Of a stretch of DNA of 64,000 nt, positions 1-64,000 are shown piece after piece. Below the pieces are notes generated by a model. It was not told the origin of the DNA. It saw nothing but the letters and a program-made list of their open reading frames with translations, and made no database searches. The stretch spans positions 124,001 to 188,000 of the forward strand of contig NZ_CP097462.1 of the NCBI RefSeq assembly GCF_023559245.1, written 5' to 3'. Every line of letters begins with the position of its first letter. Position 1 is the stretch's first letter. The DNA comes from Sphingomonas sp. KRR8 (GTDB lineage: Bacteria > Pseudomonadota > Alphaproteobacteria > Sphingomonadales > Sphingomonadaceae). Made by a program: the position numbers and the translations under genes.

Positions 1-9
1 AGGCTCTCC

Positions 10-1332
10 ATGGCGACCGAACTCAAGATGCCCGCCCTGTCTCCCACCATGGAAGAGGGCACGCTGGCCAAGTGGCTGGTGAAGGAAGGCGACTCGGTGA
101 AGAGTGGCGACATCCTGGCCGAGATCGAGACCGACAAGGCGACCATGGAGTTCGAGGCGGTCGACGAGGGCACGGTCGCCAAGATCCTCGTGCCCGAGGG
201 TACGGACGGCGTGAAGGTCGGCACGGCCATCGCGCTGATCGCCGGTGAAGGCGAGGACGTGAGCGCCTCGGCGCCCGCGCCAGCTGCACCCGCACCCGCT
301 CCCGCACCCAAGGCGGAGGCGCCGGCCCCCGCGCCGCAGCCAACGCCAGCGCCCGCCGCAACCGCTCCCGCCCCAGTCGAAACTCCCGCCGCGCCGGCAC
401 GGCCAGCGGAAGGCCACGACGGCGGTGACCGGATCAAGGCCAGCCCGCTCGCCCGGCGCCTTGCGCAGGCGCAGGGCATCGACCTTTCCACCCTGAGCGG
501 AAGCGGCCCGGGCGGCCGGATCGTCCGCGCCGACCTCGGCAAGGCTGCCGGCGGCGCCATGGCTCAGCCGCAGCCGGCCGCTCAGCCCAGCGCTGCTCCC
601 GCGACCGAAGCGGCCGTGCCCGCGCAGCTCTTTACGACCGACATCCCGCACGAGGTCGCCAAGCTCTCCAACATGCGCAAGACGATCGCGCGCCGCCTGA
701 CCGAGGCCAAGCGCGAGATCCCGCACATCTACCTGACGGTGGACGTGCGCCTGGACGCCCTGCTCAAGCTGCGCGGCGAACTCAACGCCAGCCTGGCGGG
801 ACGCGGCGTCAAGCTCAGCGTTAACGACATGCTGATCAAGGCCTTGGCCCTCGCGCTTGAGGCCGTGCCTGAGTGCAACGTCAGCTTCACGCCGGGTGAG
901 CTGATCAAGTACAGCCGGGCCGACATCGCGGTGGCGGTGAGCATCCCGGGCGGCCTGATCACCCCGATCATCAAGGACGCCGCGTCCAAGTCGATGAGCA
1001 AGATCAGCACCGAGATGCACGAGCTCGCCGGCCGCGCCAAGGAAGGCAAGCTGGCACCTGAAGAGTATCAGGGCGGCACCGCGTCCATCAGCAACATGGG
1101 CATGTACGGCATCAAGCAGTTCGACGCCGTCATCAACCCGCCCCAGGCGATGATCCTCGCGGTCGGCGCAGGCGAGAAGCAGCCCTATGTCGTCGGTGAC
1201 GAGCTCACCGTCGCCACCGTGATGAGCGTCACCGGCAGCTTCGACCACCGCGCGATCGACGGCGCCGACGGCGCGCGCCTGATGAAGACGCTCAAGGAAC
1301 TGGTGGAGAACCCGCTGGGGCTGGTGGCGTAA
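10..1332 (+). CDS. pdhC: Pyruvate dehydrogenase E2 (dihydrolipoamide acetyltransferase)
   Basis: This 440-residue protein transfers acetyl groups from lipoamide to CoA in the pyruvate dehydrogenase complex. It has one N-terminal lipoyl domain (about residues 2-78, lipoyl lysine in the ETDKATME motif), a long Ala/Pro linker, a peripheral subunit-binding domain (about 142-178, ASPLARRLA) and the catalytic acyltransferase domain ending in the [13 protein letters not shown] active-site motif (HxxxDG). The ATG lies 9 bases into the window, so E1 genes may lie just upstream. The next gene starts at the base after its stop codon, and lpdA (E3) follows, as in many alphaproteobacterial pdh operons. 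A 2-oxoglutarate E2 is less likely given the single lipoyl domain and this context. Confidence 0.96.
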
Positions 1333-1722
1333 ATGCCCGAGGGGCGCACCCCCCTCATCCGCACCACGGCGATGCCGACCGACACCAACCCCTATGGCGG
1401 TGTCTTCGGCGGCTGGCTGATGGGCCAGATGGGGCTGGCCTGCGGGTCCTTCGCCTCGCGGCACAGCGCGGGCAAGGCGATCCTGGTCGCGGCGGATGGA
1501 CTCAGGTTCCCCGGCGCGATGGCGGTGGGGGATGAGCTCAGCGTCTATGTCGAGCTGCTGAAGCAGGGCCGAACCTCGCTGCGGCTCAAGGCCGAGGCGG
1601 TCGGGCGGGCGCGGGACGGGGACGCGGAGACCTTGGTGGCGGAGGGGGAGTTCACCTTTGTCGCCCTTGATGAACACAACAGGCCGCGACCGATCGCGGC
1701 AGAGGAAGTGACCAATGGCTGA
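1333..1722 (+). CDS. Hotdog-fold acyl-CoA thioesterase
   Basis: A 129-residue YciA-like acyl-CoA thioesterase, predicted to hydrolyse acyl-CoA esters in the cytoplasm. The N-terminal segment with MPTDTNPYGGVFGGWLM matches the hotdog thioesterase pattern, where the Asn/Asp after the T-D-T stretch and the G-G-W helix contribute to the active site. The central strand VAADGLRFPGAMAVGD is also typical. It is squeezed between the E2 and E3 genes: its ATG follows the pdhC stop directly and its last 8 bases overlap lpdA, so it is translationally coupled. Its presence inside the pdh operon suggests a role in acyl-CoA balance; the substrate cannot be read from the sequence. Confidence 0.85.
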   Translation: MPEGRTPLIRTTAMPTDTNPYGGVFGGWLMGQMGLACGSFASRHSAGKAILVAADGLRFPGAMAVGDELSVYVELLKQGRTSLRLKAEAVGRARDGDAETLVAEGEFTFVALDEHNRPRPIAAEEVTNG

Positions 1723-3130
1723 GCAATATGACCTGATCGTCCTCGGCTCCGGGCCGGGCGGCTATGTCGCGGCGATCCGCGCGGCGCAGCTCGGGCTCAA
1801 GACCGCCATCGTCGAGCGCGAGAACCTTGGCGGCATCTGCCTCAACTGGGGCTGCATTCCGACCAAGGCGCTGCTCCGCTCGGGCGAGGTCTATCACCAC
1901 ATGAAGCATGCCGAGAGCTTCGGGCTGTCGGCGGGGCAGGTCGGCTTCGACCTCGCCAAGGTGGTGGCGCGCAGCCGGGCGGTGGCCAAGCAGCTCAACC
2001 AAGGCGTCGGCCACCTGATGAAGAAGAACAAGATTGCCGTGCACATGGGCACCGGCAAGCTGACGGGCAAAGGCAAACTGCAGGTGACGCTGAACGCCGG
2101 CGGCACGGCGGATCTGGAGGCGAAGCACATCATCGTCGCCACCGGCGCCCGGGCGCGCGAACTGCCCTTTGCCCAGTCCGACGGCAAGCGCCTCTGGACC
2201 TACCGCCATGCCATGGTCCCGGACTCCATGCCGACGGAGCTGCTGGTGATCGGCTCGGGCGCGATCGGGATCGAGTTCGCCTGCTTCTACAACGACCTCG
2301 GCGCCAAGGTGACCGTGGTCGAGATGGTCGACCGGATCGTTCCCGCCGAGGACGCGGACGTCTCCGCCGCGCTGCAGAAGAGCCTCGAGAAGCAGGGAAT
2401 GACGTTCGTGCTCGGCGCCGGCGTGCAGAGCCTCAAGGCCGATGACACCGGCGTTGCGGCCGAGATCAAGACCAAGGATGGGAAGGTCGCCGCCCAGCGC
2501 TTCAGCCACTGCATCGTCGCGGTCGGGATCGTCCACAACATCGAAGGCATCGGTCTCGAACAGCTCGGCGTCGCGACCGAGCGCGGGCGGATCACCATCG
2601 ACCCTTATGGCCGCACCTCCGTGCCCGGCGTGTGGGCGATCGGCGACGTCACCGGCGCGCCCTGGCTCGCGCACAAGGCCAGCCACGAGGGTATCACCGC
2701 CGCCGAAAGCATTGCCAAGGAACTCGGCAACAAGGACGTGCACCCGCACGTGATGGACCCGACGAACATCCCGGGTTGCACCTACTGCCACCCGCAGGTC
2801 GCCTCCGTCGGCCTCAGCGAAGCCAAGGCCAAGGAGGCCGGCTATGAGGTCCGCGTCGGCAAGTTCCCGGCGATCGGCAACGGCAAGGCCATCGCGCTCG
2901 GAGAAACCGAGGGGTTCATCAAGACCGTGTTCGACGCCAAGACGGGCGAGCTGCTCGGCGCGCACATGATCGGCGCCGAAGTGACCGAGCTCATCCAGGG
3001 CTATACGGTCGGCAAGACGGCGGAACTGGTGGAGGAGGATTTCATCAATACCATCTACCCGCACCCGACCCTGTCCGAGATGATGCACGAGAGCGTCCTC
3101 GCCGCCTATCACCGGGTGCTGCACATCTAG
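1715..3130 (+). CDS. lpdA: Dihydrolipoamide dehydrogenase (E3)
   Basis: This 471-residue FAD enzyme reoxidises dihydrolipoamide with NAD+ in the 2-oxoacid dehydrogenase complexes. Visible are the N-terminal FAD-binding GSGPGGYVAA motif, the redox-active disulfide in GGICLNWGCIPTKAL, the NAD-binding GSGAIGIEF motif, the second FAD contact in WAIGDVTGAPWLAHKA and the C-terminal dimer-interface active-site motif YPHPTLSEMMHE. Length is normal for the family. It overlaps the thioesterase gene by 8 bases and is the last gene of the pdhC-thioesterase-lpdA unit. The CNWGCIPT-type active site separates it from glutathione and mercuric reductases. Confidence 0.97.
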   Translation: MAEQYDLIVLGSGPGGYVAAIRAAQLGLKTAIVERENLGGICLNWGCIPTKALLRSGEVYHHMKHAESFGLSAGQVGFDLAKVVARSRAVAKQLNQGVGHLMKKNKIAVHMGTGKLTGKGKLQVTLNAGGTADLEAKHIIVATGARARELPFAQSDGKRLWTYRHAMVPDSMPTELLVIGSGAIGIEFACFYNDLGAKVTVVEMVDRIVPAEDADVSAALQKSLEKQGMTFVLGAGVQSLKADDTGVAAEIKTKDGKVAAQRFSHCIVAVGIVHNIEGIGLEQLGVATERGRITIDPYGRTSVPGVWAIGDVTGAPWLAHKASHEGITAAESIAKELGNKDVHPHVMDPTNIPGCTYCHPQVASVGLSEAKAKEAGYEVRVGKFPAIGNGKAIALGETEGFIKTVFDAKTGELLGAHMIGAEVTELIQGYTVGKTAELVEEDFINTIYPHPTLSEMMHESVLAAYHRVLHI

Positions 3131-3189
3131 GGGAACGAGCGCGCAGCACGGCGGGTTTGTAGATGGGATACTGACGACGGAGACGACCC

Positions 3190-3594
3190 ATGAAGCGCGG
3201 CTTTTGCGACGACCTCGAAGAACTGACCATCGCCAACAACGACTTCCGCCGCGTGCTCTACACGGGCGAGCACCTGCAGCTCGTGCTCATGAGCCTCGCG
3301 GTCGGTGAGGAGATCGGCGAGGAAGTGCACGAGGACCGCGACCAGTTCTTCCGCTTCGAGGAAGGCGAGGGCGTGGTCGTCATCGACGGCAAGGAAAATG
3401 CCGTTAAGGAGGACATGGCTGTCATCGTCCCCGCCGGCGCCCGCCACAATGTGAAGAACACCACCGACGAGCCGCTGCAATTCTACACGCTCTACGGTCC
3501 GCCCGATCACAAGGACAAGACCGTCCACAAAGACAAGGCGCAAGCGCAGCGTGACCACGACAATGACGAGTGGGACGGCAAGACCACCGAATAA
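3190..3594 (+). CDS. Small cupin-domain protein
   Basis: A 134-residue single-domain cupin. The core contains the two conserved cupin blocks: a first metal-binding motif around residues 36-50 (EEVHEDRDQFFRFEEG, with His and Glu ligands) and a second around 79-85 (VPAGARHNV, His ligand). The C-terminal tail is short, charged and rich in Lys, His and Asp, and is probably disordered. It starts 59 bases after lpdA and is followed by a divergently unrelated MerR-type gene. Enzymatic function is unknown; cupins of this size can be isomerases, dioxygenases or sugar-binding proteins. Confidence 0.8.
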   Translation: MKRGFCDDLEELTIANNDFRRVLYTGEHLQLVLMSLAVGEEIGEEVHEDRDQFFRFEEGEGVVVIDGKENAVKEDMAVIVPAGARHNVKNTTDEPLQFYTLYGPPDHKDKTVHKDKAQAQRDHDNDEWDGKTTE

Positions 3595-3613
3595 AGGCAG
3601 CGCATTTTCCCGC

Positions 3614-3644
3614 TTGAAGTTGACCTAACGTCAAGCGCTACAGC
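3614..3644 (+). promoter_or_regulatory. MerR-type promoter with 19-bp spacer and dyad operator
   Basis: A -35 element TTGAAG (3614-3619) and a -10-like TACAGC (3639-3644) are separated by 19 bp, the over-long spacer typical of MerR-family promoters. Inside the spacer lies the dyad TTGAC-CTAAC-GTCAA (3620-3634). The regulator's ATG at 3651 is only 6 bases past the -10, so the mRNA is probably leaderless. The site predicts autoregulation of the adjacent MerR/TipAS gene. Confidence 0.6.
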
Positions 3645-3650
3645 GGTGCC

Positions 3651-4421
3651 ATGACCGCACCGCTCGACATCCGCGACGTTGCCCGCCGCACCGGGCTCAC
3701 CAGCCGTGCGCTCCGCTTCTATGAGTCGCGCGGTCTGGTGACGCCCTTGCGCACCCACAGCGGCCGCCGGCTCTACGGAACCGCCGAGCTCGAGCAGCTC
3801 AACCGGGTGCTGGCGCTCAAGCGCGCCGGCCTCACCCTGGCCCAGATCGAGAAGCTGACCAGGGGCAAGAGCCTTCCGCTTGCCGCGCTCATCGAGGCGC
3901 AACTGGCGGTCATCGCCGAGCGCACAGTGGAGCTCGCCAGGGCGCGGGCGCTACTGCTCTCCATCAAGTCACGCATCGACCGCGGCGAGCCCGTCGACGC
4001 CGAGACCTTCTGCTCGCTCATCCGACATGAGGAACTGACCATGAGCAAGGAACAATGGGATCAGCTGTCCGACCGCTACCTCACCGACGAGCAGAAGGCG
4101 GACTTCGCGGCCAGTCAGCAACAGGTCCCGGCCGACTTCGACCAAGCCGCGTACAGCGCCAAGTGGGCCGCCCTCGGCCAGCGTGCCAAGGCCGCCATTC
4201 CGTTCGGCGCCGACAGCCCGGAGGCGCAGGCAATCTATGACGAGTGGCAGGAGCTGCTGGCACCCTTCAAGGCCGTGGCAACGCCCGGAATGATGGCGGG
4301 CGTCACCACCATGTACGAGAAGATGGACGAGTGGCAATCCGAGCCGAACGCGCCTTTTCCCGGCTTCGACGCCGACACCTTCCGCTTCATCCAGGAAGTG
4401 GGACGCAGTCGGCGCGGCTGA
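3651..4421 (+). CDS. MerR-family regulator with TipAS ligand-binding domain
   Basis: A 256-residue transcriptional regulator. Residues 7-75 form a MerR winged helix-turn-helix (VARRTGLTSRALRFYESRGLV, then RRLYGTAELEQL), followed by a coiled-coil dimerisation helix (about 80-115). Residues about 125-250 match the TipAS/antibiotic-recognition fold (EQWDQLSDRYL, then a helical bundle). TipAL proteins bind thiopeptides and other multidrug ligands in a deep pocket and activate transcription by untwisting a 19-bp spacer promoter; just such a promoter lies immediately upstream. No obvious effector gene is adjacent, as rpsL follows on the same strand after 249 bp. The ligand is unknown. Confidence 0.85.
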   Translation: MTAPLDIRDVARRTGLTSRALRFYESRGLVTPLRTHSGRRLYGTAELEQLNRVLALKRAGLTLAQIEKLTRGKSLPLAALIEAQLAVIAERTVELARARALLLSIKSRIDRGEPVDAETFCSLIRHEELTMSKEQWDQLSDRYLTDEQKADFAASQQQVPADFDQAAYSAKWAALGQRAKAAIPFGADSPEAQAIYDEWQELLAPFKAVATPGMMAGVTTMYEKMDEWQSEPNAPFPGFDADTFRFIQEVGRSRRG

Positions 4422-4470
4422 GTGGCGGCGGCGGGCGGGGCCGCCATGCGCCGCCCGCTTGCCTGCGCCG

Positions 4471-4499
4471 TTGACCTGAGCCCGGGCGCTCTGTATTGG
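4471..4499 (+). promoter_or_regulatory. Candidate promoter of the str operon
   Basis: TTGACC (4471-4476) and TATTGG (4494-4499) are separated by 17 bp, about 170 bp upstream of rpsL. The -35 is good and the -10 weak. The 249-bp region 4422-4670 has no gene and would hold the str-operon leader. Confidence 0.4.
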
Positions 4500-4670
4500 G
4501 CCGCTCGTCCGCGCCGCCTGGCGAGTCATTGCCGATGGGGCGGACAGAGCTGAACATTGTGCTGTTTCAATCCGCGAGACGGCCGGCGACCCTTGGGTCA
4601 GCCGGCCTTCGCGCTTGAAGGGTACAAAGTAACCGCCGGGTCTTCCGGCACTGTAAAGGTGAAGGGCTTC

Positions 4671-5042
4671 ATGCCAACGATCAACCAGCTGATCCGCAAG
4701 GGTCGCGAGCCGCAGAAGGCCAAGTCCAAGGTCCCTGCGATGGAGCAGAACCCGCAAAAGCGCGGCGTCTGCACCCGTGTCTACACCACGACCCCGAAGA
4801 AGCCGAACTCGGCGCTGCGCAAGGTGGCCAAGGTCCGCCTGACCAACAGCCGCGAAGTCATCAGCTACATTCCGGGTGAGGGCCACAACCTGCAGGAGCA
4901 CAGCGTCGTGCTGATCCGCGGCGGCCGTGTGCGCGACCTTCCGGGTGTGCGCTATCACGTGCTTCGCGGCGTGCTCGACACGCAGGGCGTGAAGGACCGC
5001 AAGCAGAGCCGTTCCAAGTACGGCGCCAAGCGGCCCAAGTAA
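4671..5042 (+). CDS. rpsL: 30S ribosomal protein S12
   Basis: The 123-residue S12 protein is a decoding-centre component of the 30S subunit. The ATG at 4671 gives the standard N-terminus [12 protein letters not shown]; an in-frame extension to 4557 lacks family support. The conserved [18 protein letters not shown] block contains the lysine (K42/K43 region) whose mutation gives streptomycin resistance, and it is wild-type here, as is the second site [13 protein letters not shown] (K88/P90 region). First gene of the str operon; rpsG follows after 60 bp. Confidence 0.97.
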
Positions 5043-5102
5043 GCTGATCGTTGGCCGCGCCGCGATCAGACGCAGGCGCGCCGCTCAAGAAGGAATAATC
5101 CT

Positions 5103-5573
5103 ATGTCCCGTCGTCGTCGCCCAGAGAAGCGCGAGATCCTCCCCGATCCGAAGTTCGGGGACATCACGCTGTCCAAGTTCATGAATTCCGTCATGCTCGA
5201 CGGCAAGAAGTCGGTCGCCGAGAGCATCGTTTATGGCGCGCTCGACAATGTCGAAGCTCGCTTGAAGCGTCAGCCGCTGGACGTGTTCCACGAGGCGCTC
5301 AACAATGTCCGTCCGGGCATCGAGGTCCGCAGCCGCCGTGTCGGCGGTGCGACCTACCAGGTGCCGGTCGAGGTCCGTGACGTCCGCGCGCAGGCGCTGG
5401 CGATCCGCTGGCTGATCACCGCCGCGCGCTCGCGCTCGGAAAAGACCATGGCCGGCCGCCTCTCGGGTGAGTTGATGGACGCCGCGCAGAACCGCGGCAA
5501 CGCCGTCAAGAAGCGCGAAGACACGCACCGCATGGCCGAAGCGAACCGCGCCTTCAGCCACTACCGCTGGTAA
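5103..5573 (+). CDS. rpsG: 30S ribosomal protein S7
   Basis: The 156-residue S7 nucleates assembly of the 30S head by binding the 3' major domain of 16S rRNA. The N-terminus [12 protein letters not shown] and the central [13 protein letters not shown] beta-hairpin are family signatures, and the length is normal. An AAGGA Shine-Dalgarno stands shortly before the ATG. It lies between rpsL and fusA, the classic str order. Confidence 0.97.
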
Positions 5574-5643
5574 AAACCATACCTATATTGTGGGGGAGCG
5601 GGCGCTTGGCCTGCCCCCCACATCGCTAAGGAAGATCACGATC

Positions 5644-7737
<2,094 letters not shown>

Positions 7738-7809
7738 CCGATTTTTTGACGCTAAGGGCGCGCTCGCACTGGGCGGGCCGCCCATTTTGAACCCAAGAAG
7801 AGGCGTAAC

Positions 7810-9000
7810 ATGGCGAAGGCGAAATTCGAGCGGAACAAGCCGCACTGCAACATCGGGACCATCGGTCACGTCGACCATGGCAAGACCTCGCTGACGGCGG
7901 CGATCACCAAGGTGCTGGCCAAGACCGGCGGTGGTGTTGCGGTTGACTTCGCGAACATCGACAAGGCGCCGGAAGAGCGCGAGCGCGGCATCACCATCTC
8001 GACGGCGCACGTCGAGTATGAAACCGCCAACCGCCACTACGCGCACGTCGATTGCCCGGGTCACGCCGACTATGTGAAGAACATGATCACCGGTGCGGCC
8101 CAGATGGACGGCGCGATCCTGGTCGTGTCGGCCGCTGACGGCCCGATGCCGCAGACCAAGGAGCACATCCTGCTCGCGGCGCAGGTCGGCGTTCCGACCA
8201 TGGTGGTCTTCCTCAACAAGGTCGACCAGGTTGACGATCCCGAGCTGCTCGAGCTGGTCGAGCTCGAAATCCGCGAGGAGCTCTCCAAGCGCGGCTTCGA
8301 CGGCGACAACATTCCGATCGTTGCCGGTTCGGCGCTTGCGGTCCTCGAGGACAGCAACGAGGAGATCGGCGAGAAGGCGATCCTCAAGCTGATGCAGGCC
8401 GTCGACGACTGGATCCCGCAGCCGGAGCGTCCGCTGGACAAGCCGTTCCTGATGCCGATCGAGGACGTGTTCTCGATCTCGGGCCGCGGCACCGTCGTGA
8501 CCGGCCGCGTCGAGACCGGCGTCGTCAAGGTTGGCGAGGAAGTCGAGATCGTCGGCATCAAGGACACTCAGAAGACCGTCGTCACCGGCGTCGAGATGTT
8601 CCGCAAGCTGCTCGATCAGGGCCAGGCCGGCGACAACATCGGCGCGCTGATCCGCGGTATCGCTCGTGACGACGTCGAGCGTGGTCAGGTCCTGTGCAAG
8701 CCGGGCTCGATCACTCCGCACACCGATTTCCAGGCCGAGGTCTACGTCCTCAGCAAGGATGAGGGTGGCCGTCACACGCCGTTCTTCGCCAACTACCGTC
8801 CGCAGTTCTACTTCCGGACCACGGACGTCACCGGCGAAGTCCAGCTGCCCGAGGGCACCGAGATGGTCATGCCGGGCGACAACGTCTCGCTGGGCGTGAA
8901 GCTGATCGCCCCGATCGCCATGGACACCGGCCTGCGCTTCGCGATCCGCGAAGGTGGCCGCACCGTCGGCGCCGGCGTGGTGGGCAACATCACCAAGTAG
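7810..9000 (+). CDS. tuf: Elongation factor Tu
   Basis: The 396-residue EF-Tu delivers aminoacyl-tRNA to the ribosome as a GTP complex. Visible motifs are G1 [11 protein letters not shown], switch [12 protein letters not shown]4 NKVDQVDD and the domain II/III boundary typical of bacterial EF-Tu. It is followed by a strong terminator, so the str unit ends here even though the S10 genes follow on the same strand. Many relatives carry a second tuf copy elsewhere; whether this genome does is not visible. Confidence 0.97.
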
Positions 9001-9034
9001 ACTTTCGCCGCTTTTGAGCGGAGGAACGACAGAG

Positions 9035-9066
9035 GGCCCGGCACTCGCAAGAGTGTCGGGCCTTTT
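9035..9066 (+). terminator. Rho-independent terminator after tuf
   Basis: A 12-bp stem (GGCCCGGCACTC, 9035-9046, with GAGTGTCGGGCC, 9051-9062; one G-U pair), a GCAA tetraloop and a TTTT run at 9063-9066. It closes the str operon. Confidence 0.9.
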
Positions 9067-9528
9067 GCTGTGGTCCGCAGTAATGGGCATCTGGCGGGCG
9101 GCGCGGGGGCCTTGAACAATAGGACTTCTCCTGCTTGGCTCCTGAGGCGAAGGGTCCATCGCCGCTCGCCTCGGAGAGGCCCCGTTCAAGGGTCACGGCA
9201 GGTCACGCCAGGGAAACTTGGAAACTTGTCGTGCAGCGCTTCGGGTCGGCGGAAATCCCCCAAGAGCGGGCAAGTGCCCCCACGCTCGAGCGACCCTCAC
9301 GAGGGAAACTTCGTGATCACGCGAACGGTTATGGTGCCGCTGGGCTTCACAGGGCTTGATCCTGCCGCCAACCGTCTGTAGAGGCGCCTCCACAGACGGA
9401 GATTCGTCACCGTCGAAAAATTCTTAGCGTTGAGGTCGTCCGCCTCGGGAAACCGGGAATAGGCGGGTGCGGCCTCTTGTTGTTCGGGCTGGCAACGGCC
9501 CGGTGGCTCTTTCGCATCGGTAGTGGAT
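9067..9528 (+). other. Long untranslated region upstream of the S10 operon
   Basis: About 460 bases between the tuf terminator and rpsJ carry no convincing coding sequence. Short reading frames on both strands do not resemble proteins. The stretch must hold the S10 promoter and leader; TTGATC (9357-9362) is a possible -35. Its most striking element is the 28-bp palindrome listed separately. No tRNA cloverleaf was found. Confidence 0.55.
9372..9399. repeat. 28-bp near-perfect palindrome upstream of rpsJ
   Basis: Arms CCGTCTGT (9372-9379) and ACAGACGG (9392-9399) enclose the self-complementary decamer GAGGCGCCTC (9381-9390); only one base pair, A9380 against C9391, breaks full symmetry. It is not followed by a T-run, so it is not a normal terminator. 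It may be a dimeric-repressor operator or an RNA leader hairpin for ribosomal feedback control. Confidence 0.6.
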
Positions 9529-9840
<312 letters not shown>

Positions 9841-10006
9841 GGGCCTGCGTGCAGCGGTTGAATCGCTTCTGAGGCGATCCTGCGGCGCAACTTATAAGGG
9901 ATACCGCGGGCGGTCCTGTTCCAGGACCATCCGGTCTGCGTCCCCCGCTTTCCGCCTTCAGGTGGAAATAGCCCAAGCGGGGCACGCATCACATTTTGGG
10001 CTGCAC

Positions 10007-10031
10007 GCCCGTTCTCTTCTGGGGAACGGGC
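10007..10031 (+). promoter_or_regulatory. Hairpin in the rpsJ-rplC leader
   Basis: The 213-bp gap between rpsJ and rplC contains an 8-bp stem GCCCGTTC (10007-10014) / GAACGGGC (10024-10031), which ends about 20 bases before the rplC ATG at 10054. A further AGCCCA/TGGGCT pairing lies just upstream (about 9970-10002), and a TTATAA -10-like element is at 9892-9897. The rest of the operon has almost no gaps, so this is a candidate internal promoter or regulatory leader. Confidence 0.4.
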
Positions 10032-10053
10032 CTCTGTTTGGGAGTGACTGATC

Positions 10054-10800
10054 ATGCGCACTGGCGTGATCGCGAAGAAAGTAGGAATGACCCGCCTGTT
10101 CCAGGCAGACGGTCGGCACGTGCCGGTCACCGTTCTGCAGTTGGAGGGGTTGCAGGTCGTCGGCCGCCGCGAGGCCGATCGTGATGGATATACCGCCGTT
10201 CAGCTCGGCGCCGGCACGGCCAAGGCGAAGAATGTCGCCAAGCCGCAGCGTGGCGCCTTCGGCAAGGCCGAAGTCGAGCTGAAGGCCAAGGTCGCCGAAT
10301 TCCGGGTTGCCGAGGATGCGCTCCTCGACCTCGGTTCGGAGATCACCGCCGACCATTTCGTCACCGGGCAGCTGGTCGACATCTCGGGCGTCACTCAGGG
10401 CAAGGGCTTCGCCGGCGCCATGAAGCGCTGGGGCTTCGGTGGTCTGCGCGCTACCCACGGCGTGTCCGTGTCGCACCGTTCGCACGGTTCGACCGGTAAC
10501 CGCCAGGATCCGGGCCGCGTCTTCAAGAACAAGAAGATGGCCGGCCACATGGGCGCTCGCAACCGCACCCAGCAGAACCTCGAGATCGTCCGCACGGACG
10601 CCGACCGTGGCCTGCTGTTCGTCAAGGGTTCGGTCCCCGGTCATAAGGGCAGCTGGCTGACCGTTCAGGACGCCGTGAAGCTTCCGCGCAACGACACCGC
10701 GCCGTATCCGGCCGGTCTCCGCCAGGCGGCCCAGCAGAACAACAACGCCGACGTGAGCGCCGACAACTCGGTCGCCGCTGACGAGAGCACGGAAGGCTAA
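10054..10800 (+). CDS. rplC: 50S ribosomal protein L3
   Basis: The 248-residue L3 is an early-assembly 50S protein reaching the peptidyl-transferase centre. The N-terminus [16 protein letters not shown] and the [13 protein letters not shown] loop are diagnostic; the glutamine in NRQDPGRV corresponds to the site methylated by PrmB in other proteobacteria. After about residue 220 there is an Asn/Asp/Ala-rich acidic tail, longer than in E. coli L3 (209 aa) and likely disordered. rplD follows after 3 bases. Confidence 0.96.
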
Positions 10801-10803
10801 GCG

Positions 10804-11430
10804 ATGAAGGTCGAAGTCAAGACCCTGGACGCGCAAGGCAGCGGCGACCTGGAGCTCAACGATGCCGTGTTCGGTGTCGAGCCCCGCGCCGATATCCTGC
10901 ACCGCGTGGTCACCTGGCAGCTGGTCAACCGCCGCGCCCCCGCCCGCGCCACCCGCGAGCGCTCGGACGTGGCCCGTACAGGCAAGAAGTTTGGTCGCCA
11001 GAAGGGCGGCGGTACCGCTCGTCACGGCGATCGCCGCGCGCCGATCTTCATCGGCGGTGGTAAGGCCCACGGCGCCCGTGCCCGGGTGTTCAGCGCTTCG
11101 CTGAACAAGAAGGTTCGCGCGCTTGGCCTCCGCATGGCGCTGTCGAGCAAGGCTCGTGACGGTCAGCTGATCGTCATCGACAACCTGGATGTGCCGGAAG
11201 GCAAGACCAGGGCGTTGCACGAGCGGCTGGGCAAGCTCGGTTTCGGTAAGACCGCGCTGGTGATCGACGGTGACGCGCTCAACGTCAGTTTCGCTCGCGC
11301 TTCGTCGAACCTGGGCATGATCAACCTGCTCCCGGCGATCGGTGCCAACGTCTACGACATCATGCGCCACGAGACCCTGGTCCTGACCAAGGCCGCGGTC
11401 GAGAAGCTGGAGGCCCGCTTCAATGGCTAA
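10804..11430 (+). CDS. rplD: 50S ribosomal protein L4
   Basis: The 208-residue L4 lines the peptide exit tunnel and, in gammaproteobacteria, represses its own S10 operon. The tunnel loop is seen in [19 protein letters not shown] (about residues 58-77). Its stop overlaps the start of rplW by 8 bases, indicating coupled translation. Whether L4 feedback acts here is unknown, although structured leader regions stand before rpsJ and rplC. Confidence 0.96.
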
Positions 11431-11746
11431 GCAGCCGGAAACCAAGGCGATCGACAATCGCCATTACGACGTCGTGCTGACGCCGCACATTACCGAGAAG
11501 TCGACCATGCTCTCCGAGCATAACGCGGTCGTTTTCAAGGTCGCGCCGACGGCTTCCAAGCCGCAGATCAAGGCTGCGGTCGAGGCGCTGTTCGGGGTCA
11601 CCGTGACGGGCGTCAACACCATCGTCCAGAAGGGCAAGTCGAAGCGCTGGAAGGGAAAGCCCTATCAGCGCTCGGATGTGAAGAAGGCGGTCGTTACCCT
11701 CGCTGAGGGCCAGTCGATCGACGTCACCGAAGGGGCTCGGGGCTAA
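11423..11746 (+). CDS. rplW: 50S ribosomal protein L23
   Basis: The 107-residue L23 sits at the tunnel exit and docks trigger factor and SRP. The [18 protein letters not shown] start of the fold and the [15 protein letters not shown] loop are typical. It overlaps rplD by 8 bases, and its final base is shared with the rplB ATG (TAATG). Confidence 0.95.
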
Positions 11747-12582
11747 TGGCACTCAAGCAATATAAGCCGACGAGCCCGGCCCGCCGTGGCCTCATCCTCG
11801 TCGACAAGTCGGCGCTGTGGAAGGGCAAGCCCGTCAAGGCGCTGACCGAAGGCAAGCGCAAGACCGGCGGCCGCAACAACAAGGGCCATGTGACCAGCCG
11901 CGGCATCGCGGGCGGCCACAAGCAGAAGTACCGGATCGTCGACTTCAAGCGTCGCACGTGGGACGTCTCGGCCACTGTCGAGCGGCTCGAGTATGACCCG
12001 AACCGTTCTGCGTTCATCGCGCTCGTCACCTATGACGGCGGCGAGCAGGCCTACATCCTTGCACCGCAGCGCCTTGCGCCCGGCGACAAGGTAATGGCCG
12101 GCAAGAAGGTCGACGTGAAGCCCGGCAACGCGATGGAAATTGGCCAGATGCCGGTTGGTACCATCGTCCACAATGTCGAGCTGAAGCCCGGCAAGGGTGG
12201 CCAGATCGCCCGCGCTGCCGGTACTTATGTGCAGGTGGTGGGCCGCGACCGCGGGATGGTCATCGTTCGCCTGAATTCGGGTGAGCAGCGTTACATCCGC
12301 TCGGACTGCATGGCGACCGTGGGTGCGGTGTCCAACCCGGACAACGGCAACCAGACGCTGGCTAAGGCCGGTCGCAGCCGCTGGCTGGGCCGTCGTCCGC
12401 TGACCCGCGGTGTCGCCAAGAACCCGGTCGACCACCCGCACGGCGGTGGTGAAGGCCGGACCTCGGGCGGTCGTCATCCGGTTACCCCGTGGGGCAAGCC
12501 GACCAAGGGTGCCCGCACCCGTCACAACAAGGCGACTGATCGGATGATCATCCGGTCGCGTCACGCGAAGAAGAAGGGCTAA
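11746..12582 (+). CDS. rplB: 50S ribosomal protein L2
   Basis: The 278-residue L2 is essential for subunit association and peptidyl transfer. Signatures include [19 protein letters not shown], the SH3-like core and the C-terminal [15 protein letters not shown] segment with the conserved histidine near the catalytic centre. Normal length. It overlaps rplW by one base and is followed by rpsS after 6 bases. Confidence 0.97.
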
Positions 12583-12588
12583 GCTGAG

Positions 12589-12864
12589 ATGGCTCGTTCC
12601 GTCTGGAAAGGTCCGTTCGTCGAGCTGTCGCTCCTCCGCAAGGCGGAGAAGGCACAGGACGCGGGTGGCCGCGCGCCGATCAAGACCTGGTCGCGTCGTT
12701 CCACCATCCTGCCGCAGTTCGTCGGCCTGACCTTCAATGTCTACAACGGCCGCAAGTTCGTGCCGGTGTCGGTCAATGAGGAGATGGTTGGCATGAAGCT
12801 GGGTGAGTTCGCGCCGACGCGCTTCTTCCCCGGCCACGCCGCCGACAAGAAGGGCAAGCGCTAA
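12589..12864 (+). CDS. rpsS: 30S ribosomal protein S19
   Basis: The 91-residue S19 pairs with S13 in the 30S head and contacts the A-site tRNA and bridge B1. [16 protein letters not shown] and [24 protein letters not shown] (the family signature) are clear. Its stop overlaps the rplV start by one base (TAATG). Confidence 0.96.
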
Positions 12865-13241
12865 TGAGCAAGCCAGCATCCCCCCGCAAGGTGGGCGACA
12901 AGGAAGCGCTCGCCGTCGGCAACACCATTCGTGGTTCGGCCCGCAAGCTGAACCTGGTGGCGCAGTTGATCCGCGGCCGCCGGGTCGAGGAAGCGCTCAA
13001 CATCCTGAAGTTCAGCCCCAAGGGGATGAGCGAGGATGTGTACAAGGTGCTCGCCTCCGCCGTTGCCAACGCCGAGAACAACCACAACCTCGATGTCGAC
13101 GCTCTGGTCGTCGCCGAGGCCAGTGTCGGCAAGTCGATCAGCATGAAGCGGTTCGCCACTCGTGCCCGTGGCCGGTCGAGCCGCATCGTGAAGCCGTTCA
13201 GCCGCATCCGCGTCGTCGTGCGCGAGCAGGAAGAAGCCTAA
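12864..13241 (+). CDS. rplV: 50S ribosomal protein L22
   Basis: The 125-residue L22 lines the exit tunnel with its beta-hairpin ([20 protein letters not shown], where macrolide-resistance changes occur in other species). The N-terminal region resembles other L22 proteins with [19 protein letters not shown]. It overlaps rpsS and rpsC by one base each. Confidence 0.95.
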
Positions 13242-13954
13242 TGGGTAACAAGTCCTCAGCGATCGGCCTTCGGCTGCAGATCAACCGTACCTGGGACAGC
13301 CGCTGGTTCGCGGAAGGCCAGGATTACGGCCGGCTGCTGCTGGAGGATCTGAAGATCCGCCAGTACATCTTCAAGACACTGCCGCAGGCCGCGATCTCGA
13401 AGGTCGTGATCGAGCGTCCCGCTAAGTTGTGCCGCATCTCCGTTTATGCCGCCCGTCCCGGCGTCATCATCGGCAAGAAGGGCAGCGACATCGAGAAGCT
13501 GAAGAAGACCTTGGGCAAGATGACCGGGTCCGAAGTCAGCCTCAACATCGTCGAGATCCGTAAGCCGGAAGTCGATGCTCGCCTCGTCGCGCAGGGCATC
13601 GCAGACCAGCTCGAGCGTCGTATCGCCTTCCGTCGCGCTATGAAGCGTGCGGTCCAGTCGGCGATGCGCCTCGGCGCCGAAGGCATCCGGATCGAGTGTG
13701 GCGGCCGTCTTGGCGGCGCCGAGATCGCCCGTTCCGAGCGTTATCGCGAGGGTCGGGTGCCGCTGCACACGCTGCGCGGTAACGTCGATTATGCCGAGGC
13801 CCAGGCCCACACCGCTTACGGCGTGTGCGGCGTCAAGGTCTGGGTGTTCAAGGGCGAGATCCTTGGCCACGACCCGATGGCTCAGGACCGACTGATGATG
13901 GAAGCCCAGACTTCCGGCGTGCGCCCGGCGCGCGACGACGACCGTCGCCGGTAA
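13241..13954 (+). CDS. rpsC: 30S ribosomal protein S3
   Basis: The 237-residue S3 guards the mRNA entry channel and contributes helicase activity. [20 protein letters not shown] is a usual alphaproteobacterial start. A type II KH domain is visible ([18 protein letters not shown], about residues 75-92). The ATG at 13241 overlaps the rplV stop; a much longer in-frame extension back to 12803 runs antiphase through rplV and is rejected. Confidence 0.96.
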
Positions 13955-13966
13955 GGAAACAGAACC

Positions 13967-14398
13967 ATGCTGCAACCAAAGCGCACCAAGTTCCGCAAGG
14001 CCTTCAAGGGCCGCATCCATGGCAACGCCAAGGGTGGGACCGAGCTCAACTTCGGCGCCTTCGGCCTGAAGGCGATGGAGCCCGAGCGGATCACCGCGCG
14101 GCAGATCGAGGCGGCCCGCCGCGCGATCACCCGCCACATCAAGCGCCAGGGCCGTCTTTGGATCCGGATCTTCCCGGATCTGCCGGTCTCTTCGAAGCCT
14201 GCCGAAGTCCGCATGGGCTCGGGCAAGGGCGCGCCCGAATATTGGGTTGCTCGGGTCAAGCCCGGCCGCATCCTGTTCGAGCTCGACGGTGTTCCGGGGC
14301 CGATCGCCAAGACCGCTTTCGAGCGTGCGGCCGAGAAGCTCCCCATCAAGGTCAAGGTGGTCGCCCGCCTTGGCGAAACCCTGGTTGAGGCTGACTGA
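13967..14398 (+). CDS. rplP: 50S ribosomal protein L16
   Basis: The 143-residue L16 organises the A-site architecture of the 50S subunit. [19 protein letters not shown] at the N-terminus and [19 protein letters not shown] (containing the arginine hydroxylated in some bacteria) are diagnostic. It starts 12 bp after rpsC and ends 2 bases before rpmC. Confidence 0.96.
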
Positions 14399-14400
14399 CC

Positions 14401-14613
14401 ATGGCCAAGCGTGAAGACCTGTCGGTCCAGACCGACGATCAGCTGTCGACCCAGCTGGGCGACCTCAAGCGCGAGCAGTTCAACCTGCGTTTTCAGGCGG
14501 CCACTGGCCAGCTGGAGAAGCCGAGCCGCGTGCGCGAGGTTCGTCGAACCATCGCCCGCATCAAGACCCTTCAGGGCCAGCGCTCCAAAAGCGCTCCGGC
14601 GCAGCAGGGCTGA
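14401..14613 (+). CDS. rpmC: 50S ribosomal protein L29
   Basis: The 70-residue L29 is a two-helix protein near the tunnel exit. The conserved [22 protein letters not shown] core is clear. It starts 2 bases after rplP and is followed by rpsQ after 11 bp. Confidence 0.95.
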
Positions 14614-14624
14614 GGAGAGAATAG

Positions 14625-14900
14625 ATGCCCAAGCGCGTCCTCACCGGCACCGTGGTGTCCGACAAGGGTGACAAGACCGTGGTGGTCCGCGTCGAGCGGC
14701 GGGTGAAGCACCCGCTGTACGGCAAGATCATCAAGCTGTCGAAGAAGTACCATGCCCACGACGAGGCCAATGCCTATTCGGTGGGTGAGCAGGTTCGCAT
14801 TCAGGAATGCGCGCCCGTGTCGAAGCTCAAGACCTGGACCGTCGTCGAGCGGGTCAACGAAGCCAAGGCTTCGGACCTCGCCGAAGCGGCCAACGTCTGA
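14625..14900 (+). CDS. rpsQ: 30S ribosomal protein S17
   Basis: The 91-residue S17 is a primary 16S-binding OB-fold protein. [21 protein letters not shown] and the [19 protein letters not shown] signature are present. It is slightly extended at the C-terminus compared with E. coli (84 aa). A 31-bp gap precedes rplN. Confidence 0.95.
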
Positions 14901-14931
14901 GCCCCGTAGTAGTCAAGGATAGGGTGAACCC

Positions 14932-15300
14932 ATGATCCAGATGCAGTCCAACCTGGACGTCGCAGACAACAGCGGGGCCAAGCGCGTCCAGTGCATCAAG
15001 GTGCTGGGCGGGTCGAAGCGTCGTACCGCCGGTGTTGGCGACATCATCGTCGTCTCCATCAAGGAAGCGCAGCCGAAGGGCCGTGTGAAGAAGGGTGACG
15101 TGCATCGCGCGGTCATTGTTCGCACTGCCAAGGATATCCGCCGTCCCGATGGTTCGGTGATCCGCTTCGACTCGAACGCCGCCGTGCTGGTCAACAAGAA
15201 CGAGGAGCCGATCGGCACCCGTATCTTTGGCCCGGTCGTGCGCGAACTGCGCGGCAAGAAGCACATGAAGATCATCAGCCTGGCGCCGGAGGTTCTGTGA
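14932..15300 (+). CDS. rplN: 50S ribosomal protein L14
   Basis: The 122-residue L14 forms intersubunit bridges with 16S rRNA and is the docking site of the silencing factor Rsf[20 protein letters not shown] and the C-terminal [20 protein letters not shown] segment are exact family hallmarks. Its TGA stop overlaps the rplX ATG by one base. Confidence 0.97.
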
Positions 15301-15647
15301 TGGCTGCCGCCCAGAATACGGCCGCACGGTCGAAGATGCGCATCAAGAAGGGCGACAAGGTCGTCGTTCTGTCGGGCAAGGACAAGGGCAAGACCGGTGA
15401 GGTCACCCAGTCCCTTCCGAAGGAGCAGAAGGTGGTCGTCAGCGGCGTCAATGTCGCTGTCCGCCATCGCAAGGCGAGCCAGGAGAACCCGCAGGGTGGC
15501 CTGGAGCGCAAGGAAGCGCCGCTGCACGTGTCCAAGGTCGCGATTGCCGACCCGAAGACCGGCGGGCCGACCCGAGTCCGCTTCGAGGAGCGCGACGGCA
15601 AGAAGGTCCGGGTGGCGGTCAAGTCCGGGGAGCTGATCAATGGCTGA
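15300..15647 (+). CDS. rplX: 50S ribosomal protein L24
   Basis: The 115-residue L24 initiates 50S assembly. The KOW motif is visible in [22 protein letters not shown]. The start at 15300 overlaps the rplN stop (TGATG); an in-frame GTG one codon earlier and an ATG at 15336 (MRIKKGDK) are alternatives. The C-terminal end overlaps the rplE start by 8 bases. Confidence 0.93.
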
Positions 15648-16218
15648 CGCATATGTCGCGCGCCTTAAGAAGGACTATGACGAGCGCATCGCGCCGGCGA
15701 TGACCGAGCGGTTCGGTTACAAGAACCGCATGGAAGTGCCTAAGCTCGAGAAGATCGTCATCAACATGGGCGTCGGTGAGGCGACCCAGGACAAGAAGAA
15801 GGTCGAGCAGGCCGCCGCAGAGATGCAAGCGATTTCCGGTCAGAAACCGGTGATTACCAAGGCCAAGAAGTCGATCGCTCAGTTCAAGCTGCGTGAGGGC
15901 ATGCCGATCGGTTGCAAGGTCACTCTGCGCCGCGAGCGGATGTACGAGTTCCTTGACCGGCTGGTGACCGTGGCACTGCCGCGGGTCCGCGACTTCCGCG
16001 GCCTGAATCCGAAGTCCTTCGATGGTCGTGGCAACTATGCCATGGGCTTGAAGGAGCAGATCGTGTTCCCCGAGATCAACTATGATCAGATCGACAAGGT
16101 CCGGGGAATGGACATCATCGTGACGACAACTGCGAAGACGGACGAGGAGGCGCGCGAACTGCTGCGCCTGTTCAACTTCCCGTTCCCGGTTGCCGACGAT
16201 CAGAAGCAGGCCGCCTGA
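15640..16218 (+). CDS. rplE: 50S ribosomal protein L5
   Basis: The 192-residue L5 binds 5S rRNA and contacts the P-site t[38 protein letters not shown] and [16 protein letters not shown] are family signatures. Overlaps rplX by 8 bases; rpsN follows after 25 bp. Confidence 0.96.
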
Positions 16219-16243
16219 GCGGCTGTAGGAGAGAACTTAAGTC

Positions 16244-16549
16244 ATGGCGAAACTGAGTTCCATCAACAAGAACGAGCGGCGTCGCAAGCTGGTCGAGAAG
16301 ACCGCGCCCAAGCTGGAAAAGCTGAAGGCGAAGGCGAACGACAAGTCACTCGACGAGACCGAGCGTCTGATCGCACGGCTCAAGATGGCCGAACTTCCGC
16401 GCAACGGTAACAAGACGCGGATCCGTAATCGGTGTGAGCTGACGGGTCGTTCCCGCGCTTATTACCGCAAGTTCCGTCTGTCGCGCGTGATGCTTCGGGA
16501 AATGGGCAACAAGGGCCTCATTCCCGGTCTCACGAAGTCGAGCTGGTAA
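16244..16549 (+). CDS. rpsN: 30S ribosomal protein S14
   Basis: The 101-residue S14 belongs to the zinc-independent (C-) type: only one cysteine (RNRCELTG) remains of the four-cysteine ribbon of the short form. The C-terminal [19 protein letters not shown] block is the signature. It lies 12 bp before rpsH. Confidence 0.96.
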
Positions 16550-16561
16550 GGGCCAGAACTG

Positions 16562-16957
16562 ATGGCAATGACCGATCCCCTGGGTGATATGCTCACCCGC
16601 ATCCGCAACGGCCAGCAGGCGCGCAAGGACTCGATCCTGACGCCGGCGTCGAAGCTTCGCACCCGCGTGCTCGACGTGCTGCAGCGCGAAGGCTATATCC
16701 GCGGCTACGCCGAGGAAGAGCTGTCGGGCCACAAGGGCCTGCGGATCGAACTCAAGTATTTCGAAGGCCAGCCGGCGATCCAGCATCTCGCCCGCGTCTC
16801 GAAGCCCGGTCGCCGGGTCTATTCGGGCGCCAGCGAGCTGCCGCGGATCCGCAACGGCCTCGGCATGACCATCGTCTCGACGCCCCGTGGCGTTCTGTCC
16901 GACGCGGAAGCGCGCGAGCAGAACGTGGGCGGCGAGGTGCTGGCGGAGGTGTTCTAA
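16562..16957 (+). CDS. rpsH: 30S ribosomal protein S8
   Basis: The 131-residue S8 binds the 16S central domain and, in enterobacteria, represses the spc operon. It begins [20 protein letters not shown] (an ATG two codons later is also possible) and ends with the signature [24 protein letters not shown]. rplF starts 1 base after its stop. Confidence 0.96.
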
Positions 16958-16958
16958 G

Positions 16959-17495
16959 ATGAGCCGCATCGGCAAAAGGCCCGTCCCGGTTCCGACCGGC
17001 GTGACCGCCAATCTCGAAGGCCGCACCTTGTCCGTGAAGGGGCCCAAGGGCACCCTTTCGATGAGCGTGTTGGATGACCTCGTCTCGACCACGGTCGAAG
17101 AAGGCCAGATCAGCGTTCAGCCGATCGGTGAGAGCCAGCGCGCCCGGGCGGCGTGGGGCATGCAGCGCACCAACGTGCTGAACCTCGTCACCGGCGTGAC
17201 GGAGGGCTTCACCAAGGTCCTCGAGATCACCGGCGTCGGCTACCGCGCTGCGGCCCAGGGCAAGAACCTGCGCCTGCAACTCGGCTACAGCCACGACGTG
17301 AACTACGCCGTGCCGGAGGGTATCGAGGTCAAGACGCCCGATCCCAACACGGTTGAGATCACTGGTATCGACAAGCAGAAGGTCGGCCAGGTCGCGGCCG
17401 AGATCCGTCGCTGGCGCAAGCCCGAGCCGTACAAGGGCAAGGGCATCAAGTACCGCGGCGAGTTCATCTTCCGCAAGGAAGGGAAGAAGAAGTAA
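16959..17495 (+). CDS. rplF: 50S ribosomal protein L6
   Basis: The 178-residue L6 sits by the sarcin-ricin loop and factor-binding site. The start at 16959 ([15 protein letters not shown]) is the family norm; upstream in-frame codons overlap rpsH. The C-terminal [18 protein letters not shown] signature is clear. Its last base is the first base of rplR. Confidence 0.96.
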
Positions 17496-17848
17496 TGGCC
17501 AAGCTCTCCCTCTTCGACCGGCGTCGTCGCCGGGTTCGCACGGCGCTCAAGGCGCGTGCGTCGGGCAAGGCGCGGCTGTCCGTGCATCGCTCGGGCCGAC
17601 ACATCTACGCACAGGTGATCGACGATGCCGCTGGCCGCACGGTCGCGGCGGCGTCGACTCTCGACAAGGATCTGCGCGGAAAGACCAATGCCACCACCGA
17701 GGGTGCGAAGCTGGTCGGCAAGACACTTGCCGAGCGCGCCAAAGCGGCGGGCGTCGACCGCGTCGTGTTCGACCGTGGCGGTTTTCTCTTCCATGGCCGG
17801 GTCAAGGCCCTGGCCGACGCCGCCCGAGAGGGCGGTCTGGAGTTCTAA
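17495..17848 (+). CDS. rplR: 50S ribosomal protein L18
   Basis: The 117-residue L18 binds 5S r[21 protein letters not shown] and [20 protein letters not shown] are characteristic. One-base overlap with rplF; rpsE starts 3 bases after its stop. Confidence 0.96.
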
Positions 17849-17851
17849 GTG

Positions 17852-18604
17852 ATGGCTGACGAGATCGAAACCCAGACCCAGGCCGGCAATCCCGACGCTC
17901 CGGCGGCGGCGGTCGCAGCCGACGCCGGTGCTCCGGCGCCCGAGGGCCGTGGTCCGCGTGGCGGCCGTGGTGGTCGCGGCGGTGGCCCCGGCGGTCGTGA
18001 CAATCGCGGCGGCGGCAACCGCGGTCGGCGCGACGACCGTCGTGGTGCCCCGCGCGGGGATGACGACGGCGAGGAACTGATTGAGAAGCTGGTTCACATC
18101 AACCGCGTCTCGAAGACCGTGAAGGGCGGCAAGCGCTTCGGCTTTGCCGCGCTGGTCGTGGTTGGTGACGGCAAGGGCCGCGCCGGCTTCGGTCACGGCA
18201 AGGCTCGCGAAGTGCCGGAAGCCATCAGCAAGGCGACCGCGGCGGCCAAGAAGGCCATGATCCGGGTTCCGCTGCGTGATGGCCGCACCCTGCACCATGA
18301 CGGCCTTGGCCACTTTGGTGCTGGTCGCGTCACGGTCCGTACCGCTCCGGCGGGAACCGGGATCATCGCGGGTGGCCCGATGCGCGCCATCTTCGAAAGC
18401 CTGGGCGTGGCTGACGTGGTCACCAAGTCGGTCGGCACGTCCAACCCGTACAACATGATCCGGGCAACTTTCGAGGCGCTCAAGGAACAGACCAGCCCCC
18501 GTTCGGTGGCGCAGCGTCGCGGCAAAAAGGTCGCGGACCTGCTCGGCCGTGGCGGCATGGGCAGCGCCGAGGCGGAAGCGACCGCCGAAGCGATTGCGGA
18601 GTAA
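17852..18604 (+). CDS. rpsE: 30S ribosomal protein S5 with RGG-rich N-terminal extension
   Basis: S5 contributes to decoding fidelity and lines the mRNA entry tunnel. The conserved double-stranded RNA-binding and S5 C-terminal domains span about residues 70-225 ([47 protein letters not shown]). The protein is 250 residues instead of about 166 in E. coli. The extra length is mainly an N-terminal Ala-rich leader and an RGG-box-like tract (about residues 30-65, GGRGGRGGG repeats). ATG at 17852 is preceded by an in-frame GTG at 17849. Low-complexity S5 extensions occur in some alphaproteobacteria; function unknown. Confidence 0.95.
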
Positions 18605-18610
18605 GCCCAG

Positions 18611-18787
18611 ATGGCCACCATCAAGATCACCCAGACGGGTTCGCCGATTCGCCGGGACAAGACTCAGCGTGCAACGCTGGTCGGTCTCGGCCTCAACAAG
18701 ATGCACCGCACCGTCGAGGTGGAGGAGACCCCCGAGGTCGCCGGCCAGCTCCGCAAGGTGCAGCATCTGGTGTCGGTGGAGCGCTAG
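18611..18787 (+). CDS. rpmD: 50S ribosomal protein L30
   Basis: A 58-residue L30. The reading frame from ATG 18611 to TAG 18785-18787 encodes [17 protein letters not shown], then [19 protein letters not shown] and a final [13 protein letters not shown]; the GLGLNK(M/L)HR motif is the family signature. It lies 6 bp after rpsE, in the usual spc position before rplO. Confidence 0.95.
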
Positions 18788-18847
18788 GCTCCACCTCTTT
18801 GCTGGCTCCGGCCAGCTGCGCGATCACAGCGAAAGCGAGTGCAGAAC

Positions 18848-19393
18848 ATGAAACTCAACGAACTCCGCGATAATCCTGGTGCCCGCAAGAGCCGCGTCCG
18901 TGTCGGCCGTGGTATCGGTTCGGGCCTCGGCAAGACTGCCGGGCGCGGTCAGAAGGGCCAGAAGAGCCGTGGCGGCGTCAGCATCTTCGGCTTCGAAGGT
19001 GGCCAGATGCCGCTGCACATGCGGCTCCCCAAGCGCGGCTTCAACAACATCTTCGCTCGGGATTATGCCGAAGTGAATCTCGGCGCGATCCAGAAGCTGG
19101 TGGATGCCGGGACGCTCGGCACCGACGGCACGATCGACCATGCGGCGCTCAAGGCTGCCGGCCTGGCGCGTGGCGGCAAGGACGGCGTTCGTCTGCTCGG
19201 CAAGGGCGACTTCACCGCCAAGCTGGCATTCCGGGTTGCCGGTGTCTCGAAGGGCGCCCGCGAGGCGGTCGAGAAGGCTGGTGGCTCGATCGAGCTGATC
19301 GAGCGCAAGGACCCGGCCGAGCTGGCTGCTGCCAAGAAGGGCAAGGCCCGCGAGGTGCGCATCGCCAACAAGGCCGCGAAGTCCGGCAAGTAA
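18848..19393 (+). CDS. rplO: 50S ribosomal protein L15
   Basis: The 181-residue L15 is a late 50S assembly protein. It starts [20 protein letters not shown] and has the Gly-rich [20 protein letters not shown] tract plus [17 protein letters not shown]. The C-terminal end ([19 protein letters not shown]) is longer than in E. coli. A GTG three codons upstream is in frame. secY follows after a terminator-like hairpin. Confidence 0.95.
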
Positions 19394-19440
19394 GCCGCCT
19401 CGCTCCGGCGCTTCTCAAGCCGGTGAACGCGACTATATGA

Positions 19441-19476
19441 GGCGGCGGGGGGCTTAGGAGCCGTCCGCCGCCTTTT
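19441..19476 (+). terminator. Terminator-like hairpin between rplO and secY
   Basis: Stem GGCGGCGG (19441-19448) / CCGCCGCC (19465-19472) followed by TTTT at 19473-19476, ending 18 bases before secY. Inside a same-strand operon it may act as an attenuator that lowers secY relative to ribosomal proteins. Confidence 0.6.
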
Positions 19477-19494
19477 ATCCTTCAAGGACCATTC

Positions 19495-20865
19495 ATGGCA
19501 TCCGCAGCCGAACGCCTGGCCTCCAGCATCACGTTCTCGAACTTTAGCCGGGCGACCGAGCTCAAGAAGCGCATCTGGTTTACGATCGGGGCACTGATCC
19601 TGTTCCGTCTGCTCAGTCACGTGCCCATGCCGGGCATCGACCCACGGGCTATGGCGGAGCTGTTCAAGACGCAGCAGGGCGGCGTGCTCGACTTCTTCAA
19701 TACCTTCTCGGGCGGCAGTCTGCAGCGCATGAGCATCATCGCGCTCGGCGTGATGCCCTACATCACGGCGTCGATCGTCGTGCAGCTCGCTGCGACCATG
19801 TATCCGCCCTGGATGGCCCTCAAGAAGGAGGGCGAAACCGGGCGCAAGCGGCTCAATCAGTATACGCGTTACCTGACCGTGCTTCTGACGATGGTGCAGG
19901 GCTATTTCATCGCGGTCGGCCTAGAGGGCCTGGGAGCGACCCAGAACATCGCGGCAGTGGTGCAGCCGGGGCTGACCTTCCGTGTCGCGGCAACGGTGAG
20001 CCTCATCGGCGGTACCCTGTTCCTGATGTGGATCGGCGAGCAGATCACCAGCCGCGGGATCGGTAACGGCGTCTCGCTGATCATCATGGCAGGTATCGTT
20101 GCGTCTCTGCCCAGCCACCTGGCGCAGCTGCTCGAAGGCGGGCGCGCAGGAACCATGGACCCGATCGTCATCATTCTGGTGATCGCCCTGGTTGTCGGCT
20201 TGATCCTGTTCATCTGCTTCATGGAGCGAGCACAGCGCCGGGTCCTGATCCAGTATCCGAAGCGGGCCACCGCGCGGGGCATGATGAGCCAGGAGCGCAG
20301 TCACCTGCCGATCAAGATCAACACCGCTGGCGTGATCCCACCAATCTTCGCCAGCTCGCTGCTGCTAATGCCGCTGACCGTCATTCAGATGGCTGGTGCG
20401 CGTTCGCCGAACGCGGGGGGGAGCGACTTCCTGATCACCCTTTCGACCTACCTGCAGCATGGCAGCCCGATCTTCATGACCCTCTACGGGCTGGGTATCG
20501 TGTTCTTCTGCTTCTTCTACACTGCGGTGCAGTTCAATTCGGAAGAGACCGCGGAGAATCTGAAGCGCAACGGCGGATTCATCCCCGGTGTTCGTCCGGG
20601 GAAGGCCACCGAGGAATATTTCGACCGCCTGCTCAATCGTCTGACGGTGCTTGGCGCGGCCTATCTGGTGATCATCTGCCTGGTGCCGGAGATCATGTTC
20701 ACGCAGGCCGGCATTCCGTTCTATCTGGGCGGGACCAGCCTGCTGATCGTGGTTAACGTGACGATGGACACGGTGAGCCAGATCCAGAGCCATTTGATCG
20801 CCCATCAATATGGCGACCTCATCAAGAAGGCCAAGCTGAAGGGTGCGCGGTCGGCCCGGCGCTGA
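19495..20865 (+). CDS. secY: Preprotein translocase subunit SecY
   Basis: The 456-residue pore-forming subunit of the SecYEG translocon, with ten predicted membrane helices. SecY hallmarks are LGVMPYITASIVVQL (TM2 region), the cytoplasmic loop with YPKRATARGM, the NTAGVIPPIFASS segment and the C-terminal GVRPGKATEEYFDRLLNRLT motif. It is the usual last part of the spc cluster and is followed by adk. Confidence 0.97.
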   Translation: MASAAERLASSITFSNFSRATELKKRIWFTIGALILFRLLSHVPMPGIDPRAMAELFKTQQGGVLDFFNTFSGGSLQRMSIIALGVMPYITASIVVQLAATMYPPWMALKKEGETGRKRLNQYTRYLTVLLTMVQGYFIAVGLEGLGATQNIAAVVQPGLTFRVAATVSLIGGTLFLMWIGEQITSRGIGNGVSLIIMAGIVASLPSHLAQLLEGGRAGTMDPIVIILVIALVVGLILFICFMERAQRRVLIQYPKRATARGMMSQERSHLPIKINTAGVIPPIFASSLLLMPLTVIQMAGARSPNAGGSDFLITLSTYLQHGSPIFMTLYGLGIVFFCFFYTAVQFNSEETAENLKRNGGFIPGVRPGKATEEYFDRLLNRLTVLGAAYLVIICLVPEIMFTQAGIPFYLGGTSLLIVVNVTMDTVSQIQSHLIAHQYGDLIKKAKLKGARSARR

Positions 20866-20926
20866 CCGCTTGCATCTTGAGTGACGGTCTGATGACAGTG
20901 GCGCTGAACAGGCGGGAGCGTTTCGC

Positions 20927-21580
20927 GTGAACATCATACTTCTCGGGCCGCCCGGTGCCGGCAAGGGCACCCAGGCGCAGCGGCTCGAGCGCGAGCGCGG
21001 CATGGTCCAGATGTCGACGGGCGACATGCTTCGCGCAGCGGTCAAGGCCGGCACCCCCGTCGGCCTGAAGGCCAAGGCGGTAATGGAGGCGGGCGAGTTG
21101 GTCAGCGACGCGATCGTCTCGGCGCTGATTGGCGAGCGGCTCGACGAGACTGCTGACAAGGGCGCGATCTTCGACGGTTTTCCCCGCACCGGCCACCAGG
21201 CCGAAGCCCTCGAGATTCTGCTGGCCCAGCGTGGTCGGAAACTCGACTACGTGATCGAGCTTGAGGTCGACGAGGAGGCCCTGGTCGAGCGCATCACCGG
21301 CCGCTTCACCTGCGCCAATTGCGGGGCGAGCTATCATGATCGCTTCAAGATGCCGCAGGTCGAGGGCACCTGCGACGTGTGTGGCAGCCACGAATTCAAG
21401 CGGCGGCCCGACGACAATGAGCAGACGGTGCGCACGCGCATGGCCGAGTATCGCGCCAAGACGGCGCCGATCCTTCCCTACTACGAAGACAAGGGGCTGG
21501 TGCGCCGGGTCGATGGTATGGCGAGCGTCGAGGACGTCGCGTCGCAGATCGATGCCATTCTCGACGGGGCTTCCGCCTAG
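20927..21580 (+). CDS. adk: Adenylate kinase
   Basis: The 217-residue adenylate kinase interconverts AMP, ADP and ATP. GTG start at 20927 gives the P-loop at the very N-terminus (ILLGPPGAGKGTQA). DGFPRT, and a LID with four cysteines (CANCGASYHD ... CDVCGSHEF) that should bind zinc, make it the long zinc-LID form. The gene ends convergently with folA, overlapping by 4 bases, so the ribosomal run stops here. Confidence 0.97.
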   Translation: MNIILLGPPGAGKGTQAQRLERERGMVQMSTGDMLRAAVKAGTPVGLKAKAVMEAGELVSDAIVSALIGERLDETADKGAIFDGFPRTGHQAEALEILLAQRGRKLDYVIELEVDEEALVERITGRFTCANCGASYHDRFKMPQVEGTCDVCGSHEFKRRPDDNEQTVRTRMAEYRAKTAPILPYYEDKGLVRRVDGMASVEDVASQIDAILDGASA

Positions 21581-22080
21581 GACGCTCTCTCCAAAGTGAT
21601 GAAGGCGAAGGCGGGTCGATCACCCTCGGCCGGATGTTCTTCCCGGGCCGTCTCGCGCCACCCGCCGCTTTCCCTTGGGTCGGCTATCCGGGTGTCGCCG
21701 GGCAGGTCAGCCAGTACCTCGGTCATTTCGATTCGGTCGGCGCGAGGCAGCATTAGTGCAAAGATCTCCGCACCACCGATGATGCTGACTGGTTCGCCAG
21801 CGGCGAGCGCCAGTGCCTCCTCCGCAGAGTGAACGACCTCAGCGCCGGGCGCGGTCCAGTCCATCGCCCGGGTGATGACGAGGTGGCGCCGCCCCGGCAG
21901 AATTCCCGGCAGGCTTTCAAACGTCTTGCGGCCCATCACCATGATGGTGCCCATGGTCAGCGCTTTGAACCGCTTGAGATCCGTGGGGAGGTGCCACGGC
22001 AGAGCACCGTCCCGACCGATGACGCCGTTTCGGGCACGGGCTACGATCATGGTGACGTGCAAGGGGTGTGTCTCGCTCAT
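21577..22080 (-). CDS. folA: Dihydrofolate reductase
   Basis: A 167-residue DHFR reducing dihydrofolate with NADPH. The substrate-binding ARNGVIGRDGALPWHLPTDLKRF segment, the NADPH-binding GTIMVMGRKTFESLP motif and the GGAEIFALMLPRADRIEMTEV region are clear. ATG at 22080 is preferred over the GTG three codons upstream. It is convergent with adk and divergent (about 50 bp) from the FAD oxidase gene. thyA, its frequent partner, is not adjacent here. Confidence 0.94.
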   Translation of the reverse strand: MSETHPLHVTMIVARARNGVIGRDGALPWHLPTDLKRFKALTMGTIMVMGRKTFESLPGILPGRRHLVITRAMDWTAPGAEVVHSAEEALALAAGEPVSIIGGAEIFALMLPRADRIEMTEVLADLPGDTRIADPRESGGWRETAREEHPAEGDRPAFAFITLERAS

Positions 22081-22133
22081 GCGCTTCACGTCGCCGCTCG
22101 CGCTGGGCGAGGCAAGCTATTATGTGACGAACC

Positions 22134-23546
22134 ATGAGCAGTGCCGCGCAGATGATCGAACGATTGCGGCCGAGCCTCGGCGCGCGCGGCGTGCTGACTG
22201 ATTCTTCCGACATTCACCCCTGGCTGACCGACTGGCGAGGGAAGTGGACCGGGCGGGCGGCGGCGCTGCTGCAGCCGGCCAGCACGGACGAGGTCGCTGA
22301 CGTCGTGCGGCTTGCCGAGGAATATGGAGTCCCCTTGGTGCCTCAGGGCGGCAACACGTCGATGGTTGGCGGCGCGACCCCGGACGCGAGCGGCGCTTGC
22401 ATGCTCTTATCACTTCGGCGCCTCAACAAGGTCCGATCCATCGGCGACGGCGTTGCGGTCGCCGAGGCTGGCGTGATCCTTGCCGACCTGCAGGCCACCG
22501 CCTTGGAACGGGGGCAGCGCTTTCCTTTGACGCTGGGTGCCCACGGCAGCGCGACGGTCGGCGGCCTTGCCTCGACCAATGCCGGTGGAACGCAGGTGCT
22601 GCGCTTTGGGACCATGCGGCAATTGGTCACCGGCGTAGAGGCAGTGCTGAGCGGCGGGCTGGTGCATGACGGGCTTGCTGGGCTCAAGAAGGATAATCGC
22701 GGCTATGCCCTGGACCAGTTGCTGGTGGGGGCGGAGGGGACGCTCGGAGTTATTACGGCGGTCGCGGTGCGCCTCGTTCCAGCAGTTCGCGACCGTGCGG
22801 TGGCTTGGGTCGGTCTTGCGAGCCCGCAACAGGGCCTCGACCTCCTCCGCTTCCTCCAAGCCCACACCGACGCGGTCGAGGGTTTCGAGATCCTGCCGCA
22901 GGACAGCCTGGATCGGGTGCTTCGATACATTCCCGACACGCGCGCACCGCTGACGGGAACGCACCCGTGGCATGTCCTTATAGAAGCGACCTCCACCTCG
23001 GATCGTGCACAAGCACCAGGACCCCTTCTGCAGAACTTGCTGGCCGCCGCACTCGACGCCGGCTTGCTGGCAGATGCGACGATCGCCGCAAGCGATACGC
23101 AGGCAGAGGCTTTCTGGCGCATTCGCCACAGCATCTCGGAAGCTGAGAAGCGCGATGGCCCGGCACTGCAGCACGACATCTCCGTCCCAGTCGGTGCCAT
23201 GCCGCGATTCATGATCGAGGCAGCCGCCGCCGTTGAAAAAGCTTTCCCCGGCACCGATGCGTCCGGATTTGGGCACCTCGGCGACGGCAACGTCCATTTC
23301 CATGTTCGCGCGCCGGCGCACGGCGCCGCGGCCTGGATGGAGCAGGAAGGTTCGGCGGCGAGCCGGCTGGTGCACGATCTGGTCACGGAAGCGGGCGGCT
23401 CCATCTCTGCGGAGCACGGCATCGGCCAGATGAAGCGGGAGGAGTTGCAGCGGTTGAGTTCGCCCGCGCGGCTGTTCGCGCTTGGGGCCATCAAGCGCGC
23501 CATGGATCCGCACAACATCTTCAATCCGGGCAAGCTAATCGACTGA
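22134..23546 (+). CDS. FAD-linked oxidase of the GlcD / D-2-hydroxyglutarate dehydrogenase type
   Basis: A 470-residue flavoenzyme with an N-terminal PCMH FAD-binding domain (about 40-220; VPQGGNTSMVGGATP binds the pyrophosphate, TLGAHGSATVGGLASTNAGGT the isoalloxazine region) and a C-terminal FAD-oxidase cap. The HLGDGNVHFHV and SAEHGIGQMKREEL motifs carry metal and substrate-binding histidines typical of D-2-hydroxyacid dehydrogenases (D-lactate, D-2-hydroxyglutarate, glycolate). The exact substrate cannot be told. No signal peptide; electrons probably go to a flavoprotein or quinone. Confidence 0.85.
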   Translation: MSSAAQMIERLRPSLGARGVLTDSSDIHPWLTDWRGKWTGRAAALLQPASTDEVADVVRLAEEYGVPLVPQGGNTSMVGGATPDASGACMLLSLRRLNKVRSIGDGVAVAEAGVILADLQATALERGQRFPLTLGAHGSATVGGLASTNAGGTQVLRFGTMRQLVTGVEAVLSGGLVHDGLAGLKKDNRGYALDQLLVGAEGTLGVITAVAVRLVPAVRDRAVAWVGLASPQQGLDLLRFLQAHTDAVEGFEILPQDSLDRVLRYIPDTRAPLTGTHPWHVLIEATSTSDRAQAPGPLLQNLLAAALDAGLLADATIAASDTQAEAFWRIRHSISEAEKRDGPALQHDISVPVGAMPRFMIEAAAAVEKAFPGTDASGFGHLGDGNVHFHVRAPAHGAAAWMEQEGSAASRLVHDLVTEAGGSISAEHGIGQMKREELQRLSSPARLFALGAIKRAMDPHNIFNPGKLID

Positions 23547-23585
23547 CGGTTGCCCCGGCTCGTTTGGACTGACACTATCCCCGCC

Positions 23586-24392
23586 ATGGGGAAACGACTG
23601 CGCAAGCTGAGCGCCCACGAATATGAGAGCAACCTGGAGCCATTGCTGGCCGAGCTCGGCGACATGGCGCGCTGGGTGGCGGAAACGAAGCAGCGCGTGC
23701 TGGTGCTGTTCGAGGGGCGCGACACGGCGGGAAAGGGTGGTGCGATCCAGGCGGTGCAGCGCCCGCTCAATCCGCGGCAATGCCGCGTGGTGGCGCTGAG
23801 CGCGCCGACGGATCGCGAGAAGACGGAATGGTATTTCCAGCGCTACGTCCCGCATCTGCCCGCGGAGGGGGAGATCGTTCTCTTCGATCGCAGCTGGTAC
23901 AATCGAGCCGGCGTTGAGAAGGTGATGGGCTTTGCAACGGACGCGCAGGTCGAACGCTTCCTTGAGGAGGCGCCCGCATTTGAAAAGATGCTGATCGACG
24001 ACGGCATCCTGCTGTTCAAATATTGGCTCTGCTGCGACCAGGAGAAGCAGGAAAAGCGCTTCCGGGAGCGGCTGGAGAATCCGCTCAAACGCTGGAAGCT
24101 GTCGCCGATCGACCTTGAGGCGCGGCAGCGATACGACGATTACACCGAGGCGCGCGAGCGCATGCTCAAGAAGACGCACAGCAAGCACGCGCCCTGGACG
24201 CTGATCGATTTCAACAATCAGGGGCTGGGCCGGCTGACGCTCATCCGCGACCTGCTCGACCGGCTGCCGGACACGCAGCTTCCGTTGCCCGTGGTGGACT
24301 GGCCGCCGCTCCCTCACGATCCGATCGAGGAGAGCTACGCCGTTCTGAAGCCAATCAAGCCAATCGAGGTCACGCTGATCGATCCGGAATAA
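23586..24392 (+). CDS. ppk2: Polyphosphate kinase 2 (PPK2 family)
   Basis: A 268-residue PPK2 enzyme that phosphorylates nucleotides with polyphosphate or the reverse. The Walker A region FEGRDTAGKGGAIQAVQ (about residues 41-57), the Walker B-like FDRSWYNRAGVEKVMGF with its conserved Asp/Arg, and the lid helix DLEARQRYDDYTEARERML are present. ATG 23586 is chosen over a TTG 12 codons upstream. It is followed by a DUF4956 membrane protein and, on the other strand, a CotH-like protein and a phosphatase, suggesting a phosphate/polyphosphate neighbourhood. PPK2 class and nucleotide preference are not resolvable by eye. Confidence 0.9.
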   Translation: MGKRLRKLSAHEYESNLEPLLAELGDMARWVAETKQRVLVLFEGRDTAGKGGAIQAVQRPLNPRQCRVVALSAPTDREKTEWYFQRYVPHLPAEGEIVLFDRSWYNRAGVEKVMGFATDAQVERFLEEAPAFEKMLIDDGILLFKYWLCCDQEKQEKRFRERLENPLKRWKLSPIDLEARQRYDDYTEARERMLKKTHSKHAPWTLIDFNNQGLGRLTLIRDLLDRLPDTQLPLPVVDWPPLPHDPIEESYAVLKPIKPIEVTLIDPE

Positions 24393-24458
24393 CTTGGCAA
24401 AGCGGGCCGTAGGAGCGTAGCTTCGCGACAAGCCAATTGGCTCGATCGGGGGGACGAG

Positions 24459-25151
24459 ATGCGCGCTGTCCGGCTGCTGGCCATCTTGCTGGCCTATTTT
24501 AGCGTTCTCGCCGTCGTCGCCTGGTTCCTTCTGACCCGCTATCCCGCACTTCAGAACATGCTTCCGATCGGCAGCGCGCAGCACCTGATCACTCAACCGA
24601 CGGGCGCTGAAGGCGCCAACGCGTTCAAGCCGGTGGCCAAGGGCAGCTTCGATCATGTGGCGACCATCGGCGGCAGCATTGGCTGGATGCTTGCGGCAGT
24701 GCTGGCTGCCTTCCTTGCCTCATGGCCAGTCAGCTGGGTCTATATGGCCACCCGTAGTGAAGATGCCTACGACCAGTCGCTGATCAGCACCATTCTAGTT
24801 CTGCCGATCACTGTCACGTCGATCGTCATCATCGTACAGAACAGCCTCAGCCTGGCCTTCGCGCTGGGTGGCATTGCCGGTGCGGTTCGCTTCAAGAACA
24901 GCCTCAAGAGTTCGGGCGACGCGCTCTACATCCTCCTGAGCGTTGGCATCGGACTAGCGGCGGGGACTGGCGCGGCCGAACTGTCCTATGTGATGAGCCT
25001 GACCTTCTGCTTCAGCTTCGTGATGCTCTGGCTGACCGAATATGGCGAGCGCGAAGGAATGAAGCGTTACATGGCGGACTTCAGTCCGGGCGTGCGCGGT
25101 ACGGCCGCGCCGCTGCCGGAATCGATGAGCGAGCTAAGCAAGCCTTCCTAA
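24459..25151 (+). CDS. DUF4956 membrane protein
   Basis: A 230-residue inner-membrane protein. Predicted helices lie at about residues 6-25, 67-90, 108-132 and 158-195. The conserved DUF4956 core (AFALGGIAGAVRFKNSLKS, then GDALYILLSVGIGLAAG) is clear. DUF4956 proteins are repeatedly found with polyphosphate-polymerase-like VTC domain and CotH-kinase proteins; here PPK2 and a CotH-like protein flank it. Molecular function is unknown. It converges with the CotH-like gene, overlapping by 4 bases. Confidence 0.8.
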   Translation: MRAVRLLAILLAYFSVLAVVAWFLLTRYPALQNMLPIGSAQHLITQPTGAEGANAFKPVAKGSFDHVATIGGSIGWMLAAVLAAFLASWPVSWVYMATRSEDAYDQSLISTILVLPITVTSIVIIVQNSLSLAFALGGIAGAVRFKNSLKSSGDALYILLSVGIGLAAGTGAAELSYVMSLTFCFSFVMLWLTEYGEREGMKRYMADFSPGVRGTAAPLPESMSELSKPS

Positions 25152-26176
25152 TTCACGCACTTGGACAGGATGCTCGCCTGAACCGACTGGTCGGTGGCCA
25201 GTTCGTTCCACATGGGCTGGAGGAACGCCGTCGCGCGCTGCACCGTGGCCGGTGTCAGGCCCGGCATCGATGCGAGCAGCTGGAGAAACTCTTCCCGTTT
25301 TTGCCGCATCGAGCCGGCCGCGGCGAGTGCGCCCCGGTTATGGGCGCAATAGCCACGATATAAGCGCACCCGAACATTCCTCACCGGCAGTTCGGCAGGG
25401 GGCGTGGCGTAGGGTGCGCTGACCAGGCCCGAGAAGTCGAAATCATAGGGCACGGGCACGTAGGGTCCGCCTGGACTGGCCTGCAGCAGCCGTCCGTTGT
25501 GACAGCAGGGCTCGCCCTTCGGGCCGGCGCGCATCGACCAATCGAGGTTCGCAATGACATATTCGAACAGGCCGAAGCGGCCACCATCGACCGGCGAGAT
25601 CCGCTCAAGCGGCACGCGGTCTGCCTCATGGACCTTCTTCATGTCATTGCGGCGAGCGACGTCATCCAGATCTTCCAGGAAGAAGCCCACTCTAGTGACG
25701 ACGGGCCGGCCTTGCGGATTGGTGTAGGTGATGTTGGCAAGGCGGGTACGGAAGCTGACCGGTGTCAGCAGATTGTACATGCGGTAGGCAGCCTGCTCGA
25801 GAAGAACATATTGCTGGTGCTGCGGCAGGTTTCGGCAATGGGTGATTAGCTTGAGGCTCTTCTGTCCGGCGAATAGCCCTGTTGCCGGTTTGCTGAGGAA
25901 ATCGACCTTGAGCGGCGGAAAGTCACACACGTCGGCTGCACGCCGGGTGATCCCGCGCGGGCTCAGGCGAACCGGTAGCGTTTCCGTGCCCACCGTCAGG
26001 GTGCCGACGCGCTGGTTGCGTTTGTCCCGGTCGCTGCTGAGCTGGCCGATGGGGGCGGAGATCGTGATGACGATCGGCTCTTCGCTGCTGAACAAGGGGG
26101 TGGAGGGACCTGCCTTCGCGGGCGTGCCAGCGATTGTCGCTCCCACCAGCAGGATCACTCCAAGGGAATAGCGCAT
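25148..26176 (-). CDS. Secreted CotH-kinase-like protein
   Basis: A 342-residue exported protein (signal peptide about residues 1-22, cleavage after TPAKA). The middle part resembles the CotH/atypical-kinase fold: a region with FGLFEYVIANLDWSMRAGPKG (catalytic-loop-like, DW...), a CCHNGRLL stretch and PVPYDFDFSGLV (D-F-D, DFG-like metal-binding motif). The end is a helical domain. Family assignment rests on motif recognition and context beside DUF4956 and PPK2, so it is moderate. Its ATG overlaps the stop of the upstream phosphatase gene (TGATG), so the two are translationally coupled. Confidence 0.55.
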   Translation of the reverse strand: MRYSLGVILLVGATIAGTPAKAGPSTPLFSSEEPIVITISAPIGQLSSDRDKRNQRVGTLTVGTETLPVRLSPRGITRRAADVCDFPPLKVDFLSKPATGLFAGQKSLKLITHCRNLPQHQQYVLLEQAAYRMYNLLTPVSFRTRLANITYTNPQGRPVVTRVGFFLEDLDDVARRNDMKKVHEADRVPLERISPVDGGRFGLFEYVIANLDWSMRAGPKGEPCCHNGRLLQASPGGPYVPVPYDFDFSGLVSAPYATPPAELPVRNVRVRLYRGYCAHNRGALAAAGSMRQKREEFLQLLASMPGLTPATVQRATAFLQPMWNELATDQSVQASILSKCVN

Positions 26177-27243
26177 CAGCGTGCCTCCGTTCGGGTTGGT
26201 GGGGGCCGTGGCACCACATGAGGTACGAGCCGGTCACCGAGGATCTCGAGATAGGTGAGGGGGCCGCCGTAATAGCGGCTGATCCCGCTATCGATCCGAA
26301 CGAGCCGGTCGTCCTGATCGATGATAATGCCCTTGAGCGATGGCGTGTGGCCAACGACAATGCGCTTGGCTCCGGTGGCAGCGAGCACCTGGGTGATCTC
26401 GTCGCTTATGCTGGGCCGAGCGGCGGCGGGCGAGGTAACCGCGGTCGGCTGTTCACCCGGCTGCGGCGCCCGCGTGATGAGCCCGCGGTACCAGAGCGGA
26501 CCGAGCGGATCGTTGATCAGGGCTGCCTCGTCCTGCCGGCGGGCGAGCAATTCGGCATTCGCCTGTTGATTGATGTTGTCGAGCGGGCGCTTCGCATATC
26601 CGACGGAGATGCCCCCGTGCACAAACAGGGAGTCGCCGATTTTCACCACCACAGGGTTGCCGGCGATCCAGCGGCCATATGGCCCCTTAGCCGGGTCGAA
26701 GGCGAGCTGGTGCTCCACCAAACCGAGCGGTGCCTCGCTGTCAAACAGCGCGCGGACCTGGGCTGGCGTGAGCTTACGCTCGGCGGCGCCCACGCGGGCC
26801 GCGAAGGACGCGGCCTGGTCCGCATAGAGAAGGTCGCGCAAACGTGCGCTGTCGGGTGTGACAAAGGCCGCATACTCGCCTGGGTCGACGTAGCGCAGGT
26901 CGCCGATGACATTCATCGCCTCGTGATTGCCGGTGAGCACGACCACTCGCCCGCCGCTCCGGGGTGCTTCGCGCTGCAGCCGCATGAGCTGGTCGAGGAT
27001 CCTGCGGCTTCCAGGACCCCGGTCGAGGATGTCGCCCGTCTGCACGAAGGTGGTGCATTTACCGGCCCAGCGCCCTCGGCCGTCGGTCAGGCCGGCGGCT
27101 CGCGAAATTGCCTGCCAGGCTTCGAAGTCGCCATGGAGATCGCCAACTGCAACGATGCGCCGAACAGGTCCCGCCTGCGCCGAGGCAGGCGCCGGAATGA
27201 GTGCGAGTAGGACGGCAAGCCAGGCGCAAAGGTGTCGGATCAT
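26176..27243 (-). CDS. Exported calcineurin-like metallophosphoesterase
   Basis: A 355-residue protein with a signal peptide (MIRHLCAWLAVLLALIPAPASA). All metallophosphatase motifs are seen: VAVGDLHGDFEAW (GDxHG), QTGDILDRGPGSR (GDxxDRG), VVVLTGNHEAMNV (GNHE), FVHGGI (GGxS-like) and IVVGHTPSL (GHTP). This set matches the Shewanella-type protein phosphatase family of secreted Ser/Thr or Tyr phosphatases. Coupled to the downstream CotH-like gene and divergent from mfd. ATG 27243 is preferred over 27291 because of the signal peptide. Confidence 0.88.
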   Translation of the reverse strand: MIRHLCAWLAVLLALIPAPASAQAGPVRRIVAVGDLHGDFEAWQAISRAAGLTDGRGRWAGKCTTFVQTGDILDRGPGSRRILDQLMRLQREAPRSGGRVVVLTGNHEAMNVIGDLRYVDPGEYAAFVTPDSARLRDLLYADQAASFAARVGAAERKLTPAQVRALFDSEAPLGLVEHQLAFDPAKGPYGRWIAGNPVVVKIGDSLFVHGGISVGYAKRPLDNINQQANAELLARRQDEAALINDPLGPLWYRGLITRAPQPGEQPTAVTSPAAARPSISDEITQVLAATGAKRIVVGHTPSLKGIIIDQDDRLVRIDSGISRYYGGPLTYLEILGDRLVPHVVPRPPPTRTEAR

Positions 27244-30200
27244 TGATCCCCCCAAGTGCGGAAAAGGCCACCTTTCGTCGCTTGCTGTCAAGCGTGAGCG
27301 AGCGGCTGGAACGAGCGTCTCTGCCGCTGGTTCGATTGCATGTGTCTACATCACCATCCGAGCGTCCCAATGCTGCCGCCACCGCATTCCACTTCCCACC
27401 GACAATTGAAGAGACCGCAGCGGCCCTGTTGGACGCCCTGCTGGAGGGCGACCTCATCTATCTGGCAAACGATGAGCTTGCTGGCCGTGACCTGCAGCGG
27501 ATGATTGCAGCTGCGGCGCCGGATGCGCTGGTCCTGTTCTATCCGGCGAGCGACGCGCTGCCCGGCGAGTCGGCCCCTCCGACACCGGCCAACGCGGGTG
27601 AGCGAACGGCAGTGCTGCGGCACATCAATGTCGAGCTGAGCCGTCCCGAGCGGCGGCGGGTGGCGCTGATCAGCAGCGGTGAAGCTGCCGCGAGGCTGAC
27701 CGCCCCACCCGAAGCGTTCGCGACCGCGCCGCCGATCATCGAGGTTGGGCAGGAACGAAGCCTGGAGGAACTCGCTGCTGAACTGATTGGGCTCGGCTAT
27801 GTAGCCGACGACCGGATCGACGAGCCCGGCGAGGTGGGCTTGCGCGGTCAGGTGTTAGACGTTTTCCCGGCCGATACGGGCCGGCCTTTCCGGATCGAAG
27901 CACCGGAAGGCGTCGTGACCTCCATCCGCTCGTTCGATCCCGTCAGCCAATTGACGGACGCAGACTGCGAGCGACTTGAACTCGGAAGGGTGAGCGAGCC
28001 CGCGCTGGGCGATGGCGCGACCTTGCTGGACCATTTGCCCGATGCGCTACTTGGAATGGCGGCCAAAGCCGACGGGCGGCGGCTGCGCTTCCTCGCGCTC
28101 GCCGCCGACGCGGGCAAGCGCCGTCCCAAGCGTGCCCTGCGCGACATCTGTGAGGATGAACGGTGGGGAGGCGCGGTTCGGCAGCACGGGAATTTGGCCC
28201 CTCCGGAGAGCGGTGAAGATCTGCCGCCGCGTTTCGTTGAGTATCGTTCGCCTGAGCGCGCCTTTGTGCGTTTCGCGCGCGAGGTGATCCGCAAAGGCGA
28301 CCGGCTGGTGATCACCGGAACCGCCCGCGACCTGCGCTTCCTGACGCCGCGGATGGAGCGCAAGCTCGAGGTCCACCCCCGACAACTCGACGCCTGGGTT
28401 GACCTGGAGAGGCTCGGGGCGGGAGAGGTGGCGACCTTGTGCACGCCGTTCGCTCGGGGTTTTTGTCGTCCGGGACTGGTGGTCGTCAGCGCCGCGGACC
28501 TATTGGGAAGCAGGGCACAGCGCGACGACGCGGGTGCGCTTAGCGACCCTTCAGCGCTACTGCAGGCACCCGAACTGCGCATTGGCGACGTAGTGGTGCA
28601 TGAGGATCATGGCATCTCTGTCGTCTCTGGATTGCAGGGAATGGGCGAGGGGGAAGGCGAAGCAATCGTGCTGCGCTTCGCGGCTGACGGAAGGCGGCTG
28701 GTGCCGGTCACTGAAGCCGATCGGCTGTGGCGCTATGGCGCCCACGAGGAGGCCGTCACGCTCGACAAGCTCGACGGATCGAGTTGGGAGAAGCGGCGTC
28801 TCGATATCGTGAAAGGCGTTGCGGAAACCGCGCGCGGATTGGTGGCCCTGGCCGCCGAGCGGGAACGAACGGAAGCGCCGGCGCTGGAGCCCGAGTGCGA
28901 CCAATATGAGCAGTTCGCCGCCAGTTTCCCCTTCACCGAAACCGCCGACCAGGCCCGTGCGATCGAGACGATCCGACACGATCTCGCCTCCGGCAAGCCG
29001 ATGGACAGGCTGCTGATCGGCGACGTTGGCTATGGCAAGACGGAGGTGGCGCTACGGGCGGCGGCTGTTGCGGCGCTATCCGGCCGGCAGGTGGTGATCG
29101 CCGCACCCACCACGGTGCTTGCACGCCAGCACCTCGAGACCGCGCGCGAGCGCTTCGGCCCTCTCGGCATCGAGGTGACTGGCCTCTCGCGGCTGACCTC
29201 TCCGGCCGAGCGCAAGCAGGCTCTTGGCGGGATCAGGGACGGTACGATCAAAGTCGTAGTCGGGACTGGAGCCGTGGCCGGCAAGGCCGTGGAATATCAT
29301 GATCTTGCGCTGGTTATCGTCGACGAGGAGCAGCGCTTCGGTGCAGCCGACAAGGCTAAGCTGCGCGGGCTCGGTGCCGGCCACGTGCTTTCACTCAGCG
29401 CCACGCCCATTCCTCGCACGCTTCAGATGGCCTTGATCGGTCTGCAGCAGGTGTCGGTGCTCGGCACCCCTCCGGCGCGGCGGCAACCGATCCGGACCAC
29501 GATCGCGAGTTATGACGAGGCAAGCGTCCGCACGGCCTTGCTGCGCGAACAGCAACGCGGCGGGCAAAGCTTCGTCGTTGTGCCCCGGATCGAAGACATG
29601 GCCGACATGGCTGCGCGCATCGGCAAGGCGGCGCCCGAGCTTGAGTTGCTGCAGGCTCACGGCAAGCTGCCGGCGACCGAGATCGACGAGGTGATGGTCC
29701 GTTTCGCGGGGGGCGAGGGTGACGTGCTCCTGGCGACCAACATCATTGAGGCTGGCCTGGACGTGCCTCGCGCCAACACCATGCTGGTGTGGCGCGCCGA
29801 CCGCTTTGGACTGTCGCAGCTGCACCAGTTGCGCGGCCGGGTCGGGCGTGGCGCTCGGCGTGGCCAGATCTATCTGCTGACGGAAGAGGGCGCGGAAATC
29901 GCGGCGAGGACGCGCGCGAGGCTGGCGACATTGCAGGCGTTCGACCGTTTGGGTGCGGGCTTCGAGATCAGCGCTCGTGACCTCGACCAGCGTGGCGCCG
30001 GCGACCTGCTGAGTGACGAGCAGTCGGGCCACGTCAAGCTGATCGGAGTCGATCTCTATCAGCATCTGCTCGAACGCGCGCTGCGCGAGGCGCGGGGTGA
30101 GGCGGTGGACGACTGGACTCCGCAGCTCAATCTCGGCTCCGGCGGGCACCTGCCCGAAAGCTGGATTCCCGACGAGGAGATCAGGGTCGGACTTTACGTC

Positions 30201-30518
30201 CGGTTTGCCCGCCTGAAAGAAATCGGCGCGCTCGAGCAGTTCGAGCAGGAGCTGACCGATCGCTTCGGTGAATTGCCCGCCGAAGTGCAACTGATACTTG
30301 CGGCCGCGAGGGTGCGGGTGCTGGCGCGGAGTGCGAACATCGCCAAGGTGGACGCGGGCCCGGCCGCGATCGCCTTCACGCCCCGCCCGGGTCGAAGCGT
30401 CGACAAGCTGCCGGCCGACCTGGAGGAGAAAGGCGATCGCTTCCTGCTTCGAGAGGCGCTCGACGACGTGGACGCCCGCCTCCATCGCACGGAAGAGATG
30501 CTCGCCGAACTTACCTGA
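27243..30518 (+). CDS. mfd: Mfd-type transcription-repair coupling factor
   Basis: A DNA translocase of about 1,090 residues that removes stalled RNA polymerase and recruits UvrA. Visible are a UvrB-like N-terminal module, a CarD-like RNAP-interaction domain (LRIGDVVVHEDHGISVV), the helicase motifs GDVGYGKTEVA (Walker A), VIVDEEQRFG (DEEQ), SATPIPRTL and HQLRGRVGRG, and a C-terminal TRCF domain. The usual PYD segment of the N-terminal module reads as a divergent PASDALPGES, so this may be a second, divergent Mfd paralogue. The start is uncertain: TTG 27243 follows AAAGG; GTG 27201 or 27294 are alternatives. A Tn7-like module begins just after its stop. Confidence 0.85.
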   Translation: MIPPSAEKATFRRLLSSVSERLERASLPLVRLHVSTSPSERPNAAATAFHFPPTIEETAAALLDALLEGDLIYLANDELAGRDLQRMIAAAAPDALVLFYPASDALPGESAPPTPANAGERTAVLRHINVELSRPERRRVALISSGEAAARLTAPPEAFATAPPIIEVGQERSLEELAAELIGLGYVADDRIDEPGEVGLRGQVLDVFPADTGRPFRIEAPEGVVTSIRSFDPVSQLTDADCERLELGRVSEPALGDGATLLDHLPDALLGMAAKADGRRLRFLALAADAGKRRPKRALRDICEDERWGGAVRQHGNLAPPESGEDLPPRFVEYRSPERAFVRFAREVIRKGDRLVITGTARDLRFLTPRMERKLEVHPRQLDAWVDLERLGAGEVATLCTPFARGFCRPGLVVVSAADLLGSRAQRDDAGALSDPSALLQAPELRIGDVVVHEDHGISVVSGLQGMGEGEGEAIVLRFAADGRRLVPVTEADRLWRYGAHEEAVTLDKLDGSSWEKRRLDIVKGVAETARGLVALAAERERTEAPALEPECDQYEQFAASFPFTETADQARAIETIRHDLASGKPMDRLLIGDVGYGKTEVALRAAAVAALSGRQVVIAAPTTVLARQHLETARERFGPLGIEVTGLSRLTSPAERKQALGGIRDGTIKVVVGTGAVAGKAVEYHDLALVIVDEEQRFGAADKAKLRGLGAGHVLSLSATPIPRTLQMALIGLQQVSVLGTPPARRQPIRTTIASYDEASVRTALLREQQRGGQSFVVVPRIEDMADMAARIGKAAPELELLQAHGKLPATEIDEVMVRFAGGEGDVLLATNIIEAGLDVPRANTMLVWRADRFGLSQLHQLRGRVGRGARRGQIYLLTEEGAEIAARTRARLATLQAFDRLGAGFEISARDLDQRGAGDLLSDEQSGHVKLIGVDLYQHLLERALREARGEAVDDWTPQLNLGSGGHLPESWIPDEEIRVGLYVRFARLKEIGALEQFEQELTDRFGELPAEVQLILAAARVRVLARSANIAKVDAGPAAIAFTPRPGRSVDKLPADLEEKGDRFLLREALDDVDARLHRTEEMLAELT

Positions 30519-30535
30519 CCGGTTTTGGGAAAGGA

Positions 30536-30651
30536 TGTCCAAGGGCCTTAGACCTGCTCTTCTTCCCCCATGGGTATCACTTTTTCATCAAAGAGCATTT
30601 GCTCAGAGATGCTCCTAACTCGATCAGGTTTTCACAAGGTTGCTCCTAAGG
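30536..30651. other. Candidate transposon end between mfd and tniQ
   Basis: The 196-bp gap between mfd (stop 30518) and tniQ holds no gene. Short repeats of TGCTC occur at 30553, 30600, 30610 and 30641, two of them as GCTCCTAA (30611-30618, 30642-30649). Clustered short repeats are what TnsB-binding sites at a Tn7-like end look like. A boundary about 20-30 bp after mfd would parallel Tn7 next to glmS. No target duplication could be identified. Confidence 0.35.
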
Positions 30652-30662
30652 AAGCCAAGCAC

Positions 30663-30694
30663 AAAAAAACGGGCCGCTAATTCCAGCGGCCCGT
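30663..30694 (-). terminator. Rho-independent terminator of the tns operon
   Basis: A perfect 10-bp stem ACGGGCCGCT (30669-30678) / AGCGGCCCGT (30685-30694), read on the minus strand, is followed by seven Ts (complement of A 30663-30669). It ends transcription of tniQ 20 bp past its stop. On the plus strand there is no T-run, so it does not serve mfd. Confidence 0.9.
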
Positions 30695-30714
30695 TCCTTC
30701 CAGTTGACGTCGGT

Positions 30715-32535
30715 CTAGCTGAGATTGAGCAGCGCGATCGCGTCAGATCGGCAGAAGCCACCCGGATAAATCTGTTTCACGCCAGCAGCCTTTGCCGCGA
30801 AGTAAGCGGCCTGCTTGGACTTTCCGAGGCGCCAGCTTAATTCGGCGGTGCTGATGTATCGCTGGGCCAATCGTTGGACATCGTCGTGCGGCACAACGGG
30901 CGAGCGCGACCCGCGCGGCGTATATTGGCTCGAGAGCAGTGCTGTCGCCTGAACCGGGCCAAGATTGAGTGTTTCGGCCGCATCTCGCTTTGACATGGTG
31001 ACGGCGAAATCAGACGTGACCAGCGTTGGATCGAAATGAACTTCGGCCAACACGGGGACTGCCGACGCTGCGATCTTGATGCGCCGAACTAGAGGACCAG
31101 GCCCTGCCTCAAGCTCATAGTCGAGACCCCCGTCCAAGAACCGTTCGAAGATAACTCCCCAAGGTTTGAGCCGTCCACCGATGCTGGTCATTGCGATTGG
31201 CAAGCGGACGGTTTCGACACCCAGAATCTGAGAAAACTCTTCGAGGCGTCGGCACAGACCTTCGACCGACTGGCGACTAACGGGGCGCCAGTGATACCTC
31301 TCTTTGAAGTAAGGATGAGTGACCTCGTCAATCAGACGGAGAGCCAAGAGCTGCTCGACCCCATGGGCGCTGATGCCCAGCTGAGACCGGGCGGTCTCGA
31401 GCGAGATCCGATCCTTGCAACCGTCGTTTAGCGAAGCGATTTCGATGGGGCAGAAGGACGCGAGTGGTCTGTCGCGGCGGATAGCAAACTTGGTTTTGAG
31501 CACACCGTCACGTCGCAAGGTCGAAAGTCGGGATTGTTTCAGACCAAGCTGGGCCGCCGCTGGCGAGAGACCGATGAATCGACCTTCATTAGCAGGATCG
31601 GCGATATCGACGGAACGACACAGCTTCTCTGCGACGGTGCAGACGATGGGATCGGCTGGCGTGGACCGACTGCGCCATAGATTGAGAAAGCGCATGGTTT
31701 CGCCTTCATTGCCGTCATCACGGCCGTGCCTCGGCGCGAGCCGGTCAGCGGCAAGATCGAGGAAGGCATGGGGCCAGTGGGATAGGATTTCCCATGCCTT
31801 TGCCATCGAGCTGGACAGCGCCTCGGGCTGCCCGAGGTGGGTAGTGGTCCGGCTCAGCGTGATTTGTGGGTCGATCACCTTCATGATTCGGATGAGGAGC
31901 TCATAGGCGGCGGCGGTCGTCATCGTGTCCAAGGCAGGTGAGAGGCCGGCCAAAGCCGCTTTGCGAACTTCTGGGCAGGGGCTGAACAGGTTCACAACAT
32001 TGGTCAGCGCCGCTCGCTCGGGTTCGGGGACGAAGCCGCCGGCGCCTTGTGAAAGGTCGGCGAGGCAGCGATCGCAGCGATCGATGCCAAACGTCCGTAC
32101 CCATCCTTGCAGAGCGCCGCATGAAGACCGGTGACAGCGGTTCTGGAGATATTGCCAGCTCTCCGGACAAAACGAGATGGTGCGCACCATCCACGTCGTT
32201 CGATGGTGCGGCGAGATGCTGAGGCTCGCAGGCGCGAAGCGCCGTTCGAAGACCTCCAAGTCTGTTTTGCGGATGATCGTCCCATTGATCTCTCGCGAAA
32301 GTCCGTCGCTGGTGAGCGGGAGCCGGCGCCGTTCCAGCTCAGATATCGAAAGACCGACGCGCTCAGCGATGGAAGCAAGATCACGGCGCTCGTTGAGAGC
32401 GGCATCTTGCGCGTTGGGATATTCGACACCGCCGTGGCCGGTCACATCGATCATGCTGTCGATGAAGTTTGCAGCAGCCCACCGGTGCAGGAGGCTGTTG
32501 AGGGACTCGCCGACGATGGGAACGACCGATTTCAC
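30715..32535 (-). CDS. tniQ: TniQ/TnsD-family target-site selector
   Basis: A 606-residue TniQ-family protein, as long as TnsD-type selectors rather than the short TniQ of Cas-linked elements. After the N-terminal PIVGESLNSLLHRWA motif typical of TniQ there is a zinc-finger region with cysteines at about 123, 134, 139, 154 and 157 (CHRSSC, CDRC). The C-terminal half contains at least four helix-turn-helix-like units (for example LSPAAAQLGLKQSRLSTLRR, ARSQLGISAHGVEQLL, AAETLNLGPVQATALL, LSWRLGKSKQAAYFAA), as expected for a protein that reads a long DNA site. Its ATG overlaps the tnsC stop by 4 bases. It probably directs insertion next to mfd; this is inferred. Confidence 0.85.
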   Translation of the reverse strand: MKSVVPIVGESLNSLLHRWAAANFIDSMIDVTGHGGVEYPNAQDAALNERRDLASIAERVGLSISELERRRLPLTSDGLSREINGTIIRKTDLEVFERRFAPASLSISPHHRTTWMVRTISFCPESWQYLQNRCHRSSCGALQGWVRTFGIDRCDRCLADLSQGAGGFVPEPERAALTNVVNLFSPCPEVRKAALAGLSPALDTMTTAAAYELLIRIMKVIDPQITLSRTTTHLGQPEALSSSMAKAWEILSHWPHAFLDLAADRLAPRHGRDDGNEGETMRFLNLWRSRSTPADPIVCTVAEKLCRSVDIADPANEGRFIGLSPAAAQLGLKQSRLSTLRRDGVLKTKFAIRRDRPLASFCPIEIASLNDGCKDRISLETARSQLGISAHGVEQLLALRLIDEVTHPYFKERYHWRPVSRQSVEGLCRRLEEFSQILGVETVRLPIAMTSIGGRLKPWGVIFERFLDGGLDYELEAGPGPLVRRIKIAASAVPVLAEVHFDPTLVTSDFAVTMSKRDAAETLNLGPVQATALLSSQYTPRGSRSPVVPHDDVQRLAQRYISTAELSWRLGKSKQAAYFAAKAAGVKQIYPGGFCRSDAIALLNLS

Positions 32536-33461
32536 GACTGAAATCCGTCGTGGAACGGGTTGTAGTCAATGCGCCGATTGGCGATCGACCAGTCATCCAC
32601 CGCGTCGCTCACGTCGTTCCACGAAATCGAGGCTTCGCCTGCACGAACGATGGCGATGGCCGCTGTTTCGATGATGCGGCAGAACTGGCCGATCAGACCA
32701 TTGGCGCTTTCGTGGAGGAGGCGAAGCTGGTCTTCGTCCGCAACCAAGCCCGAAAGGGCCTTGGTAACGCCGGACGAAACGAGCGCGTGATCGTAGCGAT
32801 CAACGAAATCACAGAAGAGCGATCGATCGTCGCTGTCATTCCAATCGAGCTGGCCCATGGTCACCGGGACGTCGAGGCGATTGGAGAGATCACTCGCAGA
32901 TTTGAACACGTCGTGCGCTGACTCATGTCCAAGGAAGGCGACCGCGCATAAGCCGGCCTCCATCATGTCCTGCACCTTGGCTGCGATGACCGGGCTCATG
33001 GTCGGACGGCGGGCTGCTCGCTGGAATTCGTCCAGCACCAGGATCTGGACGCCCCGATCGGGCAGGCAGTTCCAGACGCGCTCCCAGCGTAAGCTGGCGG
33101 AGCCTCGATCTGGTCGAGGCTCCCCCAAGGCGCGAAGGATGTCCGTGCCGACACTCGCGAGAGAGCCGTCGGGATCGACCGTGGCGATCGCGATGGGCAG
33201 GGTGCCCAAGGCCTTACCCTCATCGGCGAAGACTTTCTCGGCGTGGTCGCGGGCCGCTGTGGTCTTTCCCGCGAACGACGGACCGAACAGGTGCACGCCA
33301 CGCTGTGGACGGCCACGGGTCAGCTGTGCGGTTTGCCGCAGTTCGTCGATTGCGACCTTCAACTCGATCTGTGGAGCATAGGGTAGCGAGATTTCGCCAA
33401 TAGCGAGGCGCGCACGGGCCACGCGATCGTTACGATCGCGCATGTTTTGAATGGCGCTCAT
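32532..33461 (-). CDS. tnsC: TnsC/TniB-like AAA+ ATPase
   Basis: A 309-residue AAA+ regulator that links the target selector to the transposase. Walker A GPSFAGKTT (residues 60-68), Walker B ILVLDEFQ (D144, E145) and a downstream sensor region (AVAFLGHESA) are clear. Its start overlaps the tnsB stop by 4 bases and its stop overlaps tniQ by 4 bases, so B, C and Q are translated as a coupled unit. It is shorter than Tn7 TnsC (555 aa) and closer in size to TniB. Confidence 0.88.
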   Translation of the reverse strand: MSAIQNMRDRNDRVARARLAIGEISLPYAPQIELKVAIDELRQTAQLTRGRPQRGVHLFGPSFAGKTTAARDHAEKVFADEGKALGTLPIAIATVDPDGSLASVGTDILRALGEPRPDRGSASLRWERVWNCLPDRGVQILVLDEFQRAARRPTMSPVIAAKVQDMMEAGLCAVAFLGHESAHDVFKSASDLSNRLDVPVTMGQLDWNDSDDRSLFCDFVDRYDHALVSSGVTKALSGLVADEDQLRLLHESANGLIGQFCRIIETAAIAIVRAGEASISWNDVSDAVDDWSIANRRIDYNPFHDGFQS

Positions 33462-35656
33462 GCTGCGTACTCCCCACCAGCGGCCCGCGAGCGCTTATTG
33501 CGCTTGATCGGTGCTGCATCCCCCTTGGAGGCGGTGTCGGGAAGACTGCGCCGATCTGAGCGACCCTTTGCAGGTGTCCGGCGGTGCCGGGGCGGCGCTC
33601 CGGTCATCACTTCGACGTCAAACGCCGTCTGCGAAGCCTGGTCGTGGGTGATGAACCCGTCGGTAGGGACAGCCTCTGCAACGTCGAAGTCCACGCTCAC
33701 GATATTGCCGGTAAGCTGGCGAATGCGCGGATGCTCGTAGAGGCGGGCGAGTTCGGCCTTTTCGCGGGCTTTTGCCTTCGGGGCGACATCTTTGATGGCG
33801 GCAATGCGGACAGCGCGGAACTCGAGCCGCTCGTCCTCAGAACAGAATGCCCGGCCCTCGGCGGCGGCACGTTCCATCAGGCTTTGATGGAACGCCAGCG
33901 GCATGCCGTCACTGTAGGACGCATCCTCACATTCCAGTGTCACGTAGGTGCGGGTGTGGCGGTTCCACGCGTGGACCGTCGCGATGTTGGAAGGGTCGAA
34001 CTTGACCTTGGTGGTGATGCCGACGGCATCGTCCTTCTTGCGCCGGGGCTCAAAGCGCAAATTGTCGTTGAGGAGAGTGGGAACGTTCCGGACGGAATGA
34101 TACCGCAAGCCGAAGATACGGGCGCCAGAGTTCGTGATCCGTACGTTTTCTTCGACTTCCATGATGTTAATCATGGCTGCGCGGATATCGCACATGACAT
34201 CGATGCCGTGCGCATTGGCCGAATTTTGAAACATGAGGGCTGGAGGGCGATTGTCGATGCCCTCGTGAGGAGCAACATTATACTCGCCGGTGGTCCAGTT
34301 CGCGCGAGCCTCCAGTCCGAGTAGAGTTACTTCGGCTTTGGCTTGCGGTTCGTTCTTGGCAATGCGGTTGTATTGAATGCTTTTTGTGTGACCGGGCAGC
34401 CCTTCCAGGAGCCAGACGGGAATGGTGCCGAAAGCTCGTTCGCCAATCGCCTTGTAGCGCGGCTTCTTGATGGGAGCGTGGCGAATGCTGATGCCGGTGC
34501 TGCGGGCAAAATCGCGCATGCTCTTGCAACGAAACTCGACGCCATTGTCGACGATGATTTCCGTCGGTCGACCACAAAGCCGGCGCAGGATCGGAAAACG
34601 CTCAACGAGGCGCGACGGCGGCCGCTTGGGCAGCAACATACGCCGCACGATCTCGAAGACCGTCCAGTAGCTCGGCGGAAGGAGGGTGACGAGCGCGGCA
34701 AGGCAGGCGCGCGAATGCACGTCGATGGCCAGCGTGAGCCACGCGCGCTCGGCGCACCATGGCTTGGCTTCATCCGAGACGATGAAACAGTCGAGCTCGG
34801 TGTGATCGATGATCACACGCTGCAGGATGCGATTGGCGGTGAGCTTCTTTCCCGCCCCCTTGTGCTTGGCTTCGACGTAATCGGGGCCATGCCGCGCCTC
34901 GTCGATTTCGCTCCCGATGATCTTCCGACAGGCGCGCCGGAAGGTTGCGTAGCTGAAGCACCGGTAGGGCGTATCCGGTGCGGGATAGAAGGGATGATGC
35001 CCATTGTTGACCAGGGTCAGCTCTGCGGAAGCGAGTGCGAGGTGGTCGATGAATGAACCTTCCGTCGCCGCGCAGCGCATAGCATGCTTCTGTTTGATCT
35101 GCTCGACCACGTCGTTGAGCCAAGGCGCACGGGGCACCTTGCCGTTCATCCGCACCATGTCCTTGCAGGTGCGGCGGCCCTTCACCCCGCGCTCACTGCG
35201 CCAACGCCTGATGTTGTGAATGTTGTCGTGTTCGCCGTATTTCTGCCGAAGTTCGTCGGTCCAAAGGTGAGGCAATGCGATCTGCATTGCCTTGATGCCG
35301 TTCGGAACATTGTTCTCGTCGAGCAACTCGCATTGCACGAGCATCTTCTCCGAGCCGGGATCGAGTGCGAGGCAGTCGGAATGGTCCCACTCAGTCTTGG
35401 CAGCGATCTTCTGTGCATTGAGCAAGGGCTCGGGATAGATTTCACGGAGACGCCCCTGGATCTTCAGCTCGTCGAGCGCCTCGGGCGTCGGATAGCTGAT
35501 GGTGCCGTCGTGGTCAGGACAAAGAAAGGGCTGCCCGGTGATGACGTGGATGAGGTGAAGCCGTCCCGGGACCGGTGACGGCTGGGGATGGTACTGGGCG
35601 CCATCGATCTCGAGAAGCGTGTTGGCCGGATAGTTGTAGTGAGGCAGCTGGCTCAT
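33458..35656 (-). CDS. tnsB: TnsB/TniA-like DDE transposase
   Basis: A 732-residue transposase with an intact RNase H-fold catalytic core: D284 (IIDHTELD), D370 (IIVDNGVEF) and E406 (YKAIGERAFG), giving a D-D-35-E spacing. N-terminal helix-turn-helix segments (about 120-260) should bind the transposon ends, and a C-terminal beta-barrel (mu-type, about 500-600) follows. It performs 3'-end cleavage and joining; TnsA would cut the 5' ends for cut-and-paste. It starts at ATG 35656, 252 bp downstream of tnsA, and overlaps tnsC. Confidence 0.92.
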   Translation of the reverse strand: MSQLPHYNYPANTLLEIDGAQYHPQPSPVPGRLHLIHVITGQPFLCPDHDGTISYPTPEALDELKIQGRLREIYPEPLLNAQKIAAKTEWDHSDCLALDPGSEKMLVQCELLDENNVPNGIKAMQIALPHLWTDELRQKYGEHDNIHNIRRWRSERGVKGRRTCKDMVRMNGKVPRAPWLNDVVEQIKQKHAMRCAATEGSFIDHLALASAELTLVNNGHHPFYPAPDTPYRCFSYATFRRACRKIIGSEIDEARHGPDYVEAKHKGAGKKLTANRILQRVIIDHTELDCFIVSDEAKPWCAERAWLTLAIDVHSRACLAALVTLLPPSYWTVFEIVRRMLLPKRPPSRLVERFPILRRLCGRPTEIIVDNGVEFRCKSMRDFARSTGISIRHAPIKKPRYKAIGERAFGTIPVWLLEGLPGHTKSIQYNRIAKNEPQAKAEVTLLGLEARANWTTGEYNVAPHEGIDNRPPALMFQNSANAHGIDVMCDIRAAMINIMEVEENVRITNSGARIFGLRYHSVRNVPTLLNDNLRFEPRRKKDDAVGITTKVKFDPSNIATVHAWNRHTRTYVTLECEDASYSDGMPLAFHQSLMERAAAEGRAFCSEDERLEFRAVRIAAIKDVAPKAKAREKAELARLYEHPRIRQLTGNIVSVDFDVAEAVPTDGFITHDQASQTAFDVEVMTGAPPRHRRTPAKGRSDRRSLPDTASKGDAAPIKRNKRSRAAGGEYAA

Positions 35657-35823
35657 GTGGAATTCCTATGTTGATGGACGCAGGTCGGCCTTCCGCCGAC
35701 CGTATCGGTCTCGGTGTGAGGTGGTCGCGGGTGGGTGGTGTGCTTCGCTGTAGTTACGAGCGCGGCCGAGACTAGCTTGAGTCGATGATCGCCGGTCTGA
35801 TCGGCATGCCAATGAGGCAAGCG

Positions 35824-35846
35824 TTGACGGTCAATTGACACGTCAA
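35824..35846. promoter_or_regulatory. Tandem TTGAC/GTCAA dyads between tnsA and tnsB
   Basis: Two adjacent dyads, TTGAC-G-GTCAA (35824-35834) and TTGAC-AC-GTCAA (35835-35846), fuse into a near-symmetric block around the perfect palindrome GTCAATTGAC (35830-35839). It lies in the 252-bp gap upstream of tnsB, otherwise without a gene. A likely operator for a dimeric regulator that would set tnsB-tnsC-tniQ expression apart from tnsA. Confidence 0.45.
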
Positions 35847-35908
35847 AGGGGTCTCGAGCGGAACCGGAGATTTGAGGGCCTCCGCAGCCATGAGGCAAGA
35901 GACCATGC

Positions 35909-36847
35909 TCAATGGATCTTCACGAGAGTCCGGTCGCTCAAGTGACCGGTAAGATCGATCTCAAGCTTTCGGCGCACACAGAGCGCCTGCATGACGGCTT
36001 TACCAAGCGGCGGGAAATCAGGCTCGAGCAGCGCTGCCATTGCGCCATAGGTCGTGACATCACCCTCCTTGGCGGCGAAGGCATCGATTGTCCGCAAGTG
36101 CTTTGGCGTGACGGTGGTGAACGCCCTCCCGGCAAAGAGTTCGATGTTATCGCGATGATGGCGATCAACGAACACTTCGTCCGCCATGACGACCTCGAAC
36201 TGGAAGCCAACCCGGCGACAAATTTCGTGAACGCCTGCGAGGGTCAGGCGATAATCGGGGTCGCGCAATGAACGTTCGTCGGCCTTGTTCTCGATGATCC
36301 GACGGGTCCCGTCGGCCATCATGATTTCCACGTCGCAAGTGTATTCGCGCCAGCGGCCGTCCAGCATGAAGCAAAAGCGGCGAGCTTCTGACTGCGCCCA
36401 TAGAACGTCGTGGTCGCACTCGGCTTTGAGCAGAGTGTAGAGCTGGGTCATTCCTTCCCAGTGCTGAAGGCGCTTGCGTTTCCAGCTCGGGAACCACCCG
36501 GTTTCGTGCCCGGACGCGCCACTCATCAATCGCAGCGATCCACCGTCGGAGCTGACCTTCATCTCGGCGGTAAGGACGAAGTTTGGGTCAGCCTTTCCTT
36601 CGAGCGCGCTGGCGGCGATGAGGTTAGCGCGGGACGGGAGAATTGACGGATCACGCATTTGCAGCGGCAGCGGCAAATCTCTGACGATTTCCTGCGAGAC
36701 CGGAATCGAGATCACCTTCGCTCGATCATTTTGGCCATCAGCAGCGAAAGTGCCGCCGTCCGTCTTGCGACGGGTCTTGCTCACGAACGAGCCGAGCCAT
36801 GGTGGCCGATCCAGCGCCCGCGCCGTTCGGCACCGCGCCGTGACCAC
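35909..36847 (-). CDS. tnsA: TnsA-like endonuclease
   Basis: A 312-residue homologue of the TnsA endonuclease that cleaves the 5' ends of Tn7-like elements. The catalytic core shows an upstream acidic position (CDHDVLWAQSEARRF region), then D172 in YTCDVEIMM and E186-N187-K188 in RRIIENKADE, matching the D...ExK pattern of restriction-like nucleases (ENK for the usual EVK). A DPDYRLTL stretch and a C-terminal winged-helix-like domain (about 240-305) follow. The annotated start is GTG; the first ~55 residues may be overcalled. It begins the minus-strand tnsA-B-C-tniQ cluster. Confidence 0.82.
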   Translation of the reverse strand: MVTARCRTARALDRPPWLGSFVSKTRRKTDGGTFAADGQNDRAKVISIPVSQEIVRDLPLPLQMRDPSILPSRANLIAASALEGKADPNFVLTAEMKVSSDGGSLRLMSGASGHETGWFPSWKRKRLQHWEGMTQLYTLLKAECDHDVLWAQSEARRFCFMLDGRWREYTCDVEIMMADGTRRIIENKADERSLRDPDYRLTLAGVHEICRRVGFQFEVVMADEVFVDRHHRDNIELFAGRAFTTVTPKHLRTIDAFAAKEGDVTTYGAMAALLEPDFPPLGKAVMQALCVRRKLEIDLTGHLSDRTLVKIH

Positions 36848-36984
36848 TCGGGCACGTCCCGGACTAGGTAATTGGACGCATCTTGCAGCCGAAGCGCTTT
36901 GACGAACATGCGAAGAACGAACAACGGCATAAGCGCGATAACCTCAATCGTAAAACCAATACAGTGCACATAATAAAGCTTGGG

Positions 36985-37038
36985 AGCTTGTGCAACAGAT
37001 AGATTCTACGTTGATGAAACCGGGAAGACACGCTAAGG
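36985..37038. other. Region upstream of tnsA, possible second transposon end
   Basis: The 198-bp gap between tnsA and the next gene is AT-richer than its surroundings and should hold divergent promoters. Read on the minus strand it contains CCTTAG (37038-37033), TCTTCCC (37028-37022) and TTTCATCAA (37019-37011), short blocks that recur in the same order, with different spacing, in the mfd-tniQ gap (30546, 30561, 30583). In Tn7 the end adjoining tnsA is the right end. Evidence is weak. Confidence 0.25.
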
Positions 37039-37045
37039 TAGATGC

Positions 37046-38221
37046 ATGGCAGACGACGAACTGAATGAGCGCCTCCTTCCGCTCCTGTCGCACTATCTTC
37101 CCGAGGGGAGCGAGCGGAGCCCTGCCGGCGAGCTTCGAGACATCCTCGCGCTTCCCCCCTCTGTGAGGGAGGCGATCATTGCTCGGCTCGAAGCGATCGC
37201 GCGGTTCGACAAGGAGCCGGGCACCGCGAGCGCAGACGCGGAGGCGGCTCGCCTGGGTATGAAGCGGCGAAACTTCTATAATCTGGTCGCACGCTTACGC
37301 TTGGACGGGCCGATCAAGGCTTTGTCGCCTTCAAAGACAGGTTATCGTCGTCCATCGGCTTTGGAACCAGGTTTGGGTGACTTGGTCGAGCAAACCATCG
37401 GCAACGTATTGCGCGGTGATCCCAGCAGTTCGGCAACACGGGTGATTGAAGCGGTCAGATCAGAATGCGATTTGCATCAGATCAAGCCGCCAAGTGATCG
37501 CACCATTCGGCTGCGGCTTGCCGCGCTGCAGGCGAAGAATATCGCGCCTTTGGCTGGTGATGCCTTGCTCGGACGCGAGATCCTGATCGATCAAACGGCG
37601 GCAGCATTTGTGCTGACCGGAGAGGAGGAGAGGCTTGGCCTGATCAACGTGGTGGCCGATGTCGGCACACGGTTGATTCTTGCCGTCGGCGTGGGTCAGT
37701 GCGGAAAAACAGATTCCGGCCTGGCGCGGCTTCTTCTGGATTGGGAGACGCGCCGCAGCACGCTGCCTTGGGATCGCTTCGAAAACGTTATTTGGCCCGA
37801 GACCATTGAGTGGATCGTGCCTGACGAGCTTGCAGACGAGGCGAGACAGTGGAGCCGGAATGCAGCGCTCAGTGACATCACGGCCCTAACAACGACAAAG
37901 GGCGAACGCCGGCACGGCCGTCGCCTGACTGCTGTTCTTGGTCGAAAACTTGGTTGGCTAGATTTTCTGCCCCGTCGCACCGAGCACGCCCTCGTTCCGG
38001 CTTCGGAGGCGGCCGCCAAATTCCCGAGGCTTGAAGCAAATGAGGCGCAGGCAGCGATTGCGGCTCTTGCTACAGCATGGAACGAGAAACTGGCCTCCGC
38101 GAGCCCCCTGCATCGTCAAGATTCAAACAATCACGGCTTGGGTTGGGTGTTTGGTAGCCTGGAAACAATGCTTCGGCATTCAGCCGAGTGGCACGCGCTT
38201 TTGCACGCCACCAAGCGCTAA
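37046..38221 (+). CDS. Degenerate DDE-integrase-like protein, 391 aa
   Basis: I do not recognise a named family. The N-terminal part has a helix-turn-helix-like motif (AEAARLGMKRRNFYNLVARL, about 66-84). The middle follows the RNase H-fold order of TnsB-like integrases: a first strand ILIDQTAAAF with D182, a second strand INVVADVGTRLILAVGVG, then WIVPDELADEARQW with D260. At the position of the third catalytic residue the segment HGRRLTAVLGRKL has Arg instead of Glu, followed by a LPR that mirrors the LPG of TnsB here. So it is probably a catalytically inactive integrase relative. It overlaps the next, convergent gene by 4 bases; that gene encodes a similar fold. Confidence 0.55.
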   Translation: MADDELNERLLPLLSHYLPEGSERSPAGELRDILALPPSVREAIIARLEAIARFDKEPGTASADAEAARLGMKRRNFYNLVARLRLDGPIKALSPSKTGYRRPSALEPGLGDLVEQTIGNVLRGDPSSSATRVIEAVRSECDLHQIKPPSDRTIRLRLAALQAKNIAPLAGDALLGREILIDQTAAAFVLTGEEERLGLINVVADVGTRLILAVGVGQCGKTDSGLARLLLDWETRRSTLPWDRFENVIWPETIEWIVPDELADEARQWSRNAALSDITALTTTKGERRHGRRLTAVLGRKLGWLDFLPRRTEHALVPASEAAAKFPRLEANEAQAAIAALATAWNEKLASASPLHRQDSNNHGLGWVFGSLETMLRHSAEWHALLHATKR

Positions 38222-39078
38222 CTTTGACGTGATCCGAGGTCGCAACTGAATGCTGCCGGCAATCGGAACGGGTACAGGACCTCGCGGTCCGCGTTCCAGA
38301 GCGCGATCGAGTGGGCCACAGTCTTGCGCGCGTCCTCAAGTCGCACGGGGGGCACTTCCGCGATAAGGGTGGTAAGGCGCTCATGATTGAGGCGGGGACG
38401 CATAGGGACACGACCGATCTGTGCCATGCGTTCGAAAAGGAAGTTGCCCTTCGAGAGCTGTTGCATGTGACGGCCGCTCGTCTTCACGCCGGCAGCACGC
38501 AACGACTTGCGTAGCGGACCCCAGTGGCGTTTCGTCTCGCTGTGCATGGTGATCGCGGGCACGTTCGCAAATGGCGAAGATGAGGTTTGTTTCGCCCAGT
38601 CGAGTAAGGCCTCGAGGGTCGACGCCGGTGAGGGCGGCTCAAGGCCAAGGCTATGACCAAGGATTGCTCCATTGGCGCGGTCGATCACCACGGAAAGGTA
38701 GGCCGGAGCCTTTCCCATCGGAGTCTTGATTGCCAGTTCCAGTCCGGTGTGATCGATCGCAAACCGTTCGTCATCGGGCAGGTCGCTCAGAACTCGGGCA
38801 TTCTTTTCTCGCCGCTTTTTGACGAGAGTTCGTTTGCTAAAGTCCGTGCCGTCAGGATGATTTCGCGGCGCTCTTACGACTTTAGGCGATGGATTGTTCG
38901 ACCGCTGAAGCATCGAATAAAACGCCCGCCGCTTGATGTTGAGCTTGGAAGCTGCCTCGTCGACGTCCGCGACGGTCGGCGATGGAAGGGAGCGATAGTG
39001 GGCAAGCACCGCCGCCACGTCGAGCGCCCGCGACCAGTGTTTGGGCGCGAGAGAAGTCAAGCGACCATCTTGCGTCAT
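38218..39078 (-). CDS. Degenerate DDE-integrase-like protein, 286-288 aa
   Basis: Convergent partner of the 391-aa gene and probably distantly related: both have the motif K-R-R-x-F-Y in a predicted helix-turn-helix (here AASKLNIKRRAFYSMLQR, about 45-61). The integrase-like core shows AIDHTGLEL (D111), a strand AYLSVVIDRANGAILGHSLG, ITMHSETKRHWG where the second Asp is replaced (H181 region), and NFLFERMAQIG with Glu retained (E218). The second Met (39078) has GGAGG at 7 bases and is preferred; ATG 39084 directly abuts that sequence. It is shorter than transposases of its type, and catalysis is doubtful. Confidence 0.55.
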   Translation of the reverse strand: MTQDGRLTSLAPKHWSRALDVAAVLAHYRSLPSPTVADVDEAASKLNIKRRAFYSMLQRSNNPSPKVVRAPRNHPDGTDFSKRTLVKKRREKNARVLSDLPDDERFAIDHTGLELAIKTPMGKAPAYLSVVIDRANGAILGHSLGLEPPSPASTLEALLDWAKQTSSSPFANVPAITMHSETKRHWGPLRKSLRAAGVKTSGRHMQQLSKGNFLFERMAQIGRVPMRPRLNHERLTTLIAEVPPVRLEDARKTVAHSIALWNADREVLYPFRLPAAFSCDLGSRQS

Positions 39079-39085
39079 TTTCATA

Positions 39086-39104
39086 CCTCCGAAGTGTTCG
39101 GAGG
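39086..39104 (-). promoter_or_regulatory. Hairpin sequestering the Shine-Dalgarno of the 286-aa gene
   Basis: Arms CCTCCGAA and TTCGGAGG (minus-strand reading) form a perfect 8-bp stem with a 3-base loop. The GGAGG at the 3' arm is the ribosome-binding site for the ATG at 39078. In RNA the stem would hide it; as DNA it is also a good dyad for a repressor. Confidence 0.5.
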
Positions 39105-39160
39105 CGAAACTTGAACTTACTTGGTGTATACCTGCTCGGCTCGGCGTGAACCTGTATCGT

Positions 39161-39466
39161 CTAATTCGCGGATCGAACGTCCAGGCACTCTATCCTTAGA
39201 AAATCGAGGAGCGCCTGGAGTGAACCTGTATCCAGACGATAGATGATTGATCGGCCGCAACGCTCCGTGCTGAGAAGCCCAGACCGGGCAAGCAAACCGA
39301 GGTGGTCGCTCAATGTATTTTGCTGCACCTGAAGTTTGCGAGCGATTTCGCCGGCCGCAAGACCTTCCTTACCTGCTGCGGAAAGCAGGCGAACGACTGC
39401 CAGCCTCGTGTCGAAGCCAAGCGCGCCCAATGCCGCAACGGCATCCTTTTCTTCCATCGTCCTCAT
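39161..39466 (-). CDS. ArsR-family transcriptional regulator
   Basis: A 101-residue winged-helix repressor: LGALGFDTRLAVVRLLSAAG, then AAGEIARKLQVQQNTLSDHLGLLARSGLL (recognition helix) and the wing RCGRSIIYRLD. It lacks the ELCVCDL metal site of enterobacterial ArsR; its only cysteines are near residues 70 and 94. The sensed signal is therefore unknown. It is divergent from the 39639 gene, with an inverted repeat in the 172-bp gap. No arsenic genes are adjacent. Confidence 0.85.
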   Translation of the reverse strand: MRTMEEKDAVAALGALGFDTRLAVVRLLSAAGKEGLAAGEIARKLQVQQNTLSDHLGLLARSGLLSTERCGRSIIYRLDTGSLQALLDFLRIECLDVRSAN

Positions 39467-39557
39467 CGCCCAAGATGTTCCCCAACATCGAACCGGGCTG
39501 ACGTTCTTCTAGGCGGGCCGAGGCCAATGCGCTAGAGCGACACGAAATAATATCGTC

Positions 39558-39577
39558 GTTTCGGGATACACCGAAAC
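39558..39577. promoter_or_regulatory. Inverted repeat between the ArsR gene and 39639
   Basis: GTTTCGG (39558-39564) and CCGAAAC (39571-39577) are separated by 6 bases in the divergent intergenic region. Likely operator for the adjacent ArsR-type repressor; not proven. Confidence 0.4.
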
Positions 39578-39638
39578 TTAAGAGCTTGGCGATTATCAAT
39601 GCGTCTCAGGGCCGCTGCTGGCTCGCGAAGGCAGGACG

Positions 39639-40343
39639 ATGACGAGATTTGAGCGACGTACAACCAGCGCGCATTCCATGGGACGCTTGCGGCCGCGCTT
39701 TCCGACGCCTGACAATCCAACCCGTTTGGGATTGGCTGACATTCGCGTTCTTAGCGTGGCCGTAGAGACAGGGGCGCGTTTTGTTCGTGACCGCCTTGAG
39801 GGTGATCCGCTGGATTGGCTCTTCGGCGCTAAGTCGCTGTTTGACGGTCGCAGTGCGGTGGCGACGTGTCGGCATGAGGAGGGCTTTCGCCGCGCCATTG
39901 TCTTTCACGGCCTCTCGCTTGGGTCCGACGTGCATCCATCTGCCCTGGAAGGATTGCCGGCGTCAGATTTTCTTAGCCAGGGGGCCAGAAAGCGCCTCAA
40001 CTACGTTGCAGAAGCATCGACCGGCGGACCGAGAGCGAATCATTCGCCGCTTGCTCTTTTCACTGCAGTAATCGCAGCCGAAACCCGGTCTGGTTGCGTC
40101 CAGATTTATAGCGGAATGATCGCTCACGCTGAGGAAGAGGTGCGGCGTCGACTGCGCATGCGATATGGAGCTGTCCTTGAGGGCGAGGCGCGCATCCAGC
40201 GTGGTTTCGATTGGAGCGAGCCTCTCGCGGCTGCGCTCGTGTCAGGCGCGATGGCTCATGTTCTAACTGTTGCTCAGCACGATCCTGAATCGACTTTCGC
40301 TGAAGGGCTCGATTTTCACGTCGAGCAAAGGTTCGCGAATTGA
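39639..40343 (+). CDS. Hypothetical protein, 234 aa
   Basis: Not recognised. Soluble, no signal peptide or membrane helix. It contains a segment DPLDWLFGAKSLFDGRSAVATC and a following FRRAIVFHGLSLGSDVHPSALEG that looks helical, and a C-terminal region with AEEEVRRRLRMRYGAV and a two-helix end. Its stop overlaps the next gene's ATG (TGATG), so the two products are probably made together. The downstream partner has an MbcA/ParS-like C-terminus, which raises the possibility of a two-component toxin-antitoxin-like unit, but no toxin motif is seen. Confidence 0.5.
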   Translation: MTRFERRTTSAHSMGRLRPRFPTPDNPTRLGLADIRVLSVAVETGARFVRDRLEGDPLDWLFGAKSLFDGRSAVATCRHEEGFRRAIVFHGLSLGSDVHPSALEGLPASDFLSQGARKRLNYVAEASTGGPRANHSPLALFTAVIAAETRSGCVQIYSGMIAHAEEEVRRRLRMRYGAVLEGEARIQRGFDWSEPLAAALVSGAMAHVLTVAQHDPESTFAEGLDFHVEQRFAN

Positions 40344-41005
40344 TGGTCCGCAAGATCGATGGGGCCGGGGATGAACGCGGTGACGTTCCACGGCCGTCCT
40401 CAAGCCACGATGCTGAGCTGCACGAATGGTCGTTCATGAAGGTCGATGATGCGACTGTGGCGATAGGGCGGGTGTTTCGGGACAGCAAGAAGCGCTGGCC
40501 CGACGGCTATGCAATTGTCACCTCAGCGGTATTGAAAGGTTCGCGCCGCACTAACGGCGTGATCACCACCATGAACACGCGATACCGTCTCATTGGCCCA
40601 TCTGGTCAATTGAAGGGGCTCAAAGAAGCCAGCGCTAACCTCGCGCGCCGGGTCGCGATCGAGAACGATGCACAACTCTTTGACCTGCTCGCCGCCGCTT
40701 GGGCGATGGACGATGAAACTTTCGAGAAGGTCGCCGGCCTTCCCTCGAAGTGGATGTGGCAGTGGCGCCATCATTATCGATCGCCTACCGATGATGATCT
40801 CGTGTTGGTCCGGCGCCTAGCGCGGTTTCATGCATCGCTCAGATTGGCTTACTACCGTCAGCCACATTACGGTGAATGGTGGCGTCGGCCTTGGCGCGGA
40901 GATAGCCTTCTAGGGGGTCGATCGCCGTTGGAGGCGGTCCTCTCTGATGGCTCGATCATCCTCGATCAGATGGAAAGGTATTTCCGTTCCTCGGTGGGAT
41001 GGTGA
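40343..41005 (+). CDS. Protein with MbcA/ParS-like C-terminal domain
   Basis: A 220-residue protein. The first ~100 residues (LHEWSFMKVDDATVAIGRVF, TTMNTRYRLIG) are an unknown beta-rich domain. The C-terminal ~100 residues resemble Xre/MbcA/ParS antitoxins: a helix-turn-helix-like DDETFEKVAGLPSKWMWQWR and the toxin-binding-type motif SLLGGRSPLEAVLSDGS. ATG 40343 is coupled to the upstream gene. A fused regulatory or antitoxin role is plausible; no RES-domain toxin is next to it. Confidence 0.5.
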   Translation: MVRKIDGAGDERGDVPRPSSSHDAELHEWSFMKVDDATVAIGRVFRDSKKRWPDGYAIVTSAVLKGSRRTNGVITTMNTRYRLIGPSGQLKGLKEASANLARRVAIENDAQLFDLLAAAWAMDDETFEKVAGLPSKWMWQWRHHYRSPTDDDLVLVRRLARFHASLRLAYYRQPHYGEWWRRPWRGDSLLGGRSPLEAVLSDGSIILDQMERYFRSSVGW

Positions 41006-41013
41006 TAATGTCC

Positions 41014-41028
41014 CATCTACCGTAGATG
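41014..41028. promoter_or_regulatory. 15-bp palindrome upstream of the czc genes
   Basis: CATCTAC-CGTAGATG reads as two arms CATCTA/TAGATG around a 3-base centre, 58 bp before the GTG at 41087. It is the only clear symmetric site in the 81-bp gap and is a candidate operator for a metal-responsive regulator of the czc operon. Confidence 0.4.
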
Positions 41029-41086
41029 ACAGCCGTACAGAATGAACGACTAGCAGGGCACTCCGGTCGCTGCTAGGAGCCTCCCA

Positions 41087-41437
41087 GTGAGGCTCTTGCT
41101 GAACATCTTTGCTTTCGTCGCGCTCGTCGTCTCATTGGGAGCGGCTCCGATGGCGCATGCGCTAGAGCTTCCTGACATCAGCATCTCTGCTCAAGCGCCC
41201 ATTGGTGAGCAGGTTTCAGCGGGTCATGCGCCGGGTGATTCCGACCAGGTGCCAGCGGACAGTGACAAGAGCTACCCACATCACCACGGCGGTTGCCATA
41301 GCGACCACTTAGCCGAACCGGTCAAACTTCCGGCATCATCGTGGATGCCGAAGCTGCCTAAATCGCTGGCGTATCACGTCGCATCAATTCTGCCGGGATC
41401 AGCGGCAGATCCAGCTTTGAGGCCTCCGCAAGCCTGA
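41087..41437 (+). CDS. CzcI-like periplasmic His-rich protein
   Basis: A 116-residue exported protein: a signal peptide (about residues 1-25, ending AHA) followed by a mature part with PHHHGGCHSDH, a likely metal-binding cluster. GTG start follows an AGGAG Shine-Dalgarno. Small proteins of this type precede czcC in many HME-RND operons and are thought to modulate metal efflux or sense periplasmic metal. czcC starts 64 bp later. Confidence 0.65.
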   Translation: MRLLLNIFAFVALVVSLGAAPMAHALELPDISISAQAPIGEQVSAGHAPGDSDQVPADSDKSYPHHHGGCHSDHLAEPVKLPASSWMPKLPKSLAYHVASILPGSAADPALRPPQA

Positions 41438-41501
41438 CGATCCGCTGACCCCGCCGGCTTGCCGCGCGGGGAAATCATGATCCGTCAGGAGTCCTCATCT
41501 C

Positions 41502-42863
41502 ATGTTACGCACGATCGCGGCCGTGTCGGCTGCGGCGTCCCTCGCCTCGATGGCAGGGGCACAGGTGTCGTCATTGCCGGGCGTACCGGCAATCGACGCC
41601 CAGATACCATCATCACTCTTCTCGCTGAGCCGAGCACTCCAGGTTGGCAACGTCGCGCCAGCCTCATCGCCCGACGGCGTGGCGACGGGCACCGCCCTTG
41701 GCTCCGAGGTGGCAGATGGAGCAACCGAGTTACCATCGGTCGGAGCCGCTAACGCCGGTGTTGCGGCGGCGACGGCCGCGCGGAGCGTGGCCGGCCTTCG
41801 CCCAAACCCTGAAGTGCAGGCGCAGGTCGAGAATGTCGCTGGAACCGGTGCCTATCGCGGTCTGCGCAGCTCAGAAACGACGGTTGGCGTCGCGCTTCCT
41901 CTTGAACTTGGCGGCAAGCGGTCGGCGCGGGTCGCCTTGGCGGATGCCCGTCTGACGCGCGCACGAATTCAGGCGGAGATTGCGCGAGCCGATCTACGCC
42001 TCCGTATCACGCAACTCTACGTGGCGGCAGCCGCTGCCGAACGTCGCTCGGAGGTGCTGCGAGAGCAAGCTGCCATCGCGGGCAATGCGCTCCGCATCGC
42101 CAGCGAGCGGGTCAAAGTCGGCGACGTTGGTCCAATCGAGCAGCAACGGGCCGAAGTGCTACGGGTCAACGCGCAGATCGCAGCTGACAATGCCGCCCGA
42201 CAAGAGCAGGCCGCTCGCCTGAGCTTGTCTACGATCCTTGGGCAGCCTGTAGATGGGCCGCTCGACCGTGCTTGGTTCGACCGTATTGATGACGTGGGGC
42301 CGTTGCGCTCATTCTCGGTGGACGAGACGCTGACGCTTGCAGCAGCGCTGGCTGACATTTGGACAGCGGGCGCTCAGGTTCGGGTGGCACGGTCGTTGCG
42401 AGTTCCGGACGTGACGGTCAGCGCCGGAGCGAGGCGGCTTTCGGCCACCAATGACACCGCTGCCGTGTTTGGCGTCGCAATTCCAATTCCACTGTTTAAC
42501 AACGGTGGAGCCTTGATTGCGCAGTCACGGGCTGAGCAGACGCAGGCCATCGCGCTGCGGAGCCTTGCAGTAGTGGAAGCGCGACAGGCCATTGCCAATG
42601 CTCAGGCCGAGGTCGCCAACGCCGGGGCCACTGCACGTGCCGCCGGCGGTCCAGCCCTTTCTGCAGCGCAGGAAGCGGCGCGGATCGCGCGGGTCGGCTA
42701 CTCGGCGGGTAAATTCGATCAGATCGCGCTGCTCGATGCCGAGCGCACCCTTTCGCAAACACGCCAAACCTACATCGACGCGCTTGCCGCCTATCACGAC
42801 GCGCAGGCGCGCCTCGACCGGCTCACGACGCCGGCCCCCCATATTCCTGGAGACAATCGATGA
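41502..42863 (+). CDS. czcC: CzcC-type outer-membrane efflux protein
   Basis: A 453-residue TolC-family outer-membrane channel. It begins with a signal peptide (MLRTIAAVSAAASLASMAGA) and continues with two repeated long helical hairpins (for example residues ~150-250 and ~350-440). The LGGKRSARVALADARL segment is typical of CzcC/CusC-like proteins. It overlaps czcB by 4 bases (ATGA). Together with CzcB and CzcA it should form a trans-envelope pump for Co/Zn/Cd. Confidence 0.9.
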   Translation: MLRTIAAVSAAASLASMAGAQVSSLPGVPAIDAQIPSSLFSLSRALQVGNVAPASSPDGVATGTALGSEVADGATELPSVGAANAGVAAATAARSVAGLRPNPEVQAQVENVAGTGAYRGLRSSETTVGVALPLELGGKRSARVALADARLTRARIQAEIARADLRLRITQLYVAAAAAERRSEVLREQAAIAGNALRIASERVKVGDVGPIEQQRAEVLRVNAQIAADNAARQEQAARLSLSTILGQPVDGPLDRAWFDRIDDVGPLRSFSVDETLTLAAALADIWTAGAQVRVARSLRVPDVTVSAGARRLSATNDTAAVFGVAIPIPLFNNGGALIAQSRAEQTQAIALRSLAVVEARQAIANAQAEVANAGATARAAGGPALSAAQEAARIARVGYSAGKFDQIALLDAERTLSQTRQTYIDALAAYHDAQARLDRLTTPAPHIPGDNR

Positions 42864-44044
42864 TCGATCAGGATGCCAGTCAGAAGCGGCGCCTGCTTGG
42901 CGGCGCGACCGGGATCGCGCTCTTAGCCGCCCTTGGCGGCTTCGCACTCGCAAAGTTCAGTACCGACACCCCCCCCGCAACCGAAATGGCGAGCGGCAAC
43001 GGTTCCGCGCCGGCAGCAGCGGAAAATAAGACGCCCGACAGCCTAACGATGACGCAGCAGGCCATCAGTCAGGTGGGCATCGCGACGGAGACCGTCCGTG
43101 CGGGCGGCCTTGGGTCCGAGATCATTGCGCAGGCAATCGTGAATGCCTCGCCGCAAGGGGAGGCGATTGTCACCGCCCGCGCGGGGGGCGCAGTCACACG
43201 GTTGTTCAAGCGATTGGGAGATCCAGTCCGCGCCGGGGAGACCTTGGCGATCGTCGAGAGCCGAGATGCCGCGCAGATCGCCGCCGATCGCAGCGCGGCA
43301 GCAGCCAAGGCCGTGCTGGCGCAGAAAGCACTGGCGCGTGAATCCTACCTTTATCGACAGAAAGTATCGGCACGGGTCGAGCTGGAGCAGGCCCAAGCTG
43401 AGGCCGCCGCCGCCGCTGCAGAGGCTCGGCGTGCGAGCGTAGCCGCAATCGCTGCGCGGGTAACGGCGAACGGGCGCGGCGTAGTCGTTTCCAGTCCAAT
43501 TTCCGGGCGGGTCACATCCGAGAACATCACGCTGGGCGCTTTCGTCCAGCCGGAAACCGAGTTGATGCGCGTCTCTGATCCGTCCAAGGTTCAGATCGAG
43601 GCGGCCGTCGGGCCAACCGATGCGCAACGCCTTGCTCGCGGCGATCGAGCGATCATCGAGCTGCCCGACGGACGGGCGATCGAGGGGCGAGTCCGCGCTG
43701 TAACGCCGGCGCTCGCGGCAGAAACCCGCTCGGCGACTGCAGTTCTAGATGTGCCGGGAACGCTGCAGCCGGGGCTGGCCGTGCGAGTGCGGTTGCTTCC
43801 CAGCGGCGCTTCAGTCTCGAACGCCATCGTCGTGCCCGAGGATGCCGTCCAATCGCTGGAGGGCCGAGACGTGGTCTTTGTCCGCACAGGACAGGGATTC
43901 AGGGCTCAAACAGTGACGCTCGGGCAGCGCAGCAGCGGCCGTATCGAAATCTTGAAAGGTCTCGAGCCGGGAAGCGTGATCGCGACCACAAATGCATTCC
44001 TGCTCAAGGCCGAGCTCGCCAAGGGCGCCGGTGAGGAGGAGTGA
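42860..44044 (+). CDS. czcB: CzcB-type periplasmic adaptor
   Basis: A 394-residue HlyD-family membrane-fusion protein that connects CzcA to CzcC. It has an N-terminal membrane anchor (about 14-32, GATGIALLAALGGFALA), a barrel-sandwich/lipoyl region split by an alpha-helical hairpin (about 110-200), and a C-terminal beta-barrel with VPEDAVQSLEGRDVVFV. Overlaps czcC by 4 bases; a strong GAGGAG ribosome site stands before czcA. Confidence 0.9.
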   Translation: MIDQDASQKRRLLGGATGIALLAALGGFALAKFSTDTPPATEMASGNGSAPAAAENKTPDSLTMTQQAISQVGIATETVRAGGLGSEIIAQAIVNASPQGEAIVTARAGGAVTRLFKRLGDPVRAGETLAIVESRDAAQIAADRSAAAAKAVLAQKALARESYLYRQKVSARVELEQAQAEAAAAAAEARRASVAAIAARVTANGRGVVVSSPISGRVTSENITLGAFVQPETELMRVSDPSKVQIEAAVGPTDAQRLARGDRAIIELPDGRAIEGRVRAVTPALAAETRSATAVLDVPGTLQPGLAVRVRLLPSGASVSNAIVVPEDAVQSLEGRDVVFVRTGQGFRAQTVTLGQRSSGRIEILKGLEPGSVIATTNAFLLKAELAKGAGEEE

Positions 44045-44048
44045 GCCG

Positions 44049-47000
44049 ATGATCGCCAACCTCATGGCGCTCAGCGTGCGCGCACGCTGGGCGGTAGTCG
44101 CCCTGTTTCTCGTCGTCGCCGGGCTGGGCCTGTGGCAGCTAACCAAGCTGCCGATCGACGCTGTTCCCGACATCACGAACAAACAGGTCCAGATCAACAC
44201 CGTGGATCCTCGCCTATCACCGGTGGAGATCGAGAAGCTCGTCACCTATCCCGTCGAGATATCGCTGGCCGGCATCCCCGGTCTCGAAACGACGCGCTCC
44301 ATCTCGCGCAACGGCTTCAGCCAAGTCACGGCGATCTTCACCGACAGCACCGACCTTTATTTCGCCCGACAGCAGGTCGGCGAACGGCTTCGGCAGGCGA
44401 CAGAGAACCTCCCGGACGGCGTGCAGCCACAGATCGGGCCGGTCACGACGGGTCTCGGCGAGATCGTGATGTACACCGTAGGTTATGCCAATCCCGACGG
44501 TCGCGGCGCCAAGAAGGTTGCGGGCCAGCCCGGCTGGCAGCCGGACGGCAGCTATCTCACGCCAGAAGGTGAGCGGCTGATCGATGCGACGGCCAAGGCC
44601 AGCTATCTGCGGACAGTTCAAGACTGGATCATCAGTCCGCAGCTTCGTTCGGTAAGCGGCATCGCCGGCGTCGATTCAATCGGCGGCTATGCCAAGACGT
44701 TCGTTGTCGAACCTGATCCGGTAAAGCTCGCCAGTTTCGGTATCTCTTACAGTGAACTCGGGCAGGCCCTCGAAAACGCCAATCTGGCGGTTGGCGCCAA
44801 CTACTATAACAAGGGCGGCGAGGCGTATCTCGTCCGCGTCGACTCTCGCGTCCGCACCGTTGACGAAATCCAGAACGCCGTCGCTGCCACGCGCGGCGGG
44901 GTGCCGATCACGATCGGCCAAGTCGCCAATGTGAAAGTCGGTGGCGATCTGCGGACCGGTGCCGGCAGCATGAACGGCCAGGAAGCCGTGATTGGCACGG
45001 TGTTGATGCTGATCGGTCAGAACAGCCGCATTGTCGCGGAGGATGCCTCCAAGAAGCTCGATCAGATCGCCAAGACGCTGCCGCCAGGCATTCAGGTTAA
45101 GGTTGTGCTTGATCGCGCCAAGCTGGTCGGTGCCACGGTCGGCACCGTCGAACGCAATCTCACCGAAGGCGCAATCCTCGTCGCGGCTTCCCTGTTTCTG
45201 TTGCTCGGAAACTGGCGGGCAGCCCTGATCGCCGTTCTCGTCATCCCCTTCTCATTCCTGATGATGGCGATGGGCATGAACGCGTTTGGGGTGCCCGGAA
45301 ACCTGATGAGCCTCGGCGCGCTCGACTTCGGCCTGATCGTCGACGGCGCAGTGATCATCATCGAGAATTGCCTGGCGCGGCTTGCGCAACGGCAAGAGCA
45401 TGAAGGCCGCCTGCTCAATCTTCGCGAACGTCTTGAGGAGACGATGCGAGCGGCGCAGGAGATGATCAAGCCGACCGTCTTTGGTCAGGCCATCATCCTG
45501 CTCGCCTTTGCTCCGTTGCTCACCTTCACCGGGGTCGAAGGCAAGACCTTCTCACCGATGGCGATCACCATCATGCTCGCGCTGGTGGCGGCGTTCGTCC
45601 TCGCGATCACCTTGGTGCCGGCGATGGTAGCAATCCTGATCCGGGGTAAGATTGCCGAAAAAGACGTGTGGCTGATCCGCAAAGCCAAGGATCGCTACGT
45701 CCCGCTGCTCGACAAGGCGATCGCACGGCCATGGCCATTCATCCTTGCCGGGCTCGCCTTCTTCCTATTGGCCTTTCCCGCCTTCGGGCTGCTCGGCTCG
45801 GAATTCATTCCTCAACTCGATGAGAAGAACCTGGCGGTCGCCTCAACACGCGTGCCGTCGGTCAGCCTCGAACAATCGCTCGCTATGCAGCGGCAGGTCG
45901 AGGCGGCCGTGAAGAAGCTGCCCGAGGTCGAGACCATGTTCTCGAAGACCGGTACGGCCGAGGTCGCGACCGATCCGATGCCGCCCAACGTCTCTGACGG
46001 CTTTGTCATCCTCAAGCCTCAGGAGGAGTGGCCGAAGGACGTAGAGACAAAAGCCGATGCGATAGCCAGAATCGAAAAGGCGGCGGGTGGGCAGCTCGGC
46101 AACCTGTATGAGGTTAGCCAACCGATCCAGCTTCGCTTCAACGAATTGATCGCTGGTGTTCGCGGCGACGTCGCGATCAAGCTCTACGGCGACGATCTCG
46201 ACAAGATGTCGCAGGCCGCGAATGAGATGGTTCGGGTCCTTCAAGGCATTCCAGGGGCGGCCAGCGTGAAAGCCGACCAAGTGGGCGGTGCGCCGACACT
46301 CGACGTCAGGCTCGACCGGGTGGCAATCGCCCGGCTCGGCCTCACCGTGCGGGATGTCGCCGATACGGTGGCGGCGGGGCTGGGAGGGCGCGAGTCGGGA
46401 CTGGTCTATGAAGGCGATCGCCGGTTTGATGTGACCGTACGCGTCCCAGATGCGACGCGTGCCAATCTTGACAGTATCCGTGCACTCCCAGTGCTTCTTC
46501 CAGCAATGGAAGGTCGCCCGCGCAGCCAAGTGCCATTAGCGCAAGTCGCACAGATCCGGCTGACCGAGGGACTTAACCAGATCAGCCGCGAGAACGGCAA
46601 GCGGCGCGTCGTTGTCCAGGTCAACCTTGCCGGCCGCGACGCCGGTTCGTTTGTCCAGGAAGCGCAGGCGAAGGTCGCCAAGGTCAAGTTGCCGGCGGGC
46701 TACTATCTCGAGTGGGGTGGTCAGTTTGAGAACCTGCAGGCGGCTTCAAAACGCCTGTCGATCGTCGTGCCACTCTGCTTCGCGGCGATCTTCGGCCTTC
46801 TCTACCTCGCGCTCGGCAGCTTTGGACGTGCCGGAGCTGTGTTTCTCGCGGTGCCGCTCGGGCTGGCCGGTGGCGTTTTCACGCTTGCATTGACAGGCAT
46901 TGCCTTTTCGGTCTCGGCCGCAGTGGGCTTCATCTGTCTTGCCGGTGTCGCGGTGCTCAATGGTCTGGTCGTCATGTCGGCGATTCGGGAGCGAAGCGAG

Positions 47001-47291
47001 AACGGAGCGCCTCTCGAAGAAGCAATCCGAGAAGGGATGCGCGAGAAGATGCGCGCTGTGGTCATGACCGGGTTTGTGCCGGCAATCGGCTTCGTACCGA
47101 TGGCGCTTGCCCATGGCACGGGTGCCGAGGTCCAGAAGCCGCTTGCGACCACCGTCATCGGCGGCCTGATCGCGGCGACGATACTGACCCTGCTGGTGCT
47201 GCCGGCCATCGCCCGGGTGGTGCTCGGCAAGTCCGAGCGCAGCATCTCGGAGCATCCCGCACCAAGCGAGACTGAGGAGGCGTTCGCATGA
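44049..47291 (+). CDS. czcA: CzcA-type heavy-metal RND pump
   Basis: A 1,080-residue inner-membrane HME-RND transporter. The TM4 motif DFGLIVDGAVIIIEN carries the D..D..E residues needed for proton-driven Zn/Co/Cd transport and separates it from CusA (copper/silver). Two sets of six membrane helices and two periplasmic porter loops are visible. ATG 44049 (MIANLMALSVRARWAVV) is chosen over an extension inside czcB. Its stop overlaps the DUF190 gene by 4 bases. Confidence 0.94.
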   Translation: MIANLMALSVRARWAVVALFLVVAGLGLWQLTKLPIDAVPDITNKQVQINTVDPRLSPVEIEKLVTYPVEISLAGIPGLETTRSISRNGFSQVTAIFTDSTDLYFARQQVGERLRQATENLPDGVQPQIGPVTTGLGEIVMYTVGYANPDGRGAKKVAGQPGWQPDGSYLTPEGERLIDATAKASYLRTVQDWIISPQLRSVSGIAGVDSIGGYAKTFVVEPDPVKLASFGISYSELGQALENANLAVGANYYNKGGEAYLVRVDSRVRTVDEIQNAVAATRGGVPITIGQVANVKVGGDLRTGAGSMNGQEAVIGTVLMLIGQNSRIVAEDASKKLDQIAKTLPPGIQVKVVLDRAKLVGATVGTVERNLTEGAILVAASLFLLLGNWRAALIAVLVIPFSFLMMAMGMNAFGVPGNLMSLGALDFGLIVDGAVIIIENCLARLAQRQEHEGRLLNLRERLEETMRAAQEMIKPTVFGQAIILLAFAPLLTFTGVEGKTFSPMAITIMLALVAAFVLAITLVPAMVAILIRGKIAEKDVWLIRKAKDRYVPLLDKAIARPWPFILAGLAFFLLAFPAFGLLGSEFIPQLDEKNLAVASTRVPSVSLEQSLAMQRQVEAAVKKLPEVETMFSKTGTAEVATDPMPPNVSDGFVILKPQEEWPKDVETKADAIARIEKAAGGQLGNLYEVSQPIQLRFNELIAGVRGDVAIKLYGDDLDKMSQAANEMVRVLQGIPGAASVKADQVGGAPTLDVRLDRVAIARLGLTVRDVADTVAAGLGGRESGLVYEGDRRFDVTVRVPDATRANLDSIRALPVLLPAMEGRPRSQVPLAQVAQIRLTEGLNQISRENGKRRVVVQVNLAGRDAGSFVQEAQAKVAKVKLPAGYYLEWGGQFENLQAASKRLSIVVPLCFAAIFGLLYLALGSFGRAGAVFLAVPLGLAGGVFTLALTGIAFSVSAAVGFICLAGVAVLNGLVVMSAIRERSENGAPLEEAIREGMREKMRAVVMTGFVPAIGFVPMALAHGTGAEVQKPLATTVIGGLIAATILTLLVLPAIARVVLGKSERSISEHPAPSETEEAFA

Positions 47292-47611
47292 CCGTCCATA
47301 AGCTGCTTCGCATCTACACCGACGAGAGCGCCTTCAGCGGTGACCGAAGGCTCTTCGAGGTCATCGCCGAACGTGCCCGCGACGCCGGGCTTGCCGGTGC
47401 AACGGTGCTCGATGCGCGGCTTGGCTTCGGCAGGTCCGCGCATGTTCGACGACGACACATCCTCGAGAACGAGCGATCGGTTGTCATTGAGATCATTGAT
47501 GAGGAGGCAAAGCTTAGGTCGTTCGTGGCGAGCCTTGCCGGTTTCCACGGCATCGGCCTCATCACAGTCGAGGCAATCGAATTGATCTTTCTGCCGACGG
47601 AGGCTGCGTGA
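47288..47611 (+). CDS. DUF190 (PII-like) protein
   Basis: A 107-residue DUF190 protein with a PII/GlnB-like ferredoxin fold: HKLLRIYTDESAFSGDRRLFEVI, then AGATVLDARLGFGRSAHVR and a final strand VEAIELIF. Such proteins occur with transporters and may sense nucleotide or metal state. The ATG overlaps the czcA stop (ATGA), so it is part of the czc operon. Confidence 0.88.
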   Translation: MTVHKLLRIYTDESAFSGDRRLFEVIAERARDAGLAGATVLDARLGFGRSAHVRRRHILENERSVVIEIIDEEAKLRSFVASLAGFHGIGLITVEAIELIFLPTEAA

Positions 47612-47687
47612 TGCCTCCAAGGCTTAGCTTCGAGCTTCGTACGGCGAGTGCCGACCATCGCTGTGGGCAGAATTGCTGGAGGAAATT

Positions 47688-48098
47688 GTGAACCTCCAGC
47701 GCGTCGTTCTGACCGTAGTGCCCAAGGGGCGGCCGCGTAAGTGGCCGCATCGCCGTGGGTTAGCGCTGGCGACGCTTGTCGGCCTGAGCGGACTTGCCGC
47801 ATGCAAGGGTCAACCGGACCTGTCCAAATCAACTCCCACCAATGCGGCCACGCCTGCCCCCTTCGGGCAAGCCCTGTTGCGCTGCGACGACGGTACCTCA
47901 GTCGAAGTGGACTTGCTTGATCAAGGCCTTCGAATGGCTGTCACTTGGTTGCCCCGAGGACCGACCGAGCAGCTTAATGCCTTGAACGCGGGAGGCACGT
48001 TCGTTGGCAAGCGAACGCGCGCCACGATCGTCGGCAGCACCACGGCCTTCCAGGTTGCGGGCGGTCATATCCGCATTTGCCATCGACAGTCCCGATGA
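47688..48098 (+). CDS. Lipoprotein, MliC-like
   Basis: A 136-residue putative lipoprotein. GTG 47688 has GGAGG 6 bases upstream; a TTG five codons earlier is the alternative. After a basic n-region and hydrophobic stretch the lipobox LSGLAAC gives a lipidated cysteine. The mature domain (LLRCDDGTSVEVDLLDQGLRM ... HIRICHR, two cysteines at its ends) resembles MliC lysozyme inhibitors. The link to metals is only positional. Confidence 0.5.
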   Translation: MNLQRVVLTVVPKGRPRKWPHRRGLALATLVGLSGLAACKGQPDLSKSTPTNAATPAPFGQALLRCDDGTSVEVDLLDQGLRMAVTWLPRGPTEQLNALNAGGTFVGKRTRATIVGSTTAFQVAGGHIRICHRQSR

Positions 48099-48252
48099 TC
48101 TTCACTGCTCCCCGGACGGCCCGGCATCGCCTTCCCCCGCGATGTGGTGTGCGATCCCCCTGTCGCACGCTGACGGTGGATGGGCCGAGCACCGGCTCGA
48201 ACCAAACCACCGAGCCGACCTTTACTTGCAGTCCAACCTCGGAAGCGATCCT

Positions 48253-48939
48253 ATGCTCGCGCTGACCTACACCATCATTCCAGCATTAGCCGTGGTGCTG
48301 GGCGCCATCGTCTCAATCCTGCGCAAGCCGGGCCCAAGCTTTACCAGCGCAATGCAGCATCTTGCCGCTGGCGTCGTGTTCGCTGCGGCGGCAACCGAAA
48401 TCCTGCCACAAGTAAAGCATGAGGGCAGCCCCACCGCGACGCTCCTAGGAGGAGCTGCCGGCGTGGCCGTCATGCTTACGCTCAAGAGCTTCGAATCGCG
48501 GTTTAAGGGACCTGCAGCCCTTCTTGGCGCGATCGGCATCGACATCTTGATCGATGGGCTGGTGCTGGGACTGGCCTTCGTCGCCGGCGCAAAGGCGGGT
48601 GTGCTGCTGACGGTCGCGCTTACGCTTGAGGTGCTCTTCCTCGGCGTCACGCTGACGACTGAGCTCGGAGAGACAATTAGGTCTCGCGTGCTTGTGATGC
48701 TGATCGTCATTGGTCTGGCCCTGCTCATGCCAGTGGGGACCTTGATCGCATTGCCGGTCGCCACCCTGTCGCCCGTCGTGATCGCGGGCTTCCTAAGCTT
48801 CGGCCTGATGGCGCTGCTCTACCTCGTCACTGAGGAGCTGTTGGTGGAGGCGCACGGAAAGCCAGACAGCCCTTTGATCAGCGCCTTCTTTTTCGTCGGC
48901 TTCCTCGCCCTTCTCGCAATCGAAGAACTGGCCGGGTGA
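48253..48939 (+). CDS. ZIP-family metal transporter
   Basis: A 228-residue membrane protein with about 7-8 hydrophobic helices. HLAAGVVFAAAATEILPQ and the DILIDGLVLGLAFVAGAKAG segment match ZIP helices 4 and 5, although the usual HNxPEG is replaced by DILIDG. Prokaryotic ZIPs move Zn or other divalent cations along the gradient. ATG 48253 is chosen; a much longer in-frame extension has no membrane or signal character. Lies between the lipoprotein and the DUF305 gene. Confidence 0.8.
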   Translation: MLALTYTIIPALAVVLGAIVSILRKPGPSFTSAMQHLAAGVVFAAAATEILPQVKHEGSPTATLLGGAAGVAVMLTLKSFESRFKGPAALLGAIGIDILIDGLVLGLAFVAGAKAGVLLTVALTLEVLFLGVTLTTELGETIRSRVLVMLIVIGLALLMPVGTLIALPVATLSPVVIAGFLSFGLMALLYLVTEELLVEAHGKPDSPLISAFFFVGFLALLAIEELAG

Positions 48940-49009
48940 GCTGCGAAGTTAAGTCGATGCTTCACCGGTTCCCGACGCGATTTTCGCCCCCACCTTCAAG
49001 GAAAGATAG

Positions 49010-49393
49010 ATGCTAATTCCACGTCGAATTTTGACTTATATCGGCGTTTTTGCGGCTGTGCTGAGCAGCAACGAGGTGGCGGCTCAACCGTCGCAACACG
49101 GGCAGCACAATCGTCCAGCCGCTGAGACGGATACGGCAGCAACAACCGCCTACCGCGCTGCGAATACGCGAATGCATGAAGCGATGGACGTCCGCTTCAC
49201 CGGCGATGCCGACGCTGATTTCATGCGAGCGATGATCCCCCATCACGAAGGCGCGATCGCGATGGCGGAAATTGAGCTGAGATACGGCCGCGATCCAGCC
49301 GTGCGGCGCTTGGCACGAGAGGTCATCGCAGCCCAAAAGCGCGAGATTGCTGACATGCGCGCTTGGCTCGCTAAGAAGGGCAGCGGCAAGTGA
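49010..49393 (+). CDS. DUF305 exported protein
   Basis: A 127-residue periplasmic DUF305 protein: signal peptide (about 1-25), then the signature [26 protein letters not shown], where His residues may bind metal, and a helical end. DUF305 proteins are frequent in copper/metal resistance islands. Its stop overlaps the GTG of the CDF gene by 3 bases. Confidence 0.85.
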
Positions 49394-50328
49394 GCAGCGT
49401 CCATAGCCACGCCACAGACGCTCACAGTCACGATCACGGCGCAGGCGGACATAATCATGCCGCTGGCGCCAATGCGAAGATGCTGAGCTGGGCGCTCGGA
49501 CTGACGACGATATACCTCGTCGCAGAGGTGGTGGGCGGCTTCGTCTTCAACAGCCTGGCGCTGCTATCGGACGCCGCGCACATGATGACCGACGTCATGG
49601 CGCTCGTGATCGCGCTCTTGGCAATCCGCCTCGGCAAAAAGGCACCCGATGAAAAGCGAACCTTCGGGTATCGCCGGTTCGAGATCTTGGCAGCCTCCTT
49701 GAACGCGGTGCTCCTTTTCGGGGTGGCCATCTACGTCTTCGTGGAGGCGATCAAACGCTTCACCGCCCCTCAGGAAGTTCAATCTTGGGGGATGCTGATC
49801 GTTGCCGCGATTGGCCTCATCGTGAATCTCATCTCAATGCGACTGCTAATGGCAGGCAAGGATGCCAGCCTGAACGTGAAGGGTGCCTATCTCGAGGTAT
49901 GGGCTGATATGATCGGCTCTGTCGGGGTGATCGCTGGTGCGCTCACCATCCGCTTCACAGGTTGGACGTGGGTCGACCCAGTTGTCGCGGTGGGAATCGG
50001 GCTGTGGGTTCTTCCGCGCACGTGGGTTTTGCTGCGTGACACGGTGAACGTCCTTCTCGAAGGTGTGCCGGCCGGCCTGAAGCTCGCGGAAGTGCGTTCG
50101 TCGATTGCGGCTACGCCCGGCGTGTCTGAGCTTCACGATCTCCACATTTGGTCGATGAGCAACGACGAGGTGAGCTGCACGGTGCACGTCGTTCTTCAGG
50201 AGGGAGCTGATCCAGACGGCACGCGCTCAGCTGTCCAGGAGATGCTGCAGGCGCGATACCAGATCGAGCACAGCACCATTCAGACTGAGGTTTCTAAGGC
50301 CAGCTGCGTTGGGCGGCTCCATCCGTAG
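49390..50328 (+). CDS. czcD: CzcD-like cation diffusion facilitator
   Basis: A 312-residue Zn/Co/Cd:H+ antiporter of the CDF family. The His-rich N-terminus ([12 protein letters not shown]) and six membrane helices are typical; [10 protein letters not shown] (TM2) and the TM5-region D are the transport-site residues. A C-terminal cytoplasmic domain with [20 protein letters not shown] matches CzcD. It starts at GTG overlapping the DUF305 stop. It exports cytoplasmic metal for CzcCBA to move outward. Confidence 0.92.
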
Positions 50329-50338
50329 GCACCCCAAG

Positions 50339-50662
50339 ATGTCAGGCCACTCGAAAAAGCAAACCATCAGGCATGGACGCGTAGGCCAGCTCTACTTCAG
50401 TCCTCTCGGTTCGCAATATGATTGTGTGAGGCGGACTCTCGCTGCGCAGGGCGGTTCGTGTAGCCGAACGACCCTCTCCAAGGCTCTGGCCGCATATCCC
50501 CAGATGCAAGGGAGGGTGCAGCAAGACTCGCGATTGGCCGCGTTGCTTTCCAACATGCGCCATAGCGGCGAGATCACGCTTGCTGGCGACACGGTGAGCT
50601 TGACGGAGCGAGCCATCAAGAGACTTCGCCAACAAATCGGAGAGCCCCCGCATGAAGCGTAA
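50339..50662 (+). CDS. Hypothetical protein, 107 aa
   Basis: Not recognised. The ATG at 50339 gives a basic protein with a predicted winged-helix-like arrangement (CVRRTLAAQGGSCSRTTLSKALAA, then LAALLSNMRHSGEITLAGDTVSLTERA). The start overlaps nothing, and its C-terminus overlaps the next small gene by 11 bases. Possibly DNA-binding; weak. Confidence 0.45.
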   Translation: MSGHSKKQTIRHGRVGQLYFSPLGSQYDCVRRTLAAQGGSCSRTTLSKALAAYPQMQGRVQQDSRLAALLSNMRHSGEITLAGDTVSLTERAIKRLRQQIGEPPHEA

Positions 50663-50807
50663 CCGGTCATTGCTGGAGTTGGTGTTTTTCCTAGTTGTCG
50701 GCCTCCTGATTGGCGCGGCGGCCTTCTTCGCGTGGCGAATGCTCGACAGCTCCGGACTTGAGCAGAACGACATGGTTCTCGACGCCCGTGCGGCTCAGGA
50801 CCGCTAG
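50652..50807 (+). CDS. Small single-pass membrane protein, 51 aa
   Basis: The frame from ATG 50652 to TAG 50805-50807 encodes MKRNRSLLELVFFLVVGLLI, then GAAAFFAWRMLDSSGLEQND and a charged tail. One membrane helix (about 9-29) with a positive N-terminus is clear. It overlaps the preceding gene by 11 bases, typical of translational coupling. Function unknown. Confidence 0.5.
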   Translation: MKRNRSLLELVFFLVVGLLIGAAAFFAWRMLDSSGLEQNDMVLDARAAQDR

Positions 50808-51002
50808 TCGACAGAAGGCGCAATTCCATCTCGAATTCGGATAAATCACCGAGCGCGCGGCTGACGGAGCAGCACGGAGGATGCCACGAATTCAAGACCG
50901 GACTGTCTGATTTTTGGGCCAAGTCTCGCCCTTCGCTAAGGGCGAAGCCGTCAGTCGGCTGTCGAGAACCCTCCGCAGAACGCAGATAATGCTCGATACC
51001 TG

Positions 51003-51284
51003 TCAGCGAACTGTGATTTCGCCTTTTATGCCAGATGCTCCGTGCAAGGTGTGCGAGCAGCGCAGCGGATAGCGGCCCGCGACCGGTGTGAGCGCAATTC
51101 TCACAATCGAATGGCCGGGAACTTCGATCTTGCCGTTCTGGACAAGCAGCTCAGACGAGGGCTCAAGACGTGCCGCCGCGAAGAAAGCGGGTGCTGCTAA
51201 GCTGTGCCCGCCAGCGCTGCTGCTCGTGAGCCGCAGCACTGGCGGGACCTCGCGCGAGGTCTCTTTCCGGCCAGCTGCCGCCAC
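51003..51284 (-). CDS. Cupredoxin-like protein, possibly N-truncated
   Basis: A 93-residue frame with the C-terminal half of a cupredoxin: GGHSLAAPAFF (first His), then AGRYPLRCSHTLHGASG with Cys and His ligands of a type 1 copper site. The usual Met position is Ile/Ser. No signal peptide is seen: the frame begins with GTG right after an in-frame TGA (51285-51287), so the first strands and export signal may be missing. Either a small intracellular remnant or a gene broken by that stop. Confidence 0.5.
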   Translation of the reverse strand: MAAAGRKETSREVPPVLRLTSSSAGGHSLAAPAFFAAARLEPSSELLVQNGKIEVPGHSIVRIALTPVAGRYPLRCSHTLHGASGIKGEITVR

Positions 51285-51465
51285 TCAGGTCGGCGCCTCG
51301 AGCGCCCGTTTCTGGTGGAATCCGGAGCGGCTGCTTTCGAGCGAGACCAGGGCGGAAGCAGCCGTTGGTTCAGCATTCCGCGATAGTCTACTTCGACCCA
51401 TCGCCGTCGTTAGTATCCCCACCCGGCGGCCGACACTGGGGCCTAGCTCTTTACCGAAAGGGGCG

Positions 51466-52233
51466 TCACTGACGCGCAAACATAGGCCCGAGCTGCTGTT
51501 CAAGTGAGTCATGGATCTTCCGCCAATTGGGCAGATCAGTCTTGTTGATATAGGCGCGAACTCCGCTCGGGACGCCCGCCAACGCGAAATCCTCGAGGCA
51601 AGTCGAAATGTCGGCGAATGGCGCAACGACCTGCACGCTCCTGTTGCAGGTGATGTTCACCGCCGGCTTCGCACTGAAATAATTCGCGCTGAAGCCCTGT
51701 ATCTCGTTGCGGTCGGTAGGTGACGGAACCGCGACGACGCGCAGGCCATTGCCGTCGACGCGCTCGTCCCGAAGGTCCCGATGCATAACGCCCACGACGA
51801 AATCACGATGACGAGCTTCGATGCCCCGATCGTTGATTGGCACGCGGTGGCGATCGACCTCGACAGTGATGTAGCGGTCCCGGTCGCGGCGTACCTTAAA
51901 CCGCGACTCCGGCTTCATATGCACAAGCCGCCAAGTCGTGCGGTCCAGCGCGACATCGAATGAAGCGATCTGACCTTCGGGACGATGCTCGACCCGTGAC
52001 GAAGGATCCCAAATGTCTTCGCCTTCGTACATCATGCCGCCGAGCAGCAGGTCGGATGGCACTGCGACGATGAGCCGCCCAATTCGACCGCGCGCAACAG
52101 TCTCTGACGGCTCCGCATGACAGGCACTGACGAGTAAGACTCCCGATATCGCAAATACAAGGCCGAACACGACCACAGCGCATGCGAGCCGTGAAGATAC
52201 GGTAGGCTGTTCATCATGCGTCATCGACGTCAT
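51466..52233 (-). CDS. Membrane-anchored hypothetical protein, 255 aa
   Basis: Not recognised. One N-terminal hydrophobic segment (about residues 17-37, CAVVVFGLVFAISGVLLVSAC) resembles a signal anchor or lipobox-bearing leader ending at a Cys. The exported part is mixed alpha/beta with a NITCNRSVQVV strand and two cysteines (about 195 and 211). It is 15 bp downstream of another exported hypothetical gene on the same strand and probably cotranscribed. Resemblance to immunity-type proteins is too weak to assign. Confidence 0.5.
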   Translation of the reverse strand: MTSMTHDEQPTVSSRLACAVVVFGLVFAISGVLLVSACHAEPSETVARGRIGRLIVAVPSDLLLGGMMYEGEDIWDPSSRVEHRPEGQIASFDVALDRTTWRLVHMKPESRFKVRRDRDRYITVEVDRHRVPINDRGIEARHRDFVVGVMHRDLRDERVDGNGLRVVAVPSPTDRNEIQGFSANYFSAKPAVNITCNRSVQVVAPFADISTCLEDFALAGVPSGVRAYINKTDLPNWRKIHDSLEQQLGPMFARQ

Positions 52234-52248
52234 CCACCAAGCGCCGCT

Positions 52249-52770
52249 TTAGTGAATACGGTATCGACTTGTCGGACAGACGTTCTTCCACATGGCCAAC
52301 GCGTCTCCCGGTCGAATGTAGGTTATTACGTCTCCGTTTTGCCAACGAGAGAACCAGAAGCTCCGGCCATCGAAGACCTTTGCTACGTCCGCATCGCTGA
52401 CAGGCTCGTTGTCGCGCCGGATTGTGACGTCCCGATCGCCAAGGCCGCAAACTTCATACCAGGCCTTGCCCACGAGTATAGGAGCTGCGCTGCAGACATG
52501 CGTATTCGCGTCCATGATCTGTTCGGCGGCCAACCCGTCGCTGCTTCCTTGTAAGACTCGCACGACTTTGATCTTTAGCTTGGCGACATATGTCGGCTCG
52601 CACTCGTCTCCTGCCTTCCTGCGGCACTCCACAGCTTTTGCTGATAAAACCGTGCCGAGGAACATCGAGGCTGGCGAGCAAACCATCTGCTCTACAGTGG
52701 CGGGGCTTGTTGCAGCACCGGCTGAAGCCAGCGCCGCTGTCACAACTGTAGCCCGCCCTACAAAACGCAT
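52249..52770 (-). CDS. Exported hypothetical protein, 173 aa
   Basis: Not recognised. A signal peptide (about residues 1-20) is followed by a Cys-rich domain with cysteines near 31, 49, 57, 93, 108 and 165. The layout MFLGTVLSAKAVECRR ... YVAKLKIKVVRVLQG recalls the NTR/TIMP-like beta-barrel found in some secreted proteins. It precedes the 255-aa gene by 15 bp. Confidence 0.45.
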   Translation of the reverse strand: MRFVGRATVVTAALASAGAATSPATVEQMVCSPASMFLGTVLSAKAVECRRKAGDECEPTYVAKLKIKVVRVLQGSSDGLAAEQIMDANTHVCSAAPILVGKAWYEVCGLGDRDVTIRRDNEPVSDADVAKVFDGRSFWFSRWQNGDVITYIRPGDALAMWKNVCPTSRYRIH

Positions 52771-53107
52771 TTATTCACCATCTTGCCTGCTAAGTGACCA
52801 AACGACCATGGCGCGGATAGCGGCTGCTTTCCACCCATCGCAGACATCGATGCTACTGCGAGCTAAGCGGCTGGTAATGGTGGGAAGCGGACTGGCTGCT
52901 CTCGGGCGGCGGACAGGTGAAAGCGGACATCCGTTCACAAAGAAGGTCGCGACAGCAATGCGCCCATTGCTGCCATTCCGACTGCAGGTTGCGGCTCCGA
53001 TTAACGGACGTTCGTTCAAATCCGAAAACAGCGGCGCGGCTTTGCGGACTGCGCCTCTGCTAGCGGATTTGAATTCGTCACCGGCTCGCATGAACCAAGA
53101 GAAAGGC
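52771..53107. other. Noncoding stretch with short degenerate repeats
   Basis: No convincing gene in these 337 bases. Reading frames across it have no family features. Related 15-mers GCGGACATCCGTTCA (52923-52937) and ACGGACGTTCGTTCA (53004-53018) match at 12 of 15 positions, and AGCGGA/TGCGGA motifs recur at 52886, 52922, 53042 and 53062. It looks like an intergenic repeat family rather than a regulatory site. Confidence 0.4.
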
Positions 53108-53755
53108 TCAGAGATGCCTCGCGCTCGCGAAAACCTGCGAGAACTCTGCAGTCGCGTGAGCGCCGACGAGCAAAAGACCGCCGATCAGATAGCCAGGCGT
53201 GCCAGGTAAGTGCAGCCACGATGCGTCGAGATTTGTTTGCTCGATCCGGCGAGAAATCTCTGGACCGTGGGTGACCAAGTCCTTCCTCAGGTTTGTCGCA
53301 TTCAGGCCGGCAGTTTGGGCTATTTCTATCACCTCCTCGGAGGTGAGCGCCGCTGTCGACTTCATCAACGCCTGATGAATTGGCAGATATCGTCCTTGGT
53401 ACGTCGCGGCGAGAGCCGCCCGGGCGGCTTCGATCGAGCGCGATCCGAAGATCGGCCAGTCACGGTAAATGATCCGGGTTTTGCCGTCGTTCTCGATTGC
53501 CTCAGCGAGCTTCGGCTCAGCAAAGCGGCAAGCGGGGCATTGGTAATCTGTAAAGCAGACCACCGTCAGGTCGGCGTTATCGGGGCCGTACACTGGCCAG
53601 TTATCGTCCTCCAAAATGGTTCGGGCGGCTGCGCTGGCTCTCACGTCTCGCGCGAGCGGGGCCGATCGCTGCAAGGCCACGCTTGCGGCACCGCCGACCA
53701 CCGTCAGACCGGAAAGTGAGATGGCCTCACGCCGAGTTAGAGAACGAGCCATCAA
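53108..53755 (-). CDS. DsbA-like thioredoxin-fold protein (CPAC)
   Basis: A 215-residue exported thiol oxidoreductase of the DsbA/disulfide-isomerase group. The N-terminus SLTRREAISLSGLTVVGGAA looks like a twin-arginine-type or Sec leader. The active site is DYQCPACRFAE (CPAC), with IIYRDWPIFG and the cis-Pro GTPGYLIGG. It is a paralogue of the CPYC protein at 57818 (shared RDWPIFG block) and the two bracket the redox module. The CXXC dipeptide PA differs from classical DsbA (PH). Confidence 0.85.
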   Translation of the reverse strand: MMARSLTRREAISLSGLTVVGGAASVALQRSAPLARDVRASAAARTILEDDNWPVYGPDNADLTVVCFTDYQCPACRFAEPKLAEAIENDGKTRIIYRDWPIFGSRSIEAARAALAATYQGRYLPIHQALMKSTAALTSEEVIEIAQTAGLNATNLRKDLVTHGPEISRRIEQTNLDASWLHLPGTPGYLIGGLLLVGAHATAEFSQVFASARHL

Positions 53756-53814
53756 GCCTCAGGCAAATTAGTCGAGCGACGACACAGGGAGAAGGAGTGA
53801 CGCGCTCATTGGGA

Positions 53815-54354
53815 TCAGTCGGCTACGACCGCCCATCCCTTCAATTGTAGCGTTGTCACCGTCACCATTGCCGAAAGGTCGACCGCAACCATCGGCAAAA
53901 CGTCTTCGTGATGTAGCTTCAGCGCCGCCAACGCTTGCCCGCAAACATGGATTTCGGCCCCGGCAGCAACGAGTTCCTCAATCAATTTCTGATTGGGGTT
54001 CGCGACGCCAGATTTTTGGCGAAAGGCGGCTTCCCTGAGAACGAGTGGGGTCGCCGTACCCGACACGATCACCATGATTTTCGTGCGAGACCTTGCCACG
54101 CCGGCAGAACGCATCAGGTTCATAAACCGCGCGGCCCTCAGAAGCCCGGGGTTGAGATCGTCCGGCGACTTCGCTGCGTTGGAGACATTGAAGGCAACTC
54201 GATAGATCAATGCCGGATCGGGCTGCATTGCTGCCTGCGGCAACGGAGTGATCGCTCCAAAGTCGGGCACGGCCGGAGTGGGTTTGCTGCCTGCCGCTTC
54301 GGCTTTCAGCGGAAGCGCGGCGGTGAGCAGAACGATGAGGGAGCGCATGATCAA
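53815..54354 (-). CDS. Periplasmic DsrE-family protein
   Basis: A 179-residue exported DsrE/F-like protein: signal peptide (about 1-20), then MVIVSGTATPLVLREAAF and IEELVAAGAEIHVCGQALAALKL. The conserved Cys in VCGQ is the presumed sulfur-relay residue. The final SAMVTVTTLQLKGW is a family hallmark. It overlaps the upstream L,D-transpeptidase gene by 4 bases and probably shares its promoter. Confidence 0.8.
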   Translation of the reverse strand: MIMRSLIVLLTAALPLKAEAAGSKPTPAVPDFGAITPLPQAAMQPDPALIYRVAFNVSNAAKSPDDLNPGLLRAARFMNLMRSAGVARSRTKIMVIVSGTATPLVLREAAFRQKSGVANPNQKLIEELVAAGAEIHVCGQALAALKLHHEDVLPMVAVDLSAMVTVTTLQLKGWAVVAD

Positions 54355-55625
54355 GACGCGAGTGCTCCTATGCGAGGTGTCGCCAGCTCATCCTTACCGT
54401 AGATGTCTTTCTGCGCGACGATTTGCCCGCTTATCGGAAAGGCGGTGAGATAGGTAAGGTAGACCGGGACGGGTTGAGGCAGCGGCATGTACTTGTCTGT
54501 TTCGGTCACATTCGGATCCAAAGGACGACCGAGCACGAGGCGGGCGAGACCGTCGGCATCCTCGAGACGCACGCAGCCGGCGCTGGCCAATCGGTCGTCC
54601 CGCTGGAACAGGGCTCGACCTGGCGTGTCGTGAAGATAGATGCCCATCTCGTTGGGGAACTTGAAGACGATCTTGCCCAAACCGCTCGTCGGGCCAGGCT
54701 TCTGGCGCACATAGGCTTCTCGTTTACCCTGCACGACGGCCGTCCAGTCGATGGCAGCGGGATCGAGCACCTTGGCATCGGCGGCGAAGTCGGAAAGCAC
54801 CTCGTAATTCTTGTTGCGAAGGTAGGCGGCGCCTTCCTTGAGCACACGGGGTGCCACCTTCTCGCGGGTGATGTCGGTCGGGATGTGCCACGAGGGATTA
54901 CGTATCGCGTAGCGCATCATTCCGGCCATTACCGGCGTTTGTGTGTGCGTCAGGCCGACGATCACCTTCATACTCGTGAGCACATGGTCACCTTCGCGAA
55001 CCTCGAGCCTGGCCGACGGAATGTTGACCAGGACGTATCGTGCCGGTCCACGTGGCAGGACGCGGGCGCGCCGGAGGTTCAGTTTCAGCAAGCGAGCGCG
55101 GGCAGGATCTACTGTCTGAGCCAAGTCCTTGCGCAGTTGCCCGTAGATGGGGTTCATCCACGCCAGCGTCTCGATGTAACGCTGCACCGACCCACTCTCG
55201 CTTGCGCGAAGCAGCAAGATCGTCGGACGAACGGGGCGTGGGCGCGCTGCAGGGTCGACGTACGTCACTCCCGTATCAGCACCCCGGGCGAGATCGGCGG
55301 CGAAGCGAACAAACGCGACGGACAGCGCAACGTCCATCGCTCGGCGATCCTGACGAGGGTCCGCCAAGGTAATTTGCGATAGCCGACGTAGCTCGGCGAC
55401 ATGGTAAGCCTGCGGTGAAAGCCCATCGAGGTCGCTGCTGTCGAGCAGCGTCAGAAGGGTACCGATTGCGGCGGGGGTCCAGAAGGGACGGTTGCGCGGG
55501 TAGCGATGGAAAGCCTGCGCTTCGGCCACGATCTGCGACATCGTCGGTGCGACTTGAGCATGAGCGGAGCCCGCTCCCAGCATAAGAGGCGCCACGGCGA
55601 TCGTAGAGAGGGCTGTAGAAATCAT
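54351..55625 (-). CDS. L,D-transpeptidase (YcbB/YkuD type)
   Basis: A 424-residue periplasmic peptidoglycan cross-linking enzyme. Signal peptide about 1-22 (ends AHA). The YkuD catalytic domain (about 215-385) shows YLHDTPGRALF and ASAGCVRLEDADGLA, with catalytic His and Cys. An N-terminal peptidoglycan-interacting region makes it YcbB-like. It sits directly downstream of a PmrA-box-like array and is followed by the DsrE gene. It may stiffen the wall in response to envelope stress. Confidence 0.85.
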   Translation of the reverse strand: MISTALSTIAVAPLMLGAGSAHAQVAPTMSQIVAEAQAFHRYPRNRPFWTPAAIGTLLTLLDSSDLDGLSPQAYHVAELRRLSQITLADPRQDRRAMDVALSVAFVRFAADLARGADTGVTYVDPAARPRPVRPTILLLRASESGSVQRYIETLAWMNPIYGQLRKDLAQTVDPARARLLKLNLRRARVLPRGPARYVLVNIPSARLEVREGDHVLTSMKVIVGLTHTQTPVMAGMMRYAIRNPSWHIPTDITREKVAPRVLKEGAAYLRNKNYEVLSDFAADAKVLDPAAIDWTAVVQGKREAYVRQKPGPTSGLGKIVFKFPNEMGIYLHDTPGRALFQRDDRLASAGCVRLEDADGLARLVLGRPLDPNVTETDKYMPLPQPVPVYLTYLTAFPISGQIVAQKDIYGKDELATPRIGALAS

Positions 55626-55657
55626 GTGAGGCCAAGCTCCGTAAGAGCAGGGCCAGA

Positions 55658-55686
55658 TGTAAGGGCTGCCTTAAGGCAATCTTAGG
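55658..55686 (-). promoter_or_regulatory. PmrA-box-like repeats upstream of the L,D-transpeptidase
   Basis: TGTAAG (55658-55663), CTTAAG (55670-55675) and CTTAGG (55681-55686) stand at 11-12-bp steps, i.e. CTTAAG-N5-CTTAGG, close to the PmrA/BasR consensus YTTAAK-N5-YTTAAK. The site is 33-61 bp upstream of the ATG at 55625 and just after the kinase stop. Confidence 0.55.
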
Positions 55687-57040
55687 CCTGCTCTCGGACC
55701 GCGTCGGGTTGAAACTGCAAGGAAGCTTCCAGCCCCCCACTCGTGCGATTGGCGAGCTTCAACGTCGCGCCGAAGCCTGCAGCGACCAGCTCGACAATGG
55801 ACAGTCCCAAGCCACTTCCCGAACCCTTCGCGCCACTGCCTCGGACGAATCGCTCCCGAATTCGGGAAAGCTCGGCAGGCGGAATGCCGGCCCCCTCGTC
55901 AAAGACCTGAATAGCGAACATGCCTTCGTTCCGGGTCACGCTGACCCTCACGTCCGAGCCTTGAGGGGAATGCTCGACGGCGTTGCGGATGAGATTACGT
56001 AGCGCGAGGGTCAGCGCGGCTTCATCAGCGCGAATGTCCGCGTTCGCAGCGGCCGCATCCAGCCTTAGCTGCACCTGGCGACGTTCCAGGAAGGTCTGTG
56101 CCTCTTCGGCAATCGACTGGAAGACGCTCGAAAGCGGTATCCAGCCTGGCGCAATCTCACTTGTTCGCGCTTCTTCCCGCGCCAGATCGAGCAGCTGCTC
56201 GACCAGTCGCGAGGTGCGGTCGACCGAGGTCTCGATGCTGCGGAGCGATCGTTCTCGCAGCGTTGGGTCGTCCGTAGCAAGGGCAATCTGCGCGTGAGCC
56301 TTCAACCCGGCCAAGGGCGTCTGCAATTCGTGAGCGGCGCTGGCGATGAAGTGGCGCTCGCTTGCTCGCAGTTCGTCAAGCCGTTCGAACAGGCCGTTGA
56401 TCGCGCCCACGAGCGGGGCGAGTTCGCGAACTGGCTCTTCGACCTCAAGCGGCCTGCTTTCGTCCGGCGCACGCTTAGACAACTCGTCTGTCACGCGGCG
56501 CATTGGCGACAAACCCTGACCGATTGCGGACCACAAGAGGACTGCCAGGGCCAAAATCCCCACAACGGCGGGTACCAGCAAGCCCTTGAGGACGTCGGCA
56601 ATCAGATTTCGCCGGACCTTGAGATTGTCCCCTACAAGGATCCGCAATCCTGCCTGCGGTTCAACGAGCGAATAGACACGCCATTGCTCGCCCTTGATTA
56701 CCTTCTCCGAAAAGCCGTCTTTGGTCATCGACAGGGGGATCATAGGAGCACTTCCCGACCGTCCGACAAGGCGGCCGTCGAGGGTCCATATCTGGCACGA
56801 GAGCTGACGACTGACATGCACCGGCGCTGCATCTTTGCCGCCGCCAGGAACGGCTTGAAGATTGGACGCACTGTTCCGAGCGAGCGAAGCCACCATCCCT
56901 GCCGCCTCTATGAGACGGTTATCCAATACCCTCTGCACGTCGTTGCGCGTGCTGATGTTGATCCACGCCGCCGCCGCCGACCAGACGAGCACGGTTCCCG
57001 CCAGGAGAAGAACGAAGAGGCGCCAGCGCATGGATCTCAT
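55682..57040 (-). CDS. Sensor histidine kinase
   Basis: A 452-residue membrane kinase. Two transmembrane helices (about 7-27 and 150-172) bound a periplasmic sensor loop, followed by a HAMP region, the H-box FIASAAHELQTPLAGLKAH with the phosphorylated His, the N-box LRNLIRNAVEHS and the G1/G2 motifs (VFDEGAGIP, GSGLGLSIV). Its ATG overlaps the stop of the response-regulator gene by 4 bases, so it pairs with it. QseC/BasS-type. Confidence 0.92.
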   Translation of the reverse strand: MRSMRWRLFVLLLAGTVLVWSAAAAWINISTRNDVQRVLDNRLIEAAGMVASLARNSASNLQAVPGGGKDAAPVHVSRQLSCQIWTLDGRLVGRSGSAPMIPLSMTKDGFSEKVIKGEQWRVYSLVEPQAGLRILVGDNLKVRRNLIADVLKGLLVPAVVGILALAVLLWSAIGQGLSPMRRVTDELSKRAPDESRPLEVEEPVRELAPLVGAINGLFERLDELRASERHFIASAAHELQTPLAGLKAHAQIALATDDPTLRERSLRSIETSVDRTSRLVEQLLDLAREEARTSEIAPGWIPLSSVFQSIAEEAQTFLERRQVQLRLDAAAANADIRADEAALTLALRNLIRNAVEHSPQGSDVRVSVTRNEGMFAIQVFDEGAGIPPAELSRIRERFVRGSGAKGSGSGLGLSIVELVAAGFGATLKLANRTSGGLEASLQFQPDAVREQA

Positions 57041-57696
57041 CTGCGAGGAACCCGATAACCCTCGCCGCGCACCGTCTCGATCGTTTCACGCCCAAGCTTG
57101 CCGCGCAGATTGTGGATGTGAACCTCGATCGCGTTGCTCTCAATCTCGTCTTGCCAGCCGTAGAGTCTTTCCTCGAGCTGGGCTCGGGACAGCACTCGTC
57201 CCTGCTGCTCCATGAGCGTTTCCAAAATGGTGAATTCTCGGCGGGACAAGGAGACGGGAGAGCCTGCCTTCATCAACTCCCGTGTCGCGGGATCGAGTTG
57301 TAGGTCGCGCCATTCGAGCATTGCCGACACTCGTCCCTGCTGTCGCCGAGAGAGAGCACGCAGGCGAGCGGCAAGCTCGTCGAGGTCGAAAGGTTTGCCG
57401 AGATAGTCGTCGGCCCCACCATCAAGGCCGTTGATGCGGTCCCGGGTCGCGTTCCGCGCGGTCAACAGCAGCACGGGGACGGCGAGATCCGATTTTCGCC
57501 AGTCGGAGAGAAGATCCAGCCCGGAGCCATCCGGGAGCGTCAGATCGAGGACGACGGCATCGTAATTCCAGTCGAGGACGGCCGTCCGTGCGTCAGCAAT
57601 CGTTGCGACGGGGTCAACCGTGAAGCCGGCGAGCATCAGGCCCGTCTCCAAGGCTTCGCGGAGCACTTCGTCATCCTCGACGACCAAGACTTTCAT
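57037..57696 (-). CDS. OmpR-family response regulator
   Basis: A 219-residue regulator. The receiver domain has the acidic pocket EDDE, phosphoacceptor Asp in VVLDLTLPDGSG, Thr in LLLTARNA and Lys in YLGKPFDLDEL. The C-terminal winged helix (about 125-215) has LSRREFTILETL and the recognition helix IESNAIEVHIHNLRGKLG. ATG 57696 is preferred (MKVLVVEDDE). The PmrA/BasR-QseB branch would fit the CTTAAG boxes found in front of the module's two units. Confidence 0.92.
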   Translation of the reverse strand: MKVLVVEDDEVLREALETGLMLAGFTVDPVATIADARTAVLDWNYDAVVLDLTLPDGSGLDLLSDWRKSDLAVPVLLLTARNATRDRINGLDGGADDYLGKPFDLDELAARLRALSRRQQGRVSAMLEWRDLQLDPATRELMKAGSPVSLSRREFTILETLMEQQGRVLSRAQLEERLYGWQDEIESNAIEVHIHNLRGKLGRETIETVRGEGYRVPRR

Positions 57697-57736
57697 TCGG
57701 CTTCGCTCATGTTGGTCTCGCCGCTGCAAGGCTCGG

Positions 57737-57753
57737 CTTAAGGCTGACTTAAG
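57737..57753. promoter_or_regulatory. PmrA-box-like site between the regulator and dsbA-like gene
   Basis: CTTAAG (57737-57742), five bases (GCTGA) and CTTAAG (57748-57753) exactly match the spacing and consensus YTTAAK-N5-YTTAAK. It lies 41 bp upstream of the divergent regulator's ATG (57696) and 65-81 bp upstream of the CPYC DsbA gene (57818), so it could serve either or both. Confidence 0.65.
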
Positions 57754-57817
57754 CTCAACGGTCTCGTTTCGCGAGCACCAACGGCCGATTAGGCCGACCT
57801 TCGACGGGAGCTAGATC

Positions 57818-58519
57818 ATGAAGACCCTTCTTGCGGGCGCCGCCCTGATCCTTGCAGGTTCAATGTCGGGAATGGCTCTCTCCGGTGAAGGCTTCGTGGC
57901 AGCCGTGCCAAGCAAGTCAGCCGTGCCTCCGACAGCCGAAGCAGATATCGAGGCGACGAAACGCGCTTTCCTCGACGACGCGGTAGCTCCGCAGGTGAAG
58001 CCGGCCAATTACGACGTCACGATCGTTGAATACGCCGACTATCAATGCCCCTACTGTCGCACAGCGCACGATGCGTTGGTCAAGCTCGCTGCGACCGACA
58101 AAAAGGTCCGGATAATCTTCCGCGACTGGCCGATATTCGGCCCTCAATCTCAGCGGGCGGCTCGCTTGGCCATCGCCAGCCAATGGCAAGGGAAATTTCT
58201 AGCCTACCAAGATGCTCTCATGAAAACGCCGCGGCCGCTGACGGAGGAGTCGATCAGGGCCGCTGCGGCCAAAGCTGGCGTGGACTGGACCAAGCTCGAG
58301 GCCGACCTCAAACGACGCCAACCTGAGATCGAGGCTCTCCTTGATCGCAACGACAATCAGGCGATGCAGCTCGGTCTTGAAGGTACGCCCGGCTTCATCA
58401 TCGGTGATCGACTTTACTCGGGGGGCATGAACCTAGCCGGGCTCAAGGAGGCCGTGGCGCAAGTGCGTAAGTCAGGTGGCAAGAAGGGTCTGGTTCCTGT
58501 CACGCCGCAAGGCATCTGA
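57818..58519 (+). CDS. DsbA-like thioredoxin-fold protein (CPYC)
   Basis: A 233-residue exported thiol oxidoreductase: signal peptide about 1-22, an alpha-rich dimer-type linker, then DYQCPYCRTAHDAL (CPYC active site), IIFRDWPIFG and cis-Pro GTPGFIIGD. CPYC and the length resemble ScsC/DsbG-like isomerases more than classical DsbA. It is 8 bp upstream of the ScsB-like gene, as in the scs copper-stress operons, which keep ScsC reduced. Confidence 0.87.
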   Translation: MKTLLAGAALILAGSMSGMALSGEGFVAAVPSKSAVPPTAEADIEATKRAFLDDAVAPQVKPANYDVTIVEYADYQCPYCRTAHDALVKLAATDKKVRIIFRDWPIFGPQSQRAARLAIASQWQGKFLAYQDALMKTPRPLTEESIRAAAAKAGVDWTKLEADLKRRQPEIEALLDRNDNQAMQLGLEGTPGFIIGDRLYSGGMNLAGLKEAVAQVRKSGGKKGLVPVTPQGI

Positions 58520-58526
58520 GATCGTC

Positions 58527-60656
58527 ATGCGGCTGCTGCTCGCGATCACTTTGCTCCTCTGGCCGGCCGCTGCGATGGCTCGCGAACAGCATATCGCAGT
58601 ATCCCTGCTGACAAGTTCGGGCGAGCCCCGGGCGGGAGGCAGCGTCACCTTCGGATTACGCTTCGAACCGCAGCCGGGCTGGCACGGCTACTGGACGAAC
58701 CCCGGAGACAGCGGTCTCGCACCTCAGGTCGTATGGAGCGCACCCGGAGGGCTGCGTTTCGATCCCCTGCGGCATCCAGCGCCAACGATCCTTCAGGTCG
58801 CTGGAATCACCAGCTTCGTTCATGCGGGATCGCATGTCCTGCTGACGTCAGTGCATATGCCTGCGTCGCTAACGACAGGGTCGAGCGTTCCGGTGAGCGC
58901 GGCGATTAGTTGGCTTGCCTGTTCCGAGACACTTTGTGTGCCCGAGCATGCCACACTCACGACTGTACTTACTGTCGGTAAAGGAACGCCGGGCGCCGAC
59001 GCGACATTGATCAGTCAAGCACAGGCTGATCTCCCGAGGGTCGTTCCCACGCCTGTCCCGTTCGAACGCCGTGGTCGCACCCTGCGCATGCCCCTGCCGG
59101 CCAGGCTGCATTTGCAAGGCGATCGAACGCAATTCTTCCCCGATCGGAATGGCTATTTTGACGCGTCGACCACACGAGTGGAGGACGGCGTTCTTCACGC
59201 AAGCCTTTCAGGCTCGTTGCCGGCGGCGATTACGGGCGTGCTGGCGGACGGTCGGCAGGCCTATCGCGTTCGCCTCACCCCGGTCGTCGAGGCGAGCTCC
59301 AACGCGAAAGCACCTGCGCCCGTCCCCGCGTCGACATCGGCACTGCCTCCCCAAGCTTCGCAAGAGCAAGGCGCCCAACCTCAAGTCTCATACTACGATC
59401 ACGATGAAGCCGGACGGAGAGCGCTTCCCCCGTCTTCGGGCAGCTTAATCGCGCCGCCGGTCGGGTCGCTCGCTGTTGCCGTGCTCCTGGCGCTCTTGGG
59501 TGGTCTGTTGCTCAATCTGATGCCCTGCGTGTTCCCTATCCTCAGCCTCAAGGCGCTGGGGCTCGCGCGGTCTGGTGGAACGAGCGGGGAAGCATGGATT
59601 GAGGCAATGGGCTACACGGCCGGTGCGCTCTTCGGCACGGGCGCCCTAGGCCTGTTGCTGGTTGTTCTGCAGCGAACAGGCTTGGAAATTGGCTGGTCAT
59701 TCCAGCTGCAGCATCCGGCGACGATCCTAGGCCTGTTTCTGCTCTCCGTTGCGATAACCCTCAATCTTGCCGGCCTTTTCGAGCTGCCCGCCGTGTCCAT
59801 CGAAAGCAAACGAGCGCCCGGCGCGTTCGCCTCGGGGGCGTTGGCGGCCTTCGTAGCGACGCCGTGCAGCGGACCGTTCATGGCGGCGGCATTGGGTTCA
59901 GCGATGCTTCTTCCGATCGGAGGCGCGCTGCTAGTCTTCCTGGCTTTGGGTCTTGGTCTCTCACTGCCGTTTCTCGCCATCGCCTTTGTGCCGCCTGTTC
60001 GTCGGCTGCTGCCGCGACCGAGGCCATGGATGGCGACTTTCCGACGCATTCTGGCGCTCCCCATGCTCGCGACGTCTGTGGCCTTGGTGTGGCTGATTGG
60101 GCGCCAGGGCGGCACGACGGCCATGACCCTTGCTATCGGACTGGCGGCCATCGTGGGCACAGCCACGTGGTGGATGGGCCTTCGGCAGGCCGGAGGGCGG
60201 CCACGACCCTGGCTTCCGCTGTTGCCCGCCGCCTTGGCCATGACCCTGCTCATTTCGGCTTCACCGATCAGATCCGCAGACTTTGTCAGCGTGGCAGCCA
60301 CGGCGGGCAGCGAGCCATTCTCTGAAGCGCGCCTCGCCGAGTTGCGGCGACAGGGCAGGCCTGTCTTCGTGGACTTCACGGCCGATTGGTGCCTCACCTG
60401 CCAGGTCAACGAGAAGGTGGCCATTGACCGCTCAGAAACCCGGGCGGCGTTCGATCGCGCGGGTGTGATCACTTTGCGTGGCGATTGGACGAATGGCGAC
60501 CCCGCCTTGACCCGTTTCCTTGCCAAAAACGGCCGAAACAGCATTCCTTTCTACCTTTTCGTACGCCCGGGGCAGAGGCCTGAACTGCTTCCCCAGCTGC
60601 TAACGCCTACGATGCTCATTGAGCGAGCCGAAGCCAGGCCCTTGACGGTCCATTAG
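58527..60656 (+). CDS. ScsB/DsbD-like membrane thiol reductase
   Basis: A 709-residue thiol-disulfide relay. After a signal peptide (about 1-19) there is a periplasmic DsbD-alpha-like domain, then 8 membrane helices (about 320-560; LLNLMPCVFPILSLKAL and VATPCSGPFMAAALGS carry the two relay cysteines), and a C-terminal thioredoxin domain with FTADWCLTCQVNEKV (CLTC). It should pass electrons from cytoplasmic thioredoxin to the CPYC partner. ATG 58527 is chosen; the operon partner ends 8 bp upstream. Confidence 0.88.
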   Translation: MRLLLAITLLLWPAAAMAREQHIAVSLLTSSGEPRAGGSVTFGLRFEPQPGWHGYWTNPGDSGLAPQVVWSAPGGLRFDPLRHPAPTILQVAGITSFVHAGSHVLLTSVHMPASLTTGSSVPVSAAISWLACSETLCVPEHATLTTVLTVGKGTPGADATLISQAQADLPRVVPTPVPFERRGRTLRMPLPARLHLQGDRTQFFPDRNGYFDASTTRVEDGVLHASLSGSLPAAITGVLADGRQAYRVRLTPVVEASSNAKAPAPVPASTSALPPQASQEQGAQPQVSYYDHDEAGRRALPPSSGSLIAPPVGSLAVAVLLALLGGLLLNLMPCVFPILSLKALGLARSGGTSGEAWIEAMGYTAGALFGTGALGLLLVVLQRTGLEIGWSFQLQHPATILGLFLLSVAITLNLAGLFELPAVSIESKRAPGAFASGALAAFVATPCSGPFMAAALGSAMLLPIGGALLVFLALGLGLSLPFLAIAFVPPVRRLLPRPRPWMATFRRILALPMLATSVALVWLIGRQGGTTAMTLAIGLAAIVGTATWWMGLRQAGGRPRPWLPLLPAALAMTLLISASPIRSADFVSVAATAGSEPFSEARLAELRRQGRPVFVDFTADWCLTCQVNEKVAIDRSETRAAFDRAGVITLRGDWTNGDPALTRFLAKNGRNSIPFYLFVRPGQRPELLPQLLTPTMLIERAEARPLTVH

Positions 60657-60677
60657 AACATGCTAAATAAGCGTTCT
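60642..60677 (+). promoter_or_regulatory. Promoter and operator of the BigR/SqrR-type regulator operon
   Basis: TTGACG (60642-60647) and TAAATA (60664-60669) with a 16-bp spacer. An inverted repeat AGAAC (60655-60659) / GTTCT (60673-60677) spans the -10, as expected for a BigR-type repressor that blocks the -10 region of its own operon. Confidence 0.55.
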
Positions 60678-60692
60678 CTTATGGAGTGACGC

Positions 60693-61028
60693 ATGGACGT
60701 TGAATTGCTGGCTAGGTTTGGCGCGCAGGCTGAGAAGGCGGTGGGTCTCCTCAAATCGATGGCCAACGAATGTCGGCTGCTGGTGCTTTGCCACCTTGCC
60801 GCCGAGGGCGAACTTTCGGTCAGTGAGCTTCAGGACCGGGTGGGCCTAGGACAATCGGCGTTGTCTCAGCATCTCGCCAAGCTGCGCGATGAGGGGCTCG
60901 TCGCCACCCGCAAGGAATCGCAAACGGTTTTCTACCGCGTTTGCGACCCTAAGGCGCAGCAACTCCTTGCCCTCCTTCACGATCTTTTCTGTCCCGATCT
61001 CGGGACGTCGAATTCACGCAGGAGCTAG
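60693..61028 (+). CDS. ArsR-family persulfide sensor (BigR/SqrR-like)
   Basis: A 111-residue winged-helix repressor. The recognition helix is VGLGQSALSQHLAKLRDEGLV. Cys33 (VLCHLAAEG) and Cys100 (HDLFCPDL) are spaced as the two redox-sensing cysteines of SqrR/BigR, which form a polysulfide bridge; Cys27 and Cys84 are additional. It heads an operon with an MBL persulfide dioxygenase, PmpAB, BLH-type phosphatase and SQR, the classic BigR regulon. Confidence 0.85.
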   Translation: MDVELLARFGAQAEKAVGLLKSMANECRLLVLCHLAAEGELSVSELQDRVGLGQSALSQHLAKLRDEGLVATRKESQTVFYRVCDPKAQQLLALLHDLFCPDLGTSNSRRS

Positions 61029-61032
61029 TCTG

Positions 61033-61974
61033 ATGACCACCGCTTCCGTCAACGACCGACATATCGATAACGCCGCCTCCCAAGTCGCCGACGTCCTGCA
61101 TGGCGAACTCCGCGCTCCGCAGGTGAAGGCCTTCTTCGACGAGCCGACGTTCACCGTCAGCTACGTCGTCAGCGATGCTGCGACCGGGCGCGCTGCGATC
61201 ATCGACAGCGTCTGGAACTTCGACCAGGCTTCCGGCCGCACCAGCTTCGATAGCGCTGACAAGATCGTCGCCTACGTGCGGGAGCAGGGGCTCACGGTCG
61301 ACTGGATCCTTGAGACCCACGCTCATGCCGACCATCTCTCGGCCGCTCCCTACCTGCAGGAACAGCTCGGCGGAAAGCTGGCCATCGGGCGCGAGATCGT
61401 CACGGTGCAGGGCGTCTTCGGCAAGATCTTCAACGAGGGCACGCAGTTCGCGCGTGACGGATCGCAGTTCGATCGGTTGCTCGACGATGGCGACGTCCTC
61501 GACATCGGCGGCATCCCGCTGATCGCGCTGCATGTGCCCGGCCACACGCCGGCCGACATGGCCTATGTCGTCGGCGACGCCCTGTTCACGGGCGATACCA
61601 TGTTCATGCCGGACTATGGTTCGGCGCGCGCCGATTTCCCAGGTGGCGACGCGCGGCAGCTTTACCGCTCGGTTCGCCGGCTGATGCAGCTGCCGGACGA
61701 AACGCGCGTGTTCCTGTGCCACGACTACAAGGCACCCAATCGTGACGAGTTCGTGTGGGAAACCACCATGCTCGCCGAGCGCACGGGCAACGTTCACATC
61801 CATGAGGGCGTGAGCGAGGACGACTTCGTCGCAATGCGCACCCAGCGCGATGCGACATTGTCGATGCCCAAGCTCATCCTGCCCTCGCTGCAGGTAAACA
61901 TGCGCGGCGGTCACCTGCCGGAGCCGGACGACAATGGCGTCCGCTACCTCAAGCAGCCGATCAATCTGCTATGA
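61033..61974 (+). CDS. blh: MBL-fold persulfide dioxygenase-like (Blh)
   Basis: A 313-residue metallo-beta-lactamase-fold enzyme of the ETHE1/Blh type that oxidises glutathione persulfide to sulfite. The metal motif is [11 protein letters not shown] (HxHxDH), with downstream [18 protein letters not shown] and LCHDYKA. The start at ATG 61033 is supported by position 5 bp after the regulator. The C-terminal segment IL(P)SLQVNMRGG is typical. It overlaps pmpA by 4 bases. Confidence 0.88.
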
Positions 61975-62408
61975 GCAGCATCTTCGCCAATGCGCAGCCG
62001 CTCCATGGTCTAGTCGGCGGCGTCCTGATCGGCCTTGCCGCAGCGCTGATGCTGCTCGGAGCCGGCCGGATTGCCGGCGTGTCGGGCATCACCGCGCGCG
62101 CCACCGGGCTGGCTGAAAGCGGCATGTCGCGCAGCAGTGCGTGGCTGTTTCTCATGGGCCTGCCGCTGGGTGCCATCCTCGCGGCAGCCGCCATGGGTAC
62201 GCAGAAGGCATCGTTCGCACCTTGGCCAGTGCTTGCAATTGCCGGGCTACTGGTAGGTATCGGCACGCGGGTCGGCAGCGGGTGCACCAGTGGTCACGGC
62301 GTGTGTGGCGTGAGCCGGTTATCAGCTCGCTCGATGGTTGCCACGGCGACCTTCATGGCCGCCGGCATTGCCACTGTCGCCATCACGACCATCCTGGGAG
62401 CTCGGTGA
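61971..62408 (+). CDS. pmpA: YeeE/YedE-family sulfur transporter subunit PmpA
   Basis: A 145-residue membrane protein, half of a split YeeE/YedE transporter. It has about four hydrophobic helices and the conserved cysteine-containing loop [19 protein letters not shown], where thiols relay sulfur. ATG overlaps the blh stop by 4 bases, and its own stop overlaps pmpB by one base (TGATG). Confidence 0.85.
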
Positions 62409-62848
62409 TGGACCGTTTACGGCACCTTCTGCCACCGTTGCTGTCCGGCGCATTGTTCGGCGGCGGGCTCACTATCGGCGGGATGACCGACCCGGCACGG
62501 GTGCGCGGCTTCCTCGACCTGTTCGGCTCGTGGGACCCCACGCTGGCCTTTGTCATGGGAGGCGCGGTGATCGTCATGGCGATCGCTTGGAGTTTGCAGG
62601 CGCGCATGGCGCGTCCGCTCTTCGGTGAACGCTTCGCTTTGCCGGACCGCACCGACTTCGACGGTAAGCTGATCACCGGCTCTGCGCTGTTCGGGATCGG
62701 CTGGGGCCTTGGGGGCCTCTGCCCCGGTCCGGCCATCGCCTCGCTGGCTCTGGCTCCGGCCGCCGTCTTCCCGTTCGTCGGGGCCATGATTCTCGGAATG
62801 GCCCTTCATCGCCTCCTGGAAACGGGCGCCGCTCGCGTCCAAGCATAA
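62408..62848 (+). CDS. pmpB: YeeE/YedE-family sulfur transporter subunit PmpB
   Basis: A 146-residue membrane protein, the second half of the pair. It includes LSGALFGGGLTIGGMTDPARVRGFLDLFGSWDPTLAFVMGG and IGWGLGGLCPGPAIASLA, in which the Cys-Pro-Gly motif matches the YedE relay cysteine. It starts at ATG 62408, overlapping the pmpA stop; longer in-frame upstream readings lie in pmpA and are not used. Confidence 0.85.
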   Translation: MDRLRHLLPPLLSGALFGGGLTIGGMTDPARVRGFLDLFGSWDPTLAFVMGGAVIVMAIAWSLQARMARPLFGERFALPDRTDFDGKLITGSALFGIGWGLGGLCPGPAIASLALAPAAVFPFVGAMILGMALHRLLETGAARVQA

Positions 62849-62860
62849 GGAATCTGATCC

Positions 62861-63295
62861 ATGAAGCTTGCCGTCCTAACCCCCAACGTTTCAGTTCTCG
62901 CGCAGCCCTCGCCGGATGACATCGCTGGCCTTGGACAGCGCGGCTACCGCTCGATCATCGGTAATCGTCCGGAGGGCGAGAGCGAGGATCAACCCGCATG
63001 GGCCGATCTGCAGGCGGCTGCGGCAAAGGCCGATTTGAGTGCCCTGCAGATCCCCGTCGTGATGGGGCAGATTACCGACGATCAGATTGCCCATTTCCGC
63101 GAGGCGCTCGACACGCTGCCAAAGCCGATTGCGGTCTTTTGCCGCAGCGGCACCCGCGCGGCCCTAATGTGGGCGCTGGCCAATCAGGCCAATCTGACCG
63201 CCGATGAGCGGATCGGGATCGCAGCCAAGGAGGGTTACGATCTTGAGCCCTTCCGCCAGCGCCTGTCGCGGGAGACCAACAATGCTGAAGCATGA
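62861..63295 (+). CDS. BLH-type phosphatase / sulfurtransferase-like protein
   Basis: A 144-residue protein of the TIGR01244 / beta-lactamase-hydrolase-associated phosphatase group, related to dual-specificity phosphatases and rhodanese-like domains. The P-loop FCRSGTRAALMWAL (C-X5-R) is at about residues 96-102. In other bacteria this domain is fused to the N-terminus of Blh; here it is a separate gene of the same operon. Its final 14 bases overlap the SQR gene. Confidence 0.82.
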   Translation: MKLAVLTPNVSVLAQPSPDDIAGLGQRGYRSIIGNRPEGESEDQPAWADLQAAAAKADLSALQIPVVMGQITDDQIAHFREALDTLPKPIAVFCRSGTRAALMWALANQANLTADERIGIAAKEGYDLEPFRQRLSRETNNAEA

Positions 63296-64000
63296 TGTTG
63301 TGATCATCGGCGGCGGTGCAGGCGGCCTTGCCGCTGCCGCGTCCCTGCTCCGGCGCGACCCGGAACTCGACATCGCTGTCATCGAGCCGCGCGAGTTTCA
63401 CGATTACCAGCCCGGTTACACCTTGATCGGTGCCGGCGTATTCAGCCTGTCCGATGTCCGTCGGCCCATGGCGAAAGTCATGCCGCGCGGGGTGACCTGG
63501 CTGAGAACGTCGGCCAAGAGTCTCAAGCCGAACACCAATGAAGTAGTTCTCGCGACCGGGGTGATCGTTGGCTACCGCATCCTCATCGTCGCGACTGGGA
63601 ATCGCCTCGACTTCGATGCCATCTCCGGTCTCACCGAGACACTTGGCAAGAATGGCGTCACGTCCAATTACCGGTCGGACTTGGCACCGTATACATGGGA
63701 ACTCACGCAGGGCCTGCGGACAGGTCGAGCCCTTTTCACGCAGCCACCGATGCCGATCAAATGCGCGGGGGCGCCGCAAAAGGCCATGTATCTCTCGGCC
63801 AATCATTGGGAGCGCACGTTAGTTCTCCGCAACATTGGCGTGGAGTTCCACAGCGCCGCTCCAACGATTTTCGGCGTCGCGGATTATGTACCCGCGCTCG
63901 AAGAGACGATCGAGCGCTATGGGATCGATCCATACTTTGAGAGCAATCTCGTTGCTGTCGATGGGCGGGCGCGGGTGGCCACATTTAGATCGGCCGGGGG
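63282..64000 (+). CDS. sqr: Sulfide:quinone oxidoreductase (partial, runs off window)
   Basis: The frame from ATG 63282 is open to the end of the window (about 239 codons). It starts MLKHDVVIIGGGAGGLAAAA (FAD-binding Rossmann), continues with IEPREFHDYQPGYTLIGAG (sulfide/quinone side), ILIVATGNRLDF and PPMPIKCAGAPQKAMY, whose Cys is the active-site thiol conserved in SQR. It oxidises sulfide to persulfide with electrons to quinone. It is the expected BigR-regulon member next to blh and the phosphatase. Only the N-terminal half is visible. Confidence 0.88.
   Translation, partial: MLKHDVVIIGGGAGGLAAAASLLRRDPELDIAVIEPREFHDYQPGYTLIGAGVFSLSDVRRPMAKVMPRGVTWLRTSAKSLKPNTNEVVLATGVIVGYRILIVATGNRLDFDAISGLTETLGKNGVTSNYRSDLAPYTWELTQGLRTGRALFTQPPMPIKCAGAPQKAMYLSANHWERTLVLRNIGVEFHSAAPTIFGVADYVPALEETIERYGIDPYFESNLVAVDGRARVATFRSAG

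Follow-up and report, generated by a model that had tools for sequence, protein, structure and literature searches.

Beside the tnsA gene of a Tn7-like transposon lineage found in one bacterial family (Sphingomonadaceae, judging by its named members), two genes lie tail to tail and form a cassette whose products, here called A and B, are old paralogues inside the TnsB/TniA/MuA integrase-fold family. By descent both proteins belong to the integrase-fold superfamily, but they fail as catalytic members of it, and it is implausible that the pair cuts DNA in the usual way. The shared history of A and B differs statistically from that of TnsB, TnsC and TniQ, which shows that the cassette has been exchanged between transposon cores or has diverged independently of them. 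We would class the pair as a new accessory module carried by an element of an established kind, the Tn7-like transposon.

The locus and its recurrence

The window, by which we mean the whole 64-kb stretch of DNA analysed, is part of a single-contig 2.87-Mb genome. Read from the left, the region has an Mfd-like gene followed by the minus-strand genes tniQ, tnsC, tnsB and tnsA; next come A (plus strand) and B (minus strand), and to their right lie an ArsR gene, two genes of no assigned function and putative metal-resistance genes. The host element is Tn7-like in that TnsA, TnsB, TnsC and TniQ are encoded together, with TniB/TnsC and TniQ above their Pfam cut-offs and the rve and TnsA-like NCBIfam matches below theirs. 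The features of the locus are as follows.

30599..30646, minus strand: two end-type repeats (30599-30615 and 30630-30646), 31 bp apart, a pattern not above chance within the window alone
30715..32535, minus strand: tniQ/tnsD-like gene, 606 aa, PF06527 above cut-off
32532..33461, minus strand: tnsC (TniB-type AAA+ ATPase), PF05621 above cut-off
33458..35656, minus strand: tnsB, 732 aa, with D284, D370 and E406 in place
35909..36847, minus strand: tnsA-like endonuclease gene, NF033179 at 38 bits, below the cut-off of 110; start codon uncertain
36848..37045, no strand: intergenic DNA between the divergent genes tnsA and A, in which 36983-36996 resembles an end repeat of a related element (a weak likeness, compatible with chance)
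37046..38221, plus strand: protein A, 391 aa, with an HTH region, an RNase H/integrase-fold domain without the catalytic Glu, and a short C-terminus
38218..39084, minus strand: protein B, paralogue of A, with H181 at the second-Asp position
39161..39466, minus strand: ArsR-family regulator, which with ORF234 marks a far flank that is conserved while A and B differ (window versus locus L028)
39639..40343, plus strand: ORF234, accessory gene of no assigned function; four related loci (L028, L081, L088 and L090) have relatives of it

The first-pass annotation of this DNA had the coordinates and strands of A and B, their 4-bp overlap and the 391 aa of A right; its 286 aa for B is the length in the database record, whereas translation from the first ATG gives 288 aa. 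The stretch between HTH and core is shorter in this B than in the other aligned B proteins, its relative P0007 excepted. Better copies of the end repeats, 32 bp apart, stand at the corresponding place in the element of genome G236 (L028). When both transposon ends were searched for, end-type repeats were seen at the tniQ side only, and the search for the far end found no target duplication; the sole far-end candidate from the motif scan (G000:C1:193885) was rejected, as it lies inside a tyrosine recombinase reading frame.

Several neighbouring genes deserve mention in their own right. The Mfd-like protein encoded at 27201-30518 of the window may be a second, divergent Mfd paralogue; its best matches are 42-45% identical in eight of nine genomes and 54% identical in G005, which also has a 44% match elsewhere. 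ORF234 and ORF221 (window 39639-41005) recur beside related elements, ORF221 in L090, and may therefore be further accessory genes; ORF221 matches phrog_8840, a family of no assigned function, with E 2.5e-14. Window positions 41502-50328, together with L115, look like a large metal-resistance island with CzcCBA-like efflux genes and a cation diffusion facilitator (functions assigned by eye), and cytochrome bd genes and a P-type ATPase, likewise recognised by eye, lie in this putative island beyond the window.

Of the 296 genomes in the order sample, 15 matched in a search with A alone, and in G174 and G228 oppositely oriented matches lay side by side. Profile mapping then gave the gene order B, A, tnsA, tnsB, tnsC, tniQ, in which A runs away from tnsA and towards B. 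The mapped set comprises 22 distinct A-B pairs, the window included, and 21 of these have detectable TnsB, TnsC and TniQ. Since 22 such pairs could be mapped, the pairing is beyond chance. The 3' ends of A and B lie between a 107 bp overlap and a 56 bp gap in 21 of the 22 pairs, with an overlap of exactly 4 bp in six; the exception is L079, at 1137 bp.

Because these loci had largely been found through A or B, the search was repeated with TniQ alone, which returned 23 loci in 21 of the 298 family genomes. All four core genes stood on one contig in 17 of them: 14 carry the pair (some with broken frames), one (L090) carries a rearranged or partial remnant of it, and two complete cores, L155 and L156, are without it, the latter with apparent insertion-sequence genes touching tnsA. 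The TniQ locus of G222 probably continues on a second contig (L079), which carries the pair, tnsA and tnsB, and the remaining loci comprise three with tniQ only and two that end at a contig edge. The proposal that the genes form a true pair linked to tnsA thus holds in most loci (14 of the 17 complete cores found by TniQ alone). Outside the family, the class sample of 385 genomes held two weak TniQ-profile matches, both with core genes and without the pair. The A profile matched five of the 385 genomes class-wide; G000 and G005 are taken as true A, and the other three matches are partial and presumed to be of TniA type. The B profile matched in 39 of the 298 family genomes, many times only in parts of longer frames that are presumed to be transposases. 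Six named loci found by alignment of the B group belong to Novosphingobium, Sphingobium and Sphingomonas.

It had been allowed that the folds might prove unrelated to RNase H, or that the genes might occur alone and unlinked to each other or to mobile elements. Neither was found, except for three single-copy relatives (in L082, L088 and L089), the remnant in L090, and L128 and L129, in which B is present and no core gene was detected in the 20.9 kb fetched. In L129 the B gene region is 9803-10921, and a fragment of A lies about 10 kb downstream. The single-copy relatives (L082 996-2696, L088 8837-10225 and L089 1671-2966) flank other Tn7-like cores, divergently oriented to the tnsA or tnsB side, and are, by eye, likewise without the second Asp and the Glu.

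Descent and catalytic residues of A and B

Profile-profile comparison places A and B close to each other (hhalign E 2.5e-30) and to TniA (E 1.7e-18 for A and 6.4e-21 for B), and the B profile matches the TnsB of ShCAST (E 1.5e-8). Against the local TnsB profile (A8) both matches are weaker than against TniA, at E 2.6e-7 for A and 7.6e-11 for B, and this profile itself includes two TniA rows. Among solved sequences only the B profile matched TnsB; the A profile found none, with a best E of 0.49. Single-chain structure models of both proteins match TnsB and MuA in Foldseek, with query TM of only 0.17-0.37 in the cited rows; the B model is of low confidence (mean pLDDT 60.7), and the VIA Z of 7.8 for the A model lies in a range that the tool calls common. 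These matches bear out the integrase fold proposed at first pass, and the N-terminal HTH region proposed with it is supported in both proteins. Like TnsB (Tn7, CAST V-K and I-F) and TniA (Tn5053-type), A and B consist of an HTH part followed by an RNase H-like integrase core.

The two proteins have moved far from their relatives. Neither has a Pfam or NCBIfam match above cut-off or a PHROG match better than E 0.05. Close relatives number at least four for A (49-52% identity) and at least one for B (P0007, 85%) among the candidates scored from 5.8 billion proteins, and a B profile search gave at least 14 matches including the query; in these protein searches the candidates scored were those sharing most words, so that relatives may be missed. 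Viral contigs held no match for A or for the B group (A5), and plasmids none for B. Seven plasmid records were matched by A; they are annotated as Mu-transposase-C proteins, and the two that were inspected have TniB and TniQ adjacent. In a tree A and B group apart from the local TnsB proteins; this tree omits three A and nine B rows, has TnsB cut to ten rows and includes three rows with less than half of the kept columns.

In the TnsB/TniA/MuA superfamily the C-terminal part beyond the core comprises a beta-barrel and a tail that contacts TnsC. For A the alignment to TniA stops early, at column 342 of the 391 in its profile (357 of 559 in TniA), and for B it stops at 327 of 346 (369 of 559 in TniA), so that most of TniA beyond the core is without counterpart in A and B, in which little sequence remains there. 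A further difference from TnsB and TniA is that A and B are two paralogues standing beside a separate TnsB that has its D, D and E.

Neither A nor B retains a complete D-D-E triad. In the A of the window, D182 is the first Asp and D260 falls on the second Asp of TniA in hhalign, and both had been recognised as kept at first pass; the Glu had rightly been called lost, although the residue at its position is, by eye, T295 beside Arg residues and not an Arg itself. This position lies within the most conserved stretch of A (G291, G299, G303, P309 and T312, with the spacing G-x7-G-x3-G-x5-P), which aligns without gaps on the GGHIER helix region of TniA and puts the Glu on T295 (by eye). Across the family, the first Asp is present in 25 of 25 A proteins, and the second stands exactly in column 260 in seven of them; a tolerance of one column brings this to 19 of 25 (the background for a three-column stretch is 17%). 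The Glu is gone in all 25 A proteins (0/25 at column 295; within one column 2/25). A typically keeps two Asp residues, with which it might still bind a metal ion.

For the B of the window the earlier reading stands: D111 is the first Asp, a His (H181) occupies the second-Asp position, and E218 lies at the Glu position or one residue off (by eye). Elsewhere in the family, the first Asp (Asp-111) is found in 21 of 35 proteins and the second is gone in nearly all (present in 1/34; within one column 2/35). Glu-218 is found in two of 34, namely this B and its relative P0007 (within one column 3/35). B typically keeps one catalytic residue or none. The statement that each protein has lost a different member of the triad is accurate for these two genes, and the loss of Glu from A is general; retention of Glu by B is not. 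In contrast, the TnsB proteins of these loci have D, D and E in 19/19, 20/20 and 20/20 rows with letters, and five TniA proteins have them invariant. The 20 TnsB rows include L090, L155, L156 and L158, which have no complete pair or are cut by a contig end. The residue counts leave out L124 and L125 (duplicates of L027 and L079) and L162 (of L081), A or B rows of up to 100 bits (L082 and L090) and TnsB rows of up to 400 bits.

These counts bear directly on the proposal that A and B jointly rebuild one working D-D-E site. At this locus the residues would allow it, as A has Asp at positions 1 and 2 while B has Asp-111 and possibly Glu-218, and an Asp at or beside the second position occurs in 19 of the 25 A proteins, but with Glu in so few B proteins most pairs hold none to supply. 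In known enzymes, moreover, the three catalytic acids come from one chain. A shared active site is accordingly disfavoured by the near-general lack of Glu from B and is hardly credible, and the heteromer suggested at first pass for rebuilding such a site is not supported, the B proteins besides this one and P0007 being without Glu.

Cassette and core histories

Trees and rank Mantel tests on distances (5000 permutations) were made for 21 six-gene loci. The Mantel set excludes the duplicates L124, L125 and L081, loci missing any of the five genes tested (e.g. L079, L128 and L129), the single-copy loci L082, L088 and L089, the remnant L090, L085-L087, L091-L093 and the outer B of L078; L023 was kept despite its weak core-gene matches. 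Core genes correlate strongly with one another (TnsB-TnsC 0.81, TnsB-TniQ 0.70 and TnsC-TniQ 0.75, p 0.0002 each), and so do A and B (0.55, p 0.0002, and still 0.55 after removing TnsB). Correlations of A or B with any core gene range from -0.14 to 0.10 (p 0.19-0.92), those with TnsB being 0.02 for A and 0.06 for B. Because A-B distances correlate and the core correlates with itself while A and B do not correlate with the core, A and B behave as one exchanged cassette. The loci are few and the divergence is deep, linkage alone could explain the history that A and B share, and many pairwise identities are near 20%, so that saturation may hide a weak link between A or B and the core.

The same pattern is visible in individual clades. 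L022, L030 and L074 form a clade in both the A and the B tree (supports 1.00 and 0.99), and their TnsB proteins fall in three other clades (0.98-1.00). L027 with L126 (1.00 and 0.996) and L083 with L084 (0.999 and 0.97) show the same behaviour, grouping in A and B but not in TnsB. Between the window and L028, identity is 64% for TnsB, 72% for TnsC, 60% for TnsA and 57% for TniQ, but 23% for A and B, about the average over the 16 loci compared (those with all six genes above 60 bits); on the far side of B the identity rises again, to 52% for ORF234, and the ArsR gene also matches. Cassette behaviour is seen as well in L078 (7350-11615), which has two stacked A-B cassettes. Its inner B falls with L080, its outer B falls with L023 and L081, and the outer A is a 91-aa fragment. 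This arrangement suggests that a new cassette was inserted next to tnsA and that the older one is decaying.

Possible roles of the pair

We tentatively favour, at a little under an even chance, a role of A-B as a DNA-binding accessory module for target choice or licensing. A fuller version, which we hold somewhat more loosely, is that this exchangeable module of two ancient dead transposases is a protein-guided target selector (or a licensing switch) that passes between distant TnsABC-TniQ cores in much the way that phages exchange immunity regions. A and B would act together, probably as a heteromer, and would bind DNA through their N-terminal HTH domains and their non-cutting core. The feature recognised would most likely be something other than the element's own ends, either target DNA or a feature of the host or of a rival element, and own-end recognition is the less likely because A and B do not track TnsB. 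At the recognised site A-B would steer or license the TnsABC core, much as TnsE or TnsF provides a further target route beside TnsD.

A and B retain a DNA-binding architecture. Target choice or licensing is favoured by their homology and fold, the incomplete triad beside a TnsB with D, D and E, the recurrence of the pair, its cassette behaviour and the precedent of TnsF; several points argue against it. No target site was seen in common within an A-B clade, as the genes next to the tniQ end look different even among A-B sisters (20 loci, gene names by eye). TniQ, at about 600 aa, is the size of TnsD, and the element should therefore already have a target selector. A selector would have to contact TnsC or TniQ, but A and B were not seen to co-diverge with these, and the history shared by A and B may reflect linkage rather than contact. 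Finally, the two complete cores without the pair (L155 and L156) speak against it, as do the weak structural matches and the lack of a TnsB match for the A profile among solved sequences.

The precedent for this role is TnsF of Tn6022, a dead tyrosine recombinase that selects targets and that the element requires in order to transpose into its target (PMC10293859). As with A-B, a Tn7-like transposon has here taken on a recombinase that lost its activity and uses it as an accessory factor binding DNA. TnsF derives from a tyrosine recombinase, carries zinc fingers, is a single protein and sits in the tniQ operon with a short TniQ, whereas A-B is DDE-derived, consists of two proteins, lies on the other side of tnsA and accompanies a long TniQ. 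The Pfam rows for A and B include no zinc-finger or phage-integrase family, and both proteins match DDE transposases. TnsE, which in the same source offers Tn7 and Tn6022 an optional target route besides TnsD/TniQ and stands on the opposite strand in Tn6022, differs in its described fold, with PriB-like SSB domains (PMC10293859), and the TnsE models of Pfam and NCBIfam matched neither A nor B. The survey in that paper sought extra selectors among genes in operon with tniQ (PMC10293859), an approach from which a pair located beyond tnsA would probably escape. Our search of full-text literature found no description of a dead DDE pair in Tn7-like elements, and the first-pass remark that no described system has such a pair stands.

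It is rather unlikely, although the main competitor to target choice or licensing, that A and B are regulators, whether DNA-binding repressors or a two-state switch, acting on the divergent tnsA/A promoter, with their convergent transcripts interfering with each other. The geometry fits, as A is divergent from tnsA in the mapped pairs, the single-copy genes of L082, L088 and L089 are divergent from tnsA or tnsB, and the 3' ends of A and B lie close together in all mapped pairs but L079; a regulator could also be swapped along with its own operator. However, no shared operator-like motif stood out among A-B sisters: when compared with 40 shuffles, L025-L076 alone of six A-B sister pairs scored higher, as did L026-L077 (sisters in both) alone of six core sister pairs. 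The sequence TATCTAGA, common to the tnsA-A intergenic DNA of L025, L026 and L029, which have different cores and cassettes, is suggestive only; it lies inside a palindrome in L029 and occurs elsewhere in L022 and L126. It would also be unusual for two RNase H-fold domains to be kept for a plain repressor. A regulator within a Tn7-like element has a precedent in CvkR, the repressor of type V-K CAST (PMC9938897), which is of MerR type and, unlike A-B, not transposase-derived.

We regard it as quite improbable that A and B bind the same ends as TnsB, whether as non-catalytic members of the strand-transfer complex or as competitors. Their HTH-plus-core layout is that of TnsB and TniA, and the match ends where the C-terminal part of TniA continues. 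Truncated transposases that act as inhibitors are known, such as Tn5 Inh, and these are non-catalytic transposase derivatives encoded by the element and derived from its own transposase. Unlike Tn5 Inh, A and B group apart from the local TnsB, and by profile they are nearer to TniA than to it (with the two TniA rows in the TnsB profile noted above). They do not co-diverge with TnsB (r 0.02 and 0.06), and clades of A-B sit on distant TnsB proteins, whose ends should differ. The first-pass suggestion of an inhibitor or architectural subunit at the element's own ends is weakened by this lack of co-divergence. Taken as a whole, the earlier interpretation is partly supported.

Still less probable is that the transposon serves A and B as a vehicle and that the pair is a cargo-like passenger, for example a module that excludes or defends against other mobile elements. 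Cassette-wise exchange and high divergence would suit a passenger, as would the cores without the pair and the B genes without detected core genes in L128 and L129, but the position and orientation beside tnsA are constant across distant cores and the single-copy relatives adjoin other Tn7-like cores.

If target choice or licensing is indeed the role of A-B, Tn7-like elements have taken up dead relatives from their own transposase class and kept them as a conserved accessory of two proteins, as Tn6022 did with a dead tyrosine recombinase, and the pair would open a new way to study how heteromeric transposons select or reject targets. The module may be a portable control part, since the TnsABC cores with which it apparently functions are very different. 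It is relevant, too, to the way transposases turn into non-cutting DNA-binding factors, a recurring theme in genome evolution.
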